Shown: positions 1 to 64,000 of the stretch, piece by piece
Layout: the number at the start of each line of letters is the position of its first letter
How positions within the stretch are numbered: position 1 is the stretch's first letter
Source: Anthopleura xanthogrammica
Taxonomy: Eukaryota; Cnidaria; Anthozoa; Actiniaria; Actiniidae
Assembly (NCBI GenBank): GCA_964019055.1
Contig: OZ025207.1
Location: 8,938,007-9,002,006, forward strand
Reading direction: 5' to 3'
Length of the DNA: 64,000 nt
Position numbers and translations under genes: made by a program
Notes under the pieces: model-generated
What the model was told of the DNA's origin: nothing
The model's input: only the letters and a program-made list of their open reading frames with translations
Databases searched by the model: none

Positions 1-207
1 CACTGCAAAACTGAGGTGTCATGAGGCCTGCGAAAATTGACTTATAAATGTTATATCTGAGATAAATCTAGATTTTCAAGAGAGGTTTTTGATATTTTGT
101 ATACAACCATTAATTTTACTATGACATTATTGACTGGAAAATAAAATTAAGATTAATAACAATTTCCCGAGTTACTGGACTACTAAGGGTGACACCTCAG
201 TTTTGCA
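1..207. repeat. Foldback (MITE-like) element, family F1, copy 1
   Basis: A 17-bp arm (GCAAAACTGAGGTGTCA, 5-21) is repeated exactly in inverted orientation at 190-206, enclosing about 170 bp of AT-rich DNA. A diverged second copy lies at 40912-41094 and continues with similar flanking sequence (tcagatcag.tgg). Two dispersed copies plus inverted ends indicate a non-autonomous DNA element. The superfamily is not determined, and the left edge is cut by the window. Confidence 0.6.
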
Positions 208-389
208 AATTTTCTCAATTCTCATTGGCTAATATAATTTTTTTTCTCAGATCAGTTGGTTAGATAAACCCCCAATCTTTGTCGTCAGTTATTCCTAATG
301 CTTTGCTACCCATTCCACTACCCTCTGCTCCCCTAAGAATTATGTTACACATGTGATTCAACAGCATTCCTATAATAAGCATACCGTAC

Positions 390-3300
390 CTCTTAAATTC
401 CTTAAAACAGTTTGCAGTAAATATGAAAATGTTTGTCCATCACCATCTCTAGCAATTCTAAAAATATACACCTCCCGAGGACTGATGGTTAGTCTGTAAG
501 AAGTAGGGTCGTCATCTAGGTTGGAATATTCGCTATTTTGTCCCAATGGAACCTTGATTGTCACCTGATAATTCATTCCAAGCAAAAACAAAGTTAATTA
601 AAAGCATATTCATTTGACTGGATTTAAATATATAATAAAGTATACCCATTTATAAAATCAGAGGAGTTACAATGTATAAGATTAAGGGAGCATTCATTTT
701 TTAGGAGGGGGGGGGCGGAGGAATTAGGGGGGGTCATTAAAAAATTACTAGATAAAAAGGGGGGTCACATTTTTTTTGAATGTTAAACCAGGGGGGGTCA
801 TGAATAAAAATACAATTTTTTTTTTTTTTTTTTTTTAGTCTTTTTCTGGAGGGGGGGGGGGGGGGCTAGAAAATTTTTATATTTGGAAGTGGGGGGGGGG
901 GGGGTTATCGAAATATTCAATTCCTTACCATGGGGGCTAGCATTTTTTTTCTATTTGATTCCTCTAATTCCTCCGCCCCCCCCCCCCCCCCCTCCTAAAA
1001 AATGAATGCTCCCTAAGAGTTTGTAAAGTTGTTTTGATTTTGTTTTTGATTTTTTTATGTCTTTTTTTTGTTAATTGGGAAGAGACTGGGAGCTAAGGGC
1101 TGCTTGGCTATATAAGAACAGAAGCCCACTGGACATGTGATTGGTAAGTTTGTTGGTAACTGTCAGTGTAGAAATTTTAGTGCACCCGGTCAAATGTGGG
1201 TCAACTGTCGGCCGTTATCAAACCAACAACCTGCCGACAAGCCACCGACAAATGAGCGACACTTTACCAACAGGTTTAACCACAACCTGCTGATAAGCCA
1301 CCGACAAATGGCCAAAGATTGACATTTCAATGGGGGTACTATTCTACACTTTTACCAAGTTTGTGTGCATGTGCACACCATAGAAAATACAGCCAATCAG
1401 AAAGCAGAAAAGCTGTTGTATATCCGTTGGTATTCCACTCTTCCTTCCCATCATGCAATGCGCGTTGAATCTACGCATTTGTATTTTCTACGGTGTGGGA
1501 TAAAATGGTTATCATTGGTTTCTCGTGGCATACTGTGGACATCCCACTCGTAACTTGTATTTTCTTTGTATACAAACTCGCCTAAAGGCTTGTGTGTATA
1601 CTAGAAACTACAAGTGACTCATGTGATATTCCATGGTATGCCACTCGAAACCATTGTATAACTAGTATATAGACCCCCAATTGCTTACTATCAATCACGT
1701 GACTTTTCTGGATTTGACTGGGGGGCAACCAATGGTTGACTGGGGGGCAACTAGCGATTCTTAAGTCAAATCATGTCAAAATAACTCCTCAAAGTATTCC
1801 ATTTGACTATTTCTACAACACGGAACCAGAAAACAAGATACACAGACAACCTCCAACATTCTACAAGCCGGTTAAAACGGAGATACTACCGGAAGTGACG
1901 TCTATTGATAGTAAGCAATACAGGTTTATAGACCGCTAATGCACTAATTCCCAATATGGGGGTTGAGCAAAACAAAGAATAACTCCCTTCTCTTCAGGAT
2001 TGAAATCTTTTGTGATGTAAATATTTTGCATTGTTTTGACCCACAGGTTGGGAATTAGTGCAAGGATCCTATATTGATGGCTAAATGGGAGAGACTATAT
2101 TGTGTATTTGCTGTAGTTGTGTAGACGTCAATAAATTTGGTGCAATTCTCCTATATATTGCGCAGTAATTCTGAGCCAACAATAAGGGTTTACATTGGCG
2201 GCTCCATGAGCGGATACAGGGGGGTGGATTGGGTGGATATCCACCCCCTCTTTAGAGGTGAAAACAATCAAAAATATGAATATTATAGTTAATAGTTAAT
2301 ATACCAGTTAATAACCAAGTTTCAATGAAAATTAGGCATTCTTATGAGTTTGAAGAAGATAAATTTACTGAAGACACTTAATTACAGAATTTTTTAGGGA
2401 CATTTCACCACTTAGAGATGTTAAAGTTTATGTCTTTTATGAACAGGAACTCAATCGAAACTAGGATCAGTTTGCCATTTTTAACTGTCAACACAGGAAG
2501 CCCAAACACTTTCTAAATCAACCCCTCCCCCCTCCCCCTCCCCCCTCCCCCCTCCCCCCACAGTCACCAATCATTAGTATCTTGTTTTTACCTCTGGTTA
2601 AATCAACCTTCTGAAATAAATTTCAATTATTTTTGATATCCCAGATATTAGACAAAAGCAATGGTTTGGGTAACTATATGAAGTCCGGTTCGGACTGGAT
2701 CATCTGATGTAGTGGGGAGAGGGAAGGGGTTGGTTTGGGTAGTATTTGGGATTTCTTTATGTGCCAATTCACATTGATAAAAAAAATGATATGAAAATTT
2801 CTCAAATTTATCTTCGATTTGAAAAGAATTAATACATATTTTAGGAAAAAATGACTTGTGACTCGTACTTGACTCTGGCTTGAACTTGACTCATTCTACA
2901 GGACAACTCAATGTTTTAAAACGTGAGGATTGGATAGTAAAGTCTAATCATGTTAATGTCTAGTCATTATAAAGTCTATTTGATAGTTCTAAAATAAGCC
3001 TTGGTCATCGCCACATTTAGTAAGTGACTGTATACAAAACTATGGAGTACCTGTTTTGAAAGGCTTGCACATTTTAAACCCATGCAAACGTCTTAAAAAC
3101 GTGTACTCTAAGTTATGTAGTTCTTTATATAATAATATTAACTGTAAATAAAAGTGAATTTAATCTTGAATATCGAGCTTAACTTCCTCATACAAACAAG
3201 ATCAAATTCAGTCTTACTGTATTTCGAGGGCGACTTCAACAAGTTTTAAGCTTCACGATTTAATAATATAGTTTTGAGTAATCGCTTAACAACGAATAAA

Positions 3301-3729
3301 GGCAAAAATGAAAAGAAAATCAAGCTCGAATAAAAGCATTATATTGAAGGTTCGCCCACTAACAAACTTGTAAGATAAACCTGCAAAATAATCTTAAATA
3401 TGCATTAAAGCTGAAGGTTACAGATATCAAGCTTACATGAAGCGATATTTGGTTCATCACAAGCCATGTTTAAACTCACAAAACAGATGTGCAAAATGAT
3501 AAATTCTTTCGATATACAGAATCATGATTTAGAGTTAGGGCTCGCTTACCTGTCCTGTAGACTCTAACCGACCCTCTATCTGATAAACAATGGGTGTCCT
3601 GACTAGTAAAAGTTTAGATGCCCCTCCTGTTTCATGCCATTCGTTGGTCTGTCCATCGAATCTAAATACTAGAGCATTACAAACAGCAAGAACATCTCCT
3701 CCTGGTTGTGATTCTTTGTAGTTTGTCAT
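390..3729 (-). CDS. Unrecognised gene, 5' two coding exons
   Basis: Coding exon 1 is 3550-3729: it starts ATG ACA AAC and ends ACAG|GTAAGC, 60 codons, phase 0. Coding exon 2 is 390-564: acceptor TATCAG|GTGACA, donor AAGAG|GTACGG, phase 1 out. The two join in frame to give about 118 residues, and the gene runs off the left edge. The N-terminus (ALVFRFDGQTNEWHETGG) followed by short strand-like segments (PTSYRLTISPREVYIFRIAR) looks like a PH-like fold of the EVH1 or Ran-binding type. That is an impression from sequence texture, not a family match. The 3-kb intron between the exons carries a Harbinger-like MITE (686-1013) and other foldback elements. The gene is head-to-head with DDX27, with 729 bp between start codons. 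The start is chosen as the first ATG, with the downstream frame open through a consensus donor. Confidence 0.6.
686..1013. mobile_element. PIF/Harbinger-like MITE with TAA target-site duplication
   Basis: The terminal inverted repeats start GGGAGCATTCATTTTTTAGG on the left and match the reverse complement of the right end (positions 964-1013), followed inward by G-runs and C-runs. TAA flanks both ends directly (683-685 and 1014-1016). A 3-bp TWA duplication and no coding capacity fit a PIF/Harbinger MITE. The interior is homopolymer-rich (several G runs of 12 or more), so its exact length may be unreliable. It sits in the intron of the minus-strand gene. Confidence 0.75.
1374..1670 (+). repeat. 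Foldback element, family F2, copy 1
   Basis: This copy contains CCATAGAAAATACAGCCAAT, a segment ending ATTTCTCGTGGCATAC, and a near-palindromic 3' half centred near 1600 (GTATACAAACTCGCC / CTTGTGTGTATAC). Reverse-oriented copies occur at 7565-7765 and 47040-47272. All three share the same ends: the ATACAGCCAATCAG end and the ACTAGTTATA/ATGGTTTCGAGT end. Three copies in 64 kb, inverted arms and no ORF support a foldback/MITE family. Short open frames here are incidental. Confidence 0.65.
1940..2063. repeat. Small foldback, about 120 bp
   Basis: GCACTAATTCCCAA at about 1940 is repeated inverted at the right end (TTGGGAATTAGTGC). The arms extend imperfectly through a TTGAGCAAAACAAAG / TTGTTTTGACCCA pair. 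It is probably a short MITE in the minus-strand intron. No second copy was noticed. Confidence 0.5.
2064..3534. other. Intron DNA without recognised gene
   Basis: This is the remainder of the large intron of the minus-strand gene. It holds a CT-rich run near 2520-2560 and a short block at 2155-2205 (TAATTCTGAGCC.ACAATA, TTGGCGGC) that resembles 48405-48445, so it is probably another dispersed repeat. Otherwise it is AT-rich with nothing coding seen. Confidence 0.5.
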
Positions 3730-4458
3730 CGGATCGACTAAGATGATGGGTGTTTTTCCCTCATAATTCAGCTATTCTACTTCCGTCCTTTGCTTGTCTT
3801 TAGCTTTTGCGTGGCTTTCAGTTTGTCGTGAGCCTGCAGTGTATGATGGGATGCGGGGATTCCCCACACACGCTGGAATGCATTTTTTTCTTTTTTTTTC
3901 TTTGAATGATTAGAAAACAGGTAAAAACATTTATATCCTATTTCATACTTTTAAAAAACCAAGCTTTACGTATTGAGAATAAGATTTCATGTTTTTGTAT
4001 ATTGAAAGACTTGAAAGATCGTGAAAGATGGCTGCTAATGCGACCAGCTATTCGTGGGCTACCTGTGTCTCCACAGGAAGCCCAAAACTGAAAAGGATCA
4101 GGAAACAGGAAAATATTTTTTCTTGGAAATGCCGTTACAGTATAGGTTCCAGGAAAAATAATCCTGACTTAGTTACGCAGTCTTAATAAATCATGTAAAA
4201 AAATGGCGCTACTGTATGTTGATTCACAATATAACTACAGTAACCAGAAATGTTCTATATGTAATATCTATCATATCCAAAGAATCATATCATCTGAATC
4301 ATATCGAAAGAAAGATGAAGAAAAAAAGCAATGACGCTTATGTAATGGAACAAGAAGGAAAAAAAAGGAAAAAAGTCAAATATTTTTCTTTGGGTTGCCT
4401 GTGTCTAATTTGCGCATGCCCAGTTCGTTCTCTAACCCACGTGTGTTTTGATACTAAG
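3730..4458. promoter_or_regulatory. Divergent promoter region between the unknown gene and DDX27
   Basis: This 729-bp space separates two start codons facing away from each other. Near the DDX27 side are a GC-rich TGCGCATGCC (4411-4420, NRF1-like), a CACGTG E-box (4438-4443) and AAGATGGCGGC over the start codon (YY1-like initiator). Such elements are typical of TATA-less housekeeping promoters in animals. Transcription start sites cannot be placed by eye. Confidence 0.45.
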
Positions 4459-7400
4459 ATGGCGGCTTCTTTGCCGTTTGTTGGAACCATCGACTCAGAT
4501 GAAGAAATAGAACCTTTAGACGAAGATAACGACAGCGAGGAAGAAGAACAAGTAAGAACACTTACCCTTCAATCTATTTCTGCCTGTTTTTTTTTCCACA
4601 GTTTTGATTCTGACGTCTTATTGTTGGGTTTGTTTTGCCTCGCAGCCAAAGAAGAAGAAAAGTAAGAAGAGTAAAAACAAGTCGTTGTTTGAGGAGGGAT
4701 TCTCGTTTACAGAACCGAACGAGTTCGAAGAACAGTCATGGAATCTCGATATGGCGATTAAAGTTGCCAAAAAGAAGGATGACTCGGTAATTATACGATT
4801 GAAAAGTTCGTCTCCAAGGTGAACTTTGCCTGCCTGAGTGTATCAAGGAATATTTTATTTTATGAATTCCTATCCTTCTCATTGGTGAAGTTATGGGGTG
4901 TTTTGTAGACTAGCAATGACCCCCCCCCCCCCCCCCATATCTAACCTACTTCTTCCTGGAAATCTTATTTTTAAGCAATAGGGACACTTTGCAATGTAGT
5001 TAGTACTGTGCAGTGGCTGGTCCAGGGGGTGGCAGCTACCTACAATGTCTACAGGCAACTTTTGGGAAGTGTTGCATTAGTTACTGATGGGGTTCCTGTG
5101 GAGAGGATGGAGAGAGGAAGAGAGGGGACTGGAGGCAAAGAAAAAGACCTTCTCAACTCAAAATCTTCACAGGAACCCAGTCAGCATGGCTTGGGCAACT
5201 TAAGGCTGGTCCTCACTAATGCATAAGCACAAGCATGAGCACAAGGATCAAAATGTTCCATTCTTCTTAAATGCTTGTGCTTATGCTTATGTCGCTGAAT
5301 TTCCAGTGACGACGTACAGTGTATGCTTATGCGTGTGCTTATGCGCAAGTGAGGACCAGGCTTTATAGATGAAAGTAGCATGCGGAGGAGGCTAGATAGG
5401 CACCATGCATGCACATAATACAATGTATTGTAGCATCCTTTTTAGATTTTACCTTACCGTTATTCTTATTATTTTTCAACTCCAATCCTCCTGGATTCAC
5501 CCTTGAATATGATAGTTTGCGATCTTCATAGTACTTAATTAATTCACTTGGAAACTATTGTATTAAATGCAAATTGCTGGTACTGTAGTAAACAAAAATG
5601 CATAGTAGGTCATAAGAAGCAAGCTATTTCCCTTTCTTTTGGGGGATGTCAGGATATATTCTGGAACTGCATGCACAATATACTGTACATGTATCCTTAC
5701 CAGACCATCCCTACCTCCCTATTGTTATGTGAATTATGTGGAATTATGCGAGACTTGTACAGTTATGCAGAACGAGGTGGATTATTGGGATCTGCATAAT
5801 GCGCATTCTGTCAGAAGCCATGCATGTAGGATGGCTTCGATATTTCCTGAAGCTGCACTTTGTGAAAACTTTCTCTTACTATTTGTCAAGCATGCCATAG
5901 AGCAAGAGAAAGCTTTCTCCTATAGTTGAATTTTGAATACCATGTTTATCACATTAGACAACCCCAACCAGTTCACTGCAAGAGAAGATATCAAAGAAAA
6001 GAGAATCTAAAAAGGTATGGGGCAACCAAGTTTATATGTAGCAAAGTTTATATGAGCCTGCTTTAACATACAAAGCAAAGACCTGTGTGTGGTTTGTAAA
6101 TTGATAATAAAGTCCACACACAGGTCTTTGCTTTGTATGTTTTTTAAAACTATGCTTTTGTCTCTTTCTCCAGAAGCAGAAAGCAAAAAGTAGGGAGGTA
6201 GAAAACACTGAACAAGAGGTAGAGGAAGAAACCACACAAATAGCAGCAGATGACAGTAAGTGAACTTCTAGTCAGTACAAGAGCATTGTATTCCTTGAGA
6301 GGCTGGGATTTCCAATAAACTGTGAAATGGTGTGCCTGTGCAGTGTTGTGTCCATTAATATTACATTAATTTAATAGCAATGTCATGTCTGGGTATTGTC
6401 ATTGGTTATCTAATACAGAGCTTTCAGTAATATTTGGAGTAGACGGTCAATCCAAAAAAGTAGGGGTCCGTATCCCCCAAGGGGCCGTAACTTTATTTGG
6501 CAATGAATTATTTTTTTGTCAAAATAGCCGGCAGTTTAAGGTGAAGTATCCGGCGATAAACTGCCGGTAGCCGCCTTTCATTGAAAGCTCTGCTAATGGG
6601 TAATGACCTTGTTTTTTTTCCAATGCCATTTCACTGCAACCATGGAAAATGTTGCTAAGGATTGAATATCCAAGGCTCTGAATCAAAGCATTCACATGCA
6701 AAAGTATTTGTCATTACCCCCCCTCCCCTCCCCCCATCATTTAACTTACAATAGTTCAGTTTTTATAGTCTTATCTTAATGTTTTGTAAGATTTGCATAC
6801 TTATAGTAATTAACTTTATGCATTAAATTCACAGCCAGATCTAGCAATGTCAATTCTGTATCAGAAGACTTGCAGGACAGTTCAGATGATGAAGATGAGC
6901 TTGAAGATAAGGTAATCTTGGGTATTTGATCAGGCTGTCCGTTTGTACACTGTACTTCCACTAGCTCTGTACTTCCACTGGCCTGAATTGGAACTTGTCC
7001 AGCCAAATCTTTGCCTTGCCTGTCATTTTGACCAGTAACATTGATCCGGAAATGGGGTATGACCGAGCTAAAACTAATTTGGCCGGTCATCATGACTGCA
7101 GGTGACTGACTGGGCATCATTTCAAGCCCTGGATGTAAAAACAATAGTTGTTATATTTACTTGGGCATACAGCTTACAGCGCTTTTCATATTTCCGCGAC
7201 TTAAGCGACTCAAGACGTCTGGCGTTTTGGCTTCCGTCAATCAAATTTACGATGAGCCGAGTTCATTCTGATCGAGCAAATGAACTCAGCCCGTCGTAAA
7301 TTTCATTGACGGAAGCTAAAACGCCAGACGTCTGGAGTCGGTAGGTCGCAGAAATATGAAAAGCACTGTAATAAGAAATAGAAATACGAGAAGGTTTGTC

Positions 7401-10183
7401 ATTTCCAATTACTTTGAATATTCCAGCCTTTCTCCAAAAGGCATCAACAGCAAAATGAACTGGATGTGATAACAATTGAATGAAAATAATTAAAAATGAC
7501 AAACCTTCACATATTTTTATTTCTTACGATAGTTGTGTCATGAACACAACCATGAAAGTAAGATACATACTAGTTATACAATGGTTTCGAGTGGCATACT
7601 GTGGAATATCCCACGAGTCACTTCTAGTTTCTAGTATACGCACGAGCCTTTAGGTGAGTGTGTATACAAAGAAAATACAAGTGACGAGTGGGATATCCAT
7701 AGAATACCGACAAATATACAAAGGCTTTCCTGCTTTCTGATTGGCTGTATTTTCTATGGTGTGGGATAAAGTACCACTACACAACAACTACAAAATTGCT
7801 GTATCCTTTGCCAATCACATAAAGACCACTCTATGCAGCCATGTACTGTACAGTATATTGATTAACAAAGCTAATATCTTCCATTTCTGTTTTTTACTTT
7901 AGCTGAAGGAAAAAAACAGTTTCTTCTTAGAACCACCTCCACAAGTTCAACACCAAAGTTTTACAACAATGAACCTGTCAAGACCTCTACTCAAGGTGAT
8001 GTATCAGCATGATTCATCCGTGATTCAAACCTTAGACACATGAAGCAACTGTTGCATATAGTTCAACATCTTGCTGACGATAGAGTTTTTGAGGGATGTA
8101 ATTTCATATCCCAACAAAACTATGTCCTATAGAAATAGTCCCCTTCACAGTTCCTTGCGCCATCGAAGGGAGATGATTGGTGAGCTTGCATTGATAGAGA
8201 CCTTTTTTTAACACCTTGGGCAATATCTGAATTATTTATAATTATGTCTCTTTCATTGCAAGCTCACCGTTTGTCTTGCTTGATGGAAAGACCCGGCTAC
8301 CTTTGAAGATGGCGCAGGGAACTGTGAAGGGGACTATTGTAGACTATGTACTGTATTACTGATACTCAATATTCTCGATTCGCGATATTCTGCAAACTCA
8401 GTAGTTGTGAGTTTCCCATTGGAATTTGTTTTTTCACTGCCGTCAGTCAAAAATATAAAAGGTACCGACTGTTTAGTTTTGATTGACGGCAGCGAAAAAC
8501 CAATTTCACAACAAGCCACTGAATGTCTGTGTTTGCAGAGTATTGAGAATCACAGTACAGTAATTAGCAAGTTGCCATTGTCATTACCATTACCATTACC
8601 CAATTCACGATTCTGGATGGCATTTTCATTTCCTGAGAACAACAAGGCATATTTGACAGAAACATTGCTTATCTTTATACATGAGATTTCTTGTATGCAT
8701 TGGTGCAGAGTTTAGACAGCAAATTTGCTTGCAATTGTACATATTAATTGCATACAACAGTGGAAGATGTGGATATATGGCTATTTTGTTGCATACCACA
8801 TTGCATAGTATACAGTACCATGTCTGGAGTGATTGCATCTAGAACTGCATTGATCAAACATACAGTAATGAGCACTCTTCTTCTGGCAGCTTTCAGGCTT
8901 CAGAATCTGTAATGACCTTAGTTTGTTTGTTTATGTATAGGCTGTTACTGAGTTGGGTTTTCTGCACCCAACACCAATTCAAGCATCTACCATCCCTCAG
9001 GCTTTGATGGGTAAAGATTTGTGTGCCTGTGCTGCTACAGGAACAGGTAATATAATTGAATGAATTGACTCTGGTAAAACCCTGTACTTCTCTTGATACT
9101 TTTTCACATGTATTACAATTCCCATGTATATTGCAGTATATACAGTCATGTAATAACATTTCTTCAATATGCCTATTCTTGATGCACAACCTTTTTTCCA
9201 CAGGTAAAACTGCAGCCTTCATGTTACCTATACTAGAGAGGTTGTTGTACCGTCCACAGCAAACCCCTGTGACGAGGGTTCTTGTTCTGACACCCACTAG
9301 AGAACTAGCAATACAGGTATGTAAGCTACTTACGTAGGACAGAAATGTCATAACTCTTGTGAAACAGCCTAAGGGCTAATCAGTAAGTCAGCCTGGCCAT
9401 GGCAAGTGTGTTAATAGACCTATTCGGCTTGGGCGTAATGTTTTCCCATTCAGGCCACATGTCATTCCCCAGAGTATCATTTCATTGTTTAACGGTTGCA
9501 CATGAGAAGACACATGAATATGGATACAACTCAAACAAAGAATCTTATTCTCAAGAGAATGACACGGTCTGAAATGGGACAACAAATCACCCAAGCTGAA
9601 CAGGTCTATTGGGAGAAGATCCAGCAATAAACACATAAGATATTTTAGAACTGAGTTTCTTCAGTTCTCTATCACTTCTCATTTCATTTATTCATTATCA
9701 GAGAGCAAAAAATTCCTATTTCATTTTTTCAAAACAATTTTCATTAGACTTCTAATTCCTTGGGTAAAGCCTTTTTTCAAAATGCTGTTATACCCTCATA
9801 ACACGCTTTTGATCTTAGGATACTAAGCTTTTGAGAGTTTGTTTGCCTTCCAGTGAAAACCTTGAGTTCAATCCATTCGTTTTGAAGTAATACACAATTT
9901 ATCATCACATGACTCTCAGCTGCAAAGGGCCTATTTACTTTCATTTAATACGTAACCATTTAGCTTGGACATGTATAATTATGTACTTAAAACCATGTGT
10001 CATTGTTTGTCTGTTTGTTTGTTTAGTATTTATTTATGTATTCTTTTTTTTTGCTTGTTGCTTGTTGATTCATGATAACTTACTATTAGATTGATTATCT
10101 AATATACAATTTCATTCCACAGATCCATTCTGTTTCATCAAAATTAGCCAAACATACAAACATCCATGTATGTCTAGCTGCAG
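4459..10183 (+). CDS. DDX27: DDX27-type DEAD-box RNA helicase, N-terminal half (nine exons)
   Basis: Exons: 4459-4551, 4646-4786, 5985-6014, 6174-6255, 6835-6911, 7903-7995, 8941-9046, 9204-9316, 10123-10183. All have GT/AG borders and phases that join without a stop. The product begins [19 protein letters not shown], then acidic and lysine-rich tracts. Helicase core motifs follow: MNLSRPLLK, the Q-motif region [10 protein letters not shown], motif [15 protein letters not shown] and motif Ia [12 protein letters not shown]. This order and wording match DDX27 (yeast Drs1), a nucleolar helicase for 60S ribosome assembly. Motifs II (DEAD), III and VI and the C-terminal domain are not seen: the model ends after [11 protein letters not shown], about 160 bp before a 200-N gap. 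The 30-nt third exon is the least certain. Introns contain at least six foldback elements. The start ATG lies in an AAGATGGCGGC context. Confidence 0.9.
5208..5366. repeat. Foldback MITE, family F3 (GGTCCTCACT ends), copy 1
   Basis: The left arm, AAGGCTGGTCCTCACTAATG with GCATAAGCACAAGC, pairs with the right arm ending TGCGCAAGTGAGGACCAGG. Internally it is rich in GCTTATGC/GCATAAGC repeats. A related element at 37652-37925 has the same architecture with GGTTCACACT in place of GGTCCTCACT, and a single end lies at 61609-61660. It sits in DDX27 intron 2. Confidence 0.65.
6066..6140. repeat. Perfect 27-bp inverted repeat in DDX27 intron 3
   Basis: Positions 6066-6092 and 6114-6140 are exact reverse complements (start ACATACAAAGCAAAGACCTG), with a 21-base spacer. 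The right arm ends 33 bases before DDX27 exon 4, so in the pre-mRNA it would form a strong hairpin just upstream of that acceptor. It may be a tiny recent foldback duplication. Confidence 0.85.
7172..7370. repeat. Long-arm foldback MITE in DDX27 intron 5
   Basis: Two arms of about 90 bp (7172-7262 and 7280-7370) are inverted copies. The ends read TACAGCGCTTTTCATATTTC and, reversed, TACAGTGCTTTTCATATTTC. A TA dinucleotide at both ends is compatible with a TA target site as in Tc1/mariner elements, though the TA may belong to the repeat. There is no ORF of note. Confidence 0.7.
7565..7765 (-). repeat. Foldback element, family F2, copy 2
   Basis: This is the reverse-oriented relative of 1374-1670. 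It begins ACTAGTTATACAATGGTTTC, continues with GAGTGGCATACTGTGGAATA, and ends GATTGGCTGTATTTTCTATG. It is shorter than copy 1 because the middle, with the CATCATGCA block, is missing. Confidence 0.65.
8130..8342. repeat. Foldback MITE in DDX27 intron 6
   Basis: The left arm (ATAGTCCCCTTCACAGTTCC, then TGCGCCATC) pairs with the right arm, which reads GATGGCGCAGGGAACTGTGA then AGGGGACTAT. An inner pair (GGTGAGCTTGCA / TGCAAGCTCACC) extends the stem. It is non-coding, and the copy number elsewhere is unknown. Confidence 0.65.
8385..8560. repeat. Foldback repeat in DDX27 intron 6
   Basis: CTGCAAACTCAGTAG and CACTGCCGTCAGTCAAAA on the left are mirrored, with mismatches, by TTTTGATTGACGGCAGCG and ACTGAATGTCTGTGTTTGCAG on the right. 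The short open frames on both strands here are by-products of the symmetry. Confidence 0.55.
9411..9613. repeat. Foldback MITE, family F4 (AATAGACCT ends), copy 1
   Basis: The left end, AATAGACCTATTCGGCTTGG, pairs with the right end (CCAAGCTGAACAGGTCTATT). Subterminal CCCATTCAGGCC/CATGTCATTCC is mirrored by GAATGACACGGTCTGAAATGG. A second copy is at 57343-57514 in the SRCR gene. It lies in DDX27 intron 8, which is otherwise AT-rich. Confidence 0.65.
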
Positions 10184-10341
10184 GTAATGATTAAGAATTC
10201 TGCAATAAATAATTTCATTGAGGGACCTCCTATCCAAGACCTTACATTGAATGAACTTGACATGGAAACTGTATACCAGTTATCAGCAGATAGTTCTACA
10301 GATAATACATTCATCATGTTACATGTAAGCTCACACGCTAT

Positions 10342-10541
10342 NNNNNNNNNNNNNNNNNNNNNNNNNNNNNNNNNNNNNNNNNNNNNNNNNNNNNNNNNNN
10401 NNNNNNNNNNNNNNNNNNNNNNNNNNNNNNNNNNNNNNNNNNNNNNNNNNNNNNNNNNNNNNNNNNNNNNNNNNNNNNNNNNNNNNNNNNNNNNNNNNNN
10501 NNNNNNNNNNNNNNNNNNNNNNNNNNNNNNNNNNNNNNNNN
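10342..10541. other. Assembly gap, exactly 200 N
   Basis: Exactly 200 Ns indicates a placeholder gap rather than a measured distance. DDX27 is cut off just before it, and sequence after the gap shows no DDX27 motif. The stretch before the gap (10223-10330) reads as an open frame ending ACAT|GTAAGC, but a 39-bp intron would separate it from DDX27 exon 9 and it has no helicase motif. Confidence 0.98.
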
Positions 10542-11578
10542 ATTTTCCTGCAGTAACATCGATAGCTTGTTTTTTTCCCCTAATCTTTTTCTATTTCTTT
10601 TCCTTGTCTATTCCACATTTCATTCCTTCTTTCACTTTTTTCTCCTTTTTTATTTCTATTTCTTTCTTATCATTTCTCTGGATTGTTCTTCTTATTGTTT
10701 TTTTTTCAACGAAATTCCTTGATTTTTAAAGGTACTAAAATAAAGCTGACTATGTGACCTATTATAAAAAAACTATGAATATATATAAGCTAACTCTGAT
10801 GATCTAAAATCTTATCCTAAACAAAAATGAACATTATATGATTGAGTACAAATTAATCTTTGATTTCCTCATGAAATCTTTTCGTTATGCTGTAGCACCA
10901 CATGCAGAATCACAGGTCAGTACTTCATGTGGACAAAGACTGAGTGACTAAAGACACAAACTACTCACATGATGTCTGACATGACGTGCCACTGCCCCAG
11001 TGAAATTCTCGGTTAATGCTTCATGTTTTCATAAAGTGAGCTCCCAGAAAGGAATCAGTAATCCCACCCAGTATCCCATGACGTGTTGTCCCATGGCTCA
11101 ATCCAAAACTGTTGACGTGTTCTCAATGACAAGATCCGAAATACGGGGATTGGACCTTAGTGCTTTGAGTGAGAGAGAAAATTAAAGCGAGGGTAGAGGA
11201 GTAAAGATAGAAGAATGGAAATAAAAGAGATACAAGGACAATGAAAGGAGATTGGAATCGCGAAAAAAGGAAATGAAAAAAGAAGAAAAAGAGTGAATGG
11301 AAAGAAATGTGTGTAGGAGTGTAAATGTGTTTGTGTAAGTAGAAAAGAGTTAGAGTGAGAAAGTGTATGGTAAGGAAAATGTATGCGAGATAAGGTATGT
11401 GAGAATGAAAGTGAATGTTAAGTTGATGAATGTAAGAAAGGATGACTAAGATAAAAACACAAGTGAACAATTCCTGTATTTCAGAACTTGTATGTCCAGT
11501 ACATTTTCATGCTTAGTTTCCATGGCTACCAAGGATTGTAACCAAAAACCAAAGACAACCACTTGATAACGACTTTAG
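10542..11578. other. AT-rich DNA after the gap, no clear gene
   Basis: It starts with a pyrimidine-rich block (10560-10730), then AT-rich DNA, then a purine-rich block (11170-11460). A 20-nt segment at 10896-10915 has good flanking AG and GT signals but is too short to call. 10975-11105 is one arm of an inverted dispersed repeat (see 13265-13405). Confidence 0.5.
10975..11105 (+). repeat. Dispersed repeat, inverted partner of 13265-13405
   Basis: Reverse-complemented, this block reads CACGTCATGGGATAC, then GGGATTAC, CATGAAG, CGAGAATTTC, GCAGTGG and ACGTCATG. The same words occur in the same order at 13265-13405, at roughly 75-80% identity by eye. The 2.2-kb inverted arrangement could be the two ends of a larger element or two independent copies. 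Confidence 0.55.
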
Positions 11579-14520
11579 AAGCCATTGAAAAACTACAACA
11601 GGACATAGAAAAGCTGAATAAAGTATGACGACATGAGAAGGGAACTTCCTGGTAAACTGGAAATAATTTCAAATCTAAACTAAGAATCGTATTCAATGTT
11701 TTCCCTTGACTTATATTTAAAACTGTGGCTCATACATACATGTATTTTGTAGAATTAGCCTTGCTATTCAGAAAAAAAGGATACGATTTACGAGCACCAA
11801 GTGCGCATTTTTTTATTTCTTGGGAAAAGAGAGTATTTATATGTATTCTCTGTGGTCGTGGGTTCGATTCTCCGACGTTTGACCAGGATCGTATGTTGGT
11901 TCTCTCCTGTCCATCAAAGGAAAGTTTCTCTGATTTCTGATTTTCTCCAAAATTTACATGTTTACACTCTACTTCGAATTCTCATTCAAATTTATCAAAT
12001 TTATATATTTTATGCAATGGGTGAGGTATCAGTAAAATGTTCTTCTAACACCGCTTTGTTTCTCAAGGTTGTGTCCATGGTTCGATTCCTGCAGACACCA
12101 CACGTGAGCTGATTTTGTTATTTCTCCTTTTCTCAAGGGGTTTTCCCCGGGTTCTCCGGGTTTCGTCCCTCAGTAAAAATCACCATAAGTGATTTGGATG
12201 TTGGGTATATTGTAAACAGTAATGTATTGTGTACCAAAGATCCACTATGGGGAGTGGTCTGTAGTAACAAAAGGATATTGCGAATGTATTAAAAACATAT
12301 CTATAAGACTACTGTTTCGTAGGGAATATTCTGTCACGTAAAAGTACTCGCATGAAAATCTTTGAGCTAACTTTTATCAAGTAACTGAAACATGGCAATG
12401 ACTAGACATAGATAGAAGGACATATCTAATATTGGCTGTTTGTGGATGACAAAAAAAATGATTAGCTCTATCAGCTGCAGATTTGAATTCTGTAAAAGTG
12501 ATGAACCACCATCTCAGTTTTATTTCAATATTTCAAAAAACACACTGTCTTCAAAACCTTTGAACTGAGTTTGATCGAACAAAGATTCTATACGAGTGCA
12601 AGTCAAAGAAACACTATCTAACATAGTCTTACAATATCACCTTCACCTGCAGATTTGATCTCTGTAAAAGTGATGTACCACCATCTTTGTTACCTATCCT
12701 TATCTGTCCTAAAATGCTTTAAGATGGGTGGGTTTGATTCCAAATCGTTTCTGTTTCAGATCATCAAAGTAACACATCATATAATATAGTCTTGTAAACA
12801 ATTCTAACAATATCACCTTCAGTTCCAGATTTGATCTCTGCAAACTGATGAGGCAAGTCTGTCAGGTACAAATTACAAGACTGACATCTCTCACTAATGT
12901 AGGGTCAAGTTAGAAAAGGTATTACTATAAACAATAACCACAGGTAGCCCAGTAGTCACGTGACTACCTTATTAATATGCAAATTGACCGAGTGACAAAT
13001 AAACTTGACTATTATTAGACAATGATTGAAATCTAGTAACTAGAATATTATTTAGGCTAAATTTAAATTTGATTTTTTCGAATCGTAGCAGATTTTCTTT
13101 TTCCTTTCTAATCTACAGTATCCTGACACTTTATCATGCACTTTCAGTCTCCTACTGTAATCTGCCAATGACTGCCAAAGTAACTTATCAAGTGATTTGC
13201 TTTGATTTTTGCTTAGAATCCCCGAGAAAACCATGGAAACCAAGTTTGAAAATGTACTAAGAACACGTCTACAGTTGTAGATTGTGCTATGGGATGACAC
13301 GTCATGGGATACTTGATGGGATTACCGTTCTATTCCTGGTAACTCACCTTGTGACTACATGAAGTGCCAACCGAAATTCTCGCTCGTGCAGTGGTACGTC
13401 ATGGAAGACACCTTATAAATACTCCATGCCTTTAAGAATGAATGTTCTGCATCCATGAAGTAATGACCTGGAATTCTACAAATGACACCACATATTAACG
13501 AGAAAATTTCTTGATGAGATTCAAGATTAATTTGAGCTCAATCATATTCCGCTGTGAAATAATACCTAACTAATGAATTAATTCAAAAAACTATATTATT
13601 ATAAATACTTTGATATGCCTGTTGCTAGGTGATTGTCTTTCACCCCTGAATTGTTTATCAGACCTTAACAACATGACATGGTCCGTCTTAGATTCGATGA
13701 GTACAAATATAAAGGACGCTATGGAAAAAATTGGCGCAATACGATCACAGACTTAAGTAGATATTGTAGATATTGACAATGAGAAAAGAACTTGCCCAGT
13801 AGTCATAGATCACCTCTCAACATATTCAGATTCGAAGCAAATGGTTTCAATTTTTTTTTGGAATTTCTTTCTAGATAACACTTTTGTGAGTAAACTGCCT
13901 TCTAGAAAGATAGGTGCCATGATCGGAACTTCAAATAGTTGTTTCTGTTACTTCTTTGATTATGTTATGTTACTGGTTCTATCAATTTTATCTTTATTTC
14001 CAAATGATGACGCAGCAAGCTAGTCACACATCATCTATTCTTCCATAATGAATGTAACATGGAATAGGTGTTCTGTGCTTATCAGAGGGCGCTGTTGCAT
14101 GCAATCATTTATTGAGCTACTTGTCTCTCGAGAGAATGTGTTGCAAGATACAGTAAGTAAAGGACGATTCAACTTTTCCTTCTGCAACAAAAAACCGTAA
14201 AAATAGAGGTGGCGCGTGTTCCTGTTACGTGTTTCCTACGAAACCAGTTGCATCAGAAACATTGCAGCTAAGAGCACGTGTGGTCAACTGCATTGTGAAA
14301 TGCAAAGTATGTTCGAATTACATTAACAGAACAGAAAATGAGATAACTGGCCGGTTAAAAGATCTTGAAGTAAAAGAATGACTTGAAAGCGAATGTCTTA
14401 GATGATATTTTTAGACAGACCAACGGACCAATGGAGCCTCCGACCCTCCCCTCCAAGATACCAAAGGATCAGCACCTCCCATACAAACAGCACTACTCCC
14501 AAGGACCCTTATCGTTTCTG
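11579..14520 (+). CDS. Possible plus-strand coiled-coil gene, scattered exons
   Basis: Three segments look exonic. 11579-11622 (acceptor CGACTTTAG, donor AATAAA|GTATGA) reads AIEKLQQDIEKLNK. 14330-14369 (acceptor ATTAACAG, donor TTGAA|GTAAAA) reads TENEITGRLKDLE. 14415-14520 (acceptor TTTTTAG, donor TTTCTG|GTATGT) continues in phase as TDQRTNGASDPPLQDTKGSA and beyond. A fourth, 13662-13756 (LNNMTWSVLDSMSTNIKD, MEKIGAIRSQT then stop), has a good acceptor but no in-frame donor. The heptad character resembles the minus-strand micro-exon gene, and this locus faces it tail to tail. Connections between these exons are not proven, start and end are unknown, and chance open frames cannot be excluded. 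Confidence 0.35.
11800..11960 (+). repeat. Degraded tRNA-derived SINE
   Basis: A B-box-like GTGGGTTCGATTCTCC at about 11856 is followed by TTGGTTCTCTCCTGTCCATC. This is the same order as the well-preserved SINE at 60675-60985. The A box is not clear and the core is eroded. Confidence 0.4.
12040..12260 (+). repeat. tRNA-derived SINE, partial
   Basis: B-box-like ATGGTTCGATTCCTGC lies near 12078, then GTGAGCTGATTTTGTT, then the family core with GGGGTTTTCCCCGGG, TTCTCCGGGTTTCGTC and CAGTAAAAATCA. The core corresponds to 60800-60865. The 5' tRNA part is weak. Confidence 0.5.
12465..12860 (+). repeat. Three diverged tandem units of about 170 bp
   Basis: TGCAGATTTGAATTCTGTAA, TGCAGATTTGATCTCTGTAA and TCCAGATTTGATCTCTGCAA recur at roughly 12477, 12651 and 12825. 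Shared companions are GTGATG.ACCACCATCT, AACATAGTCTTACAATATCACC and GTAACACATCATATAATATA. The spacing is about 170 bp with substantial divergence, so this is an old tandem repeat. Confidence 0.6.
13265..13405 (-). repeat. Dispersed repeat, inverted partner of 10975-11105
   Basis: See 10975-11105: the same words appear in inverted orientation (CACGTCATGGGATACTTG, GGGATTACCG, CGAAATTCTCGCTCGTGCAG, GTACGTCATG). The flanks (13000-13265 and 13405-13660) are AT-rich without a gene I can support. Confidence 0.55.
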
Positions 14521-15059
14521 GTATGTTTTCATCATGATAAATGAAAACCGTAGTTCAGCCACTTATTGACTCATTGTAATTGAGCCCGGAGAAGAGACTA
14601 GACCCAGGGGGAGGTAGAGGGGAACAGAAACACCAGTATGCGCGTGCGTCAGGAATTGACCAATGAAAGTTTTAGATAGATTTCCTGTCAAAGGATTTCA
14701 GGTGTTTGAATCATGAAGATACAGTGAATAAAATCTGCAGAACAAAGCATAGATTGTAGGTGTTTCAACTTAATGGAAGTGGAAAGTATTAAAGCCTTTT
14801 AACAAAGAAAGAAAACTGGTTTAAACCATAGAAAATATTTAAAAACGTATTTGAGTATTTTACTGTCATTTTATCATATTTGCTTTTGAAGGTGCTTTAA
14901 AGCGAAAAAAAATAGTTGTAAAAACTAACAAGAGATAAAGAAATAAACTAAAATGTTTCATTCAGAAAGTCATAATTTATATGTGTTAAAAAAGTTGAAA
15001 ATACATGATTATTCAATGAATGAGAAACGAAATAAGATCCAATAGAAAGACGAATCCTG

Positions 15060-15185
15060 TAGCTTGTGTTTTGATTGGTTGAAATGACGCATGCGCACAT
15101 GGGTATTTATGTGCTCTTCCCTTCACTAGTACCCAGTCTCTTTACCGGATTCAAGTACACAGCGTTGAGTGAAAGAACTATTGAC
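15060..15185. promoter_or_regulatory. Promoter-like cluster (CCAAT, CRE/NRF1-like)
   Basis: TTGATTGGTT (inverted CCAAT) is followed within 10 bp by ATGACGCATGCGCACATG, which contains a TGACGC half-site and an NRF1-like GCATGCGCA, then GGTATTTATG (TATA-like). The cluster stands out from AT-rich surroundings. No first exon could be tied to it, so promoter function is inference. Confidence 0.35.
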
Positions 15186-15776
15186 GTTATGCGTAATTTA
15201 TATTTTATATTTCTTTGTGATTTTTAAGAAGATTCGTTTTGTTTCCTTCATGCTATTGTGATGTATATAAGATATGGAAATAAGCTAAAAATACCTGAAA
15301 TATCCATAATGAAAAATAATTAATTGATTTTGAAAATAAAGTAAAGATTAACTTGAAATTAGAAATATGTTGTAAAATGAAGTGAAGGACACTGTGTGTT
15401 ATGAGTCGTGAATATAAGAAATTAGGCAAATTGAATTAAATTCGAAGAAAATGAAAACTGAAACAAAAATGTATGAGCAAAATAAAATATTGTGCGACCT
15501 TCATTTCTTTTTCTGTCTTTTCCAAAACAAGCACTTCAGATAATGAATAGAAAAACACTGTATGTTTTATAATCAAAATGTCAGAAGTAAGTCAATAAAA
15601 CAAGACAGTGAAACTCTGCTAAAACTAATCGACGATTTTTCTTTTTCTTCTTTTCGAAGATTTTCAGTAAAAGTGAAGTAGATCAGAAATATTTCAAGGG
15701 ACACAAAATAGCACAAAATCTTCCCTGCCCATCTCACAAGTTTTGTGCTGTAAGTAAAAACAAATATTATACGAAC

Positions 15777-18700
15777 TTTTTCGATGTTCTTGATGGCGTC
15801 TAGCTCAGCTGTTGCATCTTTGAGTACTCTACAAGATATCAAACACATCATTAAGCATTACGGTTATATACACCTACTTACAAAATATCTGCCATGCTGA
15901 ATACTAACGATGCGATGTTGTGTATTTAATAGACAGACTCTTATGAAATAATAGCTAGTTATCTTTTATCCGCATCAAAATACAGGTGGTTTGAAAACTT
16001 CGCCAAAATTGCTAGTATTATCTCAGTTACTAGGTGACATTATGTCTAGTAGTATTATCTCAGTTACTAGGTGACGTTATGTCTAGTAGTATTATCTCAG
16101 TTACTAGGTGACGTTATGTCTAGTAGTATTATCTGAGTTACTAGGTGACGTTATGTCTAGTAGTATTATCTCAGTTACTAGGTGACGTTATGTCTAGTAG
16201 TATTATCTCAGTTACTAGGTGACGTTATGTCTAGTAGTATTATCTCAGTTACTAGGTGACGTTATGTCTAGTAGTATTATCTGAGTTACTAGGTGACGTT
16301 ATGTCTAGTAGTATTATCTCAGTTACTAGGTGACGTTATGTCTAGTAGTATTATCTCAGTTACTAGGTGACGTTATGTCTAGTAGTATTATCTCAGTTAC
16401 TAGGTGACGTTATGTCTAGTAGTATTATCTCAGTTACTAGGTGACGTTATGTCTAGTAGTATTATCTCAGTTACTAGGTGACGTTATGTCTAGTAGTATT
16501 ATCTCAGTTACTAGGTGACGTTATGTCTAGTAGTATTATCTGAGTTACTAGGTGACGTTATGTCTAGTAGTATTATCTGAGTTACTAGGTGACGTTATGT
16601 CTAGTAGTATTATCTGAGTTACTAGGTGACGTTATGTCTAGTAGTATTATCTCAGTTACTAGGTGACGTTATGTCTAGTAGTATTATCTGAGTTACTAGG
16701 TGACGTTATGTCTAGTAGTATTATCTCAGTTACTAGGTGACGTTATGTTTAGTAGTATTATCTCAGTTACTAGGTGACGTTATGTCTAGTAGTATTATCT
16801 GAGTTACTAGGTGACGTTATGTCTAGTAGTATTATCTCAGTTACTAGGTGACGTTATGTCTAGTAGTATTATCTGAGTTACTAGGTGACGTTATGTCTAG
16901 TAGTATTATCTCAGTTACTAGGTGACGTTATGTCTAGTAGTATTATCTCAGTTACTAGGTGACGTTATGTCTAGTAGTATTATCTGAGTTACTAGGTGAC
17001 GTTATGTCTAGTAGTATTATCTCAGTTACTAGGTGACGTTATGTTTAGTAGTATTATCTCAGTTACTAGGTGACGTTATGTCTAGTAGTATTATCTGAGT
17101 TACTAGGTGACGTTATGTCTAGTAGTATTATCTCAGTTACTAGGTGACGTTATGTCTAGTAGTATTATCTCAGTTACTAGGTGACGTTATGTCTAGTAGT
17201 ATTATCTCAGTTACTAGGTGACGTTATGTCTAGTAGTATTATCTCAGTTACTAGGTGACGTTATGTCTAGTAGTATTATCTCAGTTACTAGGTGACGTTA
17301 TGTCTAGTAGTATTATCTGAGTTACTAGGTGACGTTATGTCTAGTAGTATTATCTGAGTTACTAGGTGACGTTATGTCTAGTAGTATTATCTGAGTTACT
17401 AGGTGACGTTATGTCTAGTAGTATTATCTGAGTTACTAGGTGACGTTATGTCTAGTAGTATTATCTCAGTTACTAGGTGACGTTATGTCTAGTAGTATTA
17501 TCTGAGTTACTAGGTGACGTTATGTCTAGTAGTATTATCTCAGTTACTAGGTGACGTTATGTTTAGTAGTATTATCTCAGTTACTAGGTGACGTTATGTC
17601 TAGTAGTATTATCTGAGTTACTAGGTGACGTTATGTCTAGTAGTATTATCTCAGTTACTAGGTGACGTTATGTCTAGTAGTATTGAAGCATTATTTCAAG
17701 TTATGTAGCATGATATACTCACATCTGTTCATCCGTCAGTTTGCTGTTCTTGAGCTGTAGACACAAAAATATCACCAATTACTATAATTAGCTATTAACC
17801 CATTGGCACCAAGACATCCATGTGAATTATTGGCTTATTGGGTTTTCTTTTCACACAAAGTAGTTTATTCTTCACTTTGTTTATTTTCCTCAGTACTTTC
17901 ATACATAACAGAGATCTCCTTACCTTGGTTTCTTCCAGTTCCTTCTTCACTCTGAAATTGCAATTTAAATAATAACATAGTTCAAATAATGTAATAACTG
18001 ATAACGGTAATCTCCCTTTGTCCCTTCTCCTGTATGTTCATGGTGACCAACCACTCTGAACCAGTGATTCAGCAAACTACATTAGTAAGCTATACTTACC
18101 CCTCCAACTCCATCAGAAGCAAATCCATCTTGCTCTGTAGACACAAACATCATTGTTAGCTTATTACACATTCACTCTGCACGCTCGATTTCAAAATTTT
18201 TCAAGAAAAAAAGTCATTATTTTAACATAGTCACTTCCTTTCATCGATAACAGAGTTTTTCATACCTTCATTTGTCCATTTTCGTTCTTTTCACTGTAAT
18301 TGTTTATGAAAATAGAAAATTGTTCAAATGTTAATTACTGAGAACAAGCCCGAAAAGTAATAATAGATTACTTCTCCCAGGCCAGTGTGCTCTAGATGAT
18401 CCACAGTGGACCATGTATCTAACCCCTTGCTATAGATGACACAAAGTGTGCACCAACTACCCTTGCTCTAGATGATCCATAGTGGACCATGTATCGAACC
18501 CCTTGCTATAGATGACACAAAGTGTGCACCAACTACCCTTGCTCTAGATCATCCACAGTGGACCAAGTATCGAACCCCTTGCTATAGATGACACAAAGTG
18601 TGCACCAACTACCCTTGCTCTATATGATCCACAGTGGACCAAGTATCGAACCCCTTGCAATAGATGACACAAAGTGTGCATCAACTACCCTTGCTCTAGA

Positions 18701-21700
18701 TCATCCACAGTGGACCAAGTATCGAACCCCTTGCTATAGATGACACAAAGTGTGCACCAACTGCCCTTGCTCTAGATGATCCACAGTGGACCAAGTATCG
18801 AACCCCTGGCTACAGATGACACAAAGTGTGCATCAACTACCTTTGCTCTAGATCATCCACAGTGGACCAAGTATCGAACCCCTTGCTATAGATGACACAA
18901 AGTGTGCACCAACTGCCCTTGTTCTAGATGATCCACAGTGGACCAAGTATCGAACCCCTGGCTACAGATGACACAAAGTGTGCATCAACTATCCTTGCTC
19001 TAGATGATCCACAGTGGACAACGTATCGAACCCCTTGCTATAGATGACACAAAGTGTGCACCAACTACCCTTGCCTTCATCATCTAACAGTGGACCACCT
19101 TCCCTAAAGACACGATTCACAATAAGATATACTTACGCCTCCAAATCCGAGTTCGTGATTTCCATTTTGATCTGAAGAAACATACGTCAATGTCAGCTTA
19201 TTAGATACAGTTTACGTCTCTTGATTTAGAAATTTTCTTGTCTAGGAAGGAATAATTTCTTCTTACCTTTGCTTGGTTTAGTTGATTCTTTTCTCTGAAA
19301 TTGAAAATTCATTAATAAATTTGTTAAAATAATCACTGATAAGAGCTGATGTTACCTCCCCCTAGCCCTTTGCTCTAGATGACCCACAGTGGACAATCCC
19401 CTCTGAACCTGTGATTCAACACGCTGCGATAAAAAAAGAATATACTTACGCCTCCAACGCCGAGTCCACGCCTTCAATCATGGTCTGTAGAAACAAACAT
19501 CAGTGTTAACTTGAATAAATCTTTGAATGGCATTCAGATTCCATATGATTAAAAATACATCAAGTCAGAGACAAAGCATTGCATTTATATTATAATTATT
19601 GTTAGCTTATTAGATTATTTTTACGCTTGATGTGGGAATTAAAGAAAATATAAAGAATCGTCTTTCAATCGATAGCAAATTTCTTCTCACCTTCATTTTC
19701 TCCATCTCTTTCTTCCCACTGGAATTGCAAATGAAAAGATAAAACGAGTTGAAATGTTAATTATTGTTATCAAGTTTCAAAAGAGATACTAGATAACCTC
19801 CCTCAGGTCCCTTCCTCTACATCATCCACGGTTGAAAACCTCCTGAACCTGCTTTTCCTTTCAGTAACCATGTCCCTGAGCCTGTGATTTAGTACACTGC
19901 GACAATGAGATATACTTACGACTCCAACTCCGTCTTTAAAGCTTCCATGTTGTTCTATAGAAACAAATATCGTTGTTAGTTTATAACATATTGTGTATCG
20001 TTGGTTTGAGACGTTTTGAAGTAAGAACTTTATTCTGTACATATTTATTTTGTTAAACATCAACATATTTCTATTTTACCTTTAGTTCTTGATTTTTGTT
20101 CTTCTCCCTGGAAGTATGAACGTATATGAATAACATAAGATATACATGTAGATATGAAGTGATCAGTCATGTTGCAGTTTGAATATCCACAGTGAACGAA
20201 CTATTGAACTTGTTCCCCTGTAAGATAATGGTGGACCAACCACTCTGAATTTGTGATGCAGCAAACTACATTAGTAAGATATACTTACCCCTCCACTTGC
20301 AACACCAGCGATTCACTCTTGATCTGTAGAAACCAACATCATTGTTAGCTTATTAGACATTCACTGTGGACGCTCGAGTTGATGATTTTTCAAGAAAGAA
20401 GATTATTTTTATAAAGTCCTATTCTTTCATCTATAGCAGATTTCTTCTTACCTTCATTCGTGCCTTTTCGTGCTTTTCACTGTAATTTCACATGAAATAA
20501 TAAAATGGTTCAAATGTTAATTACTGATAACAAGTTTGAAACGTAATGATAGATTACCTTCCCCAGGCCATAGATGACACAAAGTATGCACCAACTACCC
20601 TTCCTCTAGATGATCCACAGTAGACCATGTATAGAACCCCTTGCTATAGATGACACAAAGTGTGCACCAACTACCCTTGCTCTAGATGATCCACAGTGGA
20701 CCATGTATCGAACCCCTTGCTATAGATGACACAAAGTGTGCACCAACTACCCTTGCTCTAGATGATCCACAGTGGACCATGTATCGAACCCCTTGCTATA
20801 GATGACACAAAGTGTGCACCAACTACCCTTGCTCTAGATGATCCACAGTGGACCATGTATCGAACCCCTTGCTATAGATGACACAAAGTGTGCACCAACT
20901 ATCCTTGCTCTAGATGATCCACAGTGGACCATGTATCGAACCCCTTGCTATAGATGACACAAAGTGTGCACCAACTACCCTTGCTCTAGATGACCCACAG
21001 TGGACCAGGTATCGAACCCCTTGCAATAGATGACACAAAGTGTGCACTAACTACCCTTGCTCTAGATGATCCACAGTGGACCATCCCTTCTGAACCTGTG
21101 ATTCAACACGCTGCGATAAAGAATATACTTACGCCTCCAACGCCGAGTTCATGCCTTTAATCTTGGTCTGTAGAGACAAACATTAGTGTTAACTTTGAAA
21201 TCTTTGAATTGCATTCAGATTCCATATGATTAAAATTACATCAAGTCAGAGACAAAGCATTGCATTTATATTATAATTATTGTTAGCTTATTAGATTAGT
21301 TTTACGCTTGATGTAGGAATTTAACAAAGGATAAAAATCGTCGTTCAATCAATAACATATTTCTTCTCACCTTCATTTTCTCCATCTTTTTCTTCCCACT
21401 GGAATCACAAATAAAACGATAAAACGAGTTGAAATGTTATTAGTGATATCAAGTTTCGATAGTGATACTAGATTACCTCCCTCAGGTCCCTTCCTCTACA
21501 TCATCCACAGTCGAACACCTCCTGAACCTGCCCTTGCTTTCAGTAACTCATATCCCTGAACCTGTGTTTTAGTACACTGCGACAATGAGATATACTTACG
21601 ACTCCAACTCCGTCTTGATAGCTTCCATGTTGTTCTATAGAAACAAATATCATTGTTAGCTTATAAGATATTGTGTATGGTTGGTTGGAGACGTTTTGAA

Positions 21701-22310
21701 GCAAGAACGTTATTCTGTACATATTTATTTCGTTAAACATCAACATATTTCTATTTTACCTTTAGTTCTTGATTCTTGTTCTTCTCCCTGGAAGTATAAA
21801 CGTATATGAATAACATAAGATATACATGTATATATGAAGTGATCAGTCGTGTTGCAGTTTGAATATCGCTACTATTGTCTAACACAGGGAGCCCATGAAA
21901 CGTCATTTAATTAGATACTTACATGTGAAGCTCCGAAGAAAGATCTTGGATCGTTTGCTAAAAGAGAAATGATTCCCATCATTAGCAACCAATAACACAT
22001 ATATAAATTTAAAATATAATAAAAGTATTGAATTTTAGATCACTTTTTTTTAGGGTATTTCTTCATACCTTTCTCTGGTCGTTCACATTTGCAAATCTGA
22101 AAATATCAAATATTGGAAAACAATCACAGAAACAGTTAACTCTCAGGACTATCAATATCTTCTAATACTGATAATGAAGGGTTTGGTGTTTATCCAATAT
22201 ACCAAGCCAGAAGAGAGGAATCACAGGAATAATTGACCTATAACCCACTAGTTAAGGGCCATTTATTTATCAGTATCCCAGAGTTACTGTCACGTGTTAA
22301 CCGAATAAGG

Positions 22311-22356
<46 letters not shown>

Positions 22357-25300
22357 CATTATTATCATTATTAAGTCGTTATTACCCCTCCCCTCCCCTC
22401 CCTGGTCTAACATACTTAGACACTTAGAATACTCACGCTTGCAGGTCTTGGAAGTTTTTTCGCTGCAAATAGAAATATCTACCGTTATCTACATGATGTC
22501 TAAAAACCTAATCATTGGTTAGCTTTTTATGCAAAAAAAAAAAAAAAATGTAGCATCCTGGATTACCCCTCTGTTCCAGATTGCAGTTGCATCCACCAGT
22601 TACCTTGGTAACGAGGTGTTTATCTTTCACATTAAACATGTTCATTAAGAATAGCGTTTTGTACTCGTGTTTTTGTTGGGTTTAAATCAGAAGTTCTTTT
22701 AAGGTCGGTGAAACGTAGATAAAACTAAAGAATCTTCTTACCTTGATGATGTCAATTTGCTTCTTGTACCTGAAAACGCAAAGATAAAAATCGTTATTTT
22801 TCTTGTTCTGTTCACTGCAAGAAGGCAGGGCTGAAGATAACTGAACTCAACCCCCTCCCTACAACCCCACCCCATCCAAGAAGGCTGTGCTCTTGTTGAC
22901 CCACGCAACATTGTACACTTTCTATACTTACATCTTGATGTCTTCGCTGGAGTTTCTCAGCAGCATCTGCAGCAAAAATATCAATTATCAAGAGTCAGCC
23001 ATTTGAAAAAAGATATCGATTCTGTCCTCAGTGAATTGTGTTTTCTTACCTTATGGAGAAACCGTTTCCAACCAAGACTGAAACATCAGAGTAAATTGAA
23101 AAGAAATTATTGACAATACAATATAAAATATCCTCTTGTGAATAGATATAAATATTTTCTTGTTAGTTATTCCAGATACATGAGATATGTTGGATCTTGA
23201 ACCAGGCTGAGCACACTAAGCATTGTGGGTCAAGATAGTTGAAGCTCATGCCAGTTTACACCACTCAGTGTTGGTGTGGTTAAAGAACCTTTTGCCTAAT
23301 ATTCTAGTCTATATAGGAAAATATGTTTTCAGTTGTGAAGGTGCTGTTCAATCCACTTGAATCATTTAGAATCCAGTAAAACGTATTGAATTAGCTGGTG
23401 AGATGAGATTACGCTCTAGATTACATACTATTAATATTGATACAGGCTCTAATACTCACGACTTGATCTTGCTATCTTTCTCCTTTATTATGATCTGATG
23501 ATGAAAACAAACAGAATCATGAATATTATTATCATTCTTTTGAATATATTCCTGTGTTTCAGGAGGAGTTCAATCACTTCAATACCTCTAGAGTTTATTA
23601 CCTTTAGTTCTTCATTATCAGCTGCCAATCTGAAAATGTCAAAGAAATTTTTCATAGTACGTTAATCACAGTTTTGAATTAAGAAAGAGTTGCAAGAGAA
23701 TCATTTTTAGTCATATAGATGGAGTAGTTAGGGACTTAGGACTAATGACGTGATATATGGAGAAATCAGGGAAAATAAAGGTCAAAGGTCATAATAACGT
23801 TCTTTGATGACAGTTCCCTTTCCATCTAATCTTTATCCCTGGTCTAGCTCCAATACTTACTGTTCGTTGTTGGCAGTTTTAGATTTTGATAGGCACTGAA
23901 GTTAGAAATAATAGTCATCGTCATTAGTTAATAATAGACTAAGTACTAGATTAGTCAAGTACTTTATCTTGACAAGTCTGCATGGCTGATGCACGGCATC
24001 GCTCTCATTAGATTTCAAGGATATTAAGTTGTTTTTTGTGATTGTTGATTGGTTAAGAGAAGAGGTTGCAACACCACACTCGATATCTGAAGAAATCTGC
24101 TCTAAAATGCCTTACCTTGCCATCCATTAATTCCTTCTTGAGGCTGAAAAATAAAAAATGAAAACATTCCAATTTAAATAATACTTAATTTTGAACACTT
24201 TTGTAGTTCACATCAGATGAAAAGAATGAGTATCCCACGTTGTATGAATCCCTTGTTGAGGATGACTCCCCTATTCTAAATAGCACATTTAGAATACTTA
24301 CATTTTCGCCTGTGCTGCCTTGGCATTCAATTTACACTACGCAGAAGGTTGAAAAAAATATGTTAGCTTTTGTTTTAACCAGTAACACTGCAGAACAGAC
24401 ATTTATACGAATGGAAATCTACTATTTTGTAAGGGGTGAAAGTTATAATATCTCTGGAACATTCTTTTTGCCTATGAAATGTTACGTGTCTTTACGTGTT
24501 ATTTTCTTACTTTTAAATTCTCGTTCTCCTTCTGGATGCTGCAACGACGAATAGACGATAAAATAAAATGTTACTGACGTTTCTGAACAGTTTCAGGGAG
24601 CTCAAATGGTTGCAATTGGTATCTGTTACTAACAGCTTTGTGGACCCCAATTAGAATACTATCAAAACTAAGCCAACTTTCTCCTTTCTCATCTCTTTTT
24701 TTTTTCATTCCCCTACTCCCACTCCCCTTCCCCTTCTTTTGTCACAGACAAGACGGTCAATAACACTTCATTTTCAAGATAGTACTTACTCATTCCGGAT
24801 CTTCTTGGTAGACGTGAACTCGTTCTGCCGATAAAAAAAAACAATTATTATCCATTAGTGTTATATCCAGCTGTACGAAAAACTAAGCGCGAAAAGGATT
24901 GTTGTTGTAATTCAAGCGGCCCTCGCCCGAGTCTTAAAACCCTCGCCCGAGTCTTAAAAGTCATATATCTCACAGAATTTGAGGAGATGGATCGCAAAGA
25001 TTTACTTTAATTTTTTAAACAACACGTATACTTTTTTTCTCTAAATTCTTTGAAACGCGTGTTTTTGTATTGGGAAGAGACTTGGAGCAAGGGCCGCTTG
25101 GCTAAGCATCGAAGCGCGCTGTGATTGGACGGTTCGTGCATGCTCCGGACACCTGGATTGCTATCCACGTGACCAGTTCAATATGGAGTTCCTCCTCACC
25201 TTTAGTTCTTCCATTTCCTTCTGGAAACTGAATTTTGTCAAAAAGAAGAACAATGTTAAGAATGTTATATATTGTTAGCTAGTTTGAGGACAGGTCTGAA

Positions 25301-27571
25301 ATGTACTTTGGTTTCTATTGGAGAATAATTTTACTGGAATAACTGATGAAGTTAGGGATGAAGAAACATGCAGAGAGACAGAAAACGTCGAGAGAAACTG
25401 GTGCTTCTAAAAATGGTGCTTTTGTATTCTGTCGTTTCTTGGGTCATTTTTTGTTTTTAAAACGTTTATTTTCTTTACCAGTAAACGCTCAAATTAGATT
25501 CGATATCTTCTTACAACGGCCAAAAAGCTCTGTTTGTTTATTTGACGTATAAAGGAAGAGACTAACATGACTAAGGTCTGTAAGGTTAACTGCATGAGCA
25601 CACAGTGATCAAGTTTAGATACTTACTCTACAAGCTGTGTAGCTTGGATCTCAACTGTCTTCTGCAGGATAATATATATTAATGATTATGATTATTAGTT
25701 GATTTGAACAAGCTTTTCTTTTAACTGACATGCATTGTACCCTTAGAGGATTTTGTACTTTTCCTTACCATCAACTGAGTGTTGGCATCAGTTGCGCTAA
25801 AACATGAAATCAAAAAGACAGTTTAGAATATTGTACCAATGAATGGGTCTCATTATATGCAGTTTGAGTCGTTTTACGTTGAAATATATACTTCAACCAA
25901 CCACAGGCTAGAAAACCAGGTAACAGGGGAAGAGAAGAGAGAAATAAGACAACAAGGGAGAGGAGGGACAACCATATATTGTCATATATTGAAGGATATG
26001 ACTAACCTTTCATGCATAGCTGTTTTCTCCTCCACCTCCAACTCCAAACTCTAGAAAACGGAAACATAGTGACAAAATAAACATTACTAGTCAACGTGGT
26101 CCCCTGGCACAGACCCCCTACCACCAACATGAGCATACAATATATTATAAAAACAAAAAACATTCTATGTTTTCCGATAAAGAAGGCTGTAACCATGGAG
26201 ATATTTACCCCATTTCGCTCCCTGAGCCTGTCAATCTCCTCCTGTAAATAATATGCATTTGTGTTAGTTGAGGTGTTTGAAGGATGTCAAGGTCGAAGGA
26301 AAAAGAAAAAGGTATCTTCAGGTAGGAATGAAAAAGAGGAAGGATAGAAGGAAAAACTAAGAGGAGAGGGGGAAGAGAGGGAAGAGAGGGAATGAAATGA
26401 CTGTATAGAAGGGAGAGGAGAAGTAAAGTCAGTTAATAGAATGATAAAAGATACAAATTGAAACGTTAAGAGAAAGAAAGACAAAAATAAAAAGAATAAA
26501 GATAGGTGAAAAGGGGCGGAAATATTAGAATAGGACACAAAGACTGCAAGCAGGTCTATAAAAATAATAAAAGAAAATAAAGTAAGAATAAAAAGAGAGC
26601 TGGAAAGATGGAAGAAAGAAAAGAAGTCAACTAATGAAAGATAGAAAGAAGGATAGATGGAATGAAGCAAGGAAGGAAGGAAGTCACTAAATGAAAGACA
26701 GAAAAGAGGATAAGTGACCAAGCAAGGAAAGAAACAAGGGAAAAAGAAACAAAAGAAGAAAGAAAGAAAGAAAGAAAGAACTGAAGGAAAAGAGCAAGCA
26801 AGGAAAGAAGGATGGAAAGAAAAATAAAACGATTAAGATAAAGGAAGAAAAGAAAGGATAAAAAGAAGAACTATGAAAGGAAAGAAGAAAGGAGTAAAGA
26901 AGAAGTAATGTAAAAAAGGATAGATTTAAGAAATGAAGAGTTGATGAAAGCACAGTAGAAAGGAAGGAAGAAAGCATGAAAGAAAGAAGGAAGGAATGAA
27001 GGATGAATAGAAAGATGGAAACAAGGAAGGAGGCATAAAAAGAAGGAAAAAAGGACTAATGAAAGAAAAGGATGGAAAAGGATAGAAAAATATATCAGTG
27101 TATAACAAGAATAGTTCGTTCTGAATGTGATCTTATTTCCCACTTTCCCTTATAGTATTCTTATACCTCTCTTTTATAAAGACGTATGAGAATGCTACAA
27201 GGGAATATTGGATCCCAGATTACAATCACGTTTTTTGCAATGAATATGTACACCTAATTGAAAAACGTTGTCATGGAAATACAAAAAATTGGAATTAATT
27301 AAGAATTCCTTTGGATTATCTAAAGCCTCCTAGATTGATGAGAATAATTGTTTAAGATAATACCATGATCTCCTCGGAGTTCATTGTTTTTGGAGGGCTG
27401 TTTAATGGCTAACATCCCTCCTTCATGAATAGGATGAGGGAAATTTAGAGACTAAATTTCCTTCATCTTATTCATGAGGTTGTCCCTCATGCAACCCAAT
27501 CATCGGCCGAGTCTTTAATAAAATAAATAAAGGAATGAATACATAAATAAATAAATGTTTAAATAAAGGAG

Positions 27572-27624
<53 letters not shown>

Positions 27625-27625
27625 T

Positions 27626-27657
<32 letters not shown>

Positions 27658-30600
27658 CATTATATTATATGTAAAAAAAAAAAAGGAATAAATAAAGAAA
27701 GGAATAAATAAATAATTAAATAAAGGAATAAATAAATAAATAAATAAAGGAATAAATAAATAATTCAATAAAGGAATAAATAAATAATTAAATAAAGGAA
27801 TAAATGAATAATTAAATAAAGTAATAAATAAATAATTAAATAAAGGAATGAATAAATAATTAAATAAAGGAATAAATAAATAATTAAATAAAGGAATAAA
27901 TAAATAATTAAACAAAGGAATAAATAAATAATTCAATAAAGGAAAAAATAAATAAAAAAACAAATGAATAAATAAATAATTAAAGATAGGAATAAATAAA
28001 TAATTAAATAAAGGAATAAAAAAATAAAGAAATAAAGGAATAAATAAATAAATAAATAAACGAATAAATAAATAAATAAACAAAGGAATAAATTAATAAA
28101 GGAATAAATAAATAATTAAATAAAGGAATAAATAAATAATTAAATAAAGGAAAAAATAAATAAATAAACAAGGGAATAAATAAATAATTAAAGAAAGGAA
28201 TAAATAAATAATAAAAGAAAGGAATAAATAAATAAATAAACAAAGGAATAAATAAATAAATAATCAAAGGAATAAATAAATAATTAAATAAAGGAATCAA
28301 TAAATAATTAAATAATGGAATAGATAAATAATTAAATATTGCAATAAATAAATAAATAAATAAAGGAATAAATAAATAATTAAATAAAGGAATAAATAAA
28401 TAATTAAATAATAGAATAAATAAATAATTAAATAAAGGAATAAATAAATAATTAAATAAAGGAAAAAAATAAAAAAATAAACAAAGGAATAAATAAATAA
28501 TTAAAGAAAGGAATAAATAAATAATAAAAGAAAGGAATAAATAAATAAATAAACAAAGGAATAAATAAATAATTAATCAAAGGAATAAATAAATAATTAA
28601 ATAAAGGAATCAATAAATAATTAAATAATGGAATAGATAAATAAATAAATAATGCAATAAATAAATAATTAAATAAAGGAATAAATAAATAATTAAATAA
28701 TGGAATAAATAAATAATTAAATAAAGGAATAAATAAATAATTAAATAAAGGAATAAATAAATAATTAAATAAAGGAAGAAATAAATAATTAAATAAAGGA
28801 AGAAATAAATAATTAAATAAAGGAATCAATAAATAATTAAATAATGGAATAGATAAATAATGAAATAATGCAATAAATAAATAATTAAATAAAGGAATAA
28901 ATAAATAATTAAATAAAGGAATAAATAAATAATTAAATAATGGAATAAATAAATAATTAAAGAAAGGAATAAATAAATAATTAAATAAAGGAATAAATAA
29001 ATAAATAAATAAATGAATAAATTAATAAAGGAATAAATAAATAATTAAATAAAGGAAAAAATAAATAATTAAATAAAAGAATAAATAAATAAATAAATGA
29101 ATCAATTTATAAAGGAATAAAAAAATAAATAAATAAATGAATAAATCAATAAAGGAATAAATAAATAAATGAATAAATTAATAATGGAATAAATAAATAA
29201 TTAAATAAAGGAATAAATAAATAAATAAATAAATTAATAAATTAATAAATTAATAAATTAATAAATTAATAAATTAATAAATTAATAAATTAATAAATTA
29301 ATAAATTAATAAATTAATAAATTAATAAATTAATAAATTAATAAAGGAATAATTAAATAAAGGAATAAATAAATAATTAAATAAAGGAATAAATAAATAA
29401 TTAAATAAAGGAATGAATAAATAATTAAATAAAGGAAGAAATAAATAATTAAATAAAGGAATAAATAAATAAATAAATAAAGGAATAAATAAATAAATAA
29501 ATAAATGAATAAATTAATAAGGGAATAAATAAATAATTAAATAAAGGAATAAATAAATAATTAAATAAAGGAATAAATAAATAAATCAATAAATAAATAA
29601 AGGAATAAATAAATAAATAAAAAAATGAATAAATTAATAAAGGAATAAATAAATAATTAAATAAAGAAATAAATAAATAATTAAAAAAAGGAATAAATAA
29701 ATGAATAAATTAATAAAGGAATAAATAAATAATTAAATACAGGAATAAATAAATAATTAAATAAAGGAATAAATAATTAAATAATTAAATAAAGGAATAA
29801 ATAAATAATTAAATAAAGGAATAAATAAATAAATAAATAAATAAAGGAATAAATAAATAAATAAACAAAGGAATAAAAAAAAATAAATAAACAAAGGAAT
29901 AAATAAATAATTAAATAATGGAATAAATAAATAATTAAAGAAAGGAATAAATAAATAATTAAATAAAGGAATAAATAAATAAATAAATAAATGAATAAAT
30001 TAATAAAGGAATAAATAAATAAATAAACAAAGGAATAAATAAATAAATAAATAAAGGAATAAATAAATAAATAAACAAAGGAATAAATAAATAATTTAAT
30101 AATGGAATAAATAAATAAACAAAGGAATACATAAATAAATAAATAAAGGAATAAATAAATAATTAAATAATGGAATTAATTAAATAATATAAAAAGGAAT
30201 AAATAAATAATTAAATAAAGGAATAAATAAATAATTAAATAAAGGAATAAATAAATAATTAAATAAAGGAATAAATAAATAAATAAACAAAGGAATAAAT
30301 AAATAATTAAATAAAGGAATAAATAAAAAATTAAATAAAGGAATAAATCAATAAATAAATAAAGGAATAAATAAATAAATAAACAAAGGAATAAATAAAT
30401 AAATAAATAAAGGAATCAATAAATAAATAAACAAAGGAATAAATAAATAATTTAATAATGGAATAAATAAATAAACAAAGGAATAAATCAATAAATAAAT
30501 AAAGGAATAAATAAATAAATAAACAAAGGAATAAATAAATAAATAAATAAAGGAATAAATAAATAAATAAACAAAGGAATAAATAAATAATTTAATAATG

Positions 30601-33600
30601 GAATAAATAAATAAACAAAGGAATAAATAAATAAATAAATAAAGGAATAAAAAAATAAATAAACAAAGGAAAAAATAAATAATTAAATAATAGAATAAAT
30701 AAATAAATAAACAAAGGAATAAATAAATAAATAAATAAATAAAGGAATAAATAAATAAAGGAATAAATAAATAAATAAACAAAGGAATAAATAAATAATT
30801 TAATAATGGAATAAATAAATAAACAAAGGAATAAATCAATAAATAAATAAATAAAGGAATAAATAAACAAAGGAATAAATAAATAATTTAAAAATGGAAT
30901 AAATAAATAAACAAAGGAATAAATAAATAAATAAATAAAGGAATAAATAAAAAAATAAATAAAGGAATAAATAAATAATTAAATAAAGGAATAAATAAAT
31001 AATTAAATAAAGGAATAAATAAATAAATAAACAAAGGAATAAATAAATAATTAAATAAAGGAATAAATAAAAAATTAAATAAAGGAATAAATCAATAAAT
31101 AAATAAAGGAATAAATAAATAAATAAACAAAGGAATAAATAAATAAATAAATAAAGGAATCAATAAATAAATAAACAAAGGAATAAATAAATAATTTAAT
31201 AATGGAATAAATAAATAAACAAAGGAATAAATCAATAAATAAATAAAGGAATAAATAAATAAATAAACAAAGGAATAAATAAATAAATAAATAAAGGAAT
31301 AAATAAATAAATAAACAAAGGAATAAATAAATAATTTAATAATGGAATAAATAAATAAACAAAGGAATAAATAAATAAATAAATAAAGGAATAAAAAAAT
31401 AAATAAACAAAGGAAAAAATAAATAATTAAATAATAGAATAAATAAATAAATAAACAAAGGAATAAATAAATAAATAAATAAATAAAGGAATAAATAAAT
31501 AAAGGAATAAATAAATAAATAAACAAAGGAATAAATAAATAATTTAATAATGGAATAAATAAATAAACAAAGGAATAAATCAATAAATAAATAAATAAAG
31601 GAATAAATAAACAAAGGAATAAATAAATAATTTAAAAATGGAATAAATAAATAAACAAAGGAATAAATAAATAAATAAATAAAGGAATAAATAAAAAAAT
31701 AAATAAAGGAATAAATAAATAAATAAACAAAGGAATAAATAAATAATTAAATAATAGAATAAATAAATAAATAAACAAAGGAATAAATAAATAAATAAAT
31801 AAATAAAGGAATAAATAAATAAAGGAATAAATAAATAAATAAACAAAGGAATAAATAAATAATTTAATAATGGAATAAATAAATAAACAAAGGAATAAAT
31901 CAATAAATAAATAAATAAAGGAATAAATAAACAAAGGAATAAATAAATAATTTAATAATGGAATAAATAAATAAACAAAGGAATAAATAAATAATTAAAT
32001 AATGGAATAAAAAAATAACTAAACAAAGGAATAAATAAATAAATAAATAAAGGAATAAATATACAAAGGAATAAATAAATAATTTAATAATGGAATAAAT
32101 AAATAAACAAAGGAATAAATAAATAATTAAATAATGGAATAAAAAAATAACTAAACAAAGGAATAAATAAATAAATAAATAAAGGAATAAATAAATAATT
32201 AAATAAAGGAATCAATAAAAAATTAAATAATGGAATAAATAAATAAATAAACAAAGGAAGCAATAAACAAAGGAATAAATAAATAAATAAACAAAGGAAT
32301 AAAAAAAAATAAATAAACAAAGGAATAAATAAATAATTAAATAATGGAATAAATAAATAATTAAAGAAAGGAATAAATAAATAATTAAATAAAGGAATAA
32401 ATAAATAAATAAATAAATGAATAAATTAATAAAGGAATAAATAAATATATAAACAAAGGAATAAATAAATAAATAAATAAAGGAATAAATAAATAAATAA
32501 ACAAAGGAATAAATAAATAATTTAATAATGGAATAAATAAATAAACAAAGGAATACATAAATAAATAAATAAAGGAATAAATAAATAATTAAATAATGGA
32601 ATTAATTAAATAATATAAAAAGGATTAAATAAATAATTAAATAAAGGAATAAATAAATAATTAAATAAAGGAATAAATAAATAATTAAATAAAGGAATAA
32701 ATAAATAAATAAATAAAGTAATAAATAAATAAATAAATAAAGGAATAAATAAATAATTAAAGAAAAGGAATAAATAAATAATTAAATAAAGGAATAAAGA
32801 AATAAATCAATAAAGGAATAAATAAATAATTAAATAAAGGAATAAATAAAAAATTAAATAAAGGAATAAATAAATAAATAAACAAAGGAATAAATAAATA
32901 ATTAAATAAAGGAATAAATAAAAAATTAAATAAAGGAATAAATCAATAAATAAATAAAGGAATAAATAAATAAATAAAAAAAGGAATAAATAAATAAATA
33001 AATAAAGGAATAAATAAATAAATAAACAAAGGAATAAATAAATAATTTAATAATGGAATAAATAAATAAACAAAGGAATAAATCAATAAATAAATAAAGG
33101 AATAAATAAATAAATAAACAAAGGAATAAATAAATAAATAAATAAAGGAATAAATAAATAAATAAACAAAGGAATAAATAAATAATTTAATAATGGAATA
33201 AATAAATAAACAAAGGAATAAATAAATAAATAAATAAATAAAGGAATAAATAAATAAATAAACAAAGGAATAAATAAACAAAGGAATAAATAAATAAATA
33301 AATAATGGAATAAATAAATAAATAAACAAAGGAATAAATAAACAAAGGAATAAATAAATAAATAAATAAACAAAGGAATAAATAAATAAACAAAGGAATA
33401 AATAAACAAAGGAATAAATAAATAAATAAATAAACAAAGGAATAAATAAATAATTAAATAATGGAATAAATAAACAAAGGAAGCAATAAACAAAGGAATA
33501 AATAAATAAAGGAATAAATAAATTAATAAAGGAAGAAAGAAATAATTAAATAATCAAACAATTAGATAAAGTAAGAAATAAATGAATAAACAAAGGAGTA

Positions 33601-34314
33601 AATAAATAGTTAAATAAAGGAATAAATAAACATTGGTTTAACATACCCTTTTCAATGTTAACTCAATACTACTTTCTTGAATTGCATTTTTCAGCGTCTT
33701 TAAGATAAAAAGAACTAATATGACCACCATCACCTAATGTATTGTATTATGTAATAATTATGTTAATACAATAAAGATTGGTGTTTGTATTATTTTCTCT
33801 TATTGTCTTTATTTCATCTAACTGTTCTGTATGCGTATCAATCAGGTCGTGCAGTGCTTGTTTGTTTTTCTTCACCGGTTGGTAGGTCAGTATTTTTCTC
33901 ATTCTTTTATTACAACACGCTTTCTTATGTTCTGATCGTTCTGTCATCTAATATCTTTTTTTCTCATCGTGTTTTCCTAATGTTTGTCTGTCTGTTTTCC
34001 TTCTTAACTCTTTGTCAATGTTCTTTTGCTTATTTGTTCAGTGTTTGTCTTTTTATATTTGTCTTTCCTTCACTATCTGTTTGCGTGTTTCTTTATTCAT
34101 GTCTTTCTGTCTGTCTGTTTTTTCCCAACATCATTCAACATTAGCCTGTCTTACCTTAACCTTACTGATAAGACGTTTTTTGCTCAAATCTGAAATTAAG
34201 ATAAGAAAAAGAAAACATTTACGATGTTTTGAAGGCACGCTTTGTTGCAGCACGGCGCCTTGATGAAAAATTAAACTTACAATATTGCTCTTCCTGTTGC
34301 TCGTTTCCGTCCAT
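15777..34314 (-). CDS. Micro-exon heptad gene: long coiled-coil protein built from alternating 28- and 35-nt exons
   Basis: Start exon 34281-34314 (ATG GAC GGA, donor ATATT|GTAAGT) and exon 33647-33697 (TLKNAIQESSIELTLKR) are probable; a linking exon is missing because their phases (1 out, 0 in) disagree. Then an unbroken chain: 26209-26241, 26007-26050, 25770-25797, 25627-25661, 25200-25227, 24790-24824, 24511-24538, 24302-24336, 24116-24143, 23861-23895, 23602-23629, 23460-23494, 23050-23077, 22932-22966, 22742-22769, 22437-22462, 22069-22096, 21923-21957, 21760-21787, 21600-21634, 21371-21398, 21133-21167, 20452-20479, 20289-20323, 20080-20107, 19920-19954, 19691-19718, 19450-19484, 19267-19294, 19137-19171, 18266-18293, 18100-18134, 17924-17951, 17723-17754, 15777-15828. 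Lengths: sixteen 28 nt, fourteen 35 nt, others 33, 44, 26, 32 and 52. Every 35-nt exon is phase 0 to 2 and every 28-nt exon 2 to 0, so the chain totals 1,125 nt with no stop. A pair encodes 21 residues with hydrophobics near 3, 6, 10, 13, 17 and 20, e.g. NNMEALKTELES then GKKEMEKMK. Rich in K and E; no signal peptide or TM segment. The 3' end is not determined. I do not recognise the family. Confidence 0.8.
16013..17684. repeat. 37-bp satellite, 45 tandem copies
   Basis: The unit contains AGTATTATCTCAGTTACTAG followed by GTGACGTTATGTCTAGT. About 45 copies are nearly identical. Variation is almost confined to one C/G site (ATCTCAG or ATCTGAG) and a rare C/T site (GTTTAG in copies 20, 28 and 42); copy 1 has GACAT. 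It lies in the intron between the micro-exon gene exons 17723-17754 and 15777-15828. Each unit carries a CRE-like TGACGTTA. There are no spacers, so it is not a CRISPR array. Confidence 0.97.
18388..19076. repeat. 76-bp minisatellite, array 1 (about 9 copies)
   Basis: The unit runs TTGCTCTAGATGATCCACAG, TGGACC.TGTATCGAACCCC, TTGCTATAGATGACACAAAG, TGTGCACCAACTACCC. Copies differ at a few sites. It lies in the intron between micro-exons 19137-19171 and 18266-18293. A sister array is at 20568-21083, and single degraded units occur in neighbouring introns (e.g. 19370-19420). Confidence 0.92.
20568..21083. repeat. 76-bp minisatellite, array 2 (about 7 copies)
   Basis: This is the same unit as 18388-19076, in the intron between micro-exons 21133-21167 and 20452-20479. 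The flanking exons of both arrays are also duplicates, so exons and minisatellite were copied together and the arrays then expanded separately. Confidence 0.92.
22313..22375. repeat. ATT trinucleotide microsatellite
   Basis: A run of (ATT/TTA)n with interruptions by ATC near the right end, in an intron of the micro-exon gene. The leucine-rich open frame over it is an artefact of the repeat. Confidence 0.9.
26285..27110. repeat. Purine-rich low-complexity tract (about 0.8 kb)
   Basis: The plus strand is almost entirely A and G (GAAAGAAAG, GGAAGG words). It gives long phenylalanine/serine-rich open frames on the minus strand that I do not accept as genes. It lies at the start of the largest intron of the micro-exon gene. 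As pre-mRNA from the minus strand it is a pyrimidine tract of unusual length. Confidence 0.85.
27572..27655. repeat. TCAA tetranucleotide microsatellite
   Basis: About 20 copies of TCAA with one TTAA interruption, immediately before the large AT satellite. Confidence 0.95.
27665..33640. repeat. About 6 kb AT satellite with a 24-bp period
   Basis: Units such as GGAATAAATAAATAATTAAA and GGAATAAATAAATAAATAAA, padded to 24 bp, run for six kilobases. A sub-block at 29228-29345 is a pure 8-bp repeat (ATTAATAA). Large blocks are copied inside the array: the open frames at 30348-30839 and 31092-31583 have identical translations, a 744-bp shift equal to 31 units. It lies wholly within the intron between exons 33647-33697 and 26209-26241. 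Open frames of the FIYLFIPLF type are repeat artefacts. Its assembled length is doubtful. Confidence 0.95.
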
Positions 34315-34339
34315 TTTCTCTGTGTAAATGAATCAATTT

Positions 34340-34400
34340 CGTACTGCAACGTCATTTTATTCATTCATTAGAATTGTTGACGTCATTCGTGACGTATTTA
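34340..34400 (-). promoter_or_regulatory. Putative promoter of the micro-exon gene with clustered CRE-like sites
   Basis: A full TGACGTCA is at 34378-34385, TGACGTAT at 34390-34397, and a third half-site (ACGTCA) near 34349. They lie 30-85 bp upstream of the ATG at 34314 on the minus strand. Clustered CRE motifs next to a start exon fit CREB/ATF control; this is inferred from motif and position only. Confidence 0.4.
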
Positions 34401-35647
34401 ATTAGCCGAGCGCGCGCTCTTGAGCCTTCGATGATTTGTTTGCAGCCCCGCTGATACCACAGGGAGCCCGATTTAATTAAAAGTGAAAAGTTTTATTAAA
34501 ATTGGAAAAAATCGCCTTGAATTATATATTTTTTTTCTTTAAAATTCAAGATAGTGTCGCCTATAGCTAAAGTGAATAAAAATGCAATTCAAAGGAACAT
34601 TTTTAGAATACAAGACACTGTTAAAACATGATTTCACGGCCTCACTCATTGCACTGGCACCTCTTTCGCTCGTGGTAACTCGTTTTCAGCCAGCTTTCTA
34701 TCGACTTTAACTGCTTCTGTAAATACCAACCTGTATGTTCAATCTTGAAAAATGAAATCCCCATGTTTTTCACCATTCAAAGAAGATAGCTATGATGTTC
34801 TTCAAGGTACAGGACGTAGTTCAACACTCGTTGATATCCAAAGCATGTGGTCTGATCTCTGATGGCTCGTTTACCAGCTTCACTCCAAATCAACTTCGAT
34901 TTGAAAGACATCTTTGTCGCTTTTATCACTTTTGATTTTGTCCAGTCAACTTGCTTTGAAACGTTGTGTTTTAAAATTGTCTCTTTTTTGTAGTTATGTG
35001 ACAATAGTTTCGCTAAAGGCACTGTAAGTATTACATCATGACAATGAATTAATATGTAAATGAGTTGCAAAGATCGTTTTTAATGAACTTCCATATATGG
35101 TAGCGTGACATTTGTCACGATTTATTCCTCTCGGAATTTAAATAGCATTATATTTTACTATTTTTGGATTGATAAAGCCCACAAACTAAGACGCCTAAAA
35201 TTGACAAACTTTAAATTAATGACTTGTGATTGACATCTGTACATGTTGACCGTTTGCACGTAACGTCAAAGCAGCTCAATTTGCATTGAAAAATACACAG
35301 GCAGCCCAAGCAATGGTCTTGTAAGCTTGTATACAGTGAAAATTTGTAATAAAGTTTTGTAATAAAGTTTGACTAATATTTGTCTGTAGTTGTTTTTAAT
35401 ACTATACAGATCCTTGCTACCTGGTTTTTAGCCGTTTTCTAAGCGATTTTTTATATTTTTTACCCCCTGCCATTAATAAGACAAAACAAAAGAATTTCGA
35501 TATCCTGGAACCCAATGTTTTGTTTTCCAAAATTAGCTGTATTTCCTTGTCATCATACATAAAACCCAAACATCTGAAGGTCGTGAAGGTCGCAGAAACG
35601 AAAAACCAAAACAACAACAACAAACAAATCTGAGTATCGATTGCTTA
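34401..35647. other. Intergenic DNA, no gene seen
   Basis: This is AT-rich sequence between the micro-exon gene start and the TMEM229-family gene. Near 35250-35290 there is a CACGTAACGTCAAA..AGCTCAATTTGC block resembling family F5 ends. Otherwise nothing is supported. Confidence 0.5.
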
Positions 35648-35786
35648 TAGGTCCCTTGCACGTGACGTCAAATCACCTCCATTTAGAGGGCAAAACGAAA
35701 TAATTTCAGTCTGCTGAGAATTGAAAAATGATTGTTCTGTCCTCTAAATTGAGTTTCATTCCGAAGTACTGTAAGAGGTCTATAAA
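35648..35786. repeat. Foldback element, family F5, copy 1
   Basis: The left end, ATAGGTCCCTTGCACGTGAC with TCCATTTAGAGGGCAAAACG, pairs imperfectly with the right end; reversed, that reads ATAGACCTCTTACAGTACTT and CAATTTAGAGGACAG. Single related ends occur at 43762-43816 and 61879-61934 (GACCTCTTGCAGCACGTCAG, GCTCAATTTGGATGAC). Confidence 0.5.
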
Positions 35787-35894
35787 TTTGTAATTTTTAC
35801 TACAGTTCACCGGAAAAAAAGCTCGTAGTCTTCTTTATTGGTATACATGCCCTGTTAATGTTATAACGCAATGCTATGCTACGAATTCCAATAT

Positions 35895-36386
35895 TCAAGC
35901 ACTTTTATTCTTTTCAGAAATAACTGATTTATTACAAGAGGAGCATAAAATATCCCCAGTTTTAATGGACATCAAATAATCAGTCAATATCTCTTGGTAC
36001 AGACTTGCCAGATACCAAAATGGAAAATACTGCAATGTAATGAGTCCACACAGATTCCATGACATATGGCTGTAGTCCCATGGGCAGGCGTTAAACTTCC
36101 TCAACACTAAACCACAGCAGAATTCCCAGGTGTACACCCACAGGACATAAAGTACTCCACGTATTGCCATGGGAATGTTCGTGTTGGTTTTGAGGTACAG
36201 ATACATGCATTCAACTGTGTAGCTGCACAAACCATAAATAAAAAACGACCACAGTGATGAATGACCTTTCATGGTCCAGTCTGTGAAGCCAGAAGCAATG
36301 AAATCCACGGTGGAAGTGAAGACAATCTCGTCAAAGAACCCATGAATCCCATAGAAGAACAATCGAAGCCAGACATTTAGTGCCAT
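35895..36386 (-). CDS. TMEM229 family membrane protein
   Basis: This is an intact single-exon frame of 163 residues from ATG at 36386 (MALNVWLRLFFYGIHGFFDE); the frame stays open upstream but without an ATG. Length and sequence match animal TMEM229A/B. The hallmark LRKFNACPWDYSHMSWNLCG is present, as are the YGIHGFFDEIVFT start and the ECMYLYLK and YTWEFCCG segments. About four hydrophobic segments predict a small polytopic membrane protein. The family is related to the bacterial YpaA/DUF1097-like ABC-transporter-type fold only remotely, and its cellular function is not established. The tail (SIKTGDILCSSCNKS) is hydrophilic. A minus-strand ATGGCGGAC near 36550 suggests a separate promoter or 5' exon just upstream. 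Confidence 0.85.
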   Translation of the reverse strand: MALNVWLRLFFYGIHGFFDEIVFTSTVDFIASGFTDWTMKGHSSLWSFFIYGLCSYTVECMYLYLKTNTNIPMAIRGVLYVLWVYTWEFCCGLVLRKFNACPWDYSHMSWNLCGLITLQYFPFWYLASLYQEILTDYLMSIKTGDILCSSCNKSVISEKNKSA

Positions 36387-36764
36387 CTTTTCAAAGTAAA
36401 TAAACGGATCACAAGTAAACAATAGTCCTGGATACGAAACAATGCTTCCTTACAATTGTGAATAACCCATAATATCCTTTAGAAGTCTGTTTTGTGCTGC
36501 AAAAGCGCCCTAAAAACTCCCGAGTTTAAATGTGATTGTTTTGTCCGCCATCTTGAATCAAGTCCCAAAGGACTACTGGGAAGGTTTTCTTATGCGATAC
36601 CGCTGTATGATTAAACCGCCTGCTCATATAATTAGTCACTTCACTTTAGTAAAACAAGACATTTCTCTTGAATTCAAAGGAAAAAACAGCGTAAAAACAA
36701 AGGAAATGCAGTTTATTACCTTACTGGTGGTTTGTTTGTTATGTTAGCTAGACAAAAGACATAG

Positions 36765-39700
36765 TTTGGATCGTTAACTCGTTCATTCATCGGCTACACT
36801 GGGCTGGCAGTGGTCATCAATGATGAAGGCAGCTCATGCTTCTTTCCAAAGCAACAGACAACCAGCCTCAGATTACGACTCATTTCCCTGCTGTCATCCG
36901 CCATTATCAACATTTTCCTCTTTTTCCATGATATGCCAGACTGCATGAATCAGCTTATACTTGGTGAGTGGAAAAAATATGGAAGTAAATGGGAAGTAAT
37001 AGAAAGGAGTTTGTTTTAATTATCTCATTTTATTCTCAGATTGTTTTTTTCTTTCCTCCCCATCTCATTTCTATATGCACTTTATTTTATGTAATGATAC
37101 TCAACTCCATTCCATTATATTCCTTTTTCCTTTATCTTGAATTTTTTATCTCAAATTTAACATTTTTATTTTATTTTTTTACATTAATAATAAGCAATTA
37201 TTGGACGAGGTTGAGCAAGATATTGTGATTTGTTAGTGGTGAGCAAGCAATTATTTGCCGATGCCGAAGGCAGAGGCAAATAAATGCTTGCAAGACACTA
37301 ACAAATCTCGTTATTTTACGATAACCGAGTTCAATAATTTAAAAAAATTATTTTTTCTAATCTTTGAGGGGCAGTGCGCACAAGTCAAACAATAACAAAG
37401 AAAACTCATTTTTTCAGGGTAGCGAGCCATTGTCAAATGCAGCATTACTGCGCATGAGCAGACCATTATTTGCAGGAAGATGGCTCTTAACCATAATGCG
37501 CATGAGCAGACCGTTATTTGTAGGCAGTTATTTGCAGTTCTCTCGGCCAATCAAAATGACGGAAAAAATAATTTGAATGATAATACACTTTTATTTATTT
37601 ATATAGTTTTTATTTATTTATTTTGTTTTTGTCTTCATGCACAAGGAATTAAGGCTGGTTCACACTTAACATAACCATAAGCATAGACATAAGCATAAGA
37701 ATTTTAAGTGTGAACTGGCAAAACATAAGCATATATAAGTACATTAAAAACAGCTACTGGGCAGGCACATTTGCATCTTGTGCATGCATATAAATACGCA
37801 ATTTGCACTTTATTTTCTGCAGACATACATATTCATTTGCTTATGTTGTGCTGAATCACACGTAACAATTCACATGGCTATGCTTATGCTAACTGTACAG
37901 TATGTGAAGTGTGAATCAGCCTTTAGCCTTTTTTAAGATACCAATCCTATGCAGTCAAAGTTAACCCCAACCCCCCCCCCCCCTCCCCCTTCAGACCTGG
38001 TTGAAGGCATTGTCAACATGTATCATGTAGTTAGAACTGTTAGAATATTAATGGCATTTAAATGTCCTCCAGAACTTTGCTTATCTTGATATGATCAGGC
38101 AAAAGAACATGACACTTTTCCTCCCCGTCCCCTTTTACAGTCTTTTTATTGTTTATACAGTGTTGAGTTGATAAACACAACAGGTACATAAACTTTATTG
38201 CTATCTCTGTGGCTCCAGATACCAATGAAAGCTATTTTGACCCATCAATTGCCCATGGGTGAGCCGGTCAAGATCTATAATGATGTCAAGAATGAAATTA
38301 AAGTGAAATTAAATGGAAACGCATATTAGATTGAATTAATTATTTTATGCTGTGCTATTTTTATTTAACAAATAAAATAGCTTATATTATTTCCATGCTC
38401 TGGTCAGATAAATAGAGGATGCAGGAGTTTCTAGAAAAAGTCTTCTGTCTTTTGTGGTCAGTGGATTTCCCTAGTTTCTGCTACAGTACTGTAGTTCTGC
38501 ATTCCATTTTGAAATGCTTTTGTTTTAACTTTAAGCAAGCTGAAGTGAGCAGTTGAGTAGTTTATATCTTATATGAGTTTTATCATTTTTTTATTTAATA
38601 GGGAAAGGGATGTACAGCAGATCTGACTGGAACTGATAGTAATTTTGGCAGACAGTATGGTCAGTACAGGAAAAGGTGAGCTTAACATTAACATTTCTAT
38701 ACGGTTCTATACAAGTCATGTACATTACTTAACTGATGGAACTCGTACAGTATACTGTCATGAAGTTATGTTATTGTGAGCATGAGAGTATGAGAGGGAC
38801 TAAGTGCTTCAACCCATGTCAGTCTCTTGGGAACATTACATGACTGTACAGTATTTAATGCAGTATTGTGCAAGAATAAGTTGTGTGTGAATAAATGAGG
38901 CAGAGGAAGTTTGTTGTCTTGTTTTTTTTAACTAGGTCTTAGAACCTGTGACATATACTTACCAATGATTTTCACATCTAATAGTCCAGCAATACCGGTG
39001 ATATTCAAAAAGAACACTGCAAACTTTGGACTTTAACAACTTTCTTCTTATTTCATGAATATTTCAAAGTCAATCAATCTTTATTAGGGTTATTACACAG
39101 ATAAAGACTGTGTCTTTTTTCCAATCTGGCCCTTAAATATTGTATCTTTCTTATCTAGATGATATCTCATCTTTCAGTGAAAAGGATCATGTGATACGTC
39201 ATCACTCTGGCACCAGCCCTGACCAGGCTGAAAAGATAAAATACTTTTTCACCCTAATTCATTGAGCCTGTTTTGCACCAAACAGTTGAAGTTTTGAAGG
39301 CTGTGTGCCATTTGACAAGAATATGGACACATTTCTCATAATGAGCAAAAATACAGAAGCAAGGAAGCCATCTGCATGGAACAAGGAGGTATCCTATAAC
39401 AAGATTTGACTTCTAAAGCAAAATATATTGCACATAATTAACTTACTATAATGTTAATGTAATCTTAATGCTTATGTTGATGGAAATATTTGGCCAATAT
39501 CATTTTCTTGATACAGTGTGATTGTGCCTTTAATCTAGCTGTGTCAATAACTGCTTCAAAAAATTCAACACAGTTTGATATCTTTTAGACTTGGGGTGCA
39601 GTGGGATGTTGTCGCTGTTAATAAGATGTTTTTAAAAGGGGTCTAGCTTAAAAGAAGCACAGGTGGCGTAGCAGTGAGAGTGCTTGCCTCTCACCAAGGC

Positions 39701-42700
39701 GATCTGAGTTTGAGCCCCATTGGGCTTGGTGTTGTATGTGAGTAGAGTTGGTTCTCTCCTATGTTTTTCCTACCTCCTCAAAAATCAACTTCTAAATTCC
39801 AATTGGAATGCAGTGGAGAAAGAGCCACTCAGTGGATTCTACTGTTAATTCTCATTTTTAATTTTTTTCATTTATTTATTAAATTTGGTAACTAAAGTTA
39901 TATAAATATGGATGAGTAACTGTCTCCAACTAATTAATAAACCATCCAAATAATTACATGCATTTTCATTGATGTAAAATTGAACACATTGCTTTGTGAT
40001 GGAGGCAACAATTAATTGAAATTGAAATGAAATGTTAAATTCCAGAAAACATTGCATTCTACCAATCAGATAAAGAGCACCCTAGGACCCCCCTGGATAT
40101 GCCCCTGGGGAGGGGGGCTGTTGCATTTTGATTTTCACTTGCACATATTTTTTGAACCCTCCCCCTAAAGTGCCCTTTGCCTCTCTTAGCTCCATCCTTT
40201 GTGGAGCATAAAAATGCTGCCCCCCCCCCCCCCCCTAGATCTATCTCCTCTATTTGCACCACCCCCTCCCTGTAAATAATGACTGGTCCCTTAACAAATT
40301 GCACTCTCACTATGTGGGAGTGCGCTGTTGTAATCCCTTGTTTGATTTGTTCAAACCAAATTACACTCCACTCAGTTCAATAACTAATAATAACTAACTT
40401 GGCGCATAATTATGAATTAGTATCTGATGGACGTTAAAATTATTTCTTTTTTTCTTTCTAATTAAAGGCCATGCCTTACATTGGTAGTAGTGATAGTGCA
40501 AGTGAAATGAGAGTGAGTATATTTTAATATAATATAAATGTATGACACACCCTAAATTTATTGTAACAACTTAGTATTGTGATAAATCGCCTATTCAACT
40601 TTTTTACTTCATTACTATGCATCAAGCTACTGTTCAATGCATGTTAATGAGTGTGGTCGTGTCTACCTTGAAATGCTGAAAGGATAACTTTATTGACACT
40701 TAGAAATACTTTCCTTTAAGAAATGACAAACTTGAATTGCTAGAGAGTTAAAAAATTCCAAACAATCACATTTGTTTGTTGTTGTTGAAAGACGAAGAAT
40801 TTGTCACAGCAATTATTAACTACTGTATCTTAATAATAATGATGGTCTACTAAAAGAACAAAAAGTCTTAATTCAATATCCATATCTCACTAAGAAATAA
40901 CTCAACTCCACTGAAAAACTGAGGTGTCATGAAGCCTGCGAAAATTATTCCAGCATTTATTTCAACATTTTTACCGACACAATAGAAAAAGGTCTCCGGA
41001 GCACAAAACCTACAAAATACCCAAACAAAATAGCGAAGAAGCAATCGGTGTTTTCTCATCTAATTGTAGCGAATAGGTTTCTAAGGGTGAAAACTCGGTT
41101 TTGCAAGTTTTCTCGATTCTGGTTGGCTGACATTTTCCCTCAGATCAGCTGGATACTTGTATGCAGTGCGATTGTGACATATTGTCAAGCTTCCGTCAAG
41201 GTAATGATACCCAAAAATCGAATTGAAATTTATAATTTCATATTTGCTTAGTAAGGAAAACTCGCCAATCCTATACACCGAATCTAAATATGGCGGACAG
41301 CCGCGAACGACCTGGGTCGAGTTCACGGAGTCGAGGCTGCGAAGTCGTCGCGTTGTTTACTTCTCACTTCGCTTAGTAAATACTTCGAAGATTTCAGTGA
41401 TTTATATACAGTTAAAACTAAAAATTATCCTTCTTTACATATATGCCTTCACACTGTTGTGTTGTCGGATGTACCCAAAGGGGAAATACAACGAAGGATG
41501 GCAAGAAAGTGTCTTTTTTTTTCTTCCCAAAGAAGCGTTTGAGGAAAAAACAATGGATCCACGCCATTCGACGCAAAGAAGGAAAAGAGTTCACGGTAAC
41601 TGAAAGCACCAAAGTTTGCTCCCTACATTTTAAGCCTTCTGATCTGAAGAAAACATTGACCGGCCGGCTTCATCCATTGGATTCGTCAATTCCATCGATA
41701 TTTGTTTGGAGTGTCTCTCCGAAGAAGAGAAAGGCACCGAGAGAAAGATGGCCGCCATCGAACCCTTCGTCGTGTAAAAAGCTAAAGCTACAGGAAGACA
41801 CGGCTGAAGATATCGAGAGCATCGTTTGTGAGTCGGATGCAGCATTGAACCTTCCAGAAGAAGAACATTCATTTGAAGAGAGATTGGACATAGCAAATGA
41901 CAATATCAAACAGTTAGAGGATAAACTTGCTTTGCTCGAGAGAGAGGTAGAGAGACATAGGAGACGTTCAGAGGAACTTTATAATGACAACAAAGCACTT
42001 GAGGCCAAAGTACAGAGTCTAGAAGACGACAATTTGCATCTTAAGTCGAAATCTTTCCATGCCAAACGTTTCACTCGTGACCAAGATGTTTCTTTTCTAA
42101 GAATAAAACGTAAAAGTCGAGCGAGCGAACGGCGCGAGTTCACACATTTTTGATCGTCGTTTGAAGCGATCGATAAAAACAATTATTTCACTTAATGTTT
42201 CTTATACTCGTAAAACGATAGACTTCAAATCTAAAATGATAGATTTTTGATTCATTTTAATTCAGTTTATCAGTAAAAGCTTCAACCTGTTCAGAACGTG
42301 TAGCATTTTGTGTACGAAGGAAAATCTCTCACCTTTTTACTAGCTGTGCCTTCGTTTTGAGGCCTTTTAATGAATCGCCACGGCATTTCAGCCAAAAACG
42401 AAGCTCTTCATTCTTAAGTAAACAAGGCTGTCTTCCATTGAGACTAGCTCCTGGGATGTCTTCTTCTATAAGGTCGATTTCCATAGTAGTTTTTGACATT
42501 TGTCGATAATAATAACAAAGCCGCCAGGGAAACTTCGCAACGCAACGACTTCGCAGCCTCGACTCCGTGAACCCGACCCAGGCCGTTCGCGGCTGTCCGC
42601 CATATTTAGATTCGGTGTATATACTCTTTTTTATTTCACACGAAAGTGTTCCTTTTGGGTTCAAAGTCCCCCTTTATTAAAAACATCTTAAATTCTAGTA

Positions 42701-42946
42701 AGACATTAGTGTTGCGCTACTGACTCGTCAACGCGTGTTAGGTTTCTACTTGACCTACTAGAGTACCGTGACCTTTCAAGACTAGCTGATGAAATAAACA
42801 TATCTATTTCAGTATCGAAACTGTTCACTCCAAAACAAACGTTATATCAATGTAAATACTCTTAGCCAAAATGTGTTTAACTGGTAATTTGTTTTTCCCT
42901 CATCTTTTAGTGTGGGTCTACATCGTTCGACGTGTGCCTTTGTTAG
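36765..42946 (+). CDS. Weakly supported multi-exon gene, possibly a membrane protein
   Basis: Candidate exons: 36765-36963 (acceptor GACATAG, donor CTTG|GTGAGT; FGSLTRSFIGYTGLAVVIN, then LRLRLISLLSSAIINIFLFF), 39300-39388 (CVPFDKNMDTFLIMSKNTEA), 40468-40512 (AMPYIGSSDSASEMR) and a terminal 42911-42946 (CGSTSFDVCLC, stop TAG), with AATAAA at 43029. Phases agree across all four (1, 1, 0, 0). A further splice-flanked segment at 38602-38675 (GKGCTADLTGTDSNFGRQYG) does not fit this phase chain and may be from an alternative transcript. The first exon holds one hydrophobic stretch of about 20 residues. No 5' start is found and the family is not recognised. The last intron is occupied by a THAP transposon remnant. 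The links are inference. Confidence 0.4.
37652..37925. repeat. Foldback MITE, family F3, copy 2
   Basis: The left end is TTAAGGCTGGTTCACACTTA with CATAAGCATAGACATAAGC; the right end, reversed, is AAAGGCTGATTCACACTTCA. The interior has repeated CATAAGCATA words. It is related to 5208-5366. Confidence 0.65.
39655..39840 (+). repeat. tRNA-derived SINE
   Basis: An A-box-like CAGGTGGCGTAGCAGTGAGA at about 39659 and a B-box-like GAGTTTGAGCCCCATTGG at about 39705 have tRNA-like spacing. They are followed by GTTGGTTCTCTCCTATG, which opens the core shared with 60675-60985. The core's CTCCGGG part is degraded. Confidence 0.6.
40080..40290. repeat. C/G-run-rich block, probably a dispersed element
   Basis: This block contains CCCCCCTGGATATGCCCCTG, GGAGCATAAAAATGCTGCC, a C run of about 18 and CACCACCCCCTCCCTG. 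The style resembles the homopolymer-rich MITEs here, but I found no clear inverted termini. The glycine-rich open frame on the minus strand is not credible as a gene. Confidence 0.35.
40912..41094. repeat. Foldback element, family F1, copy 2
   Basis: The left arm TGAAAAACTGAGGTGTCATG and right arm (GGTGAAAACTCGGTTTTGC) correspond to 1-207. Flanking similarity continues after the right arm (TTTTCTCGATTCTGGTTGGC, CAGATCAGCTGG), as in copy 1, so the real element is somewhat longer than the arms. Confidence 0.55.
41443..42153 (+). CDS. THAP-domain, coiled-coil protein; truncated transposase N-terminus
   Basis: 236 residues from ATG 41443. The THAP zinc-binding C2CH is visible: C5/C10 with CCVVGC, C59 and H62 in STKVCSLHF, W38 in KKQWIHAIRR, and an AVPTIF-like box SSIPSIFVW near 81-89. 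A basic linker (SPKKRKAPRERW) follows. Residues about 128-200 form a strong coiled coil (RLDIANDNIKQLEDKLALLE). After FTRDQDVSFL, a phrase that in THAP transposases opens the catalytic region, the frame changes character (RIKRKSRASERREF) and stops, so a deletion junction is likely near residue 220. THAP domains bind DNA sequence-specifically, so the fragment could still bind the transposon ends. Confidence 0.85.
   Translation: MPSHCCVVGCTQRGNTTKDGKKVSFFFFPKKRLRKKQWIHAIRRKEGKEFTVTESTKVCSLHFKPSDLKKTLTGRLHPLDSSIPSIFVWSVSPKKRKAPRERWPPSNPSSCKKLKLQEDTAEDIESIVCESDAALNLPEEEHSFEERLDIANDNIKQLEDKLALLEREVERHRRRSEELYNDNKALEAKVQSLEDDNLHLKSKSFHAKRFTRDQDVSFLRIKRKSRASERREFTHF
42333..42499 (-). CDS. SAP-like N-terminal exon of transposon-associated protein
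   Basis: From ATG at 42499: MSKTTMEIDLIEEDIPGASL, then NGRQPCLLKNEELRFWLKCR and GDSLKGLKTKAQLVKR, ending at AAAAG|GTGAGA (phase 2). The helix-GDS-KGLKTKAQLV pattern is typical of SAP-type DNA-binding motifs. In transposon proteins of marine invertebrates such a motif precedes SWIM zinc-finger and YqaJ-nuclease regions; that association is recalled, not shown here. No following exon is present before the THAP frame, so this is a fragment. Confidence 0.65.
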
Positions 42947-42949
42947 TAG

Positions 42950-45225
42950 TTTAAGCGTACCGTTAAAAAAGCTAAAGGCAATAATAGGCCATATGCCTAC
43001 AGACAATATACCTCACGAACCTTGAACGAATAAATAAGTGGCAACCAAACACCGAAAGCTATAGATACCTCGTTCTCGATATCATGTGGCAAGTTCTATT
43101 AAATTGTCGATCATATTTGTACAAAAATACATAACACAACACAACTTCATTGGACAGGATATTGCCTCTACCAATCATGGCGTGTGACGCCACAATAGAC
43201 ATTATGGTCTACCCGACGCCCGAAAAATGGCCCTCATTTTAAGACTGGTTTGCTACATAGCAACCCAGTAAAAACGAAAGTAGGGAAGAGAGAAGCGTAG
43301 TTTTTATATTTTATTTTATTTTTTTATTTTATACTCACTGGTTTCCTGTTTTCGTCGATGAAGTGTGCTATATATATAGACACAATTAGGCTTGCCATCC
43401 TTTACTGCACACGGAATCGTCTTGAATATATTGTCATTGTTCCTGCTGAGTGCTTCTAAATTTGATGCTAATGACCCTCAAGGATATCATGCATGGTGGC
43501 TCATAAGCGGAAAGCAGTAAACTTTCCTTGGTTAATAGCTGGGTTTCAATCAGCTGATAAAAGTCTTTGAATCTCATTATCTGCTCCAAATGGTGGTCAA
43601 ACACTGACCACCATGTGCTGTCAGCCAGAAAGAATTCTCTAGAAAACTTGTGATTCAGCTGATGAACATTCCGCACGATACGGCAGTATGTTGCTAAATT
43701 GATCGCCATGATCAGAAGGATTTCACGTTCTCTCTATCTCATCCTTTGTCCCCGGCTTAAACTTTCAATAGATCTCTTGCAACACTTCTGAATTCAGCTC
43801 AATCTGGAGGACAAAATAATAGGTTTCCAATTCTCAGGAGATTGAAATTCTTTTCAAAACACTAAAGCAGGAAAATAAAGAGATACCAATCGACGTTGAA
43901 GGGTCGGCCCCATGCATGTATAAGCTTTAATAGAGCACTTCACGGAGAAGGGGCTGCCAATTTCAAAAGACCAACTCAAAAAATACTGATAATTTCAGCT
44001 ACAATTTGTCAAAATCTTCGCAATTAACTATATATATAGAATAAAGTCTATATATACTATGGCACTGCAGTAATAATGGTAAACACTTCAATGCCTTTCT
44101 TCCGCATTGTGAGTATTGTATCTCAGCTGTATGATTTTTCGTAATACGCCATAATGGTCTTTTTTTGAAAAAAAGTAACTCGCAGATCGAACCCGGCCTG
44201 AAACAACCTCTGGGCTGTTTTTGAAGTTAGGTGTATACAATACATATAATATATTTGATATATAATACAATATATAAATTATTACAATATATAAATGCAC
44301 TCACTTATCAGCTGGACTATATAAGTGTGCCTCTTACTGTGCCTTATTTGGAAGAGTATAACACTTTCTCTGGTTCAAGAGGGTTATCGCTACTGATTCT
44401 AATATCGTTCCTTACACTCAATGACGTCAATGAAACGTCTTACAATTAACTATTTGTGGAAACAGGATGAAAAGAAAGCCTAATTGTATTCTATTTTACA
44501 AACAGGAAAAATTAAGACATTAGTTCCCGGAGGTTGTAGTGTGGCATAGCAGGAGTTAGTCTTCGTACAAGAAACATCATTAGATGGTGTAGACGCAATA
44601 AAGTACTTCGAGACATCCATCCAGGTAATTGAGAGTAGTTTGAGTACAGTTAGCTTTGATGGTAACCCTCATTTAGAAGGCTGTGCAGTAGAGGCAATTA
44701 TACTTCAGTGGTTTGTAAAAATTGTTTCAGTCGGGACTGAGAAATATGTACTGTAATAGTTTCTGCCTTTCATCATGACCATTGTGATACCAATCTATAG
44801 CTATAACGAGAAAAAAGAGCCGGAGAAAGAGAGAAAGAGAGTAAGAAAGTGTTTACTTCATTTTGCATATAAAGATATAGCATGCCAGCAAGCTGTAGAT
44901 GTGCTAAACCTTGGCTTTATTAATACGATTCTTAAGTTAATCAATGTCATTATGTATCATTTTACCTTTCTTTGATCTGAGACACGGTTTGCCGAAATTT
45001 TTGTTTTTTGTTTTTTGTTTTTTTGTTTTTTGTTTTTTTGTTTTTCATTTCCCCCTTTGTTCTCCTTTGTTCTCTCCTTTTTCCCTTCATTTTTTGCGGT
45101 TTTTAGTTAGCCCAGACGATTGACTGCGGAATTACCGACTATAATTCAGAGTAAGGCACTTAATGATGTGATATGAAAGGAAGCAAACCTAAAACTATAC
45201 CTAAACAAAACGAGGTTTGGTAAAT
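42950..45225. other. Intergenic DNA, no supported gene
   Basis: It holds an AATAAA at 43029, a family F5 end at 43762-43816, and a minus-strand frame at 43434-43709 (SREFFLADSTWWSVFDHHLE) that I cannot assign and that has no clear splice partners. A T/G-rich run (TTTTTTGTTTTTTG words) spans 45000-45050. Confidence 0.5.
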
Positions 45226-45268
45226 TTATCATGTATTTGATTCGTCTATCGGCAGCAGATCTCTTTTG
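45226..45268 (+). pseudogene. Relic of a GPCR TM2 segment
   Basis: The bases here translate to FIMYLIRLSAADLF followed by a stop. The intact receptor's TM2 reads HYLIISLSVADLF (45485-45525), and the two share TCTATC.G.AGCAGATCTCTT. This looks like a decayed fragment of a paralogous or duplicated receptor lying directly before the intact gene. Confidence 0.45.
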
Positions 45269-45304
45269 ATTCGTATTCTTATCATTGGCAGGCCAGGCTC
45301 AGAA

Positions 45305-46531
45305 ATGGCAAACAGCAACTCTAATGTATCAAACAATGGCACAGGCAGCTTCTTCGGCGATCGCTCTGATGCCACCATTGTTGCCCAGTGGCTGTCGCTT
45401 GCTGTTCTTGGCGTCATCATTGTCTTTGGTAACCTCGCCTCTATCATAACTTTCGTCAAGACCCCGTCTCTTCGCAAAAAGCCTCACTACCTCATAATAA
45501 GTCTATCAGTAGCAGATCTCTTCGTGGGCATGGTAGACTTCATGGCAACTTACTACTTTTCCAGCGAAAGAAAGACAGATCTTTTCTTGATGTCGCTGGA
45601 GGTCCTGGATCATTTGTTTGCAGTCGCTTCCCTTCTGACCCTAGCAATGATATCAGTGGAACGGTTTCTTGCAGTTAACTATCCTTTCCATCATCGCAGA
45701 CTACAATTTAAAGTCTATATTTTGCTGATAGCTTTCCCTTGGGTAGCAGCAGTTATAGGAACTATTTTGGATAGTTTGTCAGTTGCAATGATCATTGGCA
45801 CTAATGTTTGTCATTATCTTACTCTCATTCTCCCTGCAGTCGCCCTCGTTATCATTTTCTTTTCGTACATTGGGATCGGAACCAAAACATGCCAAAAAAG
45901 CCACCACATTAAAAATCAAGCTGTACGTGACCGAAGGCTAGTTGTCACACTCCTTATTGTCACGGTGGCCTCTCTCGTGACATGGTTACCCCATCAAATT
46001 TTTTACATCATTTTCTTTTTTTGTAAAACATGTGGACGTCCGACCTTAGAGGCGTTGTTTGTAACAAAATTCCTGCAGTTTGCTAATTCTGGGCTCAATG
46101 TATTTATTTACATTGCACGCATACCTGACTTCCGCACAGCATTCCTTGCACTGTTTTGTGGAAAAGTCAAATCTAACAACCCGGGAAGCGCCACGCGAAG
46201 TGCTAAGGTGGAGTCATCATCTGGAATTGCTAATAGCGGTTTTGCAAACGATAAGTCTTACGAAGATAGCAAATCCAAATTTCAAAATGGCAAAGTTGCT
46301 GAAACAAAATTGCAGAAGTTACAGACAGAAAGCCTCGTTGATGCTTGTGACTACGAAAAAGGAAAATGCAGGGTGTCAAACACTAACCAGTCAAATATGA
46401 AGCAAGGAGCGTTATATGAGACAGCAACGGATGACGTTCCATGGGGAAAACCTGGTCAGAATGCGTTCAAAAGCGTTGGAACACTGGAAAGAGCTGATGA
46501 CACAAGATACTCAGGAGATACCAGACTTTGA
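45305..46531 (+). CDS. Orphan class A (rhodopsin-type) GPCR
   Basis: A single-exon frame of 408 residues from ATG 45305 (MANSNSNVSNNGTGSFFGDR); the frame extends 13 codons upstream but without an ATG. A possible acceptor (ATTGGCAG) lies just upstream. The N-terminus has N-glycosylation sequons (NVS, NGT). Seven TM segments are visible: TM1 with GN (VIIVFGNLASIITF), TM2 LSVADLF, ERF in place of DRY (SVERFLAVNYPF), TM4 AFPWVAAVIG, TM5 LILPAVALVIIFFSYIGIG, TM6 TWLPHQIFYI (the CWxP motif with T for C) and TM7 NSGLNVFIY in place of NPxxY. A long hydrophilic tail of about 110 residues is rich in S, K and N. These are the features of the large single-exon amine/melatonin-like receptor expansion in cnidarians. 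The ligand cannot be told. Confidence 0.92.
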   Translation: MANSNSNVSNNGTGSFFGDRSDATIVAQWLSLAVLGVIIVFGNLASIITFVKTPSLRKKPHYLIISLSVADLFVGMVDFMATYYFSSERKTDLFLMSLEVLDHLFAVASLLTLAMISVERFLAVNYPFHHRRLQFKVYILLIAFPWVAAVIGTILDSLSVAMIIGTNVCHYLTLILPAVALVIIFFSYIGIGTKTCQKSHHIKNQAVRDRRLVVTLLIVTVASLVTWLPHQIFYIIFFFCKTCGRPTLEALFVTKFLQFANSGLNVFIYIARIPDFRTAFLALFCGKVKSNNPGSATRSAKVESSSGIANSGFANDKSYEDSKSKFQNGKVAETKLQKLQTESLVDACDYEKGKCRVSNTNQSNMKQGALYETATDDVPWGKPGQNAFKSVGTLERADDTRYSGDTRL

Positions 46532-47039
46532 GAAAAGGCTGAATAGAAAGTTACCCAAATGAGAACATTTGATTAACAAGAAATGTAAAAAGGCATCTTC
46601 GCTTGATGTCTGGTGTAAAATTCATTTTGATCAGACCAGGAAAAGGTTTTCAATTCGCTAGATGAACATGAGAAGTGTGGTGAATAAAAAACTACTGGGA
46701 AACACCTTAATTAAGGAGCTTAAGGAACGTTCGTTTTTATCTAAAGACGCTAATTAAAAGTAATCTCCAGAAATCTATGAAACCAAATTCCTTCGTACAA
46801 AGGTACATAAAGTTACTTAAATAAGAACATTCACCTAAGAAGATGAGATTGAAATCTAAAAATGTTAACGTAATCTTCATTAAGCTTCAATGAGCAAATC
46901 CTTTCTATGAAGGAAAGTTGAGGGAAAGAATAGCCAAATAAATTAGGAAAGACCAGCGGCCTGATCATAAGACTTCAGTGGGGAAGACACACTATAAAGT
47001 GTCTTAATTTAAACTGCATGATAATATAGTATTACATAC
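46532..47039. other. GPCR 3' flank
   Basis: AT-rich sequence, probably 3' UTR and intergenic. AATAAA-like words occur near 46684 and 46937 (GAATAAAAA, CAAATAAATTAGG). No gene. Confidence 0.4.
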
Positions 47040-47272
47040 AGTACTAGTTATAAAATGGTTTCGAGTAGCATACTGTGGAATATCCCATGAGTCACAGGTG
47101 TACAAGTGACGAGTGGGATATTCCACGGTATGCAACGAGAAACCATTGTAGAAAATACAAATGCGTAGATAAAATGCGCAGTGCATGATGGGAAGGAAGA
47201 GTGAAATACGGACGAATATACAACGGCTTTCCTGCTTTCCTGATTGGCTGTATTTTCTATGGTTTGGGATAA
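47040..47272 (-). repeat. Foldback element, family F2, copy 3
   Basis: It begins ACTAGTTATAAAATGGTTTC, keeps GTAGCATACTGTGGAATATC, CATGATGGGAAGGAAGAG and TTCCTGATTGGCTGTATTTT, and ends TATGGTTTGGGATAA. It retains the middle block that copy 2 lacks but has lost part of the palindrome. Confidence 0.65.
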
Positions 47273-47587
47273 ATAACGAAACCTCGCCATTTTGGAGTTC
47301 TTTTTCTCCCCTGTATTTTTTGACGATAATGACACAATATAAAGTGTCTCGACTTGAAATTAACAACAAGATAATGTACACAATCAGTGGAACCTCACCA
47401 TTTCACTCTTCTTTTTTCTGTATTTTTTTAATTGGTAGCAACCCATAATTAAGTGCATTGATTTGAACCAATAAAGTATATAATGGAACCCAAGCTTTTG
47501 ACTGTTTTTTATTAATCAACTAATTTTTAATTATTCATTTTTGGTAATTTGTTGATAGCTCATTCTGTTTTCTTTTTTTTTTCTTTA

Positions 47588-47599
47588 ATAATAATGATA

Positions 47600-47644
<45 letters not shown>

Positions 47645-47702
47645 GTAATGATAATAGTAATAATAATAAAAATATTAATATCGATAATAATAAGAACATA
47701 AT
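47588..47702. repeat. AAT/GAT microsatellite
   Basis: Imperfect (AAT)n and (GATAAT)n. Shortly after, at 47775-47790, there is ATCGAAACGTCAGAC, a motif also present inverted near 54612. Confidence 0.9.
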
Positions 47703-48490
47703 AAGAATATATTTTAAGAACTGTTCATGAATAATTTTTTCCGCTTTGATAATGGTATCAGTCTCGACATCGAAACGTCAGACTTTTTCATTGCTAGTTT
47801 TTTTCTGTTAAAATGATGATGATGATGATAATGATATCAGTAGCTATTATTAATTGTACATAAACCCGAGCAATTTTAAGATTTCAAAGTCAAGAATCTT
47901 CATTTCCATTTTCTTCAGTCTCACATGCATGGTTAGCCATGCCTCGTTGGTATCCTGATTCTTTATCTGTTGTTCCTTTAAGGCTGATATTAATATTGTC
48001 CAATAAGCTGTCCCCCTCGTTTGTCACGTCTGGTTTTTTTTGTAGACGCAAATAATTACTTTATTAAGGACATCTTTCCGCCATTTTTCAAACACGTTTT
48101 AGCGGTTACCATGACAATTTTAAAATCACACTCCCAGCCGAGAGCTTGAAATCACACTATTAAGATGAAATCACACTCCTCTTAGCCAACCAAATTGCAG
48201 GATTTCCTTAGGACATATGTTATATATTATTCAGGTAGACTGTGTTTGGAAAGAATATGGAAACATGCAAGTGTCTAGCCAATTGTTTTTTATAATTACA
48301 CATGCACTAACTGATCAATTCGTACAAAAAAGAAAAACTCATTTGATATAACCTGTATTGGTGGCTCAAAACCGCAATAAGTTTTGTATCACTATCGCGC
48401 GGTAATTCTGAGTCGATAATACAGGTTAACTTTATATTGGCGGCAATATCCCGATACTTAGATGTTATAGGAGAATCGCGATACTGTTAA

Positions 48491-48837
48491 AGGAGCACTT
48501 GGACGAAAATCGATGAAAGTTGGAAAATGACTTGAAACTTGGTTAAACCTATCTATATGGCTCTAATAGTATCCTAGCAACATATTTTCTTCACAGTTAA
48601 AAGTGGTGGGTAAAAATTGTTCATTTTTTTCAGCATCTAAATTGTGAGTAAATGACGTCATTTACTCAACCCTATTGTTCTTTTACCCTTTGAACCAAAA
48701 TTTCTCAACTGCAAGTGGTTCCCAGGCTAAGATTTTCGCAAATCTGGTTTTCATAATCATCATTGAGTAATATTATCCTCAAATATTTGAATTATTCGGA
48801 CTTTCGAAAATGGGGGCGTTTTCATCCAAGTGCCCCT
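48491..48837. mobile_element. MITE with TTAA target site (Kolobok/piggyBac type)
   Basis: The ends are AGGAGCACTTGGACGAAAA on the left and, reversed, AGGGGCACTTGGATGAAAA on the right. TTAA lies directly outside both (48487-48490 and 48838-48841). The centre has a perfect palindrome around TGACGTCA (AAATGACGTCATTT, about 48649-48665). A TTAA duplication with AGG-type ends and no ORF fits a Kolobok-like MITE; piggyBac is the alternative. Confidence 0.75.
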
Positions 48838-48841
48838 TTAA

Positions 48842-49485
48842 TAGCGAACGGTCCCTAAGGTACCAATAATTTATTGTAGGAGATAATAACTAGTGGAGTT
48901 ATAACAGATACGCAAAGATACATTTATTATCTGTGTTTTTTTTGTTTTTTTTTATTGGAGATCGTCCGTCTATAGTTTATTTTTCTATCGAAGCCCTAGG
49001 ATGATTAACTCTAGAACAACGACGACGTAAACATCATAGGTTATTGATAATCATGAACACATGCATGGTCTTAGGTTTAGATTTAGGTTTTCAATTGCCT
49101 AATTTAGCTATGACGTCACATCAAAACAATCTACTGTTTTAACGCTAAGGATCATGGTCGCCAGATGGGGCAAAATACTCGGCAGCAAAACAAATGAAAT
49201 CACAATTATAAGATTTGGTTTTTGATACAGTGGAAAGTGAGGGCAGCTAAATATTCCACTAGATATTCCGAATAAAAAAAGATTTAGCCTAATTTTTTAT
49301 TATTCTCGTCCATGTAAACAAGCCGTGACGTCATAATGAAATAGGGCAATTAAATAAAGGTATTGTTGTAAATAACAGTTAAGATATCGCCCCCATCTTG
49401 GCCCAAAAACAGCAAGCAATACTTTGAAAATACGGCCTAATTAACTTGAATTGGTTATCAGTAACATAGTATATCTTTTGATAAC
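48842..49485. other. Intergenic DNA, no gene seen
   Basis: Mixed AT-rich sequence with several TGACGTCA-type words (e.g. near 49115 and 49328). No supported feature. Confidence 0.5.
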
Positions 49486-49487
49486 AA

Positions 49488-50370
49488 TAGTAATAATAAT
49501 AACTTTATGATCCAACTTCATAAAACTGTACAATTGATTTACATAAGATATAGAGAAAACTACGACTTAAAGATATATACACTGTAGAATACTAAGAAAC
49601 TGAACATGACTCGCGACATGGTCTGAACTAAGAATCCATATGAATATAACATTTGCTTATCTGATTAATTCATTGATTCAAAAAATTAAAACTAATAATA
49701 TTGTGTTATCCTAATTTGCTGCAGTGCCCTTGGAAAAAAAACACTATTTTCATGTCTGTCAGTGCCAGAGAATTGAAGGGCAAACTCTGATAGCAGCGTT
49801 TTGGTCGGAGATTGTAACTACAATATCTAATTTCTAGTGCTCTGTCGTGAAGGGCATGATCTGAGTCACTGATAATATTCTTGAATTTTCTTCTCTTCTT
49901 TCCTCTAAGGTCGGAAGATGTACTTTTGGAAGGCCAATGATCCTCAGGCATCTTCTCTGAACACGCTCTAATTCCTTCTTTAGGTATAAGGGAATCCCAG
50001 CCCATACTGGGGCACCGTATTCCAAGATAGGTCTTACCTTGGTGGTATAGACACTGAGACCCAACTCGGTCGGCAGTTTTGCCCTTCTGCAACATTCTCG
50101 TATGTAGAATATTCTTTTGGAAGCCTTCTTTGGGATACAGCCAACATAAGCCTTCCACTTTAAGTCATTCTGGAAATATACGCCTAACAGTTTGAGCTGT
50201 TGTACCCTTTCGATGCTTGTTGCACCAATTTGGAGCTGCGGGGGTTCTAGGGTTTGGGGAAAGTTAATCTTTAGTCTTCTTTGCATTTAGCATCATCTTA
50301 TTGTCATCAGCCAAGGATTTTACATAATTAAGCAAACTTTGCATAGCGCTGATCTCGCCATGCAGTATAT
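49488..50370 (-). pseudogene. Non-LTR retrotransposon 3' end (reverse transcriptase remnant)
   Basis: Minus-strand segments in two or three frames give the C-terminal RT region. They are MQSLLNYVKSLADDNKMMLN, then (shifted) LQIGATSIERVQQLKLLGVY, KASKRIFYIRECCRRAKL, VYTTKVRPILEYGAPVWAG, KELERVQRRCLRIIGLP, then (shifted) YNLRPKRCYQSLPFNSLALT. This order is typical of CR1/L2-like elements. The 3' end carries a TTATTATTATTA tail (49488-49502 read on minus). Frameshifts near 50283 and 49860 and 5' truncation make it dead. RT palm motifs are absent. Confidence 0.8.
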
Positions 50371-51067
50371 CATTGATATACGTCGCCATTCTGGCTACGG
50401 GAGAAAGGATGACTCTACTGCTAATGCTTATTTATTTATTTATTTATCTATTTATTTATCTATTTATTACACTTTTATTGAGGGTATCACTTATCACTTA
50501 TCACGTATCACTCGGACCTCTTGCACTAACCAACTGTGCCATCCTTACTTCTTTAAAACTCTGTTTTTTCCCTGGTGTCTACTGGAGTATGTAAACAAAA
50601 GACTTAGCCCTGGCACTGACTAGGGTCACCCTAAAAATAACTTTATGCAATATAACCATAACCATAAAAGGTTTGTACATATAGTGAAAGAGGCCTTTTA
50701 GCATCAAATCAGTTGCAGTTCACTGAAAAGTTTGTGACAAGAACAAGGACCTCCGTCATTATACATTCAAATCAAGCACCTTAGTTATCAAGATCAATCA
50801 GAACCTCGGGCAGCATATTGATAGTTGAATTTGTATTAAAATATGTCGACTGGAAACACTTAATGACTGACGTCACAGATTGGTTAAGTGTCAGTGATAA
50901 CATTACTAACAAATAAACACTAGACGGTGTGTTTAGTTCTGTTTGGTTTTGTACGATAGGTATGTAAGGTAAAGGGCAAGAGGCCAGTTACAAAGGCGTC
51001 TGGTTGTACAACAATCATTAGATTGTGGTCAAAGTTGTTCAAAGCAGCACTACTGCATCTGTCCGCC
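50371..51067. other. Upstream region of the SRCR gene
   Basis: It contains a short (TTTA)n run at 50430-50470 and otherwise unremarkable DNA. The last 150 bp include the probable 5' UTR. TGACGTCA lies at about 50868. No separate gene. Confidence 0.45.
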
Positions 51068-51128
51068 ATGGGAAGAAAAGCATTTTACCTGCAGTTTCTG
51101 TTGTTTTGGATAGCCTTACTGGACTTTG
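51068..51128 (+). CDS. Signal-peptide exon of the SRCR gene
   Basis: ATG in CCGCCATGG context (Kozak-like), product [20 protein letters not shown], donor CTTTG|GTAAGT, phase 1. The charged start and hydrophobic core form a classic signal peptide. Phase 1 fits the first SRCR exon. Confidence 0.85.
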
Positions 51129-54100
51129 GTAAGTCTCTTTTTACTTCTTTTAATAAAGGAGTTTTCTCGAAAGAAAGTTCAAATTTATCATTCGTATTTG
51201 GTTTCCATTACAACAAAGGATTTTTGTTGTTGCTGTTAGACGGCCGTAAAAAAATAATGGCCTAAAAAGTTTTTAAAAAAAAGAATGAGGTCCGGATCAC
51301 AAATGCGTGACTGTCCAAAATTACTTTAGGTCAACTTAATTCTTGTACTGTATCTATCTAGTTCAGTAGTGTTCCTTCATTTGGCAACAGTTAGAGGGTA
51401 TGACATCAAAGGCTGTAAATCGATTTGTCAGTCCCATGCCAGCGAGGTGGAATAATGCCAGCAAAATGAAATTCGCATTTGTTCCTATGAATTTAGCTTT
51501 TTGTATTTCCTGTGAAGACGGGAAAAAATTATACTACGAAACGGAGTCAAAATCTGCTAAAAGCTGTCAATTCATAAGCAAAATCAAAACAAACACCAAA
51601 CACGAAAAAAAAACGTACTTTAATATCACCATGTTATACATTGACACCTAGCGTTCGTCTTAAAAAAATCTAAATATGCCAACGAATTGGAAGTAATGAG
51701 ATTTAAAATTAGATAGAAGTCGAACGAAAACACTTATTGGATTCAGTTTGCAGCAGGCAATTCGTCGCTCCGACGTCCCGCCACATAATTACGCACAACC
51801 GTCACAACGAAACTATGTACACTTCCTAATATGGAGGGTAAACCAGTCAAACCTGTTTAGAACAAAGGAATTGACGCACTTCCGTAACAAACTAAAAACT
51901 CCTAAAACTCCTCTATGTTAGCTAACTTCGTTGGCAATTATACGAACCTAGTACCGAAGAGCACAGATGCCAAAACTGTAATTCGAGACGGAAAATTATT
52001 TGCTTGCAATCATTGTTAGGGATTCCAGGGTTCCATGATATCTGGGGCCTATGGCATGGTATACAAAATTGATACGAGATGCGGGAATCGAGTCCAATAT
52101 CAACAAATTATTATTGCAACTAAGACTAAGGTTCAAAGTCGAACTTCACATGAGCCATACGCATTCTAAACAATAAGTTCTAGTTATATAAAATTCCGGA
52201 CGTTTGATCTTGATCAACTCAATGGGTTACCAACTCCGCATTAAAAGAAAACAGCTAGGAGAAGCTTGGGTAAACCTAGTGTTTATTGTTATTCACTTGA
52301 ATGACATGTACAAGACTCGCCGACTTTTTTTTAGGACAACAGCGGAATTGTTATTCGTTTTCTTGTTCGCTAATTTTTCTAATTATTCAGCCGCAGCTAG
52401 AATTGTCCGTCATTGATTATTATTTTTAAGAAATCATTAAAAAAAAAAATGTTTTTGATCACTATGAGAATTTATATCTTGTACTGCCGTTACAGGATTA
52501 TTTTCAGTTGGGGCATTCAGCCTCCACAATTCCTATATATGTTCATTGAAATAGGTGTATATGTTTCTTATCTGTTCTGCTGGATGTATGCATTTACGAA
52601 GGCTCATGTTAAGTTTGGACGACTCCGAGAACCCGGAGAAAAAACCTTCATAGCAAGGGAGATGACAACACATCAAACAAACTCAGCTCACATATGATCC
52701 AACCAACTTATCTTGTTACTTACTTCTACTAAGTCCAGGCCGAGTTCGACAAAGAGCGCGTTTGATTACCACGATGATATCTCAAGAAGCATGCAATTCT
52801 TCTATTTTGAGATCTGTAAGGGCAATATATATTACAGGGACCGCGGAGCATAATTTTGATTGGGGAGGGGGGGCTTATAATTTTGATTTGGGGGAGGGGG
52901 GGGGCAACGACCACCAAATACTGGAAGACCTATGGGGCTTGGAGGCATGCTCCCATTATAGTCCCCCAGCCTCCCCCCCCCCCCCCCTGCTCCGTGGTCC
53001 ATGTATTACTTTGCAAAGTTAAACTCCGAAAAAAGGTGAGTTACAAAAATGAGAAAATGACATCCGCATGCAAACGGACAAAAGACAAATGAAAGCAAGC
53101 AAGCAAATGAGGTGTATGAATGGAACCACAATACTATCCGAACATTTGCTCAACCTCGTCCAATAATTGCTTATTATTCATCCATTATCATTAAATGCAC
53201 TCAATTTTAAATGTGATTACTTTGATACACTGACAACTTAATTGTTTTGTGATCAATAGGTTCTGCTTCCGTAAGAATACGTCTTAATGGTACTAACTCA
53301 TCATCGGGTCGGGTTGAAGTGCAGTACCATGGAGTATGGGGTACTATCTGTGATGACAACTGGTCCTTAGACAACGCTCACGTGGTATGCAGGATGCTTG
53401 GTTTTGCAAGAGCATTTCTAAATAAGGGATTTGGACAAGGAACTGGACAGATTTGGCTAGATGACGTATCGTGTAAAGGGACCGAGACGTCTATTGACGA
53501 ATGCAGTCATAGGGGATGGGGAAGTCACAACTGTGGTCACCACGAAGACATTGGTGTTGTGTGCACTAACGGTGGGTAAAACAGCCTGTGCAGAATTTGG
53601 TTATAGCTAGGGTTATCGGTTTTACAGAATACTTAGATATATCACAAAGAATGCTTTTTTTTTTTTTTTTATTATAATGCAATCGAAATCTCAACGATGG
53701 ATGTAGCTTCCGCCGTTTTCCTGGTTAATGTTGCAAAAATAAAGATTTACATTGAAAAAGGATAGTCACAAAGGTCCCTTGCGAGTTTAGATCTTCTTTC
53801 CGTCTTTCTAAGATCTAAAACGTTTCTGTAAGCATAGCATGACATACGCTTGAGGCATAAGGCAATGGAAAACTTCGGTCCATAACTTACGGTACAGACC
53901 GAGCAAACGAGGTTAATAAGAGCTGCCGTATGTATGTCGTTTGTAGGTTACCCTAACATTGCTGTTCGAATGGTTAATGGCAGTCTTCCGCATGGTGGGC
54001 AAATAGAAATACGTTATCATGAAGTTTGGAAGCTGTTGTGTGATAATTACTGGAGTTTACAAGATGCTCATGTCGCTTGTAGAATGCTGGGATACAGTCA

Positions 54101-57100
54101 GGGTGCTGCATTTGCTGTTCAAGGATACCAAATCACTACTGGTGATGCATGGGATACACAGATCAGCTGCAGTGGTACCGAGACCTCTATTGATAAATGT
54201 AAAGTCAAACACTGGGGTGAAAAAGATTGTTTAAGAAACTACCGAGCTGGTGTTGTTTGCCTCAGTAAAGGTATATAGTTGCAAGAACGTTGTCATGCAA
54301 AAAAAAATAGAAATTAATTATTTTTGCAAAAGGTGTAGTATTATTTCACTCTTAACGTGTTTTAAAGGTAAAAACTGACATTTTTGAGATTATCGTTTTA
54401 TACTAAAAGAGATATTCTCATCACTCTAGGAGATTTAGAATCTAAATAGAAAAAAAAATGCCATTTTGTCATGTTGCTATCATTCTTATTTTTATATTAC
54501 AGCGTTCTTGCTATTACAATAAGTATTTATCGAAGTAACAGTAGAAGAAACAATATTTGTATTATGATCATCCGGGTGGATGTAGTCCTGAGAAGGACTG
54601 TTTGATGTGACTGACGTTTCGACAACCTGAGCGGAAGTCATCTTCAGAGTCAAGTGAAGGATAAAGTCAGATAGGTCTTATTTATACTGCCACGATTTTC
54701 GGCAATCCTTTTTTTGCTTTGGCGATTTTGGATATTTCTGCTATCTTCCCTTTTTTTTATTTTATTTAATTTATTTAGATTTGGCTTCAGAGTAAGATTT
54801 TAACTTAACATCAAGCAAATTCCTCAGCAAACGTAGGTCATAGAAAGCTGAAAATATGTTTTTTTTTTATGTATTTATTATTCTTAGAACAAGTTTCTAA
54901 TGTAGCTGTTCGCCTGGTGAATGGAAGCACTCCAAATCAAGGTCGAGTAGAGGTTCGATATTATGGAGTCTGGGGAACAGTTTGTGGTCGCTATTGGGGA
55001 ATTGGTCATGCTCACGTGGTTTGTCACATGCTGAAGTACAGCAAAGCCCTAAACATAACAAAATCAAAAAGTCCAGGAAGTGGTCTTATACTATTGGAAC
55101 ATTTCTTATGTAGTGGGTTTGAAGATTCACTTGAAAACTGCTGGAAACAAGGATGGACTCCATACAATTGCCGCCATAATGAAAATGTTGAAGTTACATG
55201 TGAAAACGGACCAAGAGGTAAGTATGTCAGTATCATCAATAAAAAAAGAACTTTTTAAAAGACGTTAGCATTGATTATGGGAAGGGGTTTTTATAGTATC
55301 TGAGAATATATCTGAGTTTATAGTATCTGCAGATCAAAATTTTGCAAATATTTCCATGAGATTAAAAATTATTGTAGTTAGCCGTTTTTCGGAGGGAGGA
55401 ACTCAATACAAGAAAAACCCGTAGAAAACTCCCTTGAATCATGTAAGAGAACTAACAAATTAACTATATTCACATGTAAAGCCGAGTCTAGGAATTGAAC
55501 CTGAGAACCCAGAGGTGCGTGGAAAATGCACGGACTTTTAATGGTGTCTATGACAGGGACCGCGGAGCATAATTTTGATTGGGGGGGCTAATAATTTTGT
55601 TTGGGGGGGGGGGGGGCTAACGACCACCAAATACTGGAAGACCTAGGGGGTTTGGGGGCATGCTCCCATTATTGGGGGGGGGGGCTGTAGCCCCCCAGCC
55701 CCCCCTGATCCGCGGTCCCTGTATGAATAGCTGAATGAAACCTCATTCAGGGAAGCTGAGTTGTATAATAAGGTGTCATCAGGAAACATGTCACTGGAGC
55801 AATAGAGGGTCTCTGGTATATCATTCACATAGAGTAGAAATAAAAGCGGTCCTAGGATACTTCTCTGGGGTACACCAGTTAACACCTTGGCCGAGTCGGA
55901 GTTAGAACCGTCGATAACTAAACGCGTCTATTAGCTAAGAAATCACTTAGCCAGTTCATGTTCTGACCTCAAATTTGGTATTGTTGAATCTTATATAATA
56001 GGCGGTTATGGGGAACAGAGTCAACAGCTTTCTCAATTTAAGGTCTAAGAATACTACATCAGTGATTTTACCGTTAGCCAGAGCTGTAGCACAGATGTGA
56101 AATAGGTGAATAGGTTGAGATGTACATGAAAGACCGGATCGGAAACCATATTTAACATTGGATTTACTTTTTCTTTTAGACTCTTCTTTTAGATAAAAAT
56201 TAACCATCAGAAGCTTCCTGATTGGCCCTCAAAATAACAAAGGAATACACCGGAAGTATAAATTTTACTAGCAAATAAACTTGATCGCATGAAAAAATAT
56301 CATTTGCGTTTAGGATTTTAAAAGGAGTCAATCAACGAGTGTACGTGGTTCCAGTAACTTTTATTTAAATCCGATTTTTTTTTTATTCCCTACATATGTA
56401 TACTTATTCAAGTCGCTTTGTAGCTGGGTAGCTTTTGCCTTATCAATCAATCAATAAAATAAATAAAAAAATAAATAAATATTTTGATCTGACGTACAAA
56501 TGTTTTTTCCAGCTCATCCAAATGTCAGTGTTCGACTGGTTAACGGCAGTTTTGCATATGCTGGTCAGATAGAAATGCGTTATTATGATGTATGGAAGCC
56601 TGTTTGTGATAATTATTGGACTAAGAACGATGCAGATGTCACATGTAGAATGCTGGGATACAGTCAGGGTGCTGCAATTCCTGTTCGAGGATACAAAACA
56701 ACTAATAATGATTATGCATGGGATACACAGATCAGCTGCAGTGGTACCGAGACTTCTATTGAAAAATGTAAAGTCAAACACTGGGGTGAAAAGGTTTGCT
56801 CAAGTGGCTACAGGAGCAGAGTTGGTGTGCTTTGCCTCAGTAAAGGTAAAGATATCAACAAGAAAAGAACTACAAATAATTAAAGAAAGAAAGAAAGAAA
56901 GAATGAATGCATGAATGGATGGATGGATGGATGGATGGATGGATGGATGGATGGATGGATGGATGGATGGATGGATGGATGGATGGATGGATGGATGGAT
57001 GGATGGATGGATGGATGGACGAATTGATGGATGAATGAATGGATGAATGAATGGATTGATGGAAGAATGGAAGAATGGATGGATGGATGGATGGATGGAT

Positions 57101-60100
57101 GGATGGATGGATGGATGGATGGATGGATGGATGGATGGATGGATGGACGAATTGATGGATGAATGAATGGATGAATGAATGGATTGATGGAAGAATGGAT
57201 GGATGGATGGATGGATGGATGGATGGATGGATGGATGGATGGATGGATGGATGGATGGATGGATGGATGGATGGATGAGTGAAGTAATGAAATAATTGAA
57301 TACATGAATAGCGTTACTTATAGACTGTGGTTCTATATGTTAATAGACCTTTTCAGCTTCGTTGTTTGTTGTGTCCATTTCAGACCATGTGATGCCACTC
57401 TTGGGAGTTGATTCTTCCATGTGTAAATATTTTAACAAAAGAACATTTCTCAAGGGAATGTCATGTGGTCTGAAATGGGCAATTTACATACGAAGCTAAA
57501 AAGGTCTATTGTGTCTAAGTAAATGAAGCTAAAAAAATCCAGTTTTCTTTGTCTATTCATGTTCAAAATGACCGTAGCTTTCGAAAGAACTTGATGACAG
57601 GAACTAAATATTATACAATCGTATAAAACATTTATTTTGGGCAATGAATTCAAAAAAACATGAAACTGATATGCCTTTAGGCCCAGAGTAAAATGTTTCG
57701 TTCAACATCAAGCAAATTCAGTCCTCAGCAAACGTAGATCATTGAAAGCCGAAAAGATTTTTTTTTTAAAGCTTAAGTATTTATTATTCTTAGGACAAGT
57801 TTCTAATGTAGCTGTTCGCCTGGTGAATGGAAGCACTCCAAATCAAGGCCGAGTAGAGGTTCGATATTATGGAGTCTGGGGAACAGTTTGTGGTCGCTAT
57901 TGGGGAATTGGTCATGCTCACGTAGTTTGTCACATGCTGAACTACAGCAAAGCCCTAAAGATAGAAAAATCAAAAAATCCAGGAAGTGGTCTAATACTAA
58001 TGGAAAATTTCTACTGTAGTGGGTTTGAAGATTCACTTGAAAACTGCTGGAAACGACTATGGACTCCATACTATTGCGGCCATAATGAAAATGTTGAAGT
58101 TACATGTGAATACGGGCCAAGAGGTAAGAATTTCAGTATCATAAAAAAAATATTTTATCGATACCTTGAAGCAGCCCCAGGGCTGTTCAAAGTCAGGACA
58201 CGGCTATCTCACTGTTAAAATTGGAAATTTAAATAGTTAGTCATCGTTTTTCCTGGACGGAAACCAGAGAACCAGGACTGAGAAAATTGAAACCATCGAA
58301 TCAAGAAAGAAAATCTTCTTTCATGTGAAGCGGATTCGCTTGCTTCATGAAAAGCGCTTGCTTCTCACCAATGCAACACTCACTGGTTCTAGTCTCAACA
58401 GGCAAATGCGACATGCGACATGCGACATGCGACAGGCGATAAAAATTTCACCAAATTGTTTTCAAACAGCTGTATATGTTTATAGAGACTTTCCAGAATC
58501 TTCCCGCCTCTTCTAAAATGATGTAATCTTTATATATAATTCCTCTGCCAGAATATTCTTAAACGTTTGCACTTGTCTTTTTTGAACCTTCTAGACTAAC
58601 TCTTATGTGATTACAAATCACTGAGAATTTTCTAGAACTGTACCATAAAAAGATAAATTAAAGATGAGGATAGGCACGTCGGCCTTCCTCAGTGACAGTT
58701 GTAGTTCAGTTCAAGTTGGTGGCTTCCGCGAAAACCAACTTGTTGTAGGGAACTTGCAATCATATTTACTGCGCCTACTATTTCATTTAATGAATACAAT
58801 TAAGATAGTCTATAAGTTGCATTTATAAAATGAGAAGCCGTGTTGTATCAGTCGATGTAGGTACTCGCCTACGACTTGTTTCTATATTGCCGATAAAACA
58901 CGGGCTCCGTTCAATTTATAATTCTTTCATAAAATACAACTCTCAAAGTTTCCAAAAAGATATGTAAAAATACTTGAAAATAAACACAGAAAACGTTTCT
59001 CTGCAATTTCAATATTTTAAGATAAATACTTTATACTTTTACTTTTTTACAGCTTATCCTGATATCAGTGTTCGACTGGTTAATACCACTTTTGCATATG
59101 CTGGTCAGATAGAAATGCGTTATTATGGTGTATGGAAGCCTGTTTGTGATAGTTATTGGACTAAGAAAGATGCAGATGTCACATGTAGAATGCTGGGATA
59201 CAGTCAGGGTGCTGCGCTTCCTGTTCAAGGATACCAAATCACTAGTGGTGATGCATGGTATATACATGTCAGTTGCAGTGGTACCGAGACTTCTATTAAC
59301 AAGTGTAGACATTTAAAGTGGAAACAGGGTAACTGTGGCAATGACTATAGAGCTGGAGTTGTTTGCCTCACTTCAGGTAAAAGTTACATGCCTGTCAACC
59401 CAGGATAATCCCTCCACCTATCTGAACTACTTTAAACCCTCACTTCGTCTTATTTCGTTCATGATTATCATTTCCATTTCCCAGACCAATATCCAAATGT
59501 AGCTGTTCGTCTGGTGGATGGAAGCACATCAAATCAAGGCCGAGTAGAGGTTCGATATTATGGAGTCTGGGGTACAGTTTGCAGTTTTTTTATGGCACAA
59601 AATTGATGCTGATGTGGTCTGTCGTATGCTGAACTACAGCAGAGCTTTGACAACAGGCCGAGCAAGTAAAGCAGGGAGTGGTCCTATAGTACTGGGCTAT
59701 GTCTATTGCAGTGGGTATGAAAATTCTCTTGAGAGCTGCTGGAATGCAGGTTGGGGGGAACATTTTTGTTCTCATTACTCAGATGTCGGTGTTACGTGTG
59801 CAAATGAAACAAAAGGTAAGAAACAACTATATGGATTAGGAGTAACATCATACAGGAAACTGTTCTAGTAAAAATGGCAAAGACTAGGCCTTATTGTTAG
59901 AAGTAGCTGTGTAGCTGTGGGCTCCCTGTATGGGTGTGCTGCATGGGATGATCCCGCACAGGATCGAGGAATACGTTTCCACATTGTTCCCAGTTTTTTA
60001 GGCACATTCAAACAAGCGCGGCCTGAACTAGAGTTATGATGAGTTAAATCTTTCTTTGAAGTAAGCATACCGAAATCGCTTATGTACAATCGTGTTGTCA

Positions 60101-63100
60101 ACTGATATTCGATTTTTACCAATTTCAATATACGGATAAAAAGCACTCTTCAGTAATGTTTAAAAAAAATACACGAATTCAAGTTCTTCAGGAATTACTT
60201 CTCGAGGGGGGGGGGGGGGGGGGGTTCCAACTATCTAGTTCACCATACCCAAAGGCCACGTGCAAGCAATTGTTATGTAGCAATAGAACACTTGTTAATG
60301 CTTCTCGTAACTTATGACACTCTAAGACATTAGTAAAGACATTCTTTAGCTATCATATTTGCTAGCAAATATTTCTTTTTCCTATTGAAATTTATATATA
60401 CCAGTTTCATAATTTTAAAAAGATTGTCTTATTCAATATTACAACAATTTTTGAATAGTTGCGATTGCAATAAGCATATATAATTACGGAAAAATAGCAA
60501 ACATTAAGTCCTGCTTTAGCTTTTTTTTTTTGTGACTACTCAATAAATATTACAATGTACAAGTCGTGAAAATCCATCTTCCTAGTAACTAAATGCAGGA
60601 GTATCTGGTTTTCTTTCGTAAAACTGCATGGTGTTCGAATTCAGCTCAGCTGTAATAAGGAAGTTCAAGAATTAAGACAAGTAGCACGGGTGGCGTACGC
60701 TGGTAACGCGTCGCCTTTCACCACTGTGGTTCCAAAGGCTCGGGTCTCTGGTTCGAGCCCTGCGGTCGCCATATGTGAATTGAGTTTGTTTGATGTGTTG
60801 TTCTCTCCTGTGCTACGAGGGTTTTCTCCGGGTACTCCGGTTTCCTCCCTCCGTAAAAATCAACATGTGAGTGAGTGTTGTGTGCATAAAATACTGAATG
60901 TAGTGGTAGTGTGTGTGAGTGAAAAGTGTCCCCAATTAGTGCGATAGCGCTACAAAGACTAGACACTTAAATAAAGAGATTTATTGATTGATTGATTGAT
61001 TCATTCCTTCCTTCCTTCCTTCCTTCCTTCCTTCCTTCCTTCCTTCCTTCCTTCCTTCCTTCCTTCCTTCCTTCCTTCCTTCCTTCCTTCCTTCCTTCCT
61101 TCCTTCCTTCCTTCCTTCCTTCCTTCAGTCAGTTAGTTAGTTAGTTAGTTATTTATTTATTAATAGTATTACAAATTTTGAAATCGGTCACGGTATTATC
61201 TGTTATTTCAGCCCAAAGTCCAGACGTAGCTGTTCGCCTGGTTAATGGAAGAAGCTTAAACGAAGGTCGAATAGAGGTTCGATATAACGAAGTCTGGGGC
61301 ACAGTTTGTGATGATAACTGGGACCGAGCAGATGCTCACGTGGTCTGTCGTATGTTGAACTACAGTAAAGCATCATGGGCAGGAAATGCTTTGGTAAGCG
61401 GGCGTGGTCCTATTGCACTAGACGAAGTACAGTGCCGCGGAAATGAGAAGTCAATAGGATATTGCCCCAAGCGTAAATGGGGATGGCACAATTGTTATCA
61501 CTTTGAAGACGCAGGTGTCAAATGTGAAAAATTATCAAAAGGTTTGTATCAAAACTATCTTCAAGTTTCGTAACTATTCAATAAACTGAAATTTAGATAA
61601 GGGAGCAAAGCCTGGTTCACACTAGCGACGCAAGCATAAGCATAACGACATGGACCTTTATCAAACGACGGCCATATTTGTTCCCATGTGAGCAAAAATC
61701 TTTGTTTGCAACGTTCTGAAGCGCCTCAAAGCGGGGGCAAGGGGACCCAATGGAATTAAAACCCACTGTTTCAACTAATATGGCCGCCGTGTGACAAAAG
61801 CTCATACGCAAATGAAGATAGTCTTCCATGGTTATATAGTTAACTCCTTTTATATTTGCACAGAACATAGTATTCAATATAGACCTCTTGCAGCACGTCA
61901 GAATGCAGCTCAATTTGGATGACAAAAATAATGCCTCCAAACGTTTTACGCATGCTCAATTGCAACAAAAAACCGTAATTGTTTGTGCATGAAGGAAAAC
62001 AATGGGCTGGGGCACTGAATAATAATTATAGGCGATAGTCACTTCGGTCAGCAGCAATACATCTAATATTGCTGCCTACCTCAGCAACCATCTAATATCT
62101 AATGAACTGAAATAATGTTCTTTATCGCTCTAAGATAAGACAATTTAGCGAGAAATCTAGTAAGCTAATGGAAAAATATCTAATTGTCTAGCGGAATTAA
62201 AAGTTACTGCTCGTCTTATTGGGACCGACTATAAGCACATGGGAATCGTAGAAGTCAACTACAACGATACCTGGAGACCAATCTGTGATGATACCTGGGA
62301 TATATTAGACGCTCACGTGGTCTGTGGAATGCTTGGTTACAAAGCTGCACTTCTGGGGATCAAAGGATATCGTGTGAGGAAGGTAACCGGACTATGGATG
62401 GGAAATGTAGAATGCAGTGGCGATGAAAAACTGGTTAGCGAATGTTATCACCGTGGATGGACCAACACCTGGTGCCCAGGGAAAGTATATGCTGGTGTTA
62501 TGTGTAACGCTACAAATGGTATGCAATTTTGCTTTTGTTTTGAGAGAAACTACTATCTCATTTGTAAGGCTAAAAGATAGACATCCGAAATATGTATTCA
62601 CCGATACTTACTTACCTTCCAGAGTTCCCTTCGGTACAAGTTCGTTTGGAAGACGGGAGTTCGCCCAACTCTGGTCGTGTTGCTGTTCGCTATGCTAACG
62701 TATGGGGTACCATATGTAGAGACGAACTGGACATCAACGCTGCTAAAGTGATGTGTCGTATGCTCGGCTACCCTGGAATACACTATAAATATGATTTTAA
62801 ACCTGGTAGTGGTGTTATTTGGCTGATGAGCCTGCAATGTGATGGAACAGAAAAATCTATAGTTGACTGTCGTCATGGTTGGGGGAATGCAGCCACATGT
62901 AGTCATGACGGCGACGTAGCTATTATGTGTAAAAAAGGTATCTTTTCTATGTTGGTAAAGTCTATTACAACACCACTCTCTCTCCACCCTACCTGCACTA
63001 AGAATCATCATGTGTAAAAAAGGTTGTCTTGTCTATATTGGTCAGGTCTACTACCTCCCGTCCCCCACCTGCATCAAGATCCAATATGGACACATTTTAG

Positions 63101-63571
63101 ATTATGATGCAATATGCAGGTCTAGGTATTTTAGAGGGGGAGATTTGATGCTACAATTAAGAAAAAAAAATACTAGAAGAGTTTCAAAGCACACAGGAAT
63201 CAAACCATTGCAACAATTGACAACTTGAAATCCCCGCAGGTTACACAGGTGATGCTGAATTTTTAAGAAATATATATTTTAAAGATATATGGACAATAAC
63301 ATGGTCATTTTTAGTATAGATTGAGAACGCCGAAAGTTACATTTTATCGATAGTTATTTCATTTGAATCCGGAGAATGAATCTTTCAACATAAACAAAAT
63401 AATACTCTTCATTTAATAACTTAACATGAAAGTTTCTAGAACTATTAGTACATTACTGTCTGCAGGTGACGCTCCTGGATTCCAGCTCAATGGAACCAAC
63501 GCCATCACCGAAACAACGGTGGGGATATTGTTTAAAGAAGCACAGCAATCAATTGGAATAGTACTGAAAAG
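51068..63571 (+). CDS. Multi-SRCR scavenger-receptor-like protein, at least ten SRCR domains (partial)
   Basis: Signal-peptide exon 51068-51128, then SRCR exons 53260-53571, 53947-54270, 54888-55217, 56513-56845, 57794-58123, 59053-59376, 59485-59815, 61212-61541, 62192-62518, 62623-62937, and a non-SRCR exon 63466-63571; the gene continues past the window. Every SRCR exon is phase 1 at both ends and, except the frameshifted seventh (331 nt), a multiple of three (312-333 nt), so domains can be gained, lost or skipped without breaking frame. Each domain has six cysteines, as in group A SRCRs, but one exon per domain, which in vertebrates is typical of group B. Domains 2/4/6 (YPxI.VR.VNG, GQIE.RY) are one subtype and 3/5/7 ([19 protein letters not shown]) another: three tandem pairs. 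Such DMBT1/CD163-like proteins are secreted or membrane pattern-recognition or adhesion molecules. Confidence 0.88.
52605..52700 (-). repeat. SINE core fragment, minus strand
   Basis: Reverse-complemented it reads CATATGTGAGCTGAGTTTGT, TTGATGTGTTGTCATCTCCC, then TTTTTTCTCCGGGTTCTCGG. This matches the core of the SINE at 60675-60985. The tRNA-derived head is missing. It lies in SRCR intron 1. Confidence 0.6.
52835..53003. mobile_element. hAT-like MITE, family F6, copy 1 (TATTA duplication)
   Basis: The ends are CAGGGACCGCGGAGCA and, reversed, CATGGACCACGGAGCA. TATTA flanks both sides exactly (52830-52834 and 53004-53008). The sister copy at 55554-55721 has TATGA on both sides. Ends of CAGGG type with a 5-bp duplication resemble the hAT5 group. 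The interior has G and C runs. It lies in SRCR intron 1. Confidence 0.8.
53260..53571 (+). CDS. SRCR domain 1
   Basis: Acceptor ATCAATAG, donor AACG|GTGGGT. 104 residues: [45 protein letters not shown], then [20 protein letters not shown] and ending GVVCTNG. It is a canonical domain with the six conserved cysteines and one N-glycosylation sequon (NGT). Confidence 0.92.
53947..54270 (+). CDS. SRCR domain 2 (subtype B)
   Basis: Acceptor GTTTGTAG, donor GTAAAG|GTATAT. 108 residues: [53 protein letters not shown], ending GVVCLSKG. It is nearly the same as domains 4 and 6. Confidence 0.92.
54570..54672 (-). repeat. Dispersed repeat fragment with hammerhead-like core words
   Basis: Read on minus: CTGAAGATGACTTCCGCTCA, GGTTGTCGAAACGTCAGTC, then AGTCCTTCTCAGGACTACAT. 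CTGAAGA and CGAAACGTC in this order are reminiscent of Penelope-type retroelement ends, some of which carry hammerhead ribozymes. Only the core words are seen; the stems are weak. It lies in an SRCR intron. Confidence 0.35.
54888..55217 (+). CDS. SRCR domain 3 (subtype A)
   Basis: Acceptor TATTCTTAG, donor CAAGAG|GTAAGT. 110 residues: [40 protein letters not shown], then [20 protein letters not shown], ending [11 protein letters not shown]. It is nearly identical to domain 5, and the preceding intron end is also shared. Confidence 0.92.
55385..55545 (-). repeat. tRNA-derived SINE, minus strand
   Basis: Reversed: CTGGGTTCTCAGGTTCAATT (B-box-like), TACATGTGAATATAGTTAAT, TTAGTTCTCTTACATGATTC, GTTTTCTACGGGTTTTTC, GAGTTCCTCCCTCCG. 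The order equals the 60675-60985 SINE. It abuts the F6 MITE on its right. Confidence 0.55.
55554..55721. mobile_element. hAT-like MITE, family F6, copy 2 (TATGA duplication)
   Basis: The ends are CAGGGACCGCGGAGCA and, reversed, CAGGGACCGCGGATCA. TATGA lies directly outside both (55549-55553 and 55722-55726). It shares CGACCACCAAATACTGGAAG with copy 1. It separates a SINE on the left from an RT remnant on the right. Confidence 0.85.
55727..56215 (-). pseudogene. Reverse transcriptase remnant (non-LTR), minus strand
   Basis: In one frame: [20 protein letters not shown] and [12 protein letters not shown] (RT motif region 2a to A). In another: [20 protein letters not shown] and [16 protein letters not shown] (motifs B and C, with FPDD for FADD). 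A deletion or frameshift near 55920-56020 breaks it, and the F6 MITE cuts it at the distal end. It is dead and lies in the intron between SRCR domains 3 and 4. Confidence 0.8.
56513..56845 (+). CDS. SRCR domain 4 (subtype B)
   Basis: Acceptor TTTTTCCAG, donor GTAAAG|GTAAAG. 111 residues: [60 protein letters not shown], ending GVLCLSKG. It is closest to domain 6 in its first half and domain 2 in its second half. Confidence 0.92.
56883..57290. repeat. GGAT tetranucleotide microsatellite with a 126-bp internal duplication
   Basis: Long (ATGG)n runs are interrupted by GACGAATTGATGGATGAATG blocks at about 57019 and 57145. The Ser-Ile-His-Pro open frame on minus is an artefact. Confidence 0.95.
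57343..57514. repeat. Foldback MITE, family F4, copy 2
   Basis: The left end is AATAGACCTTTTCAGCTTCG; the right end, reversed, is AATAGACCTTTTTAGCTTCG. The subterminal CCATTTCAGACCATGTGATG is mirrored by CATGTGGTCTGAAATGG. It matches 9411-9613. Confidence 0.7.
57794..58123 (+). CDS. SRCR domain 5 (subtype A)
   Basis: Acceptor TATTCTTAG, donor CAAGAG|GTAAGA. 110 residues, differing from domain 3 at only a handful of positions (e.g. [38 protein letters not shown]). It was recently duplicated together with its upstream intron. Confidence 0.92.
58124..59052. other. SRCR intron 5-6, no other gene
   Basis: It contains a short (GCGACAT)n stutter near 58408-58435 and unremarkable AT-rich DNA. Confidence 0.5.
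59053..59376 (+). CDS. SRCR domain 6 (subtype B)
   Basis: Acceptor TTTTTTACAG, donor CTTCAG|GTAAAA. 108 residues: [60 protein letters not shown], ending GVVCLTSG. Confidence 0.92.
59485..59815 (+). CDS. SRCR domain 7 (subtype A) with a +1 frameshift
   Basis: Acceptor TTTCCCAG, donor AAAAG|GTAAGA. It is 331 nt, one more than the 330 of its sisters. The frame [20 protein letters not shown] .. VWGTVC breaks in the run AGTTTTTTTATGG; removing one T would restore [13 protein letters not shown] and the rest ([20 protein letters not shown]). Either this is a homopolymer error in the assembly or the domain, and all downstream ones in that transcript, are truncated. The exon is symmetric if the base is an error. 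Confidence 0.85.
59816..60674. other. SRCR intron 7-8, first part
   Basis: It contains a G run of about 18 near 60206-60223 and AT-rich DNA. Nothing else is supported. Confidence 0.5.
60675..60985 (+). repeat. tRNA-derived SINE, best-preserved copy
   Basis: A box GGTGGCGTACGCTGGTAACG (about 60689) and B box TCTGGTTCGAGCCCTGCGG (about 60748) are spaced as in a tRNA gene. Then come TGAATTGAGTTTGTTTGATG, TTGTTCTCTCCTGTGCTACG, AGGGTTTTCTCCGGGTACTC and CTCCGTAAAAATCAAC. The tail ends TTAAATAAAGAGATTTATTG, then (ATTG)n. At least five other copies or fragments in this window share its order (11800, 12040, 39655, 52605, 55385). Confidence 0.8.
60986..61150. repeat. CTTC microsatellite with short ATTG and TTAG runs
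   Basis: (ATTG)n from the SINE tail, then about 30 copies of TTCC, then (AGTT)n. It probably grew from the SINE 3' end. Confidence 0.95.
61212..61541 (+). CDS. SRCR domain 8
   Basis: Acceptor GTTATTTCAG, donor AAAAG|GTTTGT (a weaker donor than its neighbours). 110 residues: [60 protein letters not shown], ending [10 protein letters not shown]. It is nearer the generic consensus than subtypes A and B. Confidence 0.92.
61607..61935. repeat. Dispersed repeat ends (families F3 and F5) in SRCR intron 8
   Basis: CCTGGTTCACACTAGCGACG with GCATAAGCATAACG (about 61613) is an F3 end. TAGACCTCTTGCAGCACGTC and CTCAATTTGGATGACAAAAA (about 61880) is an F5 end. Between them are ATGGCCGCC-type words. No gene. 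Confidence 0.45.
62192..62518 (+). CDS. SRCR domain 9
   Basis: Acceptor AATTGTCTAG, donor CAAATG|GTATGC. 109 residues: [60 protein letters not shown], ending GVMCNATNG. It lacks the VRLVNG opening and is the most diverged domain in its N-terminal part. Confidence 0.9.
62623..62937 (+). CDS. SRCR domain 10
   Basis: Acceptor TACCTTCCAG, donor AAAAAAG|GTATCT. 105 residues: [60 protein letters not shown], ending VAIMCKKG. The intron before it is only 104 bp. Confidence 0.92.
62924..63085 (+). repeat. Tandem duplication of the SRCR10 exon end and donor
   Basis: ATGTGTAAAAAAGGTATCTT at about 62927 recurs as ATGTGTAAAAAAGGTTGTCT at about 63010. Both are followed by TCTAT.TTGGT..AG.TCTA and CACCTGCA, about 83 bp apart. 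The second copy is a decayed decoy donor site (GTTGTC). Confidence 0.7.
63466..63571 (+). CDS. Post-SRCR exon of the receptor gene
   Basis: Acceptor CTGTCTGCAG, donor GAAAAG|GTAAGA; phase 1 in, 2 out. It encodes [20 protein letters not shown] then [14 protein letters not shown]. It has no cysteine and is not SRCR. It could be a linker or the start of a new domain; the final part is beyond the window. Confidence 0.7.
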
Positions 63572-64000
63572 GTAAGAGTTTCATTATTATAAAACAATTA
63601 TTACTATCCAATATCCGAGCAAAATCACTAAACCCGTGAAATAAAAATTGCCGGTTAAAAAGCTTTCTCTGTAAAAACCTTCCACTCAATTTCGTTTAAA
63701 AATATCGTTTTCTCATTGAAAGGCCATTGAAAGACTTCATTGGGTTAATCTATGAAACGAATTTGGATTGGTTCTAAAAGCTTTTTTGATTGCGCTAGGA
63801 GCCGTTAAAAAATTTGACTTCCTAGGGCCAGTCATGAGCCCTCGGCGACCGAAAAAAAAAGCACTTATTCACAGCGCTGTATTCAAATAATTCCGTCACA
63901 AGTCGCCATGTTGGTTGACTATAGAAAGCATTCCTCATTAAAATTATCTTGCTATATCGACCAAGATGGCGGCTGTTTCATTGGTATTTATATCGCAAGG
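63572..64000. other. Intron at the right edge
   Basis: AT-rich sequence without a further exon that I can support. Around 63900-63975 there are GTCGCCATGTTGG and CCAAGATGGCGGCTG words, common in dispersed repeats of this genome. Confidence 0.5.

Follow-up and report, generated by a model that had tools for sequence, protein, structure and literature searches.

The window, a 64,000-nt stretch of contig C2 in the 289.8-Mb genome of Anthopleura xanthogrammica (C2:8938007-9002006), contains a coding gene split into about 38 tiny exons, 35 from the initial annotation and three 5' exons added here. We refer to it as copy A, to distinguish it from the three other copies found on this contig (A', B and C; see below). 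Tandem repeats abound at the locus. The features of copy A, in window positions, are as follows.

34281..34314, minus strand: exon 1, 34 nt, with the ATG, encoding MDGNEQQEEQY; A', B and C have counterparts with an ATG and a GTAAGT donor
34155..34189, minus strand: exon 2, 35 nt, entered in phase 1, encoding YLSKKRLISKVK; also found by the generic DP model (see below) in B and C
33647..33697, minus strand: exon 3, 51 nt, encoding TLKNAIQESSIELTLKR; also found by the generic DP model in B and C
26242..33646, minus strand: intron 3, about 7.4 kb
26209..26241, minus strand: 33-nt exon, encoding EEIDRLRERNG, identical in A and B
26007..26050, minus strand: 44-nt exon
17723..25796, minus strand: rod, consisting of a 28-nt exon and then 14 pairs of 35- and 28-nt exons, interrupted once by a 26-nt exon and ending in a 32-nt exon
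22437..22462, minus strand: the 26-nt exon
20080..21787, minus strand: block of six exons, or three units, followed by the first part of its repeat, with 791 bp 91.9% identical to 19398-20187
17723..17754, minus strand: the 32-nt exon closing the rod
15777..15828, minus strand: 52-nt exon, encoding VLKDATAELDAIKNIEK
15722, minus strand: deletion point, at which about 1 kb of A' (C2:9053122-9054139), including the last coding exon, is absent from A

All 35 exons of the initial annotation, running on the minus strand from 26241 to 15777, are present and flanked by AG and GT. Sixteen of them are 28 nt long and 14 are 35 nt long, the other five measuring 26, 32, 33, 44 and 52 nt; their description as nearly all 26-35 nt long is true for 33 of the 35. 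Upon joining, they give the claimed 1,125 nt without a stop, that is 375 codons, open in one frame only. The reported unbroken alternation of phases holds from the second exon onward, with 17 exons running 0→2 and 17 running 2→0; the first exon departs from it, being 0→0.

A DP gene-chain model with generic splice weights, an open frame, introns of 50-2,500 nt and no length preference for exons between 18 and 70 nt was applied to the window copy. At high exon penalties it gave partial chains of 2, 6 or 15 exons, and the penalty had to be brought down from 10.5 to 3.0 before the full chain was recovered; all controls were run at 3.0. At this setting 35 exons were returned, including 16 of 28 nt and 13 of 35 nt. 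Thirty-three of the 35 annotated exons were reproduced exactly, two were missed (19484-19450 and the 52-nt exon) and two false exons were added. The score at the locus was 123.1, with 25 adjacent 28/35 pairs. On the opposite strand, the same model scored 13.1, with no adjacent 28/35 pair and no 28- or 35-nt exon. Elsewhere in the window, ten runs scored 47.7 or less, with neither an adjacent pair nor a 28-nt exon. No adjacent 28/35 pair was obtained in 60 dinucleotide shuffles (44.2 or less) or in 20 runs covering ten stretches from other places in the genome (42.5 or less). The micro-exon chain is confirmed as real and above chance. The abundance of tandem repeats at the locus could suggest that splice-like sites have arisen by chance in repetitive DNA and that there is no gene; however, the negative strand, shuffle and genomic controls, three frames open from ATG to stop and the dN/dS values given below leave this idea with a negligible probability.

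A probe search located copy A' as near-identical DNA in inverse orientation, 80 kb from A (C2:9.038-9.0535 Mb). Copies B and C form a diverged tandem pair at C2:13.624-13.639 and 13.658-13.674 Mb. All three retain the plan, with phases kept at these homologous loci. After curation, the rod of each of A', B and C counts 41 exons: 19 of 28 nt, 17 of 35 nt and the 33-, 44-, 26-, 32- and 52-nt exons at the same positions as in A. The three copies read from ATG to stop over 508, 504 and 504 residues, respectively. The DP model recovered 36, 37 and 36 of the 41 rod exons exactly in A', B and C, and none of them on the antisense strands of these copies. The models of B and C were partly curated by eye: a length-informed run had put false 52-nt exons in both, which were swapped by hand for the true 52-nt exon and weaker ones of 28 and 35 nt. 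A PWM derived from the window's exons for refining the copies brought errors of its own and was rejected. A candidate fifth copy at C2:13.537-13.539 Mb was rejected as a degenerate relic, with two copies of the last exon, fragments and no coil.

Upstream conservation between the copies exposed the three 5' exons, including the one with the ATG. The product starts with MDGNEQQEEQYYLSKKRLISKVK, and inspection by eye revealed no hydrophobic stretch or N-terminal signal. Intron 3 holds a 5.9-kb AT-rich satellite (27687-33630). At the other end, the last exon of A', B and C encodes a basic tail ending in KKKKSAFKRFGKRVRQVFRRE or KKKKSAMRRFGKRVRQVFRRE, followed by a stop; the tail of A' is KKKKSAFKRFGKRVRQVFRRE. 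A search with the tail exon gave matches in A', B and C and in two relics, and nothing in the window. The first exon list stood in all of its 35 exons, but it had overlooked the three 5' exons and the loss of the last one. The donor of the 52-nt exon, GTTCGT, is weak and common to A and A'; past this exon, the frame of copy A stays open some way before it reaches a stop.

Having lost the tail exon, the window copy could be either a variant lacking the tail or a decaying gene. That A is a decaying duplicate, with the protein made by A', B and C alone, is a serious possibility, although we lean against it. The loss of the segment with the last coding exon and the tail search without a match at A point in that direction, as does the related relic at C2:13.537-13.539 Mb, of which fragments are left. 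On the other hand, the remaining exons, splice sites and frame of A are intact, and the open frame beyond the 52-nt exon would allow a product with a different end.

Four comparisons of A and A' with B and C gave dN/dS values of 0.233-0.259 at dS values of 1.31-1.53, where a dS of about 1.4 is near saturation. Some C-terminal repeat units in this alignment may be misaligned or non-orthologous. In the young pairs, dN/dS was 0.40 both for A-A' (20 nonsynonymous to 11 synonymous changes, P 0.018 against neutrality) and for B-C (14 to 8, P 0.040), each of which makes a modest case. Ahead of the lineage-specific expansions, the initial 18 rod exons of A could be paired with those of B; all 18 pairs are equal in length and 69% identical, with 31% of bases differing. 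The intron interiors of the same copies are gapped, with 42% identity when gaps are counted and 68% in aligned columns. An argument from exon-over-intron identity was dropped, given aligned columns at 69% versus 68%; as aligned introns are as similar as exons, the exons are marked by missing indels and by their codon pattern rather than by bare identity. On comparative evidence, the gene is protein-coding and under purifying selection.

A 35-nt exon and its 28-nt partner together encode, in 63 nt, 21 residues or three heptads, as initially proposed; there are 14 such pairs in A and 17 in each of A', B and C. The hydrophobic residues announced for unit positions 3, 6, 10, 13, 17 and 20 are also found, occupying 54 of the 84 core positions in the 14 units of A. 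In 5,000 within-unit shuffles the mean was 22.6 and the maximum 34, and the next best register in A had 32 hydrophobics. Positions 3, 10 and 20 are strong (12, 11 and 10 of 14). Half of the core positions, 6, 13 and 17, are hydrophobic in only half of the units (7 of 14 each). In B, 67 of 102 core positions are hydrophobic, compared to a maximum of 42 in 5,000 shuffles, and in all four rods the strongest period among those tried (3.0-4.15) was 3.5. The heptad fit extends outside the pairs, as the 33-, 44- and 28-nt exons at the start yield 35 residues (five heptads) and the 32- and 52-nt exons at the end yield 28 (four heptads). The sole break in register is an 18-residue unit formed by the 26-nt exon and a 28-nt exon (26+28 nt), and it is kept in four of four copies. 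The product contains no or one proline and two or three cysteines, and its charge is balanced.

Traces of duplication are present at several scales. The 791-bp repeat in A comprises four exons with their introns and is offset by one six-exon block. B contains repeats of 543 bp (89.3% identity, six exons apart) and 410 bp (88.5%, one unit apart), introns included, and a one-unit duplication is carried by both B and C. Copy A' equals A with exactly six additional exons, one further six-exon block. Changes in copy number come in whole units, both between A' and A and in the one- and three-unit duplications of B. Within A, mean identity is 48% of positions among the 28-nt exons, versus 32% when shuffled, and 41% versus 26% among the 35-nt exons. 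The units are both old and young.

We suggest, with a probability of roughly 0.8, that the locus is an animal gene encoding a long cytosolic coiled-coil rod, which has grown by tandem two-exon units. Its coding region would have expanded by tandem duplication of a 35-nt exon (0→2) together with a 28-nt exon (2→0), adding 21 residues each time; because the pair is neutral for frame and heptad register, recombination between introns could add or drop units, or three-unit blocks, harmlessly. The introns are short, with a median of 181 nt in A, which suits intron definition, and the exons would probably be joined in this way. Because 28 and 35 are both indivisible by three, single exons are not interchangeable; skipping of one exon would break the frame, while skipping of a pair would keep it. 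The sequence itself shows the exon plan, the frame, purifying selection, the register and the gain and loss of units; that the gene is transcribed and that the coils pair we infer.

The same arithmetic, by which pair skipping but not single skipping is neutral for frame and register, could also make the exon pairs alternative-splicing cassettes that give rise to a ladder of in-register rods 21 residues apart. Small exons are often regulated (PMC11463390). We nevertheless consider cassette use unlikely, as the splice sites are uniformly good and the introns short, as under constitutive splicing.

The donors of the two exon types differ. An exon-side AG is present at 14 of 16 donors of 28-nt exons in A and at none of the 14 donors of 35-nt exons. 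After 28-nt exons, a G at -1 is found in 15/16 cases in A and 17/19 in B, and a T at +6 in 0/16 and 0/19, respectively. After 35-nt exons, -1G is found in 2/14 cases in A and 5/17 in B, and +6T in 14/14 and 17/17, with GTAAGTAT in 12/14 of these donors in A. The association of -1G and +6T has a Fisher P of 2e-5 in A and 1e-3 in B, values that overstate it because the units are related. Two classes of 5' splice sites, AG//GUNNN and NN//GURAG, have been described (PMC11732430). In these terms, the NN//GURAG class fits the donors of 35-nt exons here (14/14 in A, 14/17 in B and C), while the 28-nt donors of A are mixed, nine of 16 matching both motifs, five AG only and two GURAG only. The corresponding counts for the 28-nt donors of B are 13, two and four. 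An arrangement of two pure alternating donor classes, a "handedness" defined by +5G/+6T, was rejected, since the 28-nt donors are mixed under the published motifs. CTAAC occurs 14-60 nt upstream of 8/35 acceptors in A and 6/41 in B, compared to two and three in a control stretch further upstream; this excess was too weak for conserved branch points to be used as support.

All 14 units of A have a lysine as residue 21. In the simplest view, the unit-final AAG codon for lysine doubles as a donor, which the split codon cannot do, so that the intron side after 35-nt exons must be strong. It is conceivable, if on balance improbable, that splicing signals and fold are co-written, with the heptad register setting the places of introns and thereby forcing two donor kinds, and with the e-position AAG lysine supplying the exon side after 28-nt exons. 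If the donor kinds answer to different spliceosome factors, every second intron would shift together, and synthesis of the rod would be a sensor of their balance.

Among 5.8 billion proteins, none of 8,000 scored candidates was a homologue at an E value of 0.001 in a search that finds predicted proteins sharing short words, and none of 40 reached an E value of 1 with the distinctive middle of the protein as query. As a control, a neighbouring GPCR gave 10 matches in the same protein collection, the best of them 95% identical. The best named relative of this GPCR is from the sea anemone Actinia tenebrosa, at 44%. Matches in Pfam to ATG16, Fez1 and CENP-F_leu_zip scored 16.9-17.9 bits against cut-offs of 33.7-34.5 (best 17.9 against 33.7), PDB gave no match and Rfam yielded 0 matches at gathering. 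The initial annotation knew of no described family with such a plan, and none was found in the open-licence literature searched. The gene might instead belong, unrecognised, to a widespread family of coiled-coil proteins that are otherwise annotated as myosin-like. Coiled coils are often misnamed, and the weak matches to ATG16, Fez1 and CENP-F_leu_zip would be in line with such an origin; but with Pfam scores below cut-offs, no PDB match and two word-based searches of predicted proteins without a homologue, we regard it as quite unlikely.

Under the preferred reading of a rod grown by two-exon units, the product would be a coiled-coil rod in the cytosol, about 55-65 nm long and ending in a basic amphipathic tail; a coiled coil rises 0.1485 nm per residue. 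Judging by its composition, the tail (KKKKSAFKRFGKRVRQVFRRE in A') may bind a membrane or another acidic surface.

In fibrillar collagen genes, 54-bp exons each correspond to one unit, in phase 0-0. The likeness to collagen put forward in the initial annotation stands for modularity, frame and register in A and the three other copies: here, too, the exon unit is a whole number of structural repeats, and its gain keeps frame and fold. It fails in that the unit is a pair and not an exon, and in that the fold is a coiled coil; of the 35 rod exons in A, 34 are asymmetric (0→2 or 2→0), symmetry being reached by the pair alone. An exon unit matched to a structural repeat is already known from collagen, whereas the asymmetric, heptad-tuned micro-exon pair was found in none of the open-licence papers searched.

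Other genes made of small exons differ in phase, length or use. Aphid bicycle genes have internal exons that almost all start in phase 2, and their products are secreted effectors (PMC9168663). The likeness lies in many similar-sized micro-exons and a fast-evolving, lineage-restricted family; the difference lies in the alternating phases here (phase 2 at the start of 17 of the 35 rod exons of A, phase 0 at the start of the other 18) and in an N-terminus that is not signal-like by eye. In Schistosoma MEGs, most exon lengths are divisible by three, with a majority at 15 bp, and the proteins are secreted (PMC10526429). Very short exon chains are common to both, but here the exons are of 28 and 35 nt and heptad-tuned, and only the 33-nt exon among the 35 is a multiple of three. 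Neuronal microexons need PRP-40/PRPF40A, with intron definition proposed, and are single regulated cassettes (PMC11463390). By the size classes given there, 28 nt falls within the 30-nt definition of a microexon and 35 nt in the PRPF40A-dependent class of 31-60 nt; in contrast to those single cassettes, nearly the whole coding region here consists of such exons.

With this gene, the modularity of exons for which collagen is the best-known example reaches the coiled coil, by way of an asymmetric micro-exon pair. It is also a natural test case for the faithful splicing of serial exons whose size does not allow exon definition, and it represents a class of genes that may escape annotation pipelines. 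Moreover, the length of a coil is seen here evolving by register-neutral steps.

Sequence comparison of the copies of the micro-exon coiled-coil gene revealed a conserved stretch downstream of the gene, together with an inverted relative. Repeats lie within and beside the gene.

Features in and around the coiled-coil gene (window coordinates)
13116-13588 and 10836-11123, minus strand: conserved downstream stretch and its inverted relative
16013-17684: 37-bp repeat in the last intron of the window copy (A)
18388-21084: array of a 76-bp repeat in the introns of the repeated six-exon block of A
about 34456-34565, minus strand: repeat element directly upstream of the first exon
35895-36449, minus strand: 184-codon open frame upstream of the gene

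The downstream stretch contains no open frame. Across it, A and the diverged tandem copy B share 86% identity, a higher value than in either their introns or their exons. Among the matches listed, it is present solely at the four loci of the gene, and its inverted relative (~73%) lies 2.1 kb away. A run of N, representing either a gap or withheld sequence, occupies about 10342-10541 of the window.

The 37-bp repeat numbers 45 copies in A vs ~6 in A', the near-identical inverted copy. Upstream of the gene, the repeat element has at least ~50 partial matches genome-wide. The 184-codon open frame, whose predicted protein is hydrophobic, falls inside the stretch common to A and A'.

Other features of the window
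41422-42153, plus strand: open frame, presumably of a THAP-type zinc finger protein
45224-46531, plus strand: single-exon GPCR
49834-50286, minus strand: open frame that we take for a reverse transcriptase fragment
53886-63017, plus strand: series of open frames, assumed from their appearance to encode SRCR-like domains

The SRCR-like frames have kin in stretches of C2:9020000-9029999 (C2, contig label). For the GPCR, the 7tm family is a precomputed Pfam assignment on its relatives, the closest named one being an adenosine receptor A1-like protein of Actinia tenebrosa.
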